From contig CP141140.1 of the NCBI GenBank assembly GCA_035235625.1, positions 63,480,581-63,544,580 on the forward strand: a stretch of 64,000 nucleotides of DNA, written 5' to 3'. This DNA is from Saururus chinensis. Taxonomy: Eukaryota; Streptophyta; Magnoliopsida; Piperales; Saururaceae. A model generated the notes under the pieces. It saw nothing but the letters and a program-made list of their open reading frames with translations, searched no databases and was not told the DNA's origin. Positions 1 to 64,000 of the stretch are shown in pieces. The translations under genes and the position numbers were made by a program. Position 1 is the first letter of the stretch, and each line of letters starts with the position of its first letter.

Positions 1-175
1 TAATTGTTTTTTTAATTCACTATTAATAGCAACGCTTATGTACATGCGACACTTATATTTAAGCATCGCTAATATTATTTTTTTTTAATTTAAATTTTTT
101 CCTCTCTTTACTCTCTCTTCTCATATCTCTCCCTTCTCTTATCTCTCTCATCTCTCTCTTCACTCACTCAGCCAA
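1..175. mobile_element. CACTA-like terminal fragment (subterminal repeats plus pyrimidine tract)
   Basis: Short direct and inverted motifs of the type GCAACGCTTATGTA, GCGACACTTATATTTAAGC and GCATCGCTAATATTA are followed by a T/C-only tract to about position 170. The same order (subterminal motifs, AT spacer, polypyrimidine tract) recurs in the opposite orientation at 28,690-29,130. Arrays of such GCGACGCTTA-type motifs are typical of plant CACTA (CMC) transposon ends. No CACTA terminus or transposase is visible because the element runs off the window, so the class is an inference. Confidence 0.35.
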
Positions 176-441
176 GTACAGTGTGTCATATTTGCCCTTT
201 TTTTTGCGTCATGGTCAAGCAATCTCCTCCCTTGAAATATTTTGTCTTCAACAATGTTTACAAGAGCATGAAGCAACTAACCATGGGTTACCTCTCCCTT
301 GCCTCTCAAATCACGTCTTCATAATATACTATACCACATGTTCGAGCGTGAAACTACCAAAATCAATCCAAAAGTGGTAAAATAATAAAACTAAATCTAG
401 CTAAACTATAACTAGAACAATAATTATACTAACACATATAA

Positions 442-443
<2 letters not shown>

Positions 444-508
<65 letters not shown>
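444..508. repeat. (TA)n-(GA)n compound microsatellite
   Basis: About 28 bp of TA dinucleotides run directly into about 35 bp of GA dinucleotides. This is a likely length-polymorphic site. Confidence 0.95.
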
Positions 509-510
<2 letters not shown>

Positions 511-1952
511 CATTGATAAGGTTGCATTATGTGATGTATATTTTTAATATTTTTTAAAAATTACTTTAAAAATCCAATAGTACCTACATTTTGCATGTGC
601 ATTCTTGCTAGCCTTATTACAAAGGAGCTTTAGTTTTTAACCCTCATCTTGAGGAGAGTTCTTGTAGTAAGGCCATTTAAGCTATTTTCTTTTCTTATCC
701 AAACCGGCATTATAAGAGGAATATTTATCATATGCGACTTTGTAGGACAAGAAAAGAGATTCGAGGAATTGAAGCGAATTTTGGTGGGCCTACTTGAGAG
801 GAGGGAACTGATTGGTCGATAGGTGCTGACATGTCCCCGTTTGAGGTCATCCCTTCCAACGGAGAGATTATAAGGGCACCACTTCCACTTTACATAAGTT
901 GATCAGTTCACAACAAGTGTCTAAAGTAGGAGTAACTCCCTGAGGTTATACCGGGAGTATTGAACATGAAGCTTTCTTCCATGGCGGCGTTTGATGAGTT
1001 GGAGTAAGATCATCTTATTTTCAACTTGTACTCTATTCCTTATGAACCAAACATACACTTCCCGCATGATCAAAAGCAAGACACTTAGAGCATGTTACGG
1101 GGAACCAATCATATTGAACCTGTTTTTTTTTTTTTTTACATGATCATGAAATTTAAAACCTCGCAAAAGTTTGATGCACAATTGAGCACTATATAGGATA
1201 ATCTCTATGTAAGGGAATACCCAATAGACTTGTGATAGTGCTTAAGTTTTCCTTCGACACATTGAATTGGAAGGTGTAGTGCTCACCCAAATAATAATAA
1301 GAATAAGAATAATACCGATCATATCCTCCTCGTTCGTGATTCTGAGGAGGAAGAAACTTTCAGCAAGGCAGTGCATTTCAAAGGAATTAGATAAATACCA
1401 AAGCTTCAACAGCCCGCCATACGAAGTATGGTCCCTTGCACTTGCCGAGGACATAGCCGACTAGTGAGTGTTGTCACGATCCTCTCTTTCAAGAAGACTG
1501 CTTGAAATTTTGGTGGTCATCTTGGAGACCAATTCAGGAAAAATGAGGGAGGTTATGAAGAAGAAGAAGAAGAAGCATTAGAGAAGAGGTTTTTCAAATT
1601 CAAGCCGGAAGAAGAAGCCACGTACCATGGCTCCAGTGGCCTCGTTGGAAGAATCCGACAAGAAAAATCCCTTCTTCGAGCTCTCAGATAGCCCCAAAAA
1701 TTTTTGTCCCAAACTAAAAGTGGAAACTAATGCAGATGCTTGAAGGCCAGGCTTAAAAAGGAATGAATCCAAATTAACTTGAATTAAATACGACTGTGGT
1801 GGAGATCGGCTTAACCACTAAATCACAACATAATGTTTTGAAAAATTAGATCCTAATCAAAGAAAAATGAAGATACATAACAAAATAAACATTGGTCATT
1901 TAGTAGTGGAATTATATGTTTTTAGGACTTTCAATTCCTGGCCTGTATTTAA
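509..1952. other. Intergenic, no feature recognised
   Basis: No ORF with recognisable similarity, no TIR pair and no RNA gene was seen. A short GAA-rich tract lies near 1,558-1,580. Small ORFs on both strands around 1,240-1,770 show no domain and look like chance. Confidence 0.5.
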
Positions 1953-1954
1953 TA

Positions 1955-2151
1955 CTCCCTTTGTCTAATATAAATAGTTGCATTTTGAAAAAATAGTAGT
2001 TATTATTAAATGGTAAAATCCACATTTAAGAGAAGGGAAAATAAGCTTAATACTCTTTTTAAGTACTTAACTACTTACATTAAACAAAATGGAGCTATTA
2101 TATGGAGCAAACTTTTTTGCCATATGGAGTTATTAATGTAGACAAAGAGAG
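1955..2151. mobile_element. Stowaway-like MITE
   Basis: Terminal inverted repeats CTCCCTTTGTCTA and TAGACAAAGAGAG are flanked on both sides by TA, the target duplication of Tc1/mariner-type Stowaway elements. The element is 197 bp and non-coding. The motif ATATAAATAG/GAGTTATTAAT next to the ends is shared with other MITEs in the window. Confidence 0.8.
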
Positions 2152-2335
2152 TACATTATTTTTTCTTCCTTCTACAAACCAGATAGCTAATGCAGATTTC
2201 AGTGAGCAAGCCTGTTCGTTTTAGTTTATCACCTCATTTAAGAAAAAAAGTTTTAGTTTATCACTTCAAACGCCATCCAAAAACAAAGAGAAAACGTACA
2301 CTGACAAGCATGTTCTTTTCCAAGTAGCAACTGGC

Positions 2336-2625
2336 CAATTAGTACTCCTAATTAGCATTATAATTTGGGGGAAGCTATAATATTAGCACGGCATGTGTAC
2401 AACTTGATCAAGCCTATCTTCAGAATCTATGAGACAATAAGAAGATTTGACTGAGTAGCGCAACATTGCATAGATATATACAATTAGTACTCCTAATTAG
2501 CATTATAATTTGGGGGAAGCTATAATATTAGCACGGCATGTGTACAACTTGATCAAGCCTATCTTCAGCATCTATGAGACAATAAGAAGATTTGACTGAG
2601 TAGCGCAACATTGCAGAGATATATA
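2336..2625. repeat. Recent 145-bp tandem duplication
   Basis: A unit starting AATTAGTACTCCTAATTAGC is present twice head to tail with a period of 145 bp. By eye the copies differ at only about two positions, so the duplication is recent. No coding content is seen. Confidence 0.95.
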
Positions 2626-2635
2626 CCATAAATAG

Positions 2636-2963
2636 TATTCTATATGTCCTATATTAATAGCCCTATTTAGCAAAAAAATGTTTGGATAAGATGTTTTTAC
2701 AGCAGAATACTTGACACTTAGTTTTGATGGGACAGAGAAAAGTAGATCTCTATTATCAGGTGAGACTTTTGTCAGTCCAACTTAAGTCCTGAGTTTTGTT
2801 AGACAGATTCCATTTTAATAGCTCCCTTTAGCTCAAATTAAGTGATTGGGTACTTAAAAAAGCCTTCTAAAAGCTATTAATTTTTATTCTCTTAGTCATG
2901 ATTTCACCATTTGATAAAAATAACTATTTTTCTAAGTAAAGCTACTAATATGGACGGACGGAA
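2636..2963. mobile_element. Degenerate Stowaway-like MITE(s)
   Basis: Left end TATGTCCTATATTAATAGC and right end GCTACTAATATGGACGGACG form a diverged inverted pair of the same family as the 1,955 element. An inner CTCCCTTTAGCTCAAATTAAG segment near 2,822 suggests one MITE inserted into another. Confidence 0.55.
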
Positions 2964-3263
2964 GCATTTAAGGTTTACACCACTATTTTAACATTATATA
3001 GAATTTCTAAATAGCAAAATAAAAAATTGACATAACATCGCATAGCTGGGGGAAGCCTCAACCCTCAACGCCAAAGAGTGCCCACGAAGCATATGGTTGG
3101 CCTTAAAATCTCAGCTGAGAATGTTGGTTCATGCAACAACTAGATTGGCTCACTAAATTTATATTGTTGCAGTATATGTTTGTAAGATATACGATATATG
3201 TTGGCCTTAAGTAGCACTGTGTGTCTGTGCAAGTGCAACTAGCATAGATGGACCTTAGCATAA

Positions 3264-3314
<51 letters not shown>

Positions 3315-3775
3315 TAGAGGTGGAGAAAGTTCAATTTTCTTTTAGTTTTTATTGAGGGAGCAACTATAAAGTCCAATTGCCAACACGGAAAAGGTCAGCT
3401 GAAGTAGATGCTTCTCACAATAACATGAATAAAGACCTAATTTGTATTATAAAACCCCTCAATTAACAGTAGTATGCACGTCACAGATGACGCTCTGAGC
3501 ATGAAGTTAGCAGGTGACATGTGATATTTTCGGTGTCTGGCTGTCCACAACCCTATCCGCATGCCATGCCTGTACGACAATTCATTTTTTTATTATTATT
3601 ATTATCCATTATCTTAATTATTTATAATCTAGTTTCTTGGCTTGGTCATCAGCTACATAAACTGAAGCCTGGACACCATCTTTGCAACATATCAGATAAC
3701 AGCTTGAAAGAAACTTCGGTGTTTTATCCTCCTCTGCAGTCCTCACTATGATCGGTGAAGTAGCAGCACAGAGAA
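2964..3775. other. Upstream region of the first MIRNA foldback
   Basis: AT-rich DNA containing a (TA)n microsatellite at about 3,265-3,312. A 76-aa ORF (3,521-3,751) carries a hydrophobic run but no recognised domain. It ends just before the foldback and could be chance or part of the primary transcript. No clear TATA box was found at the spacing seen for the other two MIRNA copies. Confidence 0.4.
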
Positions 3776-3876
3776 GGCGGTTGATTCGCAGGGGAGATGA
3801 TGCCAGTGGGACTTACTGGGATTCAGCAACTTGGTTTGGTCCAACTGGCGTCATCTTCCTGGCGAATGCAACCGCC
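3776..3876 (+). ncRNA. MIR4376/MIR391-like microRNA foldback, copy A
   Basis: A strong hairpin is visible. The 5' arm (3,776-3,808) pairs with the 3' arm (3,844-3,876) over about 32 nt with two single-base bulges and a few wobble pairs, leaving a loop of about 35 nt. The predicted mature RNA is on the 5' arm at 3,785-3,805 and begins TTCGCAGGGGAGATGATGCC. From memory, Arabidopsis miR391 reads TTCGCAGGAGAGATAGCGCC and tomato miR4376 has the core CGCAGGAGAGATGATGCTGG, so this copy has one A-to-G change in the seed-proximal core. Members of this superfamily repress autoinhibited Ca2+-ATPase (ACA10-type) mRNAs. A CT tract and a likely intron follow (3,974-4,158). Expression is not shown by sequence, and the family name is an inference from similarity. 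Confidence 0.75.
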
Positions 3877-3922
3877 CCTGATGTTTCAGATTGTTGCATT
3901 CAGCTTCTCATAGGATAAGAGA

Positions 3923-3926
<4 letters not shown>

Positions 3927-3954
<28 letters not shown>
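3927..3954. repeat. (CT)n microsatellite 3' of MIRNA copy A
   Basis: A run of CT dinucleotides lies about 50 bp after the hairpin. A similar CT-rich run follows MIRNA copy C (about 11,075-11,092), which supports common ancestry of the two loci. Confidence 0.9.
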
Positions 3955-3955
<1 letters not shown>

Positions 3956-3973
3956 CGCCCCCCTGGAGAAATG

Positions 3974-4158
3974 GTAAGTGAGCCCACTGCATTTAGAGTA
4001 AAATTGCAGACTGTAAATAACTAGTTATATATATATGCTGGTAATTAAACAAAGGCATGCAAGAGAAGAAAGATAGTCTCTGAAATAGAAAAGTTGGAGT
4101 TGATGCAAGCCTTCCATAACAGAATTTTTGAACCTGAGATTTTGTTTTTGTGTTGCAG
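3974..4158 (+). other. Putative intron in primary miRNA transcript A
   Basis: A good donor (ATG|GTAAGTG) and a good acceptor (TGTTGCAG|AT) bound 185 bp of AT-rich sequence just downstream of the hairpin. The acceptor and the first bases after it (ATTTGTCAGGGGC) resemble those after MIRNA copy C (CTACAG|ATATGTCGGGTGC at 11,151). Splicing is inferred. Confidence 0.4.
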
Positions 4159-4199
4159 ATTTGTCAGGGGCGAATAGCGGATCGACTCGAGCTTTTCCA

Positions 4200-6340
4200 A
4201 TTAGGTGTTTCTGTTACGAAGAAATAAAAAATTGTTATAATTGTTCCACATCTCCTTTCCAGTATATGTCGAATCAATAAACTTTTTATAATATATATTG
4301 GCCTTGTGCCCAGAATCCAAAAGCTGTGAGCAGATAACGTATACTATAGTTTTTTTATTTTAGAGTTTTATTGTAATTGTTTATTGCAAATTACTTTAAA
4401 GCAAGGGGATGCCAATTGATAATACATGTTCCTAATACTCATTTAATGATTATTTTTAGTTTAGAGCTGTCCAGACCCATAAGATTTTCACGAATATATG
4501 AACTCCTGACTGAAGCCAGGTTAATTGTTTCAAATTGAATGAGTGGGCTTTCATTTAATCCGCAAGGTGCAACTTAGGTTAATGTTGTTAAGTAACCAAG
4601 TTTTGTTTGGGTGACCAAAAGTGAAATGAGATTGTTAGACCACGGAATTAAGAGGATAATGATTCCCCTACTTCACTTGCTGTCTAAAAAAACCTTATAC
4701 TAGGTTAGAGTAGCATGCAATTAAAAATATATCTGACGCTCTCATTTCTTCTCTTTTTGCATAGTAAAAATTTTTTTTCCCAAAGAAATTTAAGGGGTTG
4801 TTTGGATGGAGATTCATGAGCATGATTCTTTTAAAATTAAGTATAAATCCCTTAAATTACGTTTGGATGTAAATATTCTTAAATGTATAAAATTTATAAT
4901 AAATTATTAAATTCATTAAGATTTGTGGTTAATTTTTATGTTTCCATGTAATCTAATCTGGAGGAGATTCACATAATTTATCTACAAATATTTTATAAAT
5001 AAGATTCACATAATTACAGTACCAAATAATTTTTTTGTAAATTAAATTAAAATTTACTACACCTAATAACCTGTATCCAATAGCCCCTTAGTAGTTTGAG
5101 GTTTTAAAAACAACAGGTTTGTTATAATCTGGAAAGTTATTAGGATATGGCACAAGTATATTCACCTGATTAGAATCTTAGCAAGGACCCATCTTATTTG
5201 GGTCATCTCATCCATCTCACTAGCAAGGCTACTTGTCAACGTTGTTTAAAGGCCTCATATTATTGGCATTGCTTTGTATCAGCTAAAGAAATGTCGGCAG
5301 ATATAGCAAAGACAAAATGATCACAAACTGGGAATTATATATCCAACCACAGAAGAGATAGAGTACCTATCATTGATTACAGCGATGTCCCAGCTGACAT
5401 TTGTAGAAAACAACTGGAGGAAACTTAAAATAAAAGAGTTTTATATTAATTAATACAATATTGTTTTGCAAACGAAAATTGTGTAAACAGTTGAACTAAA
5501 TCTTTTAAAAATTATTTCATTCCAAAATGTATTTTTATATGAGGATAGGCACGTGGGTCAGTTCCATGATGTTTGATGAAATACCGTAATTGTTTGCGGT
5601 CCCTTCGTGCTCGGTATGGAACATTTGTAAGACATTTTTAACTTAATTTAAATTTAGAAATATTGTAGGGCAAACAAGTTTGAATGATCGCCTGCCCTTT
5701 TATTAATGAGTGTGGTCGAATCTTAATTTGATGGCTTGTGATGCTTGGCTCACATTGAGTACTTCTTATTTTATGACAAGTATCATGTGAGTTGTCCAAC
5801 ATACCACATAAGCCAAAAGCGATTTTCTCTTCAATTTATGAGTCCAAGAAGGAGAAAAGAATTCTCTATATCCACCATCATTATTTTATTCCATTTTCTC
5901 AATTGAAAAAATACTATGCAAATCACATACAGATAATCCAAAGTATCGGATTTTTCTTGCTCATGATTACTCGACTCTTTCTTGCCTTGATTTGATGTTT
6001 GTTAATTAATAAATGCGATTTTTTTTTCATTTTTTTCCTCAGTTCTTTGGCGTTAGGTAATCTAAGATTCTCAATAATATGATATATAGCTTCTGATGGT
6101 TGAGTTAAAAAATGATGTAGCTCGCTTTTAATCAAGCTATTTTTTTTTCTTAAAAAAAAGTATCTCAACATGCGAGGGTGTGTGCCTTGCTCTATTCATA
6201 GTTCCCGGATATATAACTAAATGCTTAATTGACTTGGGGGACCAGCACTCCACTAGAAGCCAAATGAACCTAATTAAGGAAAAGTTTATCTTTCTTGGGC
6301 ATAAGAGTGCCTAACCTAGTCTAGGTCAATATTATTCTAT
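4200..6340. other. AT-rich intergenic DNA
   Basis: No gene recognised. The small ORFs at 5,792-6,171 on both strands lack domains. A segment near 4,797-5,090 starts and ends with TGTTTGGATG/CCAATAGCCCCTTA-like sequence and may be a decayed MITE, but the ends do not pair well. Confidence 0.5.
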
Positions 6341-6351
6341 ATTTCATATAG

Positions 6352-6778
6352 GGGTTCGAACTGAATGCAACTCGAACTGAGATCGGCTCGAACTAAATTC
6401 AACTGGGCCTTGAATTAGCTTAAGTCGAGTTTGAACTTACGCTGATTTAAGTCGGGTCAAACAGATCTCAACTTGGATCTAATAAAACTCAAGGTTGGGC
6501 TCAAATGTAATTTACAAATTATAATATATATAATCTATATTAATTAGGCTAGATTATTGTAAAAACTTAATTGCATGAAATGTCAAGCCTATACCTGAGT
6601 TTCTTTCATTGGATATTAAAATTTGAGTCGAGCCTCAAGTTTGCTGATCGAGTGGAGTTAATTATATTGAAAATTTTGAGCCTTGTTTGAGTTTGACTTG
6701 TTCGAGTTGGCAATTCAATTTTCGAGCTTGAACTTAGTCAAAATAATACTCTGACTCAACTATACTCGTTAACACCCC
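6352..6778. mobile_element. Possible hAT-like MITE
   Basis: The segment is dense in ACTCGAACT/GAGTTCGAG-type motifs on both strands, starts GGGGTTCGAACT and ends CGTTAACACCCC. The ends pair imperfectly (GGGGTT and GGGGTG on the two strands). This composition is typical of short hAT-like non-autonomous elements in plants. Neither target duplication nor exact ends are certain. Confidence 0.4.
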
Positions 6779-7615
6779 AAATAATAGGTGTTACGGACTA
6801 TAACCATGGTAACATAAGAGCATGATTAACCAAGATGTTAAGAATTTGTTATAGAATTTATAGGGCCCTCGTTTAATCAACTCTGTATGCATATATGTTG
6901 GAATGGAACTTTGGGGTAAAGTTTTTGATTCCGATGATAAAAATTTTAGTTAGTTCATACAGGAATTGTACTTTTAGCACCACCAAGCTTCCAAATCCTT
7001 TTTTATTACCTACAAAGTTAGATATGTTTCACCTGGACAAATAGAACATAAAATTATCTCCATGAATTCCACAAAAAGTCTGGAACACATGTTTGCATTC
7101 CCCAATATGATTTACCTGATCCGCTTCCATTTAATTAATAAACTTGCTATGAACCCTTCTATCAATCCTTTACTCGTTACAAATGTGTCCTCATTTTTTA
7201 CGGTTATTTTTATAGCCTTGCTTTGGATTCTGACTCTCCTCGGAGCCCGGTTGTTCTATCAAATATGTTGCTTGAATTTTTTCCAACAGCTTTTTTAATG
7301 CTACCATTTGTCAGAAAATATAAATTGAAACAGTGACATGACGCTGCTAATTAAGGAAGTTGCTTGATTCGTCAAGTAATCTGTGCTGCCTCTCTGAAGT
7401 TTATGCGTGCTTTAAAATCAGTTGTCACACATTGCATATAAAATAGATTTAGGGCTTAGGAAGAGCTAAGTTAGGGCTTAGGGAGCACCAAGGGCCAAAC
7501 AAGCTAAGTGCTTAACGGCTTCTCTCTGTAGTAGTAGGAAATTTAAAATCGCTTCAAGGTTAGGCTGCTAAGCATCCAAGTCAGCTAATACTTATGTAAG
7601 AATCCTGAAAATACA

Positions 7616-7718
7616 CTCCCTCTGTCCTAAAATAAGTGGCTCATTTAGTTTTTTAACATAAATTAAACTTAATTCATTTTAAAAACCAAATGGGGTACTT
7701 ATTTTGAGATAGAGGGAG
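7616..7718. mobile_element. Stowaway-like MITE
   Basis: Ends CTCCCTCTGTCCTAAAATAA and TTATTTTGAGATAGAGGGAG form long TIRs of about 25 bp. TA follows the right end. At 103 bp, nearly the whole element is stem. Confidence 0.85.
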
Positions 7719-8133
7719 TATAAGATTAAAATTTTCAATAGTGGTGCTTATTAGCTAAGATAATAAAACCTTAAGGCAAGTGATCTTTTCTTTTTTATGC
7801 ATTATCGCAGTGTTAGATATGACACAATCACAACTTGCATATGTAGCAAAATAATTGCTTGACAAAAAATGTCTTTAAAACTCCAACCTATTCAGCGACC
7901 CTCATTATAGCCTGAGAATGACACCATGAGCATCATCAAATAGTAAATAGCAAAAGAATCATCAATATTTTTTTGTCACAAAAGGAATCATTAAATTAAT
8001 TGTACTATAATATTGGGTACCTTTCACCATTAACTTAATTAGAAGAATGACAACTGATCTTGGCTGGTTGTGGACTAAATGGAGTACCATCCACATGCCA
8101 GTACTTCTACCTTGTTATTATCGTTATTATATA

Positions 8134-8215
8134 CTCTCTCTATCCTAAATTAATAGTTCCATTTTTAATTTATTTTAAAAAATCAAATAGAACTATAAAT
8201 TTGAGACGGATGGAG
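8134..8215. mobile_element. Stowaway-like MITE
   Basis: Ends CTCTCTCTATCCTAAATTAA and AATTTGAGACGGATGGAG pair as TIRs, with TA on both sides. It is 82 bp and lies only about 65 bp upstream of the TATA box of MIRNA copy B, so it forms part of that promoter region. Confidence 0.8.
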
Positions 8216-8280
8216 TATAATTATCCATCTGCCGGCTAGTCTTTAGCTTTGCTCAACTAGTATTGTCTGTCATGGCGCTT

Positions 8281-8288
8281 CTATAAAT
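8281..8288 (+). promoter_or_regulatory. Putative TATA box of MIRNA copy B
   Basis: CTATAAAT lies 65 bp before the hairpin base. MIRNA copy C has TATAAA 62 bp before its hairpin, and the following bases are also similar (TATAAATTAGCTGCC versus TATAAAGGAGCTTCG). The shared spacing suggests a conserved core promoter with transcription starting about 30-35 nt before the foldback. Confidence 0.5.
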
Positions 8289-8345
8289 TAGCTGCCTTTC
8301 TAACCCTCGAACCACACCTCCACAGGTAAAATACATGCATGTAGT

Positions 8346-8436
8346 GGCGGTTGATTCGCAGGAGAGATGATGCTGGCCAGCCTTGTTTAGAAGTACCTTA
8401 CAAGCCGGCATGGTCGCTCCTGTGAAGACAAGCGCC
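8346..8436 (+). ncRNA. MIR4376/MIR391-like microRNA foldback, copy B
   Basis: The 5' arm (8,346-8,377) and 3' arm (8,404-8,436) pair across about 32 nt with four or five mismatches or wobbles and a 26-nt loop. The predicted mature RNA at 8,355-8,375 begins TTCGCAGGAGAGATGATGCT. Apart from the first bases it equals the remembered tomato miR4376 core, making this the most canonical of the three copies. The basal stem GGCGGTTGATTCGC is identical to copy A. A putative TATA box lies 65 bp upstream. A 61-aa ORF on the opposite strand overlaps the hairpin and is taken as chance. Known family targets are ACA10-type Ca2+-ATPase transcripts; a target in this species is not shown. Confidence 0.75.
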
Positions 8437-8439
8437 AAT

Positions 8440-10880
8440 GCTGTGAATATAGATCTCTGGGACGTTTAGAGCTAAAATCTTGGTTATCTCATTTAGCCCG
8501 AACAACAAAAAAGAATCAGGTGCGTTTTCTTTCCCCAAGTCATTAGCCTGGTGTTCTCAAACCAAAGGCGACTAATTAATGTTATTTTGTTGTACACCAA
8601 TATTGGTCACAAATAGGGGCGCTTATAGTACTTTTCATGGTTTAATTTTCTCAATCTTTGATATTTAAGATTATATTACATTTTTTCAATGAAAAATATT
8701 ACGATATATCTACACATGTTTCTTTGATTTTTATTCTGAATATGCTAAACTGCATGTTGATGATGCAGCACAACAATAACGCCATGATGCTATTTATGGT
8801 GATCGGTGATTATTTACATTCTACTTTCTCTTTGAAAGGTGAATATATATAAGTTGGTAATTATTTAAAAAAAAAGTATCTATGGGACTCTTCTATTGTG
8901 AATGTTTTAAAATAGTGTAATTAGGTTGATCTTCAGTTTACCTTTTGGATTTCATATTTGACTTACTTATGATCTAGGGTTTGCTATTTTGATTTCTTGT
9001 GGCATTAGACCCTTAGATTTACGAGCTTTTGGAGTTAATTATAAAGTCATGCTAAATTTAAGTCATCATGTATGAAGTCTGACTTGAAAAGCTAACTAGG
9101 ACTTGAGGACTAGAGTTTATGTGTGAAAATGGAGTTTTAAAAAGAGCCCTATTTATATGAGCCCGAGTTTATGCCTAACCATGTGAGCCTTGGTATCTTG
9201 TGTTGTCCGATCAAAATTTGACGATGCATATAACTTTAGGCATATATTATTTTTGCCAAAATCCGACGGCAAATCCTATATAGGGCTTCACAAGAATTAA
9301 TGGTCTAACCTATATTCCCAAATAAAAAATAATAAAAGTTTAACCTGTAAAGAAAAATATGATGATAAATCATGGGTTATTTGTTTTTCGTTTGTCGTGT
9401 GCATTTTATTTCCTTCATTTTTTAGCTTTTGGAAAGAAATTTTTTGACTATACCTAAATAGAACTAAAATCCGCTATTGAAAATTAGCGTTCATCAGCCA
9501 TTGATGGCTCAGAATAGACGATGCATACTGTAGCGCACCAAATTTGTGATTTTGTGCTACATATATAAATTTTTAAAAAAAATTAGCCTGCGCTGGCCAT
9601 CCTCTAAATATTTTGTTACAGCATGATTAATTGATTCTGGACTACAAACAGCTGGTAAAACTTACAGCAGCTCCGTTAGTAAAACTTTTGAGTCCATCTA
9701 AATGTAATAACTGCCGAAGTTGATAAGCAAGGAGAAAGTTGATGCGGATCTATGGAACCTGTCAATTTCAGCTGACTGCTGAAATGTGGTCTGGGGCCCC
9801 TCCATTTTAATCCTGATTGCGGCATGGGATAATAGGCAACTCGTTGCTCAACCTTTTCCCACATTATATGCATGTCTTCAGCCTGTCATAGAATGCTCAT
9901 TATTGTTTTATTCCCACATGGTATAAAGACAAGCACTTGGGCAAAAAAATCAAACATCATGCGTGCCAAATTGAAGACTTGAACAGAATAATGCATGTCT
10001 CTACTCATAAGTATAATTGGAGTACCTTGTTGTAAACCGCAGTACTACTGAAGGCAGATATGTGAGCTCTGTGATAGTAGTCCATGTGATCCTTGAAAGG
10101 ATGCATGGCACTCGAGACTCCACGTTTAGCTTTTGTGAGCTACAGGCGAGGACAAAATGAAAAAGCGAAGTTGGGATGCAAATTCAATGTATGCGGAACA
10201 TCCTTTTATTGATCTCTAGGAAGCAAAAGAAGAAGAAACCCTAACACTTCATCCATCAATATGCTCCCCATAATTGAGGACGTAACCAAATAGTCAATGC
10301 CGTTGCTACTTGTCACTACAAAAACACAAGGGCTTTCCTCTTACTGGCAGGCAAAACTTGTGGAAGCCAGCTCTTTCATTAGCAAGACAGACAGAATTGT
10401 CCAAATCATCAAATATGACTAATATTGACAGTGCAGATCCAGTTGTACCTATGTGAAAAAGTTTAGACAAGTATTATCCAAACAAAACAAAAAGTTTAGA
10501 CATGGTGAAGATCTCAATGCCGTTATGTAGAGCATGTCGTTATCAATAAGGACTATAAAGTGATAGATCTAGCTAGGACTGTATAAAGAAATCATGTTGA
10601 TCATCTACTAAAATTCCTTAATGATGAATTGGATGTCACTATACAGCTAAGTATGAATATGACTTCAACTTTAATCAAGAGTTAAAAGATTATTTTCAGA
10701 ATTTTAAGATTGTTGTATTGTGAATATATATGCCTCAAGCAACAAGATAACATATAAATGAGCTGGCATTGGTGACATTTGCATCATGAGCTTGGCAAAA
10801 TGACATGATGTTGTTGGCTCTGTCCACATGGAATAATCTTATCCGTGTCGATATATTATTGGGTATTCTTAAGAGAATAA
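8440..10880. other. Intergenic DNA between MIRNA copies B and C
   Basis: AT-rich, with no ORF carrying a recognised domain. CACTACAAAAACACAAG at 10,316 resembles a CACTA terminus, but no partner end was found. The rest shows nothing identifiable. Confidence 0.5.
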
Positions 10881-10882
10881 TC

Positions 10883-10889
10883 TTATAAA
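10883..10889 (+). promoter_or_regulatory. Putative TATA box of MIRNA copy C
   Basis: TTATAAA lies 62 bp before the hairpin base, matching the arrangement at copy B (65 bp) and sharing downstream bases AGCT and a following T/C-rich stretch. Confidence 0.5.
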
Positions 10890-10944
10890 GGAGCTTCGTT
10901 TTTCATCCTACTTCACCATCATATATGTTTTAAGCTACATCCAT

Positions 10945-11040
10945 GGCGGTCGATTCGCATGGGAGATGATACCAGGTTTTGGCATGCTGTTAATTTCGTC
11001 TCCCTGCCGGTGGCATCATCTCCTTGCGAATGCAATCGCC
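10945..11040 (+). ncRNA. MIR4376/MIR391-like microRNA foldback, copy C
   Basis: The 5' arm (10,945-10,974) pairs with the 3' arm (11,011-11,040) along the full 30 nt with one bulge and about three mismatches, leaving a 36-nt loop. The predicted 5'-arm mature RNA (10,954-10,974) begins TTCGCATGGGAGATGATACC. It differs from copies A and B at core positions, so its target range may differ. The 3' arm (TGGCATCATCTCCTTGCGAA) is closer to the complement of the canonical miRNA than the 5' arm is to the canonical sequence. A CT-rich tract and a likely splice acceptor at 11,150 follow, as in copy A. Confidence 0.7.
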
Positions 11041-12680
11041 CTCTGATGTCCCTCTGCTAGTTTTACCTCTTGGACTCTCTCTCTCTTTCTCTATATATAT
11101 ATTAAACACTTTTGTGTTACTAAAATAAGCATTTTTTTGTTTTGCTACAGATATGTCGGGTGCTCTTCCAGAAATCAAGCATGTGGAGGAGCCAAATGAC
11201 GTAAACATATAGATCCCTGCGAAAGATGCTTGGGTCTTACTTTTAGTTGAAAAGCAAATCCCCAACAAAGACATACTCATATCTCATTTAGTTAATTTAA
11301 TTGGTTCATCCTAGATTGTAAATGTTAGAATAGTTTGATTACCCAAAACTCCTACTTAATGTTTGAATAAACCGCATTTTATGGCAGTGATATAGTTCTG
11401 ACTTCTCACATTCTCCTTCATTATCTCAATATTGTCTAATGGATTGTAAGTTTTCGGCTTGTAACTTACCCACCTCAACTCAAATCTGCTGGTGCAGCTC
11501 CACCTGCGGACTTCATCAGCTGTTGATGGGCTAAAATTGACGGCGCCGGCGGACATAAAAGCTCAGAAAAATTGTACTACGGGTAAAGATTCTGAGCGGT
11601 TCCGCGTGCATGAACGACCTGGAACCATCAACTGCAAGTGAAACTTCACCGGCCACTTCAATGGGAAAACTTCACTAGCAGATTTGAATTCCACCTGAAG
11701 AGCATCCTGTGACTGTAAACTTAATTGACTCAGTGTCTTTGTTGGGAGCCCGTAGCCACCGTATATAGTGTATCCGTGCAACTTACTAATTTCGGATTGA
11801 AAAATAATTTTCTGATTACTTACCATGACCACAATGCATCACTATAAGACAAGTAGAGAGGTGAACCTCAACGTATTGGATCCCGTTTTTCTCACTATTC
11901 CTTAGTTCCAAAGTATTGGTAAGAAAACCCGATCAGGCTAGACAAGTCCTTTCCGATTTGCTTAATTTTCAAATACCCACAAGCTTTATCCACAAAGTGG
12001 CAAGACAGTTCCAACATTGGCCGATGGGAAACAGAACTCTGGAGTTTCAAAGAGTGCAGTGCCCACAGGCCACAACTACAAGAAAAGAAGCTACAAGGAT
12101 ATATCTCTCGCATCCATGGGAGACAATAATGACCCTCTATATGTTTACCTATTAAACATTTTTTCTACCTGTAAACAACTCAAGATATCCAGATTCACTG
12201 CCAGAAATTTTTTTATGGTGTGAAGCGCAATACCATAAAAAAACATGGCGATGATACCAGTGATTTTTCCCAAATAAACCCATTATGCAAGAACAACAGA
12301 ACATAAGGCCCACACAAACTATTTACACACTATTTTTCACCTAATATTTTTTTATAATAAGATATAACTATCCCAATTTCATTTGCGAAATTTCAAATTT
12401 ATTCCATCCTCCTGAGCCTCAAGGTATCTTTTGTTTTCAGCCACTACCAAGGCCGCTTCCAACGGCTGCGGAAAGGTGGAGACTAAATTAAAAAAAATAA
12501 AACTTAGAAAGAAGGCTGAACCCTAGGGTTAATTTTATATATTTTAAAACATTAAATAAAAAAGGTATTTTAAACTTTTACCTTTGAGAAAAGGTGTTAA
12601 CAACTTACAATATGCTTGCCTAAGCAATCCATAAATGGGTTGTTAAAATGAGCCTATAAGACAGATTCCTCAAAAAATTA
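11041..12680. other. Downstream region of MIRNA copy C, no gene recognised
   Basis: The putative 3' exon of the primary transcript begins at 11,151. Minus-strand ORFs of 66 and 89 aa (11,356-11,832) lie close together and have ordinary composition, but I recognise no family. They could be a gene remnant. Overlapping ORFs at 11,895-12,223 on both strands show no domain. Confidence 0.35.
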
Positions 12681-12682
12681 TA

Positions 12683-12759
12683 CTTCCTCTATCCCATATT
12701 AATAACCTTATTCTTTATTTTAAAAAAATAATATAAAGCTATTAATGTGGGAGAGGGAG
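12683..12759. mobile_element. Stowaway-like MITE
   Basis: Ends CTTCCTCTATCCCATATTAA and TTAATGTGGGAGAGGGAG pair as TIRs and are flanked by TA on both sides. The element is 77 bp and is almost all stem. Confidence 0.8.
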
Positions 12760-13199
12760 TATAAGTTCACGTGAATCAGTTTAGGAATTAAAGGAAACAG
12801 CCATAGCCATCTTCCAGATCAGTTAGCATCAATTTCATCATGTACGTAATGTTTTATGAGTACTCGGTCGTAAATAACGTCATTCAGCTGGCTGCATAAG
12901 CTGGAAATAGAGTTAGGAGGCCAGGTAGGATGAAAGCCACAGCCTATCAGCCTCTACGGGAACCATGACTTCTACAAATCAACCAAGCTAAGGAACCGGT
13001 ACTTGGGCTGATTTGCTAAAAACTTTGAAGTTGTATAACATGAAGAGAGAAATAGAAACTGCACATTCAGCCAAAAAACAAGAAAATGTCAATCATGTGG
13101 CCATGAACACTCGTTTTGTTTGGCTTTACTTTTTGGGGTCCTCGTGGATTTGACTAAAGAAATGGACACTCTGGAGCACATTCACTGTATTTTGTCATG

Positions 13200-13392
13200 A
13201 CTTTATATAACTTTTGGCGACGAACTTGTCCCAAGATTCTCCTTTTCTGTGCATGACTTTATCACTATCCGGCTGCAAGCAAGCAGTCTCACTTTTTCTT
13301 TTACTGAAACTCCATAAGTCTCTTTTACCCCATAATTATCATGCAAGACAAGGAGAATCTTGGGACAAGTTTGTCACCAAGTTGTATAAAGT
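13200..13392. repeat. Long near-perfect foldback, candidate young MIRNA or siRNA locus
   Basis: An arm at 13,200-13,256 and an arm at 13,339-13,392 are inverted copies of each other at roughly 85-90% identity, including an uninterrupted shared core AACTTGTCCCAAGATTCTCC. The loop is about 82 nt. Unlike a MITE, the arms have no terminal TA and no known TIR motif. Long, highly similar arms are what an inverted duplication of a gene fragment would give, which is one route to new MIRNA genes. It may also be an unrecognised MITE. The source gene is unknown. Short ORFs overlap it without recognisable domains. Confidence 0.6.
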
Positions 13393-13679
13393 AATGACAT
13401 TGCTTATAGGGGACCAGTGTAGCACTAGAAGAGTGTTGTAACACCATTTCCAAATGTCTTGGAGAATTGCAGGCTGCTATGGAAGCTCTTCAGCAAATAA
13501 CATAAATAAGATGTTAAATGAAGTTCTTGGGAGTAAGACAGAGATCATGCCGCCCGGTATAAGCCAGAAATGCCGGCTTCTAAAAAAGAAAGCCCTTGAA
13601 GTTGAACACAGAATTCGACACCGTTTTAGCATGGAGGAAAGAAGGGTTTCAAATTATTTGAATGTGAAAGGTAAATTAT

Positions 13680-13910
13680 GATAAAGATGAGAAGTCTGGC
13701 ACCCCTTTTTTAAGCGACCCACTTCCCAAACATAATTAGGTAGTATCCACCCTAGGTATATTATCAGACAGCGGATATATAAAGGTGGGTAGGCCCACTT
13801 CCCTAACATAGTTAGGTAAATATCCACCCTATGTTTTATTGTCATGTAACAGATATATAAAGGTGGGTAGGCCGGATAAAACAAGGGGTGGCAGATTCTT
13901 CATCTTTATC
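13680..13910. mobile_element. MITE with TIRs of about 33 bp and internal tandem duplication
   Basis: Left end GATAAAGATGAGAAGTCTGG and right end (read inward) GATAAAGATGAAGAATCTGC continue to a shared CACCCCTT, giving TIRs of about 33 bp. TTA occurs immediately outside or within one base of both ends, which would fit a PIF/Harbinger (Tourist) duplication. Inside are two copies of a unit of about 75 bp ending in ATATATAAAGGTGGGTAGGC. Confidence 0.65.
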
Positions 13911-14272
13911 TTAATTTAATCTTTCTTAAAGAATGTTTGATCGATCCACGTCGGGCTTTTAATTGTCTAAATCTCTCAATTGAGTTTTGATTATACAGAA
14001 CATTTTAGTCCCACATAAAGCCTCATTGAGCCTTAGATTTTCTGTTCAACGAAAACTTATTTAATAGTTTTGTTAGGCATATTCATTTGAGTGATTATTT
14101 TTTCTTAATCTAAAGACGTGCGACCAGCTTATGTAAGCAATATTCAAGCCGTGAATTTTGGATTAGATCTTCTGGTGTGATGCTAGAATAGAAGATTGAT
14201 GAATTTCTTGATGTGATTTTAGGCCCAGCAGGAGGAGCAGTAGAGGTGCATACGGGCCATACACTCATGTCA

Positions 14273-15222
14273 CTCACGCATAAGACAAAAAAACTTTTTG
14301 CATGACCCAAATTTCTTCTCCCTATTATTTTTTATATTTCACTTTTACCCTTAATAAATGCACTGACCACAGTTTTCTCTTTATCCTTTTTCATTTTCTT
14401 CTTTGTTTCCCTTACTAAAACGCATAGACGTCTTATCCTCCTTCTGTCCCTTCACGAAAAATAGGAATTTGCAGAGAGAGCCATTATATTATTACCCTAA
14501 GCCATTGCACATGGCTGGGCGCCCCCCATTCACCACAATCATGTAGTTCCGCATACTGAGGTGAGAAGGCCACCGGAGCAATGTAGAGAAGACGACATCA
14601 CTGAAGTTTAAATACATGCGCGGGTGTTGTCGTCCACCAGAGCACAACGTTGTATGTGGTGAGTGTTGGACGAACTTTCCCTTGTTCGCTCACAGGTAGC
14701 AAGCTCCATTGTAGACCACCACTTTTACCCCGAGGTCACTGGAGTTTGAGCCGGCGAGGTTGAGGTGGAGGGCAGAGGAGCCAAGGCTTGGGTCATCACC
14801 GGGAATGACCGGGTTTATGGAGGAGCTGCGTGTGCATGGTTGAGATGCACACATTATCCTAAAGCATTTGCCACTACCCTTCCTCAGCTGCCTGACCTCT
14901 TTACGGGTCTAGGAACACAAGCAGCACTAAAGAGTGGAGGCGCTGGTGGCTCCGGCAAGGCATCTTTCCAACTTGGTACACCTAAAGTCCCCAGCCCCAA
15001 AGCCACAACCTTCGTCTTTCTTTTTTGTCAAAAGCATGTCGCTGCTGGAGGTGGAGGAAGGAGGATTGGGAAGTCTTGTGCTCAGTTTCAGCGACGGGAA
15101 ACGAAGAAGTGAGGAGAAACTGAGAACTGGTGGGTGTATTTATTAAGGGTAGAATTGGAATCTAAGCAATTATGTGGGAGTTTAAATTGGGGCCATGTTA
15201 AAGTTTTTGTCTTATGCGTGAG
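14273..15222. mobile_element. Non-autonomous MULE, possible Pack-MULE
   Basis: The two ends are inverted copies beginning CTCACGCATAAGACAAAAA. Similarity continues with gaps for about 115 bp, including a shared TACCCTTAATAAAT near the inner limit. Long TIRs without a transposase are typical of non-autonomous Mutator-like elements. The interior (about 14,500-15,100) is clearly more GC-rich than the flanks and contains ORFs of 115 and 70 aa, which is what captured gene sequence would look like, but I do not recognise a parent gene. A clean 9-bp target duplication was not found, so the insertion is probably old. Confidence 0.65.
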
Positions 15223-15411
15223 CAAGCCATAAAGTGGATAAACGCGAGCGGTTGTAGCATTTCTCGACTTTGTTTTAATTCCTTAACTTTGCCAAAATGG
15301 AGTTAAATAAGAGCGGGTCTGACGCATGCCCAGATGATAAAAGCTTTTATGGAATACTTGAAAAGATCTGACAATTGAAAACGATATGCCTTTCTGCCCA
15401 GATCATAACAG

Positions 15412-15603
15412 GCTTAAATTTTACGGGCCGGGCTGGGCTTTTAAGTTTTTTTTGGTCCAGGCCCAGGCCCGGCCCTAAATTTATTGACTTTTAAAATTTT
15501 AAGCCCGGCCCGGCCCGCACTTTATATTTTATGGCCCAAGCCCATAAATTTAAGGGCCGGGCCAGGCTGGGCTTGCGGGCCGGCCCACATTCTTGCAACC
15601 CTA
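15412..15603. mobile_element. hAT-like MITE fragment rich in GGGCCGG motifs
   Basis: Multiple GGGCCGGGC and GCCCGGCCC motifs occur in both orientations, and the right end TTGCAACCCTA reads inward as TAGGGTTGCAA, a common hAT end. The left end is not clear. Confidence 0.5.
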
Positions 15604-15631
15604 AGGAGCATAGGTCATTTTAGTGCGACGC

Positions 15632-15905
15632 TTAGGGGTGTAAATGGCCAGGCTGGCCCGTGTCCCACTACAGTAATGGGCCAGCCCGGCACACCGAGGA
15701 GTTGGACTGAGTGGGCCTGGGATTCCAGGCCCGGTACCCCGGGGCTGTGGGCTAGCACAGGCCTGCGCCAGCCCAAGAAAGTGGGCCACGCCGCTGCGGC
15801 TGTAGCCAAGTGTTTTTTTTTTTTAAAAAAATTTTAACTGGGCTCGGCTGACTGACCCGGCCCTTAGACTTATTGAGTTTGAGTCTAGTCCAAGGGCGGT
15901 ACCTT
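15632..15905. mobile_element. Second hAT-like MITE, GGCC-rich
   Basis: It starts TAGGGGTGTAAATGG, a common start of hAT-like elements, followed by GGCCAGGCTGGCCCG and inverted GGGCCAGCCCGG motifs. The right end is uncertain. It lies about 30 bp from the previous element, so the two may share an insertion-prone site. ORFs on both strands here come from the repeat composition. Confidence 0.45.
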
Positions 15906-18900
15906 TGTATCCCTCTAAATTCCCAAAGTAAGTGCATGGTTTAAACAAGTGCAGTCATTTTTTTTAGTAACACGGTCATGTGGTTTATCTACCTATTCGG
16001 GCTTTCCAATTTAAAATCTTATAAGAGATCCAACCAACCTACGAAAGGCTAGATCTACATAAATTATGTTATAATACAAGGTAAAATAGTGTACTATAGA
16101 ATTTTTAAATTTTGATTATTTGACCCATATTTTATATTAATTATCCTTATTTTACCCCTATTTGAATATGAAACCCCCAAAAGCGAAAGTATTAGAATGT
16201 TGATTCTTATTTTTTAAGTTATGTTGAATTTAATTTTATAATATTATATCTTGTACATTCAATTTTAAATTCATAGGTTCTTGTACTCTCAATTTCAAAT
16301 TCATGCATTATTTTAGAAAGCTTTTGATAAACTCTATCAAATCAGATCCACATGACTATATTTTTTTCCATACTTATATAGGCCCCACATTTATATCACA
16401 CTTCTCAATAATATTGTTTATACTTTTTGTATATATTATAAATATTTGGAATTTTATTTTAAAAACGCCCTTTGGAAAACCTGTAATGAGCTCTATTAAA
16501 TGAGACTGACTGCTAAATTAGTCATGAATATGAATAACATGTTCTACTATATGAAATCCTTTTACACTATTGCCTTCATTGACATATGAGATTTAGATTC
16601 ATAATTGTCTACTATAAGTATTAAAATAGAGCTTTTGTGTATAATTAATGATCATTGTGATCTTGAAAGCAATGTATTCTAACTATATCACGCAAGAGAG
16701 ACTTTTATTCAATATATATTTTATTTTAACTTATCTAATATATATTTACATGCATAATGTGTGTGGATTCTTGCTAGCATACATAATTTAAAATCAAACT
16801 TTACTTAGGAGAATATAACAAACATCAATTTTGTATATGTAAAATCAGAAGCAAAATCTTGTGTACTACATACTTATTTTATTTTTACGAAAATATCTAA
16901 AATGTTCAACATTCAAGCTTTTATTTCCAATATACTCAACTTACATTGTTTCTTTCTAATGTACAATTTTTTTCCTAAAATATTACATCTATAATACATT
17001 ATTTTTCATATTATGCCTATTTTTTACAAAAAAAAAGTAGACATGGTGGGGGAAAACTTCCCCTTTCTATAACCTCCTATCCTACCAATGTTCAAAGGGG
17101 ACTTTTGGGTGGGATCCACGAGTTGATACTCAACGGTGGGAGATCTAGAGAGTGGTTGTTTTAGATGTTGGTATGATTAGGTTGTATTGTTCTTCCACAC
17201 TTTTAGCAACACCTTATAGATGATGGGCAACAAGGTAAAATATCTAAGGCATGAGACTAGGGTTGTTAAGGGTACCTATTTTACTATCCATATCATATCA
17301 TCAAGAAATTAAATAATATGGTTAAATTTATTTGATAGGTAAATAAGTGGACAATTTCATCTGACCATTTTCTAAATAGAATAATTATGGAAAAAATTCT
17401 TTAATACATGTTATCCATTACTTGATTGGTATCCTTGCTAATATATTATGCTTGATGTTTTCTTTTGTATAACCCTTACCTACCCTTACCTAATAGAACC
17501 TTAATATTATTTATAGGGTTAAGTATATTACATTATAAATTATATTTCCTATATAGGCTCATAAAACCCTCTATAGAGTTAAGTATACATGTCCCATCAA
17601 AAACGTTTTTCCTCCTCAATTCGGACATGATGGCCAATGGAGTTGGGTGTGGCTACTGCCCATTGGCTAGGACTTTTACTCTGCCTTTATATTGGGGGAG
17701 TAAGGGAAGTATCAAGTTATCACAATCTAACAAGGCAATAATTAAGGTAGGATTTTTATCGTGTATACACAAAAGTTATGTGTATTGTTTTAAATTATCC
17801 TTTTATCTTGAAATTTGAAAGAAATTAATATATCTTTCTTTGGGCAGCGATTAGGTTTGAAATTAGTTTAAATAATTACCCTTTTGTAGAATGCATGAAA
17901 ATAAGCTTGTTTTCTAAGAAACTGAGAAAGTGACTACCCAAGCCTATGTCTTTGGATTTGTATTTAAATTCTTTAGACCCCCATGTTGGAAAAGAAATGT
18001 GTGTTTTGATTTTTAGTTATAAATAGTTAAGATGTTCTCTAGGAATTTGTGGTTTGAAGAAGAAATACTATGTTTTGCATGTAGGTTCTGTTGCTATCAA
18101 TGAATTTGAGTCCACCCAATTTGTTGGAGCTAGTTGATGCCAGCCATGACCCCAAATAAGGTCTTTGATGCTGTTTCAACATCTATAAACCATAGCGTCA
18201 AAATTATCTTTTTGGCTAAATTTTTTGCGACTTTTGTTTTAGGGCTTAATTAAATTTAAAAAAATATTTTAAAATTACCTAAATTCATGGAAATGATATT
18301 TGAATAGGTTTCACCAAAAAGTTATATAAGCTATGGTTTACAAATTAAAGTTCTCTCACGTATCTAATATGAGGCCCACTTTTAAGAGCCTAGGGATTAC
18401 GTCTATTAGATGCCAATTTTTAAGAGCCTGGGCTCATGGCCAACAGTGCGAGCCCAAGTTCTTTGGGCAGTATGATTTCAGGGGGCATTTACTCCCTAAG
18501 TAACGTGGGCCATTAGATTTAGATCCGATAGCCCTAAGAGTCTGGGTTCACTCCATTGTGCGTGAGCCCAAACTCTTAAAAACTTTTGCCATCTAATATA
18601 AGGTAACTCTTTGAAATGAAAGTTTTTTAAAAAATGAACAAAAAACAAGAGATTAGTTAACTATTTTAGGAAATACAATGTCTATGTAGTTGATGTTCTA
18701 GTTTTTTATTTTAAACTCAATTTTGTTTCACAACATTAATCTCTTTAAATATATGATAGCTTTTGGAGTTGGTAGCAATGAATGTGTTATATTGTTTGTT
18801 TCTTGATTTGATTTTTAAGGTGTAGTTGTATTTGGAAAAGCATGAGATTACATTAAATTATAAATTTTTATGAAATAGGTCATGAATAATGGTTAACCGA

Positions 18901-19750
18901 TTAATTGACTATATAATAGTGGATGGAATGGATATGGAATAACCTATACCATTTAGCTAACGAAACAGTTAGATAAAGATTTAGAAAATAGTTATCGTAA
19001 TGAAATAAGTCAAAGAGGTAAAAAAAGGGGTTGGTGCAGGCCCACCATGTTTCTTCATATCTTTTGATGAAACAATAGATTGTGATATATTAAAAATGGG
19101 TATGTGGAAAGAAATGTTTGTGCTTGGTGAATATTGGAAATAAAAAATATAAGTTGGATTTATTGAAATTAACAATTTAAAAACTAGATATTTTAGACAT
19201 TTTCCCTAAATTTTTTAGTTCTCATTAGACTTTGAACTTGATTTGATGCAAACACTTCAATTAGAATTTTGTGAAATTAAAGCATGTCTCTCCTTTCCCA
19301 AGCCTCATGGATATGTAGAGATTATCTCATTTTTGTGCAATTAATTTGGTTCAAACTAAATTTTCACCTAGACTGCACGTTCCAATGCCTTGTGTACAAA
19401 GGAGGTTTATGCTTCAAGATTATTACTTCATTTTGCTCTCTGTATTTTTTGTCTCCAAGAAAATGAACTCAGATGGCCACTTTTTTGCATTATATGGTCT
19501 CAATTACAGTTGTGCTCCCTCCATGCAAGTACCAAGTAACATCACTTCACTACTAGTATCTACTCAGGTGGCTCATATTTTGCCTCCTCCTACATAATGA
19601 CTCATTTGGCTTCAATGAAATTTACGTAACTTTAAAGTATTTCAAAATAATGTTGATGTTTCTCCTACCAAGCTTCGTCATATACTAAAAATGTTAAATA
19701 AGAGCCATTATCTTCATAACGCTTAAAGGCATCATGCTCTCACCACATCA
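15906..19750. other. AT-rich intergenic DNA
   Basis: No gene recognised in about 3.8 kb. ORFs of 60-117 aa (for example 17,465-17,818 plus and 18,981-19,175 minus) are AT-driven and lack domains. The inverted repeat cluster at 18,410-18,590 is the only structure that stands out. Confidence 0.5.
18413..18583. repeat. Paired palindromes with AAGAG-CTGGG-TC arms
   Basis: The first palindrome begins AAGAGCCTGGGCTC and closes GAGCCCAAGTTCTT. About 75 bp later a second begins AAGAGTCTGGGTTCA and closes TGAGCCCAAACTCTT. Both are about 43 bp with short loops, and are flanked by ATCTAATATGAGG and ATCTAATATAAGG. They may be ends of a foldback-type MITE. Confidence 0.5.
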
Positions 19751-19757
19751 TGCTACC

Positions 19758-20110
19758 TTCTAGAGATGTGGGCCAAGTTCAGGTTGAGTTTAGTTTTGCA
19801 AACCTGCTACCATCTTATAAAAAATAACTCGATTCAACATCATCCATTAATTATATATATACACACAAAATCTACTTAATTAATAAAAAATATAAAATTT
19901 TAAATAATTATTTAATTTTAACTCTTATCCATAAAAAATATAAGAATTATTATCAAGACATAAAAAATAATATAAAATCTTAATATTTATGGTCTTAATT
20001 AATTTGGGTAAGGTTGGATCAATTAAAAACCTAACCAAACTAAAATAGTTATTTGGGCTCAATTTAAACCCAAAACCCAACCCATTAAGGTTGAGACCTA
20101 AGTATGACCT
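19758..20110. mobile_element. Possible hAT-like MITE remnant
   Basis: AT-rich segment bounded by motifs such as GGGCCAAGTTCAGGTTGAG on the left and AAACCCAACCCATTAAGG on the right, a pattern shared with the better-defined element at 51,075. Exact ends are not resolved. Confidence 0.3.
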
Positions 20111-20129
20111 AAGTATGACATCCCAAAAC

Positions 20130-23100
20130 CCAACCCATTAGTAATGTGACTGATTTAAAGCATAACTTTCAATATGCTTGGTCACTTTTATCCCTAAGAT
20201 GGTTTCAACTTCACCAAAGTCCTTTATTTTAAAAATAGAAGTAAGCTACCTCTTGGTTTCAGTCACACCAAATATGTTAGTACTCAAAATCAATTTGTCA
20301 TCAACATACAAGCACACAATTACAAAATAATCATTAGTAGACTTAGTATAAATGCATTTATAAGCACTATTATGTCTAAATCCACTAGATAAAATGACGG
20401 TATCAAAATTTTCATGCCATTGTTTGGGTGCTTGTTTAAGTCCATACAGAGACTTCACCAACTTGCACACTTTGCTTTTATTACATGGAAGGATAAATCC
20501 TTCTGGTTGTTCTATGTATACTTTTTCATCAAGGTTACCATTTAGAAATGCAGTTTTAACATCCATTTGATGAATGTGTAATTTAAATATGGATGTTAAT
20601 GCAAACAATATTATAATAGGAGTAATTCTAGCAACATGAACATAAGTATCAAAACAATCAATCCCTTCTTTTTGTTTATAACCTTTTGCTACTAATCTAG
20701 CTTTAAAGGTGCACGATGAACCATTGAGATTGTATTTCCTTCTAAATACCCATTTGCAACCAATAAGTTTTGAACCTAAAGGTAAGTCTACTAAGACCCA
20801 AGTGTTATTGGACATTATAGAGTCCATCTCATCGTTAATGACTTCTTTCCAAAAATTAAAATCTCTAGAGGTCATAGCTTCACTATAAGCCTTAGGGTCT
20901 TCCTTTAAATTAAGAGTGATGGGCATTAGGTTAACAACATGCTCTTTATCTCCTTCTATTAAAAAAATAATGTGCTCCGGGGATATGAAGTTTGGATTAA
21001 GTGATTTTTTTTTCTAGGTCTTAGACTCTATCTAAGTTTACTTGGTGGGTTATAAACTTTCTCAATTTCTGTAGACTTATCTACTTCCAACCTTTGAGGG
21101 TCTTGACATTTAAAATTTGAAATAAAAGTCATTTTTAGAAACCCTACATCTCTAGATTCAACAATCACATTAGATTCTAAGTCTAATAATTTGTAGGACT
21201 TGCGATGCTCAGCGTATTCTACGAAAACACATTTCAAGGCTCTTGGATCTAACTTGGTCCCTTTAGGACCAGAGACCCTATAATAAGCCACACACCTCCA
21301 CACTTTGAGATATGATCAATTAGGTTTTCTTCCCCTCCATAATTCATATGGACTTTTATGAGTCTTGTGTGAAGGAATCTGATTATGCACATGACAAGTG
21401 CTCATCAAAGCTTCTCCCTAAAGATTAAATTGTAACTTTGCATGCATCAACATGGAATTCACTATTTTTACAAGTGTACAGTTTTTCCTTTCAGCTAAAC
21501 TGTTTCGTTGTGGTGTATATGGTGTAGTCAGCTGATGAATGATGTCAAATTTTTTACAAAAGTTTGAAAACTCATTTGACAAATACTCTCCACCTTGATC
21601 ACTATGAAGAACTTTGATTTTCTTTCCTATTTAGTTTTCAACATTTGATTTGAAAATTTTGAACATGGAAAAAGCCTCATCTTTTGTTTTCGGAAGATAA
21701 ACATAAGTATATCTTGAGAAATCATCGATAAAATTGATGAAAAACTTTTGGCCACCGTGAGTTAAAACACCGTTCAATTCACAAATATCAGAATGAATCA
21801 AATCCAAAATTTTAGACCTTTCGTCAACCTTTAGAAAATGTTTCTTTGACGTTTTGAATTGAATGCATGTTTCACACTTATGGCTATGATTATGATCGTA
21901 AGAAATTAACCTTAATGTTCTCATATCATTCATAGATTGGAAATTCAAGTGTCCTAATCTACCATGCCATAGATCAAAAGAGTCCACAAGATAAGCAACA
22001 TCAACTTTATTTTCATTCAAACTGAATTTAAGCATCCCATTACAAGAGTAGCCCTTTCCCACAAAAGTTCTTTTCTTTGACAAAATAACTTTGTTAGATT
22101 CAAACACAATTTTAAATCCTTTCTTACAGAGTATGTTGGCTGAGACAAAGTTCTTACTTGTGTCAAGGACTTGAAGAACATAATGAGAGTGAGTTTCTTT
22201 CCCGAAGTGAAGTTGATTTCCACAACCCATTTACCAGTGACTTTGGCTTGGTTTTGGTTTCCCATTTGAACCTCTTGGCTAACGGTTCCTTGATGTAGTC
22301 CTTAAAAAAAAACTTGTCTTTATAGACATAGACCGTAGCCCCCGAGTCAAGCCACCATCCCGAGTTAGAGTCTACCATGTTGATTTCAGCAATCATGGCC
22401 ACAAACTCAACTCCTTTAACCATGTTTGCACTTTTGGAATCTTTGTCAGACTTCATGTGTCTACGTTCTCGAGCATAATGCCCCTTTTTGCCACACACAA
22501 AGCAAGAAATATTCTTTCTCTTTAAACTTTGGTTAGGGTTATTCTTGAAATGAGGAGTGCCTTTTGTCCTTTTATAAAGTTTTCGGTCCTCCACATTTAG
22601 AGCATTGGTCCTATTTTGAGAATCATCATTTTTCTCCCTCAATCGGGATTCTTCCTCAAGGCGCAAACTCCTTTGAATTTGCTTTAATGTAAAATTCTCC
22701 TATTTGTTGATGAGATTTTTTGATAAACTTTCCATGAATGTAGAAATTTCACAATAATAGCTCCAACTTGAAATACTTCCAGGAGGTTTAGATCAAGAAC
22801 ACTCATTTGATTGACTAGAAGCTCGAGTTCATGACATTGGTCAAGAATCGGCTTAGAATAAACCATCTTATACTTTAAATATTTTGAAAACAAATATTTG
22901 TTTATACCTTGCTCTTCCACCTTATATTTGAATTTCAGTGCACTCCATATCTCCTTGGCTGTAGCTTTTTTAGTATAAGTATTAAAGAGGATATCAGAAA
23001 GAGTGTAGTGAATGTGACTTTGACACAAGAGTTCATCTTCTTCACGCTTCTTTCTTTCTTCTTTTGTCTTGTTGGTATCCTCATCTTTGGGCTCAGAAAA

Positions 23101-23300
23101 TAGCTCCAATTTTGGATCAAGAATGTAGGAGATCTTTAAGGCAGTGAGAAGAAACATCATCTTGTCAGCCCACAAGTGTAGTTGGAACCATCGAATTTGT
23201 CATGTTTGACAAGATCCTAGTTCATGATTTTGACGGATGTCATATTTGATTCTGAATCCATGATGACGATAAATAATTCCTTAAAATTGTTGGATGCGAC
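20130..23300 (-). mobile_element. Ty1/copia retrotransposon fossil (gag, protease, integrase, part of RT)
   Basis: Read on the minus strand, the parts appear in copia order. A gag domain lies at about 23,175-22,690. A zinc knuckle (CFVCGKKGHYARERRH) is near 22,490 and a protease site (WWLDSGAT) near 22,350. The GAG-pre-integrase motif (LWHGRLGHLNFQSM) is near 21,950, with integrase to about 21,300. Reverse transcriptase (IHQMDVKTAFLNGNLDE, SLYGLKQAPKQW, CLYVDD) runs from about 20,930 to 20,130. Integrase before RT identifies Ty1/copia. RNase H and the downstream LTR are not found here. The element is broken at several points and is an old, inactive copy. The lineage within copia is not resolved. 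Confidence 0.9.
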
Positions 23301-23589
23301 AAGGGGTAGGATTCAAATCTGCAGAAGTTGTCTTTAGAGGATGATGTTTGTTCTTCATGACGAACAACGATTGGAGATGGATTTTGGCTAATCTTCACAA
23401 TAGATGACAGTTGGAGATGAATTATGGCCGATCTTCACAATGGACGATGGTTGGATATGGATTCAAAAACTCGCCATTGAAAGAGTGGATGAACACCAAA
23501 CATTCAGGCTATGAGGCACGTACAAGTATAATTTTCTTTAAGGAATTATTTGTCCCCTTTGGATAAATCTAAGTTGCTGATGGGTTACA

Positions 23590-24050
23590 CGATAAACTTC
23601 CTCTCATGATACAATAATACCTTTAAGAAATTGCAACCATTATTAATGTTGAAGAATTCTCCCTAAACTCTTCTTGAAACTGTATAAAAATGTAGATGAA
23701 ATTTGTGTTTTTAAACACAAGGGAAAACACAAGAGAAATAGGAGAACACAAGAGAAGGAAAAACTGTAGTGTGTATTTTCTTATGTCTGTGTATATATAA
23801 TTGCCCAAGCATGGGTCTAAGGGGGCGAAGTGAAAAGGTATATCCCTTTATAAAGAGGTATCTCATCACAACTGAAGGGGTGCAACCATTCTCAATGGTT
23901 ACAACCAAAACATAATATTTAAAGGAAGACACCTTTCACTAGGGGGTGTAATATTAATGAAAGTCACAAAAAATTAAAGGATGCAACCCCTTCACCAAAA
24001 GGTACAACCTTTTATTAAAATTTATTTATTATTTTTAAAAATCTAAATAT
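23590..24050 (-). mobile_element. Candidate LTR of the neighbouring copia fossil
   Basis: Upstream of gag on the minus strand, this stretch has a TATA-like motif (AATTATATATACACAG near 23,800) followed by a T/C-rich leader, and inverted GGGGTGCAACC-type motifs, an LTR-like layout. There is no second copy in the window to prove the ends, so boundaries are approximate. Confidence 0.35.
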
Positions 24051-24074
24051 TTTGATGGTGTATATCATTCATCT

Positions 24075-24360
24075 TTTGAGGTAGGCATCGATTGGGGTTG
24101 TCATTTGGGATCATGAAGAGCAATTTGCTGCTGCGCCTATCGCATCCCATTTGAGTCCCGATCTGTAATTGTTGCATAAGCAACTACTTGCTTTTAGGGG
24201 ATCCTTTGGCCAAGTATTTAAGCTTTTATAATTTTGTTCTACAAGGAGACTCGGCCGTAGTCATAAATTGTCTTTGGGTTCATGCCATCCTCCATGGTTT
24301 GTCAGCGAACTTTGCATTAGAGCGGTTCTCTAATTGAAGTTGGCTGCTTCTCCTCCATCA
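24075..24360 (+). pseudogene. RNase H-like fragment, probably from a LINE
   Basis: One frame reads GVVIWDHEEQFAAAPIASH and, after a frame change, another reads DSAVVINCLWVHAI. These resemble the RNase H domain found at the C-terminus of many plant LINE polyproteins (pattern: WD/RD..G.F.AA, then EGDS..V...L). No endonuclease or RT is present nearby, so this is a detached, decayed fragment. It could also derive from a host RNase H-like gene. Confidence 0.4.
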
Positions 24361-24585
24361 TGTTCTTCTCATGTACCTTCACATCAAGGCTTTCTTGGTT
24401 GTATCCAAGTTCGTTCAATTTCTACTAATACACACGAAGGCACGTATATTTAAACCACGTTTTTTGATGATCGACCCCACACCACTCATCTTCCCACCTC
24501 CTAGAGAGAAAATGTTTGTTCGATCTCCCCACCCCAACTATGACTGTGAGACTGATTTTTCTTTTTATAAACTTTCTACCTCGAC

Positions 24586-24739
24586 CAGGGGCGGAATTGC
24601 TTATGACAGTGGGAGGTCCATGACCCTCTGCTGTTTGGAACTTGTTTTATTTACCTAATACAAATATCTTAGGTTGGGCAACTAAAAAACTCAGGTGTAT
24701 AGTTAGCCCCGTAGTCTTTTAACCTTGGTTCCGCTACTG
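24586..24739. mobile_element. Small MITE with CAGGGGCGGAA ends
   Basis: Left end CAGGGGCGGAATTGC and right end TTGGTTCCGCTACTG form short imperfect TIRs (CAGnGGCGGAA). This end type is common in plant hAT-like MITEs. No clear 8-bp duplication remains. Confidence 0.55.
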
Positions 24740-25440
24740 CTCTGATCACTAACCTATCTCTACCACTGCATGCTTGAAGATGACAATGTGGACTGGATCA
24801 TCCCACCCTCATGCATACTCATTGGTGGCTGCCGGTGTAAACTTGAGCGTGGTAGTATGTGGCCACAGGTGAAAACTCTGGCGAGATAAGGTTAACCAAA
24901 AAATTAAAGAAATATAGGAGGATGAGGAGGAAAAGGAGGGTGGCGTCGGTGTGAACTGTCACTCGTGTTTTGCATTATATCTGTCGCTTAAACTCAAATT
25001 ATTACTTAATTCCCATCTTGTTTGTCACGAAATCAAAACTATCAGGTAATTGAATCAGCTGATCAGTAGTTTAGATGGGAATTAATAGTTTTCAGCCCAT
25101 CTTAGTGCTGCACACCCACGTATAAATGAGGTTACATATCCCTATCAGTAGACAACAGTTTTTTTATGGCTTAAAGGTTGCCCCAAACGGGCCATATCTC
25201 ACACATTGGCATATTGTCCATTTCCATGTACATCAGAGACTTAAAAATATCAGCTTCCTAAGTAAGGAAGTAAAAAATGAGGTGTTACAAGGGCAAAGAA
25301 AACTGACTGATCAGAGGCATGATTTGCAAGGGCATCCTGCCGTGATTTTCTTGTTACAAAGGATTGGAACAAGAACACGTGACGCCAATCGGGCGTTTTT
25401 ATATAGGATTACTTAGATAATGGTGAACCCAAAGCATTAT
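24740..25440. other. Intergenic, no feature recognised
   Basis: No domain-bearing ORF. A 96-aa ORF at 25,126-25,416 is unrecognised and likely chance. Confidence 0.45.
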
Positions 25441-25558
25441 GCTTCCTCTTCTCGTTCGGTCTGGTAATAGGTGTCCGGATTAAAAAAACAAAATGAACTG
25501 AAATCAGTTTGATTATTTTGGTTTCCTAATCCAGACAGTTATTAGGGGACGGAGGAAA
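25441..25558. mobile_element. Stowaway-like MITE in the sulfotransferase promoter
   Basis: Ends GCTTCCTCTTCTCGTTCGGT and GGGGACGGAGGAAA, with inner GTGTCCGGATTA and TAATCCAGACAG, form diverged TIRs of about 32 bp. The element lies about 200 bp upstream of the sulfotransferase start codon and could have contributed regulatory sequence. Confidence 0.65.
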
Positions 25559-25676
25559 TATAAAATTAAAGTACAATCAGCCTCAGACAAGTTTTTCTAC
25601 GGTTGATTTTTGGACGGTGGGAGAAAGAGAAATTTAAACAGCACTACAACAGTACAGTCCCATAAATTTTGAACTC

Positions 25677-25682
25677 TATATA
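25677..25682 (+). promoter_or_regulatory. Putative TATA box of the sulfotransferase gene
   Basis: CTCTATATACATGG lies 75-80 bp before the start codon, which would give a short 5' leader of about 45-50 nt. Confidence 0.45.
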
Positions 25683-25756
25683 CATGGTGCGTGATGTTAT
25701 AAAAATGTACTCAGCATTGCACTCTACTTCAAGACTTCCACCTGCTCTCTTCAGTC

Positions 25757-26767
25757 ATGGCAGCTACCAATGATTCTTACATTGGCCAGCGAGGAAAAGA
25801 TGAAGAACTACAAAAAGAAGCTGAAAGCCAAAGCCATGAAATCAAATCAATGTTGTCCACCCTTCCAAAGCGAAAGGGTTGGAATCACCCACTCTTATAC
25901 AAGTATAAAGGTGTCTGGCTCTATCCAGACAGATTTCCGGCCCTCCTGCGTCACAGGGACTTCCTTCCCCGTGACTCCGATTTGTTTCTGGCCACCTCAC
26001 AGAAAGTGGGTACTACTTGGCTCAAGGCCCTGGCCTTCACAATAACGAAGAGACACCAGTATTCCGTCTCCCAGCACCCCCTCCTTGCTACCAACCCTCA
26101 TGAGCTGATCACGAATTTTGAGATCATGAGCTACGGCAACAACCAAGTCACAGACTTCTCCAGCCTCCCCTCGCCTCGACTCATCCAAACCCACTTCCCC
26201 TACACACTGCTTCCCCAGTCGGTGAAGAATTCCAACTGTCGAATGGTTTACATGTGCAGAAACCCAAAAGACACATTTGTGTCTGCATGGAAGTTCTTCA
26301 GCAAGTTGAGGCCCAAGGAGATGGGCGAGCTCCCATTGGAGGAGGCCTTTGAGATGTTCTGCGGTGGGGCTTCTCCGTATGGCCCCTACTGGGATCATGT
26401 GCTCGGTTACTGGAAGGCCAGCCAGGATAGCCCTGACAAGGTTATGTTTTTGAAGTACGAGGAGCTGAAGGAAAACCAGGAGTTTCAGCTGAAGAGGTTG
26501 GCACAGTTCCTTGGCTTCCCCTTCTCTGTTGAGGAGGTTAAAGATGGGGTAGTCAAAGAGATAATAAAGCTGTGTAGCTTTCAGAGTTTGAGCAGCTTGG
26601 AGGTGAACAAGACGGGCACTACAGCAGGTTTGATAACCAACAACCTCTTCTTTAGACAAGGTCAGGTTGGTGACTGGGAAAAGCATCTGACTCTTGAAAT
26701 GGCAGACAGGTTGGATGATATCACTCACCAAAAGTTTAGGAATTCCGGGCTTACACTAGATGGGTGA
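25757..26767 (+). CDS. Cytosolic sulfotransferase (SOT family)
   Basis: An intact, intronless 336-aa ORF, the usual length and structure for plant cytosolic sulfotransferases. These enzymes move a sulfonate from PAPS to hydroxyls of small molecules such as flavonoids, desulfoglucosinolates, hydroxyjasmonate or brassinosteroids. Motifs in order: 5'-phosphosulfate loop QKVGTTWLKAL (residues 82-92, Lys83), catalytic His146 in RLIQTHFPY, 3'-phosphate site CRNPKDTFVSAWKF (167-180, Arg168 and Ser176), and the C-terminal PAPS/dimer motif FFRQGQVGDWEKHLT (298-312). The start is supported by TCAGTCATGGCA and by an N-terminal length normal for the family. There is no signal peptide, consistent with a cytosolic enzyme. 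The loop reads SQKVGTTW rather than the common (Y/F)PKSGTTW; the key Lys and GTTW remain. Substrate cannot be read from sequence. No paralogue is in the window. Confidence 0.95.
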   Translation: MAATNDSYIGQRGKDEELQKEAESQSHEIKSMLSTLPKRKGWNHPLLYKYKGVWLYPDRFPALLRHRDFLPRDSDLFLATSQKVGTTWLKALAFTITKRHQYSVSQHPLLATNPHELITNFEIMSYGNNQVTDFSSLPSPRLIQTHFPYTLLPQSVKNSNCRMVYMCRNPKDTFVSAWKFFSKLRPKEMGELPLEEAFEMFCGGASPYGPYWDHVLGYWKASQDSPDKVMFLKYEELKENQEFQLKRLAQFLGFPFSVEEVKDGVVKEIIKLCSFQSLSSLEVNKTGTTAGLITNNLFFRQGQVGDWEKHLTLEMADRLDDITHQKFRNSGLTLDG

Positions 26768-28689
26768 TCATGATCATACTACCATTTGATCTTTCTGGAA
26801 GATCACGCTCTTAATTTCTCCCATGAATGCTGTGTGTATGCTCTTCTACCTTTAATAATCTGTTGTGCTTGGCTGCGTGTATGCATGTCATTGCTTCTAG
26901 TGCCAAAAAAAATGGCAACAATTGTGTATTAGCAAAGAAGCTTTAGAGCTATAAGTTGACAATAAAAGAAGATGCATTACGTTTCGAACTGCAAGATGCC
27001 TGTAGCATCAAAGTAACAAGAAGCCATAATAATACCCACTCCATTCACTAAGGTATTTAAGAAATTAAATTTTTCAAAAAAGATAGAGACAACATATGGA
27101 TGTTGACATAGTTTCACTGTCAATTCGGCTTTTCGTAACTGAAAGTGGCAAATTACAGTCGAATGTTAATTATTTTCTTTTGAAATTCCCGCATTAAAGT
27201 TTTTTTCTTTTTCTACAAAATAGAGTAAAACCTCCCTAACTATTAAGTTATATATATGTAGTTTATGATCATAAATCGACGGTGAAACCATCATAAAATG
27301 AAATCATCATTATTATGTTAAATACAACGAAATCTTTAGAGCAATCTCCTATGCACATGTCCAATTGATCAAAAATTCGAGGAATACAATTCATGTTTAA
27401 TAGATGATTAACAAGGGAAGAAGTGTGAAATCTGACCTTGAATTCGCAGAAACTCTCTTTCTGGCACAAGTACTCCGCTGGCTCCCAAACTTCTACTCAT
27501 GTTTGGATGAAGGATTTCACGGAGACTTTCCTAAAAACTGAAATATTTCTATGATTTCATCTTTTTAAATAGGGCATAACTATCCCAAGAGTCCAAAACT
27601 GCACAACAAACCACGATTTTATGAAACAATTGCAATACATGGTTTCATCAATGTAACCACTCAACTAACAGTTGAAAATGCAGTTCACCAATGCAAGCAC
27701 CGACCATCGGTAGGATGCTAATAAAAAGAAAATTTTAAAATAAAAGATATATTTTAAAAAAGGATAAAAAAAATATATAAGTGATGTTACATTTTTCCCT
27801 CCATAAAAAAAATTTTGTCATTAAAATTCAAAAAAACTCATAAAATTTTCACAAATATCAAATCTTTCCAAAACGAAGTTCTAACAATTTCATCGACACG
27901 TTGATGGTACCTAATTTTCTATAAAAAGATTGCGCGGGAAACCCAATCGTCACTCTACCCTATGCCCAAATTGATCATGTGCACTGTCACCACCTCTGAC
28001 GACAATCCAGGGCCTCTGCTGAAGTTTGATCTCCTTCAAAAGTCGTGGTACCTTGCTCATCTACTCAGATGCGAATCATGCACTTACGAGGCAATTTGGC
28101 GATGAGCTCGCTTCCGGCCACCGATTGCTAACAAAACCCCCTGCACTCCACCCCCAATCACAAAAGTCAGACGATGCACAAGTCCTCCTCTTTGAAAATT
28201 TGAATTTTTTGCATCTTCAAATCACCCACCACATTCACCCAGGGTCGACGCAGTGCTAATGGACAAAGCCGAAGCCCATCCACAAGTGCAAGAATACTGG
28301 ATGGTTCAAAATCCCCAAACACATGCACACCAGAAGAGGTACCTGACTCTTCAACAAGCCAAGCTCATTGTGCAACACACAACACCTCACTGACGTGTTA
28401 TTGATGCATCACTGAGCTACCAATAGCAGGCAATTCGCCACATTGATGCGTGCATCAATGCATCGGTTACCAACTGACAGTAGGCACACCCAACTTCACC
28501 CCCACGTCATGACACACTAGTGCCTCATTGACAAAACATTAAGCAATGTCATAGATTGTCCATAGACGCATCAGTGGATTTTCGATATTAGTACTCACAA
28601 TAATAAAATGTAAGTATTAGTGACACATTTATTTATGTTTTAATCAATCAAGCAATTAGCACTTATTATATCACTAATATATTTTAATT
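26768..28689. other. 3' flank and intergenic DNA
   Basis: AATAAT/AATAAAAG motifs at about 26,853 and 26,961 may serve polyadenylation of the sulfotransferase mRNA. The rest is AT-rich with no domain-bearing ORF. The stretch 28,230-28,560 is richer in C/A and contains repeated GATGC(A/G)TC-type words, without a recognised family. Confidence 0.4.
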
Positions 28690-29130
28690 TATTTATATTT
28701 TAATTAATTTTTAAATAAAAAATATAAAATAGAGAGGATAGAGAGAGAGAGAGGGAGAGAGAGAGGGAGGAGAGAGGGAAAGAGAGAGAGAAGAGGGAGA
28801 GAGAGAGAAAAGAGGTAGATAGAGGAGAGAGGAGGGAGAGAGGAGAGAGAGAAAGGGGGAAGATAGAGAGAGAAAGGGGGAAGATAGAGAGAGTAGGTGG
28901 AGAGAGAGGGAGGAGTGAGAGAGAGGGGTAATAGTATTTGCGACTCTTATGGATAAGTGCCACAAATAATACGGTTTTTGTGACACTTATTTATAAGCGT
29001 CACAAATGAAAAATAATTGCGACGTATTTTAAACATCTCTAAAAATTAATGTTTGTCACGCTTAGATGAAGTGCGTCGCAAATGACTTTCATTTGTGACG
29101 CTCTCTAAGCGTTGTTAGAAAACATTGTGT
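28690..29130. mobile_element. CACTA-like terminal fragment, inverse orientation to 1-175
   Basis: A purine-only (GA-rich) tract at about 28,727-28,930 is followed by at least six subterminal motifs in both orientations, such as GTGACACTTATTTATAAGCG, GTCGCAAATGACTTTCATTT and GTGACGCTCTCTAAGCG, ending near TTGTTAGAAAAC. The layout mirrors the window start. The opposite strand encodes Ser/Leu-only ORFs that are by-products of the GA tract. Confidence 0.45.
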
Positions 29131-29139
29131 GTGCGCGAT

Positions 29140-30271
29140 GCAAAAATGGCATGCGTGGGTGTTTTTCTTTAACACCCATGTACGGAATATCATGTCATTG
29201 TAAAGTATTATCATGTTGAAGTATCAATGTTTGCACACATACAACATTAATCATGTATGAAATATGTTCTATGTACTTTAGCTCATTTATTAATATGACC
29301 ACTTATGTTTATACATATGTATGTTTACATGACCTTGTTATCTACGTATAGACCATGTCTCATGCATGATAAAAATGGTTATTAGTATGATTACTTATGC
29401 TTGTATGTTCTTAGCATTGTTTATATATAACTCATGTCACATACATCATGATAACGGTTTGCTAAACCATGTTTAACTGTGACATTTTGTGACTTCCAAA
29501 TTAATCATATTGAGTATTTGAATGAATTGGTTTTACATTCAAAAGAGCAAGGTTTTCTATCTAAAACGGCAAGGTTTTATGTTTGAAATGACAGGTTCCT
29601 CCCTAGGTTGAGAAGAGCAAAATGGTATAACAAGAATACTTATTGAGACTTATGGAGTAAGCTCCAGGTTTGTTTGTTTGTGTACAATGTCTAACCAAGG
29701 GTATTCCAGTTTACATGATTTGCCAATTGTTTTTGGTATTTTTAGCTTAGAAATATTGGGTAAACAAGTATCATTATCTTCGGGTATTAAGATTTCTCCA
29801 TCAATGATTTATGGATATTATGATGCATATTTGCACAAGTTTTGTGTATAAATTATGATACTTATTTACACAAGTTTTGTGCATGGATATAATGCTTATT
29901 TATACATGTTTTGTGTATAGATTATTATGCTTATTTATACAAGTTATATGTATGGATTATAGTGCTTATTTACATAGGTTGTGTATGGATCATGAGACTT
30001 GATTATACAAAATGTGTATGAACTATGATGTGTGTGGATTATGATGCTTATTTACACATGTTATGTGTTTGGATTATGATGCTTATTTACACAGTTGTGT
30101 ATTGATTATTATGTTTTATGAGCTTTATGTGGGTTTTGTGAATGACTAATATATTTTATTTAATTTCTTTTATCTTTTGATAATTACTTTTGCACAAAGT
30201 GAGTGTTGTGTACTTCGATTTAGCCTGAGTTTGCATTAGACCTCACCTAGTCAAGGGGGCATGGCAGGGGC
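29140..30271. other. Unclassified repeat-like DNA left of the solo LTR
   Basis: This stretch contains a minisatellite at 29,816-30,112 and runs up to the solo LTR insertion. Sequence on the far side (33,874 onward) continues the same host locus. No coding domain is recognised. Confidence 0.35.
29816..30112. repeat. Degenerate 35-40 bp minisatellite
   Basis: About eight diverged repeats of the form GGATTATGATGCTTATTTAC followed by ACA(A/T)GTT(A/T)TGTGTAT are seen, with variable spacing. Confidence 0.8.
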
Positions 30272-30276
30272 CTGAC

Positions 30277-33200
30277 TGTCACGCCCCGGCGATGCCCGAC
30301 CCGAGCCGAACCCGGTCCAGGGGCCGGTCAAGCGCGCGGGGGCGACGAAGTGAAAATTGAGAAAAATAATCTAGCGGAAGACTTAACCCTAACCACGGGC
30401 GATTAACAGCAACACGGAGTGTGCACAATCCTTTGAGCAAGAGTAACTAAAAGGGAAGAAAAAGGTGTTGCTTAACACAAAGTAAACAATAATCTCAAAC
30501 CCACAAGCTTAGTTTAAGTAAAGCCCACACTGGCTCAAAATAAGTCATAATCATCACAACTGTAGTATATGACATAAAATCCAAAAACAAGAACCCTACA
30601 CAAAGGTTCGAACATAAAGCATGAAATAAACGATGATAAGTCACGCAACGATCTCCATCATCACACCCAAGCTACCTCTGACCTTTGCTTAAAGAGGCAA
30701 TCCTGTCCGTCTGCGTGTCGCACCACGCAGCCCCAAATCAAAACACAAAAGAGGGGTGAGTTTTAACACTCAGCAATGGTTTTAATATCACTGTCAACGT
30801 AGAAAATACGATAGCTTAGAAATGAGATCGTTCAGATCAAAGATTTACATGGTGCATCACTTTCTGATCACACATTCATATCACCTAACACTGCATCATA
30901 ATGCATAATTCAACCTGCATGGATGTATCTCTAGCATACATATTCCCACATGCATTCACATCATACCAATCCCGCATGGATTTATCTCTAACATACATAT
31001 TCCCACATGCATAACATCATCACAACCTGCATGGATGTATCTCTAACATACATATTCCCACATGCATAATAGCATCACAACCTGCATGGATATATCTCTA
31101 ACATACATATTCCACATGCATAATATCATCACAACCTGTATAGATGTATCTCTAACATACATATTCCACATGCACAACATCATCACAACCTGTATGGATG
31201 TATCTCTAACATACATATTCCACATGCATAACATCAAAATCAACATGCATGGATGTATCTCTAACATACATATTCCACATGCATAACATCAAAATCAACA
31301 TGCATGGATGTATCTCTAACATACATATTCCACATGCATAACATCAAAATCAACATGCATGGATGTATCTCTAACATACATATTCCCACATGCATAATGT
31401 CATCACAATCAACCTCCATCAAGGAGTAATCACACATTAACGTCACACAGACGGGGGCATAGACAAGGCCACGAAGGCGTGTCAGGGTACAAAATTCTAC
31501 ACAAGAATTCAAGAAAGATCGGGGTTGTCAATCCCTAATACTGCTCGCCCTGGACGATCCTGGCCAAGGATGTCCCATTCTCACACAGAGAATCTAGAGC
31601 AGGGGTGTTCGCCCAGGGACATCTCCTGCGGAGGGAAGAGCCCGAGTTCTCACACAGAGAACCCTAGAACATGTGGTAGCGGGGTGCACACGGCATACCA
31701 CACTGGATTCTCAAGGTCCAGATGACACACATAATAACATTCTCACATATCCGCAAGACAAGTACACAACTCATCCCCACATCATTCCATTAAACAAGAC
31801 TCAACCCGGGGAGTGCACTCGTTCCACACAGGAACTCCAAATCGTTCCACACAGGAACTTCAAATCAAAATATGTCCTTTCGGACCAATCAACTTGCGAT
31901 TAATCCACGACCGATAAACCCGGCACACAATTCCATCACATTGCATCCAATCGGTCAAATTCGATTAATCACGATGAAGCCTCAATTGGAAATCCATTTT
32001 CATGATGCGTGTAGCATGGTACATGCGTGGGCAAAGCATACATGAATCTTAATCATGATAAGTGTTCTCACCAGCCCCTAATGCATCATTCATAATTACG
32101 ATATTAAGCTTCAACATCATCATTTAACCCCCCACATGTGTGTGTGTAACTAGTAGAAGCCTTTCACATAATGCATATCAACATGCTTGAAAATCAACTC
32201 ACTACCACACTACACATGTGAATTTCTACCTAAACATGAATTCCAGCGGAAATCATAGTAGAAGAATCGTTGAAATCATAGTTAAATTCAAAACTCAACC
32301 ACAAAGGCTAAACACCTATAACATCATTCATTTCATCATTGAGTCATGACATTCACCAACATTCACACACCATTAATCACAATTTATCATGACAAATCAG
32401 TCCAACAATGATTGTAGTCCTACTGAAAATATATGCTTAACCAAAGGGAAACAACCATTCATAATTTTAAGATAACGATTCCAACACCATGCCACAAAAC
32501 ATAAGTCATCCCACCATCTCTAAGCATATGTCTCAACTCTATAAACTCAATAGCATGCATTTCCAGTAGCCTAACATAGCTTAAAACACTCCACATTCAT
32601 ATAAAATTGGCAAGCTAAAGTGGAATCATCAAAATAGGCATCATACACACAGCATACAGTTTTCTGTGTAGCCGATCGATCGCCCTTCAGGCCGTTCGAT
32701 CGGTTACACGCAAAAATTTGAAATTTTCAGTTCAGCCGATCGATCGCCCTGCAAGGCCGATCGATCGCCAACACGGCAGAACAGTCATCTTCTTCCTTTC
32801 GCAAATCCAAACCGAAACACCATAGATAACACTTCAAATCCACATCTAACACCCTAATCATCATCAAAAGTCCTCCTTGACTTCCAGAATATCAAACCAA
32901 ACCATAATAATGCAAAACCCTAAGAAATCGGGATTAAATAATTCCATTTTCTAATCTTACCATTAACACACTAAATCAAGCAAACCATTTCGAAATAAGC
33001 CAAAAATGAAGAGTTTTACCATGGATAAACAGAGATTTTGAAGACCCATTACCTCAGCACTTGATTAAGCTCAGATTGAAGAGTCACCCTTCTTGAAATC
33101 CTTAAAAACACAATGAATTTGAATTAAACTCTAATGGAAATCGATTTACTCAAGAAATCCCTAATTAAACCTTAGATCTAGGGCTTGTTGGTAGTAAAAA

Positions 33201-33868
33201 TCGAATTTTGAATGTTAGGGTTTGTAGTAAAACACAAATTAGTAGCTTTTGATGGTCAAAAACGAATTGAATCAAGGGGAAAATGGTAGATTTGGAAGAA
33301 ATTAAGAGAAAAGTCATGGATTAGTGCTTAATTAGAGTAAGCTTACCTTAATCGGCTTCTAATTCGGGCCTAAGTGGGGATTAGGCCAGCCCTTCTTCCT
33401 TAGCCTATTCCCAAAAATGGAAATGGCTCAGGTTTGCCCTTTTATAGTAAGGGTTGGGGTAGGCATAGGTAAGTTTTGGGGTGTAAATACGAAAAGTAGG
33501 CTAAAAGTGGGTATTTTGCAAATTTAAGCACAATTTAAGCCTAATAAAATTCTGAAAATTTTTGTGGGACCTTAAGTATATGTCTAGGTTCATTTGACAC
33601 AAAAATAAAATTTTCGACGGTGGGGCCCACAGGGGTCCCGCCAAAACCCTAATTTTTGGGAAAATAGTAAAAATTCTGAAAAATCTCAAAAATTCACATT
33701 TGGTTTAAAATCACTCAAAACTACTAATATTGAAGTTAATTTTGGTTAAAACTATCACAAACACTATTTATTTACGAAATCACCGAATAAGATCAGAAAA
33801 CGTGTAAATCTCACGATAACCCATAATTAAAGAAAACCAAAACCGGTTTAAAGATGAGGGTCCTTACA
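30277..33868 (-). mobile_element. Solo LTR, 3.6 kb, with perfect CTGAC target duplication
   Basis: The element runs from TGTCACGCCCCGG to GGTCCTTACA on the plus strand and is flanked on both sides by CTGAC (30,272-30,276 and 33,869-33,873). Read on the minus strand it begins TGTAAGGACC and ends CCGGGGCGTGACA, with a TATA box (ACTATAAAAGGG) near 33,443, so the LTR points to the minus strand. No internal retroviral coding region and no second LTR are present, as expected after recombination between LTRs. End sequences suggest Ty3/gypsy, but the superfamily is not proven. It contains a tandem array (30,905-31,400) and a GATCGATCG-rich segment (32,680-32,775). Confidence 0.85.
30905..31400. repeat. 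Tandem array of about 57-bp units inside the solo LTR
   Basis: Eight to nine repeats of a unit containing CATGGATGTATCTCTAACAT and CATATTCCACATGCATAA occur in a row. Open frames of about 74 codons on both strands here exist only because the unit length is divisible by three and lacks stops. Confidence 0.9.
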
Positions 33869-33873
33869 CTGAC

Positions 33874-35640
33874 ACTAGTAGTTCGCTTCCACTTTTGAGC
33901 CAATTGCCATTACACTATCCACTGCTCAGCCTGCCATAGCCGCAGTGGACCCAAACATAGTTGGACCCTCGACTGTTGCTAGTTCTTCCACTGTTCGGCC
34001 AACACTAGCAGCACTCAACAACTCCTTCTCAACCTTGGAGGCCTCCAGTTCATCATCTGCCTTGCCTGTTCGACAAGGTAAAGTAGTTCTTCCAGACGAC
34101 CATGGGTGGAGGTAGTGGAGTAGCTTCTTGTCATTGGAGACAATGCCTACTTGGTTCTTGTTTGTGAGAAATTAGCAGCCCAACATGCCAATGCACTCTT
34201 GGATTGGGGAGGCGAGGTCATCATCACAATACTACATAGGGTGTACACCATGATGTGCAACTTCGTCTATGAGGGGCTTAAATTCAGCTTCTTCTTCGTG
34301 GGCTGGAAGCACATGGTGATTTTTCACCGGATTACCCAGCTAATGAAATGGGACTTCCGGTGATCTCTTTTCCCAATGCCTAGATTATTCGCCCCATGCA
34401 TCATCTCCTAACCATCGAGACTATCATTGACATGATGACGAACATGCCAAAGGTCATAGCTGAAGAATAAATCATTCCTAGACTTGGACCAAAATAATTC
34501 CCTTAGAGGACAAAGGGGGTATTTAAATTTTAGAGGAAGTTTTGAACAAATGAAGTGATGAAACTTCATTGCATTGTTTGGGCTCGATGAAACAAGCATA
34601 TCTAGCCCAAGAACACTTAAATCAAATGCTAGGATAGTAAGTTATGGACTCAAGAAGCATATCTTAGGTAAGGCCCCACTTTTAAAATGCGAGATAACAT
34701 ACCTAGAAGGGGTCATAGGGTTTGTCAATATGAGTCTATCGCTATAAAGAACGTGAAAATTTGAGATTGGGGTACATAGTTATGATCGTTTGAATTTTTA
34801 ATATTATATTATATTTTAAAATAATAAAGAAATTATTTTTAAGGACGTGCCAGTGTTGCATCAACAAGCTAACATCAACGCTTCAGGCAACACGTGTCAT
34901 GCAATACATGATGCGAATTGCCTCATTGCATGTAATGCTTCATTGAGTGCTACACAACATGTAGAAAATAGCATGTTACACGATGCGCGACTCGGGTCCT
35001 CATTGTGCATGGTGCACCTATGAAAAGGGGGGTGATTTTCTTTCATTCTTTGCCTTAATTTTCTATCTGAGTTATTTACTTGTCTCCATACCTTCCTTAA
35101 TTTCTTTATTTGAAGTTATTTTAAACCTATTTAAGCTCGTTAAAAAAACAAATGCAGCTAAATTGATAGTATTTTATGCTGTAGGAGGGTTAGTTTTATG
35201 AGATAAATATCTCGAGCTTCTCTTTGACCTATTACTAGTCTCCCAAACCTATTTTTTTGTTATGAGGCTATTTTAAGTTTGTTTGGACCCATTCAAAAAG
35301 TAAAACTATATTTTAAATAGAAAGTGTTGGAGGGTCAGATTTATGAAATAATTATCCTCCAGAGGGAAACATCAGGGAGACTTTGTTAGATTTTTAGCAT
35401 TGCTTCTATTGTTGGTTTCAGATCAAATTTATGAGATTTAAGAACATTGCTTCTATTGTTAGTTTGGTATATAGGATTTATAGTTTAAATATTTAGCAAT
35501 AGTCCAATTTACCCTCCACTAGGAGTTAGCTTTCTAGACAAGCTTTTTATGTGGGAGCCTCACTTAGGGTCAGCCCGGCTCTTCAATATTTTGGTCCTTT
35601 GTCTACTGGCATAAGTAACAATTAATTGCCAATTAATATA
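33874..35640. other. Unclassified DNA right of the solo LTR
   Basis: No recognised gene. A 70-aa plus-strand ORF (34,151-34,363) has a natural-looking composition but no domain I know. AT-rich DNA follows 35,200. Confidence 0.35.
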
Positions 35641-35643
35641 ATA

Positions 35644-35840
35644 CTCTCTATGTCATTTATTAATAATTATATTTAAAAAAATTAATAATTTTTATTGAAT
35701 GCTGAAATCCACATCTAAAAAAAAGAAAAAATAAATTTATAATACTATTTTTAAGTACCCAACTATTTAAATTAAATTAAATTATTAATATAAAATAAGT
35801 TTTTTTATCAAATAAAGCTATTAAATTAGGTCGGAGGAAA
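35644..35840. mobile_element. Stowaway-like MITE, diverged
   Basis: Left end CTCTCTATGTCATTTATTAA and right end TTAGGTCGGAGGAAA, each next to TA, with inner TTAATAATTATATTT and AAATAAAGCTATTAA. It lies about 300 bp upstream of the TMEM70-like gene. Confidence 0.6.
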
Positions 35841-36133
35841 TATGCAATGGTTTTGCCGTGAGTTCTGAACTCTGAAGGTCTCTTTCTCCACTTCCACGCT
35901 CTCGCCTATGCGGCAGCCGACACGGTTAACTAAACCTGGTCCGGACATTCGGCCAAGTCCGACTAGATGTCAAACAACTCCATAAACCCTAACCGGGTCC
36001 CAAAAATGGAAACCCTAAAACCCGTCTTAAGTCCGGCCCGGATTCAACAGAGAGCAGAACGCGGGAAGAAGAAAGTGGGAATCGGCAGCGTCCGCCACAC
36101 CGCAGCTGAGGGAAGGTGGTGGAGATAGAGCAA

Positions 36134-39100
36134 ATGGCGAGAGCCGCGCTACTCCATTTGCTCCGCTCGCGTGCGAATCAGCTCACGTCCAGAAATCTCC
36201 AATCAGGTCCTCCATTCATCTCTCCTCCTTCTTTTCCTCTGTATAATTTTGCATGTGTTGGTTAATCTTCGTCAAATGTCTCATTATGGGTTTTGGGTTC
36301 TGATGTCTGTCTTTCTGTGATGCTTTTGATATTATGTTGAGTATTTCAGCTCTATTTTGGATGATGATTAGTCTAGTGAAGTCTCCAGCTATGCGATTTG
36401 CTTGTCATATTTTTAGGGAAAAAGGCGATCTTGTTATGCTGTTAGAATTAGTAAGGTATGATTGGATAATGGGACTTTGTCAACTAATTATTTAATATGT
36501 GGTCGACAATCTCACCTAATTTGGTTTAAGTAATGGAAGTTTAAGCTTCGACGCCAGAGTTTCATCTAACTGGACAATGATTTTTGTGGTATTGTGTATA
36601 ACGTCCCCATATCTGCGTTTAGCTTGTTTAGTCAAATCACATGTGCCATGTGTCGTAGAGGAATACACCCACTTTCATTAAAGGAAAATTATCATCTTCC
36701 TTCCAAAATCTCACTTTAGAACTCACTATATGCATCAACTCCGTGTTTTGATATGGTGGGCCCCACAAATTAGTCTGCTGTACCATAGAGTAATTTTAAT
36801 TGCGGCAATGATTTTGGTGGCATCATTATAAGATTACGGCATCATTAATAAGACTCCACATTGGTATCTAGGTTGTTTGATCAAACTATAATCTCTGTTC
36901 CCTTGGGCTTCATTACAAAATGCATGTTAGTTGGAATTTGAATAATGTAGGTGAAGAAATATAAATTTCTCTCTTCCATTAAAAACACATTCAAACAAAA
37001 CATCGCGTAGATTTTATGTTCAATGTGCTGGTTAGATAGTTATTGCTTGTTGCCCATAGCTGCTTATGGTAACGTATATTGAACAATTAAAGAACATTTG
37101 GCAAAAGTCTTTAAACATGTGTCCAAATTATTTTGGAACTCTCTCTTTGTCACAAGTACTCAAAAGTCATACCTTGAGTTTCAATACTCGGGGATACCTG
37201 TTTTTTTTATTTTTTTTAATATAGCCCAAGGTATTGAACACTTGATGTCTCCTTGTGACACTGGAAGCGTCTTGCGATACCCAGAATGGTCAAGGTTGCT
37301 GGATGGTATTTTATTACGGCCATCGAAGAGATGTCTCCTTCCCAATTCAGTTCTCTAAAACAAAGTGATTTCTAGGATTATGCGTGAAATAATCTAATTT
37401 TACTGCTAAACTAGAATGCATGCTGCTTTGATGCAGTTTTCTTATCTTCACTTTTCAATTTCCGGATGCTTCAAGCAAGTCTGTAGTGTGATGGCACTAC
37501 CCACAACCAGAATGGAGTATGCAATCGAAGGGTAGGTTTTCAAACGTACTTGAGATCTAAATAAGTCCACCTTCACTGGCTGAAAGATAAGCTGTTGTAA
37601 ATTAATGTTTTAGAAAGTTAAAATAAAAATAATTTAAAAAGCTAAGTCTTTGAGCCAATGAAAATGGTTATCTTTGATCCTTCACAAGTTTGACTGCATC
37701 TGTGTGGTTTTCGGTCAATTAAGCTTGTTGGTTAACTGCTTCTCCTAAAAGCTCGAGCTGTTAGGAAGGAATAACTTCTTATATTGACATATTTACACTT
37801 CCCGGAATTTGTAAGCTCTACATTAAGCATTGCACCTGTATGCACTCATAGAGGACACATATACAAGAGGGAAAAATCGTGTTCCCTGAACCCTCAACCT
37901 GGGGTCTATTACCATGTTAGGTAACCGCTTCTTCTAAAAGCTTACGCTGTCAGGGAAGGGATAAAATTTTCTCTTATCATATTAACAAAGCTCTGACGTG
38001 AAATGTGAGCTCTAAAGATGTTATAACCATCAACCTACCACAGCTATTTGTGGTTGGCAACCCAGATACTACTATTAGCCAATCCTATATTGTAAATCTT
38101 TTACACTTTCACATTAACAAAGCTCTGACTTGAAATGTGAGCACTCAAGATGTTATAGCCATCAACCTACCACAGCTATTTGTGGCTGGCAACCCAGATA
38201 CCACTATTAGCCAATCCTATATCGTAAATCTTTTTCTCCTTCATCCCTTGAATTTAACTTATTTTTTTGCTAATGCCTTTTGAGTCGTTTTTGGTTTTCC
38301 TTTCCTTCTTTTGGGGGCCTCCACAAGCGTTGTGACCCTCCATATCAGTGACCTTGTTGGTTATTTTTGCACATCTCTAAACCATGTGAACAGGCTTTCT
38401 CTCATTTCTCACTTACTTCTGTGGTCAGTTTCCTAGTTTGTTTCTTAGTAGTCTTCTCGTATTATTGCTTCTGGTAAAATCATCTTGTCTCTACATGAAA
38501 TTTACCTCTTCTTAGTCACCAATGGTTCTGATTCAGTTCTATCTTATATAATTTTACCTTCAACTTAACAGGGATATGCTGCTTCACAAAGCATCAATAA
38601 GTTGCCCTATGTAATTGGTGACAAATTTAGGAAAAGTAATGTTGTAATTAGGAATATTTTTACTATCTGTACGGAAAATACATGATAGATAATTTCTCAA
38701 CTTTTAGACCGTCTTTAAACTTGTATATAAAATGTATATTTCGATCAAATGTTTCTTACAATTCTGTAGAGTGGGAAAGGATTTTCTTTCTTAAGAATGA
38801 AGATTGACATTGCAGCGGCAGGGAAGATCTAATTGGTGTAATGTTTATTTGTGGCTTTATGACTAAGAATTTTGTCAAATGTTTTACACTGCTCCAAGTT
38901 TAGTTTCAACTTCAATAGCAAAGGTAGCATGAAAAGCATATCATTCCTATAATATAAAATGTTTTCTGAACAATGGTATTTTTGCTGTATAATGGAGGTG
39001 TCTAGTTCTGTCTATACATCACAGTAGAAAAAGAATGTTGTGCAATTGATTGATGAACAGAGTTTTTTTTTAAATATCTTTGGAGAATTCAGTAGACGTC

Positions 39101-39936
39101 AAGGCCCAGGTAATAAAATACTTTCTATTTGGTGACTTTGTCTGCCATCCCATAATATGATTGTACCACCTTATGATACTTTTCATTTTCCAATGCCGTC
39201 TAATGTTACTGTTGGTTTTTTTGGTTCAGTTGTATAAAACTTTTTTTTTATACTTTAATCAGGTTCTCGTCTTAGTACCTGTGGACTATGGAAGCAGAGT
39301 TCATCTTTAAAAATTTCATTCCCAGAAAAATACTTAGACATTGCACCTTCAGTCCTTGGTGCTCATCGTGGATTTGCTTCTAAGTCTGCAGCAAAAACTG
39401 TCGAATCTGAGAGCAAAATTAGCATTGGCCCACAAAAATCTGGATCAACTGAAGTTGATGAGAAAGATTCAGGTGTTGTGTACTATGGGCCCATCTCGTC
39501 AACCATCAAGAAAGTAAAGCTGCTATCACTCTCCACTTGCTGCCTATCTGTCTCTCTGGGCCCTGTTATAACCTTCATGACTGCACCAGAAATGAATGTC
39601 ATTGTCAAGGGTGCTGTGGCATCTTCAGTCATTTTCCTCAGTGCATCAACTACTGCTGCCCTTCATTGGTTTGTAAGCCCATATGTTCACAAGCTCAAAT
39701 GGCAACCAGGGTCGGACATCTTTGAGGTAGAGATGTTGTCTTGGTTGGCTTCTCACATCCCCAGAACCATCAGGTTTGCTGATATTAGGCCTCCGGAAAC
39801 TAATAGGCCTTTTGTGACATTTAAGGCAAATGAAAACTTTTATTTCGTTGATGCTGAGCATTGTCACAACAAAGCCTTGTTGGCCAGGTTGACTCCAGAG
39901 AAACCAGCTCATGAATCAGCTTTCAAGAACTTGTGA
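36134..39936 (+). CDS. TMEM70/TMEM186-like mitochondrial membrane protein (two exons)
   Basis: Exon 1 is 36,134-36,206 and exon 2 is 39,263-39,936, split by a 3,056-bp GT-AG intron in phase 1. Joined, they give 248 residues (747 bp). The N-terminus (MARAALLHLLRSRANQLTSR) is basic and lacks acidic residues, as in a mitochondrial presequence. The conserved start of the family domain is VYYGPISSTIKKVKLLSLS at residues 97-115. Two membrane segments follow at about 109-131 and 139-162, forming the hairpin typical of the TMEM70/TMEM186 family, then a basic/aromatic tail with FVSPYVHKLKW. Animal TMEM70 helps assemble ATP synthase and complex I in the inner membrane; the plant role is inferred. The exon 1 start is the first ATG after a purine-rich leader. 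An extra small exon inside the large intron cannot be excluded. Confidence 0.85.
37979..38236. repeat. 132-bp tandem duplication in the TMEM70-like intron
   Basis: A unit containing ATTAACAAAGCTCTGAC and CAACCTACCACAGCTATTTG is present twice in a row (starts near 37,979 and 38,111) with only a few differences. Confidence 0.9.
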
Positions 39937-40200
39937 TCCACACTATCAGAAAAAAAAAACATGTGATCCGCTGAAATTGAGGTCAGATTCAGTCAGTCAC
40001 TGAGGAGCATAGTTTTTGTTCTTCCATTATTTAGCTGGAAAATAATGTTATGCATTTTGATAGTCAATGCTTAAAGATTTGTCATGACTTGTGAATCTCT
40101 TTTCATATAAATTTCTATATTGAAAGTTCAGACATGATCATAGTGATATGAGCTTGGTTCCATGTTCTCGTGATTGGTAGCCAGTCATGATATAGACATT

Positions 40201-40345
40201 CCCCCTCTTGTCTGATTTGAAATAAAATTGTCCCATATTAATTGTCCAAGTGGATGGAATAAAAGGCTTAGTGGATGGAGCAAAAAGTTTGATAAATTGA
40301 GTTTCTTAAGTATCAGTTGGACAATTAATATGGGACCGATGTAAT
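40201..40345. mobile_element. MITE with perfect 20-bp inner inverted repeat
   Basis: GTCCCATATTAATTGTCCAA (40,230-40,249) and its exact complement (40,317-40,336) form a hairpin about 300 bp downstream of the TMEM70-like stop codon. Outer ends CCCCTCTTGTCTGA and CCGATGTAATA are diverged. It resembles Stowaway sequence. If the transcript reads this far, the hairpin would lie in its 3' end. Confidence 0.6.
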
Positions 40346-40349
40346 ATTT

Positions 40350-41520
40350 TTTGAGCCACACATGTTTTAGATCACGAGGCCCAAATTACTCTAAACCCAC
40401 CTGCCTTGTGAGCGGTTGGATGACGATCTGATGGTGCTCACTCACAATGAGCGCCAGGCGTATATTTTTCAATATGCCGCCCCGGTGCATATTAATTAAA
40501 TCCATGTTTTATTGCTTGCAAGGTACTTGAAGGCAAACAATTAAAAACTGTATTTGCAGTAAGTGGACAAACTTCAGTCAGCCTTTTGCAATCTGTACTG
40601 GGTTCAAGTTTAACGTGACGCCCACACAGGGGATAGGGACTGTCCAAATTTGGACTTTTCTGGTTTGGCATGGAGATCACGTAGTACTTCGACAGTACAA
40701 CGAGCAATGTTTCCTTCAATTTCTGTTTTATTTTTTGGCAAGAAACTTTCCTTCCATCATCTGTTTCAGTTTCCTTCCATCTTCTGTTTCAAGTATTATG
40801 TATACATAAATAAAGGAAAGTATTACGTGTAACATTTTTTCATTTCATTTTTGTAGTCTTTTAAAACCGCGTCATTCTTGATTAAAAAAAAATGGCATCA
40901 TTCTAAAAGTAAAATATTTGATTGGTTTTCTTAGCGAGAAGTGCGTGGCTTTCCAGGGCATCTCCGTGGGATTTAACAGTGTCAAAGAATCTCACTTAAC
41001 AATACCAAGGTAATGATACCAACTACTAAAGCATTAAGGCTTCCCGTTAACCAAACCGTTTAAGTGACGTAGGCTTAGTACTTATCGAAAGCAGTTATGT
41101 CCAATGCCCACTTCATAAACGGTTTTTGCTTTGTTCACAATATGGTACAGTTCCACAATAGGACCCTTCGGAGCGTTGATATGGTCAATTCCACACTTGA
41201 AATCAACGGTTTCCTTTTGCTAAAATCAAAATGGATAAACATTGAATCAATTTGATTGTCACGTTTATTGACTTTGGACAATTAAAATCAGAGACATCTT
41301 CCTGGTGTGATATACAATTTGCTTTTCGGAAAAAGGCGCAATCTTTTCTCTTTTCAATTGGCCCAAGTTCTACCAATTAATGAACCCCTGAAGAACAGTT
41401 TTTTTTTTCTTATCACAAAAAAAAACAGTTGTTTTTTTTAATAATTCTAGCATCCCTTTTTTTCAAAAAACAAAAAACACTTGTATATTTTTCATAGCAA
41501 AAAGAAACACTGTATGTAGG
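40350..41520. other. Intergenic DNA before the IQD gene
   Basis: No gene recognised. Small ORFs at 40,492-40,832 on both strands lack domains. The T-rich tail from about 41,400 leads into the probable transcription start region of the IQD gene. Confidence 0.45.
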
Positions 41521-42128
41521 CTGTCTTCTTCTTGCATCCCTCTCTGCAAGTTAACTATATAGGAAGTTTTGAGGCACTCATTTGGCTTGAGGAGGCGTTT
41601 TAAGTGTCAGGTATTTTACCATCCCTCCCTCTGTGTTTTTGATAAATAAACACTTAGAAAATTTTTCATCAGTTTGGCGCTTTTTTCTTCTGGTAGTTTG
41701 TATATTTCTTCCCCCTTTTTATGCTGTGCGAAGTGAATCTCGTGAACTTCTCGGAATTTTTGTATTTCCCTTTTGCTCGAGAATTAAGAATTCAGCATCT
41801 GGGTTGTATAGAAAAAGGTTCTGTTATAATCCATAGCCACTGAATGCTCCCTGCTTTCTTATTTCCTCAATGGAAGGACAAATTATTCTTTTCTTAAATT
41901 TGCTGGTACCTTGGAATTGAGTTCAACGGCTGTTGTGCTTCAAATTTCATTGTTTTATCGCCCTCTAAGTCTCTCAGGCGTTAAGTACTTGTTACATGTA
42001 TCATTAACACCTATGAAGTTATGTGCATCTTGTTGATTATGGTTTTTTAGTCCTATATTATGGTCTGCCCTTGCTTTATCTTTTTTTTTGTGGTAGACAC
42101 GAAAGATTTTGTTAAGATGTGAAAAGAG
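41500..42128 (+). other. Probable 5' leader of the IQD gene with an intron
   Basis: A possible first exon ends at AGTGTCAG|GTATTTT (about 41,610), and a good acceptor TGTGGTAG|ACACG ends at 42,096, 33 bp before the start codon. Leader introns are common in IQD genes. Exact exon limits are inferred. Confidence 0.45.
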
Positions 42129-45100
42129 ATGGGCAAGAAAGCTAAATGGTTTGCTTCTGTAAAGAAGGCTCTATACCCTCACTGCAAAGATAAGAAGGGT
42201 CAGGTCTGGACTTCTCACTCTAATTCATTGAAGTTCATGTTCGTTTTAGTTTGAAAAAGTCACTGAATGGAGCATTCCTGCATGTGTATAGGAGTCTAGT
42301 AAACCGAAGAAGAAATGGGGATTTCGCAAACCAAAACCTGGAAATCCTATTTCTTCTTCTGTTGAAACATCCCCTGCCATACTGGTACACCCGAATGAAG
42401 TGCATGACCAGGCTCACTCTGTGGCTCTTGCCGCTGCTACTGCTGCTGCTGCCGATGCAGTTGCTGCTGCTGCCCAGGCAGCTGCTGAAATCGTGCGGCT
42501 CACAACTGTGACAAGAAATTCAGTCAGATCAAGAGAAGACGCTGCTGCCATCAAAATCCAGACAGCTTTTAGAGGTTACCTGGTATGACACTATCCCTTC
42601 ATGAAAGGAATGCTTATGGATTTAGGGGCATTTTTATTTGTTAAATTGTTCGAATCATAGGCAATTTTGCATCATTTTTTCCTCAAGGATAGTGCAACAA
42701 TTTGAGCTCAAACCTGTTTTGTTTACAAATTTTCATAAACATCATGAACCTTATGTTAGGGTGAAGAAGAAAATTTTCGTTTGTAGTTATACAAGTCCAG
42801 TGATTCTTTTGAGTTGATGGATTGATGAAAACAGAAATGTTAAAATTCCCATAATTTTCACTTTCATTACGAAATATTTTGACCATAGTTTTGTAGAAAA
42901 AATTGTTGAACATTTTTTACTTAATACTTTTAGGGAGCTGTCATCTCTCTCTCTCTCTCTCATGGTAATTTGACTTTATATTAACACTGGACATTCATCC
43001 GTATTCAAACAATCAAAGCACTGGCATTTACAGACATTTCTTATGTTGAGTTCCGATCTTGAACCTTGGTGAACATATGAAAATTAGTAAAACATACGAA
43101 ACTTGCACTTGTAGTCTATGACATTTCTACTTTTGCCTCGCAGTTTTGCTGCTGCTGCTTGTTCATGTTTTGTGTAACTTTTTGGGCTCCCTTCCCTTTG
43201 AAAACTAAAACAGTAATTTTGAATGAATTTAATCCTTGTAATTTCAAGGCAAGAAGAGCTTTGCGGTGTCTGAGGGGGCTTGCTAGATTGAAAGTTATCA
43301 TGCAGGGAACTTCAGTCAATCGCCAAGCTAAAACCACTCTGCGTAGCATGCAGACATATACCAGGGTACAATCACAAGTTAGCTCAAGAAGGATCAGAAA
43401 GTATGAGCATTATCAGGCTCTCCAAAGTCAACTTCAGTTAAAATGGGAAAAAGCTTTGAAAGCTTCTGTAAGTAATCTGTTTGAGGATCTGGCATTCTAT
43501 CTCCCGGTCATGATTCTTTTTCTGTGGGCATGTATTTGTGGGGAAAACCTTCCTAAATTAATGGGTTTAAGGTAACTAATAAATTTTAGACCAAATTGCA
43601 AATAAAAAGAAAAGACCGAATTAGTGAATAAATGTTGCAAAAGTAAGTTGAAATCACATCATTATTTGGCTAGAGAAGCTCTATTTTACAAGTTATTTAG
43701 TTTAGAAGAAAGCTAGGTATCACTATAGCCACTATAGCAAGCTTGGATGATATCATGGGTCATCACAATTCTTGTCTAGTTTGCAATGCTATTGAATATG
43801 AGCCTTCAGAAAGATGGGGTTGTGATGTAAATAAAAGACAAAATGTTTTCTCGAAGGTAAGATATTATTTTTTGGCTAGCATGTAGAAGGCTATGAATTG
43901 ATCAAAGCTCAAACGCGTGCTTATGACTTGTAATCATGAAATTACTAATGAATTCTGGTAAATGTTGGTATTGGACATGATTTTCCCTCTACATGTTCAG
44001 TATTATAATTCCCCATGGGAATACAGTGTGGATTAAATTTTCATCTATACAGTAACTACCTGATAACTTATTTACTCTATCAAGTTCATTTGAGTTCATT
44101 TCGTTTTTCTTTTTCTAAGCGGAAGCATGTTTTAACTTTAGTTGATATGATAATTAGGTATTCTCTGACAGACTGGCATCTGAAGACTGAACTCAACTTT
44201 CCTTTGATAGTGAATAACAACACTTCCCTTATTATTAGATTCAAATTAGATCTTTTATTTAGAGGTCTCTCTCACATTTCTGATAGAACTTGCACGTTTA
44301 GTTGTTGAATTTTAAAGTGTTTGTGACTTAATATTTTTTTTCTGGTTGTATTTACTTGCGGTGAAAGGTATAAGTTTTGTCTGATGCCCCTGCCCAGACA
44401 TTTGTAGTCAAGGTGTGGCAATTTTGACATAATGCATTCACCATTGTTTATTTGCACATAAATCTACGAAGACTATGAGACTGCTATTGACAGAAATATT
44501 TCTTAGGATCTGAAGAATGCCAACAGATAGCAAGGGAAATTACTAATTAATGTTGGAAATTTGCCATGACAGAGGAAGCTATTCTTTTTCCAAAATGAAA
44601 AATGATTTGTAAGGTATATAATAGAACTTATATGAAACAGATGGGAGATGAATGGAATGAAAGTTTGCAATCCAAACAGCAGATTGAAGCAAAGCTTATG
44701 CACAAGCATGAAGCTTCCATTAGAAGAGAGAAAGCACTTGCTTATGCATTTACCCACCAGGTAGCCCCATTTGTTTCTTATTACTTGGAACTTGTGGTAC
44801 CAATATTGTAGGATTAGTATGCTAACAAATAACTGTCTCAGCAACAATGGAAAAGATCCAACCGAGCTGTCCAGCCCATGTTCACTGACCCAATCAATCC
44901 ACACTGGGGCTGGAGTTGGCTTGAGCGTTGGATGGCTGCAAGGTCATGGGATACTTCTTCTGTAACAGACAAAGATTTAAATGATTCTCAGTCATCAGTT
45001 AAGAGTGCATCTCGGAGTTCAGTTGGAGAAGTTTATAAATCTTATACTCGCCGTAATCTTAATACTGATAAATCCTCCCCAAAGACCATCAAATCTTGCA

Positions 45101-45501
45101 CAGCAATGAGCTATATATCTCCCTTATCATCAACACCTATACCAAAGGCTTCATCATCGTCTACAGGGAAGAGCAAACTAGTGAGCCTGCAAGGTAGACA
45201 AACAATGGAAGAAGATGACTCAGGGAGTATGATGAGCTTGCAGTCAGAGAAATATAGGAGACACAGCACAGCTGAGTCATCAACAAGAGAGGATGAAAGT
45301 CAAGCCAGTTCCCCTGCTGTACCAAGTTACATGGCTCCCACTGTATCTACAAGGGCTAAATCAAGACTGTCAAGTCCACCAGCGGAGAAATATGAGACAC
45401 CAGACAAAAGGTCAGTGGGTACAGCAAAGAAGCAGTTACATTTCCAGCCTTCACCAGGAAGGCCTAGCAGAAGTTCAGGCTCGCCGAAGGTCGGAAGTTA
45501 A
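42129..45501 (+). CDS. IQ67-domain protein (IQD), calmodulin-binding, five exons
   Basis: Exons 42,129-42,203, 42,292-42,582, 43,249-43,467, 44,641-44,760 and 44,842-45,501 join in phase 0 at every junction, giving 1,365 bp and 454 residues. The N-terminus MGKKAKWFASVKKAL is the usual IQD start, followed by a basic KPKKKWGFRKPKP. An alanine-rich helix (residues about 65-85) precedes the IQ67 domain (about 107-170), which includes AAAIKIQTAFRGYLARRALR. The IQ67 domain is split by an intron exactly between GYL and ARR, a hallmark of the family. Conserved blocks EAKLMHKHEASIRREKALAYAF and WGWSWLERWMAAR follow, then a Ser-rich tail with VPSYMAPTVSTRAKSR (DUF4005-type). IQD proteins bind calmodulin, microtubules and membranes as scaffolds. 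The start resembles the IQD2/3/4 group, but orthology is not settled. The stop codon lies within a 31-bp tandem duplication. Confidence 0.93.
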
Positions 45502-45535
45502 TATATCAGGCTCCCCAAGGTCGGAAGTTAATTTA
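45475..45535. repeat. 31-bp tandem duplication across the IQD stop codon
   Basis: TCAGGCTCGCCGAAGGTCGG with its following GAAGTTAATATA is repeated immediately as TCAGGCTCCCCAAGGTCGG with GAAGTTAATTTA. The first copy contains the TAA stop (45,499-45,501). Confidence 0.9.
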
Positions 45536-45990
45536 TGTTTAGAGAGATGGTGTGCATACATTATGCTACGATGTTGCAATTTCGGAGTGCAATATAGATT
45601 GATAAGAAGTGTGATTGCTTCACTCTCGGTATCTCGTTTGGCTGATGGGGCAAGGGACGTCTATGATCTGTTCAAGGTTTTTTATTTTTCACCTATAAAT
45701 TGGTGCTGCTTTCCTATGCTTATTGCGCTAGTATTCTTCATGTGGTGGATATTTTTTAGAATAACAAGTGTGCAGTGTACTTCACTTTTTTTGTAAAAAG
45801 GAAAACCAAGTATATACTTTGAGTTTTCTTTTCATACCCTTGTCCCCATATCTGTTGTAATTTAAATACATGTTTTTCTTAAGAAATAAATTCAAAGGTA
45901 GTGATGAATGAGTTGTATTGAACAAGGCTATTTAGTTTCTTGTGACTGAATGAATATGAAATAGAGCTTTGTCAAGAAGTCAGGCCATGG
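45536..45990. other. IQD 3' flank
   Basis: Probable 3' UTR. AATAAA occurs near 45,885. An overlapping 167-aa ORF (45,293-45,796) is in another frame of the last exon and its flank and is not a separate gene. Confidence 0.5.
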
Positions 45991-45999
45991 CTTGACACA

Positions 46000-47290
46000 G
46001 CAAAGGCTTTGTTCAACCACAAAAATTCTCCCTGTAGCAATGGTGTGTGAAAGAGTCTGAAAGACTGCCTGAATATCAATCGCCATGAATCAATCAATCG
46101 CCAACACTGGGCGATCGATTGGTAGAGGTACTGTAATATGCTAGAACTTGTAATTGATCGCCATCATAAGCTGATCAATAGAAAAAGCTATTAGAATCAA
46201 GTCAAAGTCTCATTCGATCACAAGGCGTAGGTGATTGATTGATGAAGTTACTGAAAGCTTTTCATTGGTTATATGCTTTGAAGATCAATTCAATTAGACA
46301 TTAAGGGATCATTTTTTTATAAATAATTATTTAGGGTTTATTCACAACATCACGCATAACTTGAGGAGTTGTAGCAAATTTTTTTATTAATAAGTGATTG
46401 AAGAAGTTAAAAAAAAAATCAACAATCAAAGAAGGATTCGTTGATTGAGCCTCTAAAAGAAGACGAAGAGGAGAAACTTCAAGGATTTGCAAAGGGAGAA
46501 GCATCTTGAAGGTCAACTGAACAAAGAAACAATATTATTGTTTGTGTTGAGCTAAGAGGTTGGTTGGTTGTTTTTGGGTTTTATCCCTTTGCTTACTAGT
46601 ATATTGATTTATCCTTGTAATGTTGTAGTGATTTTTTGTCTTAGTTGGGGTTTTTCAAGTAAAAATCCTTATATGATCATACATGTTTACTTTGATTATT
46701 TGATAAATTAATCATAGGTTGAGATCACATTAAGTTTGTGTGTAGTATATTTGTTTATACTATATAAACTCCTATATAACGAGGCTATATCTCGTAGTCT
46801 TTATCTCTGTTAGGTAATTGAACGAGGGCAATGTGGTGATCTACAAGGTTGATTAAACTCTCAATGTGGACTCAAATCTTGTTGGTGATTCTAGTAGCAT
46901 AAAGAGCACTACATGGTTTATATTTACAATGGCAGGTGATGTTCACTAGCAATCACAATTGCAAAAGATAATGACATTGTCTTCTAAAGAGGCAAAATAC
47001 ATTACAGCCACAAAGGCGAGCAAAGTAATGATTAGGTTGAAGACATTCTTGAAAGAAATAGGCAAGAAACAGAGTGAATGTTAATTGTACTTTAATAATC
47101 AAGGATTCATTTATCTTGCAAAAAATGTAATATTTTATTTGAGGACAAAACATATTAATATCAAGATCACTTGTAGCAAATGGACAACTTCAACTTGAAA
47201 AGATACACATTAAGGAAAACCCTACTAACATATTAATCAAAGTAGTTTCCATAGAAAAACTGATTACTTGTCCAGTTTTGATTGGTCTTT
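46000..47290 (+). mobile_element. Ty1/copia fragment: LTR-like part and RNase H tail
   Basis: About 46,500-46,700 resembles the end of a copia LTR (TTAGTTGGGGTTTTTCAAGT followed by AAAAATCC). At about 46,940-47,270 the plus strand matches the copia RNase H end of pol (SSKEAKYITATKASK, then RTKHINIKI and LEKIHIKENPTNILIK). The body of the element between these parts is missing. It is an old, broken copy with several breaks. Confidence 0.75.
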
Positions 47291-47914
47291 ACTAATTGAA
47301 GACTCATGTTTGTTATACAAAATTACTCTATTTTTATAGAAAATATTTTAAAAACTATTAACTTTAAGTAAAAATTTATTTAGAGGAAGGTAAAACTCTA
47401 TTAGTCTTCCAAGTGAAAATTTATAAAAGAATATAAAAGATACATGACCAATTGATCGCCAACACTAAGTAATCATCCATAAATACTATAATACGTTCCC
47501 TGTTCACTATGAGCCAAGCATAAAGAACACATATAAAGCGTTTATTTTCAAGATCAACGACACACATGCTAGCACATATTAGCGTGAGTAGAAAATAATT
47601 ACTTCATATGTGTTTCTTATGCTGGCTCATTATTAAAACAAAGCATACAAAATGCTTCCCTGTGTTTAATATTAAGCAAAACCGATCGATAAAGCTAGTA
47701 AATCAAATCGTGAGGTCAGAGCGATCAATCATGGTAGTGAAATCACACTACATAGCACAAAACGTGAGGGAATCTCTCACACTCACCTCATTTTTTACAT
47801 TTCCATTTAAACAATTATATTTTTCGTACCCACCCCTCCACCTTCCCACGCTGACGGCAGAACTATCGTAGACGCCAAAACTATTATCAACAACACTTGC
47901 AGGCATGACCATAG
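47291..47914. other. Intergenic DNA between two retroelement fossils
   Basis: AT-rich, with no domain-bearing ORF. A short GATCGCC-type word near 47,453 echoes the copia LTR-like part and may be leftover LTR sequence. Confidence 0.4.
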
Positions 47915-47919
47915 CTGCT

Positions 47920-50856
47920 GTCACAAGGCCCAAAATTCACTATGATTTCACACGCCTTATGCAGCCTAAATCCCTCGACAATCAGCAGCCTTCTCACTCT
48001 CTTAGCACACACACGATTACAAGGAAACGCACGCATGCTACAAAGAACAACGGAAGTGAAGGGAAAAAGGACCTAGCCCAAAAACTTTCCGCACTTAATG
48101 TTGTACAAGCACTTGGTTCAAATCTTAGTGCCAAGACACAAAACCCACTGGCTCTCTTCTCTCTAAGATTACAATGTATTCCCACCCTTTTATACCCGTT
48201 GGCTGTGTAGCCAAGTGGTTACAACATGACCCCCATGACTTGGCCTATATATGGTCCGTAACCGTCCATAACCACTTGTAGTTATGCACAAGAGCGTGCA
48301 ACAACCACTCGGGTAGTGGGTAGCAACCGTCAACCACTACTCCCATATTCTTCTCCATGATGCACTTAGGTCTTAGTGGGGATTGTGCTTGTCGGTTATG
48401 CAACCGCCAGCCTTGGCATATCGCCCCATATGCCAATGAGAAGGAGAAGACATGGTCATGCCCTTAGCATGCCCTCCATGCACATTCCATACCTTTGCAT
48501 GTGCACTAGGCTACTTCCATCATCTGCACATGAGCTCCTCCCGTATACCACAATCCAAGGGTGTTACATACCATCCCTGGCTAAAACCGTCGATGTCCTC
48601 GTGGAATCTCATACTTCCCAAGTGCACCGATTGAAAAGCTTGACCTCTCATAGCCAACTCCTCCCATCACACCACAACTAAGTGATAACCTTGTTCTCAG
48701 GTGCCCCAACTGAAAAGCTTGACCTTTCGTAGCCAATTCTTCCTATAACACCATGGCTAAGTGATAACTTTTTACTTCCCAAGTGCCTTGATTGAAAAAC
48801 TTGACCTCTTGTGGCCAATTTCTCCCATCACACCACGGCTAAGTAATAAAACACTTTGGCCAAAGACTCCTCTTTATCCCACTTGACTACTCCGATCAAC
48901 CAAGTCCTTGGGAAAACTAATCCCCCAAGTGCAAGTCTCCTCAATGATCTGCATCAGCCCCCTTTTCTAAGGACTCCAACACTTGAATGCACCTCAGGCA
49001 TTGCATAGGCATCAACCGAACTAAGTTCTCATGGTCTAACTCAACTTAATCCTCTCCTGTAACAATTAATGCATTCAACCTTTCTCTCCTTGGACATTCC
49101 TTGGCACGGTGTGGCCCATTGCATAGAAAATAACCACCACCTTTGTTTGGCCTGCCTGGCTATTCACTGCCCATGTCCTTGTCACCGTTACCACCCTTGC
49201 TGCCAATTGTGTTTGCTGACTTGTTTCCTTTCTTCCTATGCCTGATAGAATTCTCCTTGAAATTTACCAAATTGTCCGCCATTGCAATGGCTGCGGGAAG
49301 GTCCTCTACTTCCCTTCTACACAACTCATTTTGCACCCATATTTGCAAGCCCAACATGAATTAGAACAACTTGTCATCCTCCGACATATTAGTCACTCCC
49401 AGCGTAAGTGACTGAAATTCCTTCACAAAGTCCCGAACTGCCCCTGTATGTTTGAGCTTTCGTAACACCTCTCGTGCAAGCCAAGCTACGTTTTTGGGAA
49501 GGAACTACTCCTACAACTCCTTGAACATGTGTCATACTTCAATCCTTGGCCAACCCGTTGCTACATCAGTGTCTAATTGCGTCCGCCACCAAAGATTTGC
49601 GCCCCCCTCAAAATACATTGCAGCCACCGTGACTTTTTCCTCCTCTAGGGTATGGATCAGCTTGAAATAGCTTTCCATGCCTCAAAGGTAGTTGTCAATC
49701 TCCGTGGCACCTCACAATCCCGAGTACACCTTTGGCTCGGGCACCTTTGTTTTCTTCGCCTTTTGTTGAGATGTCCCTTCGCCCCAATCTCGTAGAGCAA
49801 TGTTGATGATTGCCCTCTTCAGCATCAACACTTCATCCATAAGGTCCTTGAATTTTGTCGTTGTATCATACGCAACTTGCTTCATTCGCTGTCTAAGGAA
49901 ATCCGTTGTTTTAGCCATCTCAGCAGACAATGTCGTGATCCGAACTACCTCTTCAACTGAACTACCTTTCATAGACTCAACCAGATGGGGAGAGACCTCT
50001 AGAATGGACACACACTGGTTGAACACCCCCAAATGCTCTTGTATTCCACGCAGGGAGGTTTGGACTTCAGCCAGTGTGTCATTCCCTGTAGACATTGCAT
50101 CCACCTTTACCTCAAGCTCTGACATACGAGTTTGCATTGAGCCTACCATCGACAAGTAAACTCTCTACCTTCAGCAACCCTCTAAGTCTTTAGGACATCG
50201 ACAAAATCCTTAAGCTTCCTCGAATCGAGCTTGTCCAAGAGTTGTACCCACCAATGCTTTTCCTTAGCTACTAACTATCACAAGGCCCAGAATTCACTAT
50301 GATTTCACATGCCTTGTGTAGCCTGAATGCCCTCGGCAATCAATAGCCTTCTTACTCTTAGCGCACACACGATCACAAGGAAACACATGCACACTACAAA
50401 GAACAACAGAAGTGAATGAAAAAAGGGCCTAGCCCAAAAACCTTATTCACTTGATGTTGTACAAGTACATGGTTACAATCTTAGTGCCAAGACTCAAACG
50501 GGCTCTCATCTCTATGAGATTACAATGTATGCCCACACTTTTATGCCTACTGGCCATGGCTAAGTGGTTACAACATGACCCCCATGACAGCCCACTATGT
50601 TATATGTAACCGTCCATAACCACTTGTGGTTCTACACAAGAGCATGTAACAACCACTTAGGTAGTAGGTAACAACCGTCAGCCACTACCACGTCTTAGTG
50701 GGAATCGTGCTAATCGGTTATACAACTGCCAACCTTGGCATGTCACCCACGTGCTAATAAGGAGAAGACATGGTTACTCCCTTAGCATGTGTGTTAAGTT
50801 GTTTTCGTAGTCCGCATATAAGCTCCTCCCATATACCACAATCCAAGGGTGTTACA
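47920..50856 (-). mobile_element. LTR retroelement with gag-like coding only (TR-GAG type)
   Basis: Two direct LTRs are visible: 47,920-48,568 (649 bp) and 50,276-50,856 (581 bp), both beginning T(G/A)TCACAAGGCCC and ending CCAAGGGTGTTACA on the plus strand. Read on the minus strand they start TGTAACACCCTTGG. Flanks GCTGC and GCTTC are a near-matching target duplication. The LTRs differ at roughly one site in seven over the compared part, so the insertion is several million years old if usual plant rates apply. Internal coding is a 147-aa coiled-coil gag-like ORF (50,155-49,712) and gag fragments near 49,160-49,360. No protease, RT or integrase was seen, so the element depended on another for movement. 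It carries several breaks. Confidence 0.8.
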
Positions 50857-50861
50857 GCTTC

Positions 50862-51070
50862 CATGACTAGAGCTGGAGCAACCGTGACTATGGCAGCCAT
50901 GGCCGAAGCCATGATGGGCATCTATGGCCATGACAACTCTAGCTAGAGCCACAACCGACCAGAGTTGTCACTACCATGGTAGCCATGGCCATAGCAGTTG
51001 CAGCAAGCCACAGCCATGGCTGCTCTACTGAACGCGACACTGGCCAAAGTTTCCATGGCAATAACTTTGG
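50862..51070. repeat. Low-complexity GCCATGGCC-rich stretch
   Basis: GC-rich with many CATGGC, GCCATGG and CTAGAGC words in both orientations. A compositionally similar stretch lies at 52,510-52,960. Origin unknown. Confidence 0.5.
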
Positions 51071-51074
51071 CTAA

Positions 51075-51371
51075 TAGGGATGCCACCGGGTCAGGTTCGG
51101 GTTGAATTTTGCCAAACCCGAACCCGAAACCCAAATGGCTATTGGAGTTGAATTTAAAAACCCAAATCCAACCCATTATAGTCAAATTTTATCAAAATAT
51201 AAAAAAAAATATTTATAATCTTATTCTGGTCGAATTTAACAATCCGATACCATATATAAAATAGTAAACTAAAATTCGACCCAAATCACTGTTTAAATTG
51301 AATTTTAAAACCTAAACCTAACCCATTAAGATCGGGTTAAATTTAACCATATATTTAAAGTGGCATCCCTA
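51075..51371. mobile_element. hAT-like MITE with TAGGGATGCCAC ends
   Basis: Perfect 12-bp TIRs, TAGGGATGCCAC and GTGGCATCCCTA, bound 297 bp. Internal subterminal words (CGGGTTGAATTTTG, CCCGAACCCGAAACCC, GATCGGGTTAAATTTAACC) occur in both orientations. Flanking 8-mers match only in part, so the insertion is old. Confidence 0.75.
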
Positions 51372-51659
51372 GTAGCCGAGAAATCCTTCGCGGTCGCACA
51401 CCCTGCTAGCCAGAGTCGTTGCGGGCCTGCGGCCAGCCAGGTGGAAGCTCAGCCGCATGATCCTGACGCTTGTGGCCAAAAGGCCAGGCTCCTCAAGGTG
51501 GAACCCGACCCAACCCAACCCTGGCCTTCTTCCTGTATCATGCTCCCCTTATTCCTATTTCCCCTCTAACCAACTGATGCTCGAATAGCATCTCCATTCT
51601 TCAGCAACAAGCCACCTCCCAATTCCACTCTCAGAGAGGCCTCGCATTGGAATATTGAG

Positions 51660-51908
51660 AAAGATCAAATGTTTAGCCTAGGAGAAAAAATCATTCTGAG
51701 AAATCACATATCAAAATATTGAGAATTTTTGCCCGTACAGAAGAAAACTGGAAAGACCGGGAGATGGGTGGAGCTGTGGACAGAAGATCAAATGTTTAGC
51801 CTAGCAGAAAAAATCATTCTGAGAAATCACATATCAAAATATTGAGAATTTTTGCCCGTACAAAAGAAAACTGGAAAGACCGGGAGATGGGTGGAGCTGT
51901 GGACAGAA
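51660..51908. repeat. 123-bp tandem duplication
   Basis: A unit beginning GATCAAATGTTTAGCCTAG and ending GGTGGAGCTGTGGACAGAA occurs twice in a row with about three differences. Confidence 0.9.
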
Positions 51909-52028
51909 GATCATGGCAAGCACTGTCAAGCTTCACTGTGATTTTCTTTAAATATCCGCTCAAGGACTGGTTGCAGAGCTTTGAAGAAGGAAGAGCAACG
52001 CAGAGTCGCAGACCATCTTTAGAAAACC

Positions 52029-52157
52029 ATGGTGGATGCCAACCCCACTTCTTTTGACGGCGTGGCTTCTAAGTTGGAGCCGTCCAAGTCAAACGCCCAC
52101 TGCACCGCCACCTTCTTGCGTGCCCCTCCTCCCTCCGTGCCTGTGCCGGAGAAGTAA
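52029..52157 (+). pseudogene. Possible orphan first exon of an unidentified gene
   Basis: An ATG in good context opens 42 codons (starting MVDANPTSFDGVASKLEPSK, ending VPVPEK) in GC-rich, coding-like sequence. It runs into GAGAAGTAAGG, which contains both a stop and a consensus splice donor (cut after 52,153). The downstream stretch to about 52,370 also has open frames. It looks like a detached gene 5' end, perhaps carried by a transposon. I do not recognise the family. Confidence 0.3.
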
Positions 52158-52509
52158 GGAATCTTTTAAGAAAATAGGTAGAATTGAAGGTAGAGCAGAG
52201 CTTTGGGGCAATGCATAAGAGATATCGGGGTAAAGGAGCAACATTAAAATACCGCCGGCTACTGGCTGCCGACCCGTGGGCGGACACAGAAGAAGAAGGC
52301 GGAGAAAAGTTAATTGGTGGCAAACGGATAACGAGGGGCTGTGAAATACAAAAAAAATTATATGATTGAACGTGGCTATTTAGTCTCTTCTTTTTTCGTC
52401 TATCCCTCGTTGTATTTTTACCTTACACTTTTTCACTAATATTTTTTATATTTTTTTATTTTATTTTTTTTTTCTTTTCTAATGTTGATAATAACATTAG
52501 TGATTTTTT

Positions 52510-52960
52510 TTGTCGCCACATTTGCAACAGCTAGCCCGCGGATAGTAGTGGTTAATTACACGCTGGCCCGTTGTTTGCAATAGCCGACCACGGCAAACAA
52601 TGGCACAATCATGCACTAGCCACGACCATGGCTAGCAATGGCCACTAAACGCGACCAGCGACCGCGGTTGCCTATCGCGAGACTAGTAGCCCTCAGTCGC
52701 CTATTACAAGACCAGTGGCTGCCAATTGCAACCTGCGGCCATGCGTTGTGTCACGGGGTAGCGTCACGGGTAGTTCGCTCTACTACCCCGTGACAGCTGG
52801 CTGCAGTCACCTGATGTGACTAGCAGCCGCGCACTAGTTGCGGGTGATTGACCCGACCAGCGGCCGCGCATTAACCATGGTCACCTAACGCAGCGGCTAG
52901 TTGCAGCCGTGGTGGTCCCTGGTCGCGGCCGCTGCGGCCAGATCTGGAGCGCCGGTGGCC
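52510..52960. repeat. GC-rich degenerate repeat DNA
   Basis: Dense in words such as GACCAGCGGCCGCG, CAACCATGG and CTAGTAGC in both orientations, with GC content far above the flanks. Open frames of 60-70 codons on the minus strand reflect composition. It may be a methylated, CpG-retaining repeat. Confidence 0.4.
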
Positions 52961-53289
52961 ACCAGAGTTGGTACCGGAAAATAAAGGAAATATAGGGACG
53001 GGGGAGATGGGAGAGATATAGAAAAGAAGTAAAAAAAAGTTCTTTTACTTGGGGGATACTGAGAAAAAAAAGGGGTGTGTATAGCCACATTCTATTTTAT
53101 ATTAATAAATTTATTTTATTTAATAAAAATAATTAGGTAAGAAAATTATTTAAATAATAATATTAATAAATATTTATCAATGTGGACTATTTTAGAAAAT
53201 ATTTCTTAAAGTGGTGTTTCTTTTTGCCGCACAGGTGCCAGCCAAGCAACTGGCACTTGCATAGTTTTTTTTTAAAAAAAAATTATATG

Positions 53290-53527
53290 AAAGGACAAAA
53301 TCACGTTTAAGTTGATTTCATCCTTACAAAGGATGAAATCGGTTTATCGATGTAAAAAACTTAACCCGATTTCGTCTTTTAGAATGACGAAATTACCTTA
53401 AGGCGATTTCGTCCTTCTAAACGATGAAATCCTTGAGAACAGGATTTCGTCCTTTAAAATGACGAAATCATGTAACTTGGTGAAATGTGGCTCACATACT
53501 GATTTTGTCATTTTAAAGGACAAAATC
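53290..53527. repeat. Array of five GATTTCGTC...GACGAAATC hairpins
   Basis: Five short palindromes lie in a row, at 53,314-53,340, 53,368-53,393, 53,405-53,431, 53,443-53,469 and 53,511-53,527 plus following bases, each with arms near GATTTCGTCCTT / AAGGACGAAATC and a 3-5 nt loop. An extra right half-site is at 53,290-53,302. Spacing between starts is 37-68 bp. The arms show compensating changes (for example GATTTCATCCTT with AAGGATGAAATC). The array lies just beyond the 3' end of the MULE/plant-mobile-domain gene and may be subterminal sequence of that transposon. Confidence 0.85.
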
Positions 53528-53857
53528 AAATTAGAATTTTTTTAAAAAACCATTTTACAATAACTTTAACACTTTAACTGTTCATTCATTCATTCCCACA
53601 CATTTCATGCATATTGACATCAACTAATGAAAACATACATAAAATAAAAATATTTATTAAATATATTATATCACATGTTGAAAAAATGTTTAGTTTAAAA
53701 GAAATATATAACAAAGCTAATATCACAATCTCCTACGTCCTCGACTTCAACCTCGACGGTGTTGTATAAGCTCCTCCGCATGATCTACCTGCTTCAGCTC
53801 CGGCTCTATCTCTAGCTCTGGTTCCTGATGCAGCTCTACCTCTAGCTCCTAATGGGG

Positions 53858-55982
53858 TGTAACGACTCGTTTTTCGTTTACATCTAACCTAAAGGGTTAG
53901 GCTTAATTGGATAATTTTGGGATAAATTTTAGAGGTTTTCAATAGTTTAAACCTCTGTATTTGAGTGGTGCTCGAAGAAACGAGCATAAGGATTCGAAGA
54001 ATGGGCAAAACGGAGGTCGGGACCGGAAGTTATGATATTTGAGAAACGTGCATTATAGGTGGGACCCACATGGAAAGAGCACGAGTTACTGCTTTTAGTG
54101 GGTTAGTATCGAAGGGCTCTTCGATACGAGTCCAACGGTGCAAAGAACGCACGAATCCGAATCCGGGGTAGGAAGTTATGCACGTTTGAAGGATTTCCTT
54201 TTAAAAAAAAAAGGAAAATAAAAAGAAATGCGCGGCGCGCGCGCGACACGTGCGATTGCGGCGCGCGTAACGTGCTGCCGCGACGCGCCGCGGGCGCGCG
54301 GCGCGGGAAAAACGGCGGGCGCCGCCGTTTCTGGTGGCGCCGCATTTTCGTGCGGCGCGGCGCCGCGGTTTAAATTTGCGGCGCGCCGCGGTTTTTGGCG
54401 CGCCGGGGCTTATATAAACCCCATTTGAGCTCATTTTTCGACCAGAACTTCTCCACCCCCGTTTCTGACCGTTCTGAGGCCGATTAAGGCCGTTCAAGAC
54501 TTGTTTCCTACTAAATCGAGTATGCTCTACGCAATGGAGCTGTCCGTTCTTCGAGTTGAAGACCATATGATGAGGAAACGTCTCAAGACAAGAGGAGGTC
54601 CTGCCCATTATCTTCATGCACTGACGAACTTTGTTTTCTCTGTTTCTGGCCATCCCAACTCCGATTTAGTCGGTCCAAGAGGCGTTCTTGACTAAATCGA
54701 GTATGTTCTATGTGGTGGAGGGTTCCGTTTTCTAAGTTGGCAATCGTATGAAGAGGAAACGCCCCAAGACAAAGAAAGGTTCTACCCGTATCGACAAACT
54801 TTGTTTTCTCTGTTTCTGGCCATCCCAACTCCGATTTAGTCGATTCAAGAGCCGTTCTTGACTAAATCGAAGGTGTTCTACGCGATGGTGGGTTCTATTT
54901 TCTGAGATGACAACCTTATAAGGAGGAAATGCCCCGAGATTAAGCAAGGCCCTGCCCGAACACCGAAACAAGAAAAAGACACTCGAAGTAAGACGGGGTT
55001 CTATCCGTAGATACCGATACTGTATGGGTTATGATAGAAGTAAGCATTTCTGATCCTCCGTACAGCATGTGCTAAGTTATGATGTGTGTTATACTACGAT
55101 TTCTATATACTATGCTATGTGCCTATATGCCATGCTATGTGCCTATATGCCATGCTATGTGCCTATATACTATGCTATGTACCTATATGCCATGCTATGT
55201 GCCTATATACTATGCTATGTGCCTATATGCCATGCTATGTGCCTATATACTATGCTATGTACCTATATGCCATGCTATGTGCCTATATACTATGCTATGT
55301 ACCTATATGCCATGCTATGTGCCTATATACTATGCTATGTGCCTAGATGCCATGATGTATACTTATATGACGTGTGTGGTCTCGCTCTAGGGTAGAGCGA
55401 GACGTGAAATTTGTGTTCTCGGTCTCGGCTCAGTGATAGAGCGAGCCGAGTGATGCGCTCAGTCTCGATTCAGTAATGAAGCGAGATATGTGTATAAGAT
55501 TTTAATCCCGCTCTGTGGTAGAGCGAGATGTACGATTCCGTTGATTTATTAACTTCCGCTTAACTTCGATATATGATGAGTGTTTGTATACTCCGATTAA
55601 ATATTCGGAGATATGTATTTTATACGTATGATTTTGTGATGTTTGTAGTATGTAGTAGCCATTAGGCAGAACTACGTTCGGATCCGATCGTATTGGAATA
55701 ATATCCAATACGTACGTAGGCAACCAACGGCAAGGTAACGTTGGCCCGATCCAAATCATTATAATAATATGTTTTATTCTGTTTTACATGTGACGAACTA
55801 TGAAGCTTCGTCGTGTGTATATGTTCGTTACAACCTAAGTCTACGTACGAGGAAGCCTTAAAGCTCCGTAGTGCGTAGACGAACGTTGTACCTCTCGCAC
55901 TTAGATGATGATTCCTGGCTCAAGAAAAAAGAAAATTTCATATTAGTGATTTTGTGGGCCCGGCTCGGGTCGGGACGTCACA
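53858..55982 (+). mobile_element. Solo LTR, 2.1 kb, inserted in the MULE tail
   Basis: Starts TGTAACGACTCG, ends GGGTCGGGACGTCACA, and is flanked by perfect TGGGG duplications (53,853-53,857 and 55,983-55,987). A very GC-rich segment (54,225-54,410) precedes a TATA box (GCTTATATAAACCCC, about 54,412), so the LTR points to the plus strand. Downstream are three repeats of about 170 bp (54,466-54,970) and a 20-bp tandem array (55,100-55,345). There is no internal coding region or second LTR. The perfect target duplication suggests it is younger than the MULE it interrupts. End sequences fit Ty3/gypsy, not proven. Confidence 0.85.
55100..55345. repeat. 20-bp tandem array with 40-bp higher-order pattern
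   Basis: About twelve copies of CTATGTGCCTATATGCCATG alternate with a variant reading CTATATACTATG, giving a 40-bp superunit. The array is inside the solo LTR. All three forward frames stay open, producing Tyr/Cys-rich ORFs that are artefacts. Confidence 0.95.
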
Positions 55983-58900
55983 TGGGGCTATGCCTCTGGC
56001 ACTTTATGCGGCTCTACCTCTGCCTCTAGCTCCAAATCCACATAAGTAATAGATGGTTTAAGACAAGCTAGTTGATGTCGTCTATAATATAAAATTGGAT
56101 CTGGCTGAGCTACATGTGCAGTGATCGGAAATGATGAACATGGAGGAGAGCTATGCACTACTGATGAAGATGGAATATCAGGGAATGAATCATGCATCGG
56201 CTGTGTCTGAGCATCCTCGTCAACATGATAATCTCTATGAACATCTGTAATCACCGACTCAAGCAGTGGCAAGCTACGAATGACATCATTAGACTCCTTA
56301 ATCACCGTTTGACATGCTACTAATAAGACCTTGCCCGAAGTATAGGTGTTAATTGCTTCAGTCAAATGCGCATGTGTACGTCAAACTAGACGAAGTTATA
56401 AAAAAATAAATTAAATATTAGATAAATAATTAATAAGAAATAAGAAAATAATGTGCCTTAATTAACAAAGTTGTACTTACCAAAGCTGCCTCAAACGCTC
56501 CCCTAGGCTGATATGTCATCTCCTCTACATCATCGTACAGTAAAATATATTGTTGTGTAATCGGTAAATACCACTGCATATAAGCACTACGAACATCTCG
56601 CGATGTCGTAGCCATCTCCCCTCTAATAATAGTGGCTCTCCTATCCTCCCATCGAGCGATATATGAGGCATGATGTAAAGCCCAGTTGATAATAGGGTGG
56701 CCTTATCAAGTGATGTGATGGACAAACTCGACGGTAGAAGGTGGGACCCCTTGCTCCATGTTAAACTAGAGCATTACACAATCTAGCACATACATCTCTA
56801 TAATCTCATAACATATCAATGGAGTTCGAGATAGTCACACCTCTCGACCGTCGGTGCATAGAGCAGGTAATGCAGCCAATACTTTTGGTGAGTACAATTG
56901 CCAAATAACCTATACAATATATAAAGATAATTTAGTTTAAATAAAGACTAAATTTTTTATAATCATTACTAAAAAAGTTCAACACGCAATAAAATCATCT
57001 AATACGACCGCTGGTGGTCTAACTCCCCTCTATACAATCGGAGGACTCCTTGTGGATTTTTGGTTCTCTTTTTTTGAACATTCCACCTTAAGGAGTTAAA
57101 TTTAAAAAATGAGTTTAGCATATGTACATAAAACCTTGCTAAAAAAATTAAGTGTTAAATATAAATGCAGCCTACCTCGCTCCTAATAGAGCACCCTCGA
57201 CTAAGTGACTCATCTCAACACTTGGTTGTCTGACGCGTAAATGCTCCTACAACCATAGCTATGTCAAAAAATATGATAACAACTATTAAATAAAATGAAT
57301 AAATTATACGTGCAAAAAAATATTAAAGTTATGAATTCATTTACCTGAAGAAGGGTCAAACATCTTACAATCCCTAAGGTCATGGCCTGGTATGCTTTCC
57401 CTAACTCTCGGTATAAAAATGCAAGAGTAGCACTGCCCCATGAATAAGCACCCGCTATGTCAAAGTCCTCAAGGAGGGAGAGATATGCCATGTGTACATG
57501 GCTACTCGTGGTATCCGCAAATATCATAACTCCAAGTAAATGTAATAGATAGGCCCATGCATGGTACTCGATAACTATCTTCGTAGCATCATCTGGGAGC
57601 TCACGAAACTCATGTAAGAACCATTGAAGGCTTACTTAGTTACCACGCATCACTGTAGTAGGAGGAGCTCTACCATGGAGTCTAATTAATATGTCCACAT
57701 GACCTCCTGTCGTGCACGTCACTGCATGTCCATCGATGCGAAGTCCTAACAAAACTGCCACATCCAGAGAATTAAGAGCATATCATCAATTGTTAGAAAC
57801 ATATAATTATACCTAAAATAGAGAATAAATAAAAAGATTGATTATATGTTTACCAATGAACAAGAGGGTTTCTACATGATTTATAATTGTGCCCACTTTG
57901 TTTACACCTCCCGCATTTATATTATATCCTCCTTTACCTTATCTCTTCATAGTTCTACGGTCCATTGTATTCCTAATGCTAACAGACCGTGGGCGACCGA
58001 GTTGCCTTGTTGCTCTCGGAGGGTATAACACAAAAGGTATATCCCTCTCCCAATACTCCCGACCATGAGGAGAATGAAATTCTGCCGAGTACACATTTTT
58101 ATAAGTGGAAGATGTGTAAAACAGTGATGCCTGTATCGGCTCCCATCGCTTTGCCCACATGGCGATAAGGTGCGAGCAAGGATAACCATAAACCCGAGGA
58201 ATGTTGCATGTACACGTATGCATCGCCGCATTCACCATAACCTTTTGGCCACGAATTAACGTCACTTCGTACTAACTGCTATTGATCCTATTAAATATAT
58301 ACTCTCCAATTTTTCTTGTTTGTTTTCTCATTATCGCTTCCACTCTGGAGTATATGGGGTGGCCATGGCAGATGTAGCAGAAAATCGTTTAACGAAAAAT
58401 TTTATGACCCGATAAAAAATAGCTGACACTAAAGCCAACATGGGTAATCCTCGTGCCCCTTTCAAGACACTATTTAAACTTTCAGCCATATGTGTAGTCG
58501 TCATGTCAAATGTCCTATAACCATCGTGGGCAAGAGACCACTGTGCAGGATGTAATTCTCCTCCTAAGATGAGATGTTTTGCCTTAGGACTCTCCTGACC
58601 AATCAAGTCTATTTTAGCATCAAACGTTTCTACTATAAGTGCACAAGTTGCTACCCCAATCAAGTCTGTCAGTGTATCATTTTTGAACTCCTTAAAATTT
58701 GCTTTAATGTGACGGATGCAATAACGATGGTGGGACAAAGTCTTGGGAATAACTCAGGCACGACCTTCTGAAGCCCCTTATGTCGATATGAAATAACGAC
58801 AATGTTCGTCATGCCCATTATTACATGATTCCTCAGTTCCATTAAGAATCATTTTCAATTGTCTCCATCTTCCTTCCCGACAAGCCCGAATGCTAGAGGA

Positions 58901-60409
58901 AATAACCCATTGTTTCCATCTGTAGCCGTTGCAGCCATAAGAGCACCAGGATATCTGTTATACAAGCGAGTGGCATCAACACCAATCACAGGGATACAAT
59001 GTTGAAACTCTGCTTTAGACGAACCAAATGCCCAAAACAATTGCTTAAATCTCCTACACATGCTACCATCTACGCGGAGTACTTCATCAACCTCTAAGCA
59101 ATAGTAGGTGTCAGGATTTGCTTCTTAAATCGCCCTTAGGTACATTGACAACAATTTATATGATTCCACCCAATCCCCATAAATAGCCTTAATTGTCATA
59201 TTCCTTGCTACTCATGCTTTCTTATAAGATATGTCAATATAATACTTCTCCTTCATTCTTTGAATAATATCCTCTGGTGTGAGAGTTAATTCGGCTTGGA
59301 TAGTGGGCATTATAACCTTCGAAATAAAGGAGGCATTGCATTGCCTATTATTTGTGCTAAGCTGGGCATTCCGATATGTGTGGTCACCTTTGTATGTCTT
59401 CAACTTAAAGTACCCTCCACCACTTTTTTTTTTAACAATAAACTCTCCAAGGGCAAGTACTATCAATACACTTCACTGTATATTCTGACAAATTGTTCGT
59501 ACAACCTTGTATTCAACATGATTTTGAATGGAAAAATCTTGCAAGGCTGTAACAAATGCTTTTTTATTCTCAAAGAAGCGGCCAACATATAACTTATCTT
59601 CGTTTTGTTGGTCCATATCCATGGCAAAATTAACTCCCGCATCTATCTGTAATGCCTGAGATTTTTCACCCATTTTCCTTAAAATTCACGGAAATTTTTT
59701 GCAATATAACATCTGTAAATTGGAGGAAAAATGACGAAATCAAAACATGATAAAACAGTTTATAATTCAAAACAATAAACATCCATTTTCCATATAAATA
59801 TTTTCATCATACGGTCAAATATCGTACGGCCAAAGCAAATATCATCAGGCGCTACTCGAAAACACACGTGCGAATAAATTGCTATGATCATAGACTTTAA
59901 ATACAAATCCCTCCCAGGCATCCCTGAGTGCAAGTCCCATAACAGTCCACCGACTAATCCAAATGAAAGTCCAGAATATAAACATCTAACTTCTCATCTC
60001 ACCCAATACAGGAGATCGTGACACAAATAAACTCGCAGTGAGTGAAGTATATACCTGAGTCAACGGGAATCAATCCACCGCTAAAATGAGCATCCATCTC
60101 TAGGAGCTCTCCACACAACCTGCAAAACCTCCCGTACAACGGGGCTAAAAAGTAGGGTAATGAGTATTTTCATATTCAGTAGGAAAATACCCAGTAGGGG
60201 AAACCCCAAACGGTGAACTCAATAAGTTCAAAAATGCATGCATTCATGCAACTCAAACATGAAGCAGAAGATATCAATATCATGCTCAAACTCATACAAA
60301 CATACCAAATGCACCATCGTGCCAAAGACATACCGAAGGCACCATCGTGCCAAAATCATAATATCCAATCAACTTACACAAACACCCTTATCCAGGGTCA
60401 TACAAACTT

Positions 60410-60755
60410 ACTCATACCACCGTATGCATACTCATACAACATACGCATACTTGTACGACCTTACTCGTACAATCATATGCTTACTCATACAGCTTACACA
60501 TACATGTACGACCTTACTCATACAATCATACTCGTACACATACTCTTACAGTCGTGCTCATACTCATACGCTTACAGTCCTGCTCATACTCATACGCTTA
60601 CAGTCGTGCTCACACTCATACAGTTGTACTCATAATCGTACTCATACTCTTACAGTTGTGCTCATACTCATACGTTTACAGTCATGCTCATACACACTCT
60701 TACAGTCCTGCTCATACACATACAGTCGTACTCATAATCGTACACATATCAACGA
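60410..60755. repeat. Degenerate CTCATAC/TTACAGTCGTG minisatellite
   Basis: Irregular repeats of GCTCATACTCATACGCTTAC and CAGTCGTACTCATAATCGTA occur, with unit length about 26-36 bp. His/Thr/Tyr/Ser-rich open frames in all three forward frames are artefacts. Confidence 0.85.
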
Positions 60756-60978
60756 CCACTGAAGCTCATTACAACTAATAAGCTCCAGCATCGAAATGGA
60801 AAAGAATGACACTAGGGCAACACCTTAACCTCCGGGGAGTGACTAGATGTCATGGACTTTTCCGAAGGTAAGGCACACGAATGCTCATGGGGCATTGGAT
60901 CAAAAGGTAAGAGTAGATCCATGATACTACTTACCTGAGCGTGCAAACATAAACACCCACACATAAGGGGTCATACAG

Positions 60979-61390
60979 TTGCCCACCATAATGGGTCTTA
61001 TAGTGCCATAAAATCGCCCACCATAATGGGTCTTATAGTGTTAGAGAATTGCCCACCATAATGGGTCTTATAGTGCCATTGCCACTCTTGGGCAGAAAAC
61101 ATACAGTGTCACTCTTGGGCGGAATCATACAACGCTCTCAATAGAGCATCAAACATCTGGGCTTATACAACACACAGACCAAATCGAAAACATACATTGC
61201 TCTCAATAGAGCATCAGACGTTTGGGCTTCATACAGCACGCAGACAAAATCAGAAACGTACATCGCTCTCAACAGAGCATCAAACGTCTGGGCTTATACA
61301 GCATGCAAACCAAATCAGAAACAATGTCGCTCTCGTAGAGCATCAGACGTCCAATGCTCTATACAGCACACAGACAACATCCCACAGGAT
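60979..61390. repeat. Three consecutive minisatellite families
   Basis: Three copies of a unit of about 36 bp (GCCCACCATAATGGGTCTTA) are followed by two copies of a CACTCTTGGGC(A/G)GAA unit. Then come four copies of a unit of about 64 bp (CGCTCTCAATAGAGCATCA). The first and third units contain internal palindromes (CCCACCATAATGGG; GCTCTCAATAGAGC). Confidence 0.9.
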
Positions 61391-62089
61391 AAACACCATG
61401 GCAAAACATGATAAATGCTCAGCCGACTCATTAGCGGCCAGCTCAAACATGGAACTTAATCTGTCGAACCCTTAGGTCTCAAACTCACAACGCTATCATT
61501 AGTTGTGCTTATAATTCAAGTTTGAATTAAGTACATTATGCGGTACAATTATGCCACACAAACTCACAGTCCTCAACTGATCAAACCGAAGCTGAGCCCG
61601 ATCGAAACCTCAGTTCATCAAGGCAGCAGACTTCAGTTACCCATCCACATCATGGACAAAACTCATCGTACACCAAACCCTTACAGTCTTACATACTTCG
61701 CCATCCATTTTATGGCCAAATCATCTTACACTGACATCCTCAAATAACTCTCCTCAGAGCCAACCCAGTTGTCGCCCTCTTACTTATATCTCACTTATTA
61801 TACTTACTTTTCACATCATAATCTGTACGTTATGCTTGTACAATTATGAACACTCTTACTGTCTGACAAACGCCCAACATACAATCCAACCCAAACCGAT
61901 CCATTCTAATCCTTGCCCGTCATACTCATATCCTCTATCATCCGTCATATGCTTACACATCTGTATCTAATTTCAGACAAAACCTCTGCCACCTCTTACT
62001 GTCCATCGCCCATACCTCTGCCCACATACACTTACACATAACAATATCATAGGCAATAGTCATCATACATACGTATGTCTCACACATAC

Positions 62090-62300
62090 AGTCATACATA
62101 CACAGCTTACAAACATGCTCACTAGTCATCACTAGTGCATGCATACATCAAACATACACGCTAGTCATCACTAGCACATGCACACACATTCATACATACT
62201 TCAAACATGCACGCTAGCCATCACTAGCACATGCATAACACATACGTAGCATACTGACATATTTACTAGTCATCGCTAGCGCATACATAATCCACATCCA
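62090..62300. repeat. Minisatellite with CTAGTCATCACTAGCACATG unit
   Basis: Four diverged copies spaced about 45-60 bp apart, each with the small palindrome CTAGTCATCACTAG or a variant. It belongs to the long LTR-like region. Confidence 0.8.
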
Positions 62301-64000
62301 TAAAATGTGCATACATCTCATGCATATCAATCATACCATACGATCATGCTTACACGCATATCATACAATCGGATCGTTACTTAACATCTAAGCATGGAAT
62401 CATACAATCCTAGCATGCTGCTACTCATTCAAAGCATGCTTTATGAATTTATGAGTTCAAAGCTCCCCTACCTCGTAATCATGACATTTGATGGCGAGCA
62501 CACGATGGTGGCGGCGTTGGCGGCAGAGTTGGCGGTCAAAACCGTTGCCTGGCTGAGAGAGCTATTGTCCCAAGGATTTTAGGATGCACCGGAACTAGTC
62601 ACGGCCAAACAGGGTGTCAGAAATCAATGTGGTAAAATCCGCGATCCACGGCAGCACACTAGGGCGACCGAGAGAAATATCATGCCAACATAAGTGGCGG
62701 TGCGGCCATAGGTCGATGGGTACTCACTGAAGATGGGCCAGTGGCTAAGACGTGCTCAACCGGCCACAAGACATCAAAATTGGCCGTGGACAGCACCCAA
62801 CGGCGACGATTTCGGTCAACAAGGGCCCACATATGGAAGGAGAGTGTGGGGCAACGCTCGAGAACAAGGAGAGGTGGAGGAGGGCTATGTGTCAACTCCA
62901 CTCGGTGGCAAAGCCAACCGATGGTCAGGCGGCACAAATGCGGCACCTAAACCCAGAAGTACACGCGTGGCCACATGCACATGTGACCCAAAAGGGGCGG
63001 GGGAGAGGGCTGAAATGAGGCGACTCAAGGCCCACAAAAGCCAACAGGGCTAAGGCCCTAGCGATGGCCAATCTAAGCGGCGACATCGCCGATCGCCACC
63101 CACAACCAATACCCATGGTGCGAGCGGCTGTGCATCTCGCACGGTATAGGGCAATGGGAGGGTTCACGGTCGAGCAAAGGCCATGAGGCTGTCACTAGCC
63201 AAGGCCTGTGCAGGTGAACTCGTCCACCTTCTATCAAGGTAAGACATATAAACTCTTGCCAGAGGCCGTCCGGTACCGATGGCGTAAATTGGGCAAGAAG
63301 GGTCAACGGGCAAATATGTTGGTGAGCGGAACTCATTGCGGCTACGGGCCACAAGGAAGGCACAGGTCAGAGGCAATAACACCGGGTTAGGTGGGGCCAA
63401 GCTAGGGTGACCCACTGGTGTCACCGGGCTAGGGCGGAGCCGGACAAAGATCCACCAAATCAAATCTGGCGTCCGACTGATAACATCAGTCACACAATCT
63501 AAAACAGACGTAGACCAAAAATGGGGGACGCCCAAACTGAGGAAGGGAGAGACGGAGGCTGAACTGGTCTGGGTGGGGCTATCCCAAGACCGGGGCGGAG
63601 CCCACGGTGGTCAAGTCACCCTCACCCGCCAACGATGGCGGTGCCAGCCCACTGAAAAATCGTACGACAAAGCGTACTAGCCGGAGTAGGGGACGGCGGA
63701 GGAGATGGAACCGCATCAGGTAGGGTGTCCCTCTGACTTCGCCGGACCACGGAGGAGTCGAAAGGAGGTCCTGACGACCGTGTCTCACAGCCGCCGGTCA
63801 CTGTTGGATCAACACAGTGAACTGGCGAAATAGGGGAGGAGATGGGGAAAATGGTGGAGTCGCAGGGAGGCCAACCGGGCCTAGGAGAGATGGCCCAACG
63901 CCGTTGCCGGACCAAGGCGGGCCCGGACGAAGGTCCGTCGGCTGTGGCTCACCGCCGGTGGCCCCCAATTCGTCCAAACAAAGCTCCGGCGAAAACAGGG

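Follow-up and report, generated by a model that had tools for sequence, protein, structure and literature searches.

Plant MIRNA genes produce transcripts of their own, which are cut by DCL1, and the strand beginning with a 5′ U is loaded into AGO1. The described systems closest to the locus analyzed here include miR4376. The tomato mature sequence is printed in PMC6464174 in letters identical to those printed for pepper can-miR4376 (PMC3667847), and extracts of two papers tie miR4376 to ACA10 and phasiRNAs (PMC4211545, PMC5902766), the second of which proposes a miR390-miR4376-miR7122 relation. In grape, the available text of PMC6404619 ties miR3627, miR4376 and miR5225 to the 5′ region of Ca2+-ATPase10 and calls miR5225 related to the other two. 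ACA8 is listed for miR3627 and miR5225 in the extract on Malus hupehensis (PMC4523022). The target given in excerpts is an amino acid transporter for apple miR3627 (PMC3446319) and a histidine kinase for peanut miR5225 (PMC5335773), so an ACA target is not given for every relative. The name miR4376 also appears in the portions available of a Liriodendron paper (PMC3445533) and a date palm paper (PMC4633500). The predicted Musa miRNA mac-/mba-miR2 is printed as a novel family with one locus per genome in the available text of PMC3852598.

The window is the whole 64-kb stretch of Saururus chinensis DNA that was analyzed. It contains three well-paired foldbacks, at exactly the coordinates given in the original prediction:

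3776 to 3876, plus strand: hp1, a MIR4376/MIR3627-like foldback (MFE −66.5, z −10.2; Rfam MIR3627 33.1 bits, below cut-off)
8346 to 8436, plus strand: hp2, a MIR4376/MIR3627-like foldback (MFE −48.1, z −7.3; Rfam MIR3627 32.9 bits, below the cut-off of 64)
10945 to 11040, plus strand: hp3, a diverged paralogue of hp1 and hp2 (MFE −41.4, z −3.9; 28/31 identical to hp1; Rfam MIR3627 17.9 bits and MIR4376 17.6 bits, both weak)

The three are probably old tandem copies, all MIRNA genes belonging to the miR4376/miR3627 group of flowering plants.

Three foldbacks and their shared arms

The z scores were computed against 200 dinucleotide shuffles of each hairpin, and no shuffle folded as low (0/200 each for hp1, hp2 and hp3). 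Adding 5 more bases per side gave z = −8.6 (hp1), −6.1 (hp2) and −3.5 (hp3). Foldback energy was rejected as proof of a MIRNA gene because 27 distinct places in the window, hp1–hp3 included, fold at −38 kcal/mol or lower. The energy scan covered 6392 windows of 100 bases in 20-base steps on both strands; 34 folded as low as hp2 and 79 as low as hp3. None reached the −66.5 of hp1, an unfair comparison since hp1 was framed exactly, and its own scan window (−51.9) ranks fifth among the 27 places.

The evidence that carries the relationship between the loci is the shared arm sequence. The basal-stem core predicted to be common to all three, GGCGGTTGATTCGC, is indeed found at 14/14 in hp1, 14/14 in hp2 and 13/14 in hp3. 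With up to 3 mismatches allowed, three matches to this 14-mer could arise by chance, as 25/100 shuffles contain at least three. The predicted 5′-arm sequence TTCGCAGGAGAGATGATGCT is exact in hp2 and has 2 mismatches in hp1; hp3 has 4, for which "near" was a loose description. It is the longer shared arm, not the 14-mer core, that places the similarity beyond chance. Over the first 31 bases of the hairpins (5′ arm), hp1 is 28/31 identical to both hp2 and hp3, with hp2 and hp3 below 26/31 to each other, and none of 526 control 31-mers (600 drawn, 74 of low complexity dropped) reached 28/31 with any other plus-strand site over 500 bases distant. BLAST E values between loci are 1.2e-7 (hp1–hp2), 4.4e-7 (hp1–hp3) and 2.1e-4 (hp2–hp3). 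The end of the 3′ arm is 19/21 identical between hp1 and hp3. The three loops are barely alignable, and the 20 bases immediately outside the hairpins are identical at 2–6/20 positions. The arms are kept more than the loop and flanks and pairing is retained, the conservation pattern expected of plant MIRNA genes, as judged from three sequences in one window, where no more than 3 main-stem pairs have both bases altered.

A covariance model built from hp1–hp3 gave 6 matches in 64 kb, namely these three, which match by construction as the model's own sequences, and their antisense. At E up to 10 the window showed no fourth copy. Pairing in the consensus structure covers 92.4% of stem cells, a value reached by 4/500 shuffles, and 7/36 stem pairs have both bases altered yet still pair (0/500 shuffles). 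Four of these seven lie in a small apical helix of doubtful alignment and only 3/31 in the main stem, and the covariation offers mild support, since it comes from three sequences whose structure was itself predicted from the same set.

Relationship to miR4376 and miR3627

Twelve mature sequences, as printed in the available parts of papers, were compared with the hairpins. The predicted products and their partners are:

3786 to 3807, plus strand: predicted hp1 5p product, 22 nt (register taken from tomato miR4376; 17/22 to sly-miR4376, 18/22 to Musa miR2; 1 unpaired base per duplex strand)
3846 to 3867, plus strand: predicted hp1 3p partner (computed from the fold, 2-nt 3′ overhangs imposed)
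8356 to 8377, plus strand: predicted hp2 5p product, 22 nt (20/22 to sly-miR4376, 20 consecutive)
8406 to 8427, plus strand: predicted hp2 3p partner (computed from the fold; 2 unpaired bases per strand)
10955 to 10976, plus strand: predicted hp3 5p product, 22 nt (15/22 to sly-miR4376, a score equalled at one unrelated site in the window)
11011 to 11031, plus strand: predicted hp3 3p partner, 21 nt (asymmetric 22/21 duplex; computed from the fold)

Plant MIRNA duplexes are expected to have at most 5 mismatches. In the duplexes predicted for hp1–hp3, each strand leaves 1–2 bases unpaired (2 and 1 in hp3); the 2-nt overhangs were imposed and hence are no test.

The 5p arm of hp2 contains an exact 20-mer of tomato miR4376 at 8357–8376, where 0.00 matches are expected (100 shuffles); the two terminal bases of the 22-mer do not match. 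Compared with tomato miR4376, hp1 has a change at guide position 8 and hp3 has changes at positions 6 and 8, with further differences in both toward the 3′ end. When the three 5′ arms are set aside, tomato miR4376 scores at most 15 (ungapped) on either strand of the whole window, at 56153 (plus strand) and in the hp2 antisense. Because its 15/22 is equalled by an unrelated place, hp3 owes its membership to its relatedness to hp1 and hp2; its own mature sequence does not establish it. A mature core, CGCAGGAGAGAUGRYRC, was drawn here as a consensus of the printed sequences, one grape sequence among those available not fitting it. The 5′ arm of hp2 has this core exactly, with hp1 one base off and hp3 two. 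No paper in the literature collection searched contained the hp1 or hp3 product core. The exact 24-base pattern had no match in viral contigs and the exact 20-mer none in bacterial and archaeal genome contigs, as expected for a plant sequence.

Rfam at its curated cut-offs (MIR3627 64, MIR4376 60) gave no match for hp1, hp2 or hp3. Below cut-off, MIR3627 (RF03600) is the best family for all three, matching over the full model (1–89) on the same strand and with the same hairpin ends. A whole-window scan with 4227 Rfam families gave MIR3627 E values of 0.0016 (hp1) and 0.0017 (hp2); hp3 had no listing there at E up to 1, and outside that scan its 17.9 bits carry E 0.11. The other scores for hp1, all below cut-off, are MIR1432 31.0, MIR1858 30.6, MIR391 25.6, MIR4376 24.4 and MIR5225 19.7 bits. 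The MIR3627 lead over MIR1432 and MIR1858 is small in hp1, and the MIR1858 score is probably a reward for a long clean stem. In hp2, the next plus-strand family, MIR6201, is far behind at 19.3 bits.

The trio resembles MIR4376 (tomato, pepper; Rfam RF03636) in the 20 consecutive bases of hp2, in having the product on the 5p arm and in hairpin length (91–101 bases here, 88 model positions). It differs in the end bases of the hp2 22-mer, in the guide changes of hp1 and hp3, and in Rfam MIR4376 scores of 24.4 (hp1), 17.5 (hp2) and 17.6 (hp3) bits against a cut-off of 60. Unlike the MIR3627 family, whose cut-off of 64 lies above all three scores, hp1–hp3 have a basal stem, GGCGGTTGAT, that departs from the family consensus. 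The printed Musa miR2 is 18/22 identical to hp1 and 18/22 to hp2, a link drawn here; four bases differ from each, and the available text gives one locus per Musa genome as opposed to three here. The miR4376/miR3627 link was part of the original prediction. For hp2 it is borne out by the printed mature sequence (20 consecutive bases), and for hp1 and hp2 by end-to-end MIR3627 matches below cut-off; hp3 joins by kinship only. The miR390/miR391 tie that came with it is weak, with no more than 12/20 bases shared with miR390 and 13/20 with peanut miR391 as printed in the excerpts, and the hp1 scores for MIR391 and MIR5225 are weak against their cut-offs of 70 and 72.

Tandem duplication and age

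The predicted same-strand tandem duplication is backed by the shared arms, whose basal stem differs from the Rfam MIR3627 consensus. The presence of GGCGGTTGAT in all three hairpins points to local copying. The predicted local MIRNA birth by tandem duplication is thus the right kind of event, though apparently not a recent one. The hairpins start 4.6 kb (hp1–hp2) and 2.6 kb (hp2–hp3) apart, and the duplications look old because the flanks have faded and hardly align. When roughly 3 kb surrounding each hairpin was compared by BLAST, the matches beyond the hairpins themselves were all MITE-like, AT-rich or short; a 501-base self-match between overlapping regions was set aside. Chained flank scores were equalled by 6 (upstream 1-2), 10 (upstream 1-3), 23 (downstream 1-3) and 35 (downstream 2-3) of 1000 random pairs; upstream 2-3 (181/1000) and downstream 1-2 (497/1000) do not stand out. 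Against 200 shuffles, the same six pairs in this order were equalled 0, 0, 0, 7, 113 and 121 times. Low-complexity runs contribute to these scores, and the flanks are weak evidence on which the duplication is not rested. Three short features accompany hp2 and hp3:

8447 to 8462, plus strand: short stretch downstream of hp2, a possible duplicated-flank relic (14/16 like 11207–11222; chance level 35/1000 for downstream pair 2-3)
8282 to 8287, plus strand: TATAAA, a possible TATA box, 64 nt upstream of hp2
10884 to 10889, plus strand: TATAAA, a possible TATA box, 61 nt upstream of hp3

There is no TATAAA within 100 nt upstream of hp1. The TATAAA spacing was matched by 12/20000 random triples, with the 55–70 range picked after seeing the data. 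An intron-like pattern was noticed by eye after hp1 and hp3, making candidates for spliced precursors.

Chance foldbacks with chance similarity would account for the 14-base core, which at 3 mismatches is not beyond chance alone, and for foldbacks of hp2 and hp3 strength, which are not rare in the window. This reading has a negligible probability: the 31-mer control (28/31 against 0/526) and the 20-mer search (0.00 expected) reject it, and the BLAST E values of about 1e-7 for hp1 with hp2 and with hp3 weigh in the same direction. It is very improbable that hp1–hp3, instead of being MIRNA genes, form a small transposon (MITE) family or represent inverted repeats that give rise to siRNAs. MITE-like palindromes do lie nearby (7613–7721 and 8131–8218, for example), the window has 27 strongly folding places with hp1–hp3 among them, and the available text of PMC6404619 describes grape MIR3627 as atypical, with phased and antisense small RNAs. 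A MITE is recognized by many copies with target-site duplications. The 64-kb window has just 3 copies and no target-site duplication was seen by eye around them, and MITE identity was rejected on this basis; the arms stay as the loops diverge, and hp2 carries a mature miRNA printed in the published extracts. MIR1432 (RF04057) is known from grasses. Assigning the trio to its branch rather than to MIR4376/MIR3627 is improbable, if less so than a MITE origin. The score of hp1 comes close (31.0 bits, cut-off 90, compared with 33.1 for MIR3627), but hp2 and hp3 have no MIR1432 match listed at E up to 1, and hp2 has the CGCAGG start and the body of tomato miR4376.

A further reading is that only hp2, perhaps with hp1, is working and hp3 is a decaying copy, so that the family would comprise one or two loci and a relic. 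We consider this possible but doubtful; it overlaps the preferred explanation of an old tandem trio, which does not need all three to be active. Of the three hairpins, hp3 folds least well (z −3.9) and scores lowest with Rfam (17.9); it mismatches the shared 5′-arm sequence at 4 bases and is altered at guide positions 6 and 8. Against decay, its arm duplex is still nearly fully paired (2 and 1 unpaired bases), and its 3′-arm end is 19/21 identical to hp1 despite the diverged loop and near flanks, which drift alone should not leave.

Predicted targets and significance

If the trio are MIRNA genes, each locus would be transcribed by RNA polymerase II into its own precursor, from which DCL1 would excise a 21–22-nt duplex. 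The 5p strand, beginning with U, would be loaded into AGO1 and guide cleavage of an ACA-type Ca2+-ATPase mRNA, and a 22-nt product would give rise to secondary phased siRNAs. Judged by its letters, the most likely product of hp2 is still a tomato-type miR4376, and the tomato-type target has most likely been kept as well. Given their seed-position changes, hp1 and hp3 may have weaker or different targets or may be fading. Pairing penalties with a proxy target, the perfect complement of tomato miR4376, are 2 (hp2), 5 (hp1) and 7.5 (hp3), the last implying that hp3 as it stands should not hit a tomato-type target. A functionally split cluster, in which hp2 would have the ancestral Ca2+-ATPase target and hp1 and hp3, with changed guides yet pairing held, would have new ones, is an unlikely variant. 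If true, guide and target change in the miR390-4376-7122 group could be traced at one place as a natural series.

The gene kind, miR4376/miR3627, is known and ordinary; three copies at one place are mildly unusual. Among the matches listed, which cover open-licence papers, none was found to describe a tandem cluster of this family with three members. Clustering of miRNAs as such is ordinary, since the available text of a pear paper gives 17–25% of miRNAs in four plants as clustered within 10 kb (PMC4233070). The trio is real, conserved-looking and worth annotating, the more so as Rfam curated cut-offs miss hp1, hp2 and hp3; its copy number and guide-base drift are mildly of specialist interest. 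The family is tied in the printed extracts to calcium-pump control and phased siRNAs. If expressed, the trio would be a compact case of MIRNA copies long kept after tandem duplication while guide positions change.

Foldbacks and palindromes near the hairpins and elsewhere in the window

By eye, a CT-rich run and then an intron-end-like ...CAG lead into ATTTGTCAGGGGC after the foldback hp1 (4157-4175) and into ATATGTCGGGTGC after the foldback hp3 (11150-11170), and these two sequences resemble each other. The hp1 and hp3 precursors may thus be spliced and of common origin. Four Stowaway-like MITE palindromes have sub-threshold matches to Rfam MIR1120/MIR1862.

7613-7721, MITE-like palindrome
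8131-8218, MITE-like palindrome, ending 128 bases upstream of the start of the foldback hp2
12680-12762, MITE-like palindrome
53442-53528, MITE-like palindrome

A long, imperfect foldback at 13194-13398 has arms resembling AAGGAGAATCTTGGGACAAGTTTGTC and a sub-threshold Rfam MIR821 match, and may be a MITE or a young MIRNA.

Coding stretches, transposon pieces and tandem arrays

The long open frame at 25703-26767 is perhaps an intact single-exon gene; it encodes almost all of a sulfotransferase domain (PF00685, E 4e-73). The other features are as follows.

20249-23199, Copia-type pieces on the minus strand, with RVT_2 exceeding its cut-off and a zinc knuckle falling slightly short
39259-39936, TMEM70-type coding stretch
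44833-45501, DUF4005 (IQD-like) coding stretch
55103-55354, tandem array of short units (20/40 bases)
57267-58271, minus strand, MULE-like pieces (plant mobile domain and SWIM zinc finger)
60515-60723, tandem array of short units (26/52 bases)

A possible miR4376 group member in a monocot

Outside the window, the predicted miRNA Musa miR2 (CCGCAGGAGAGAUGAUGCCGCU) is presented as a novel family in its source (PMC3852598). Its sequence reads like that of miR4376, and therefore the miR4376 group seems to be present in a monocot under a different name.
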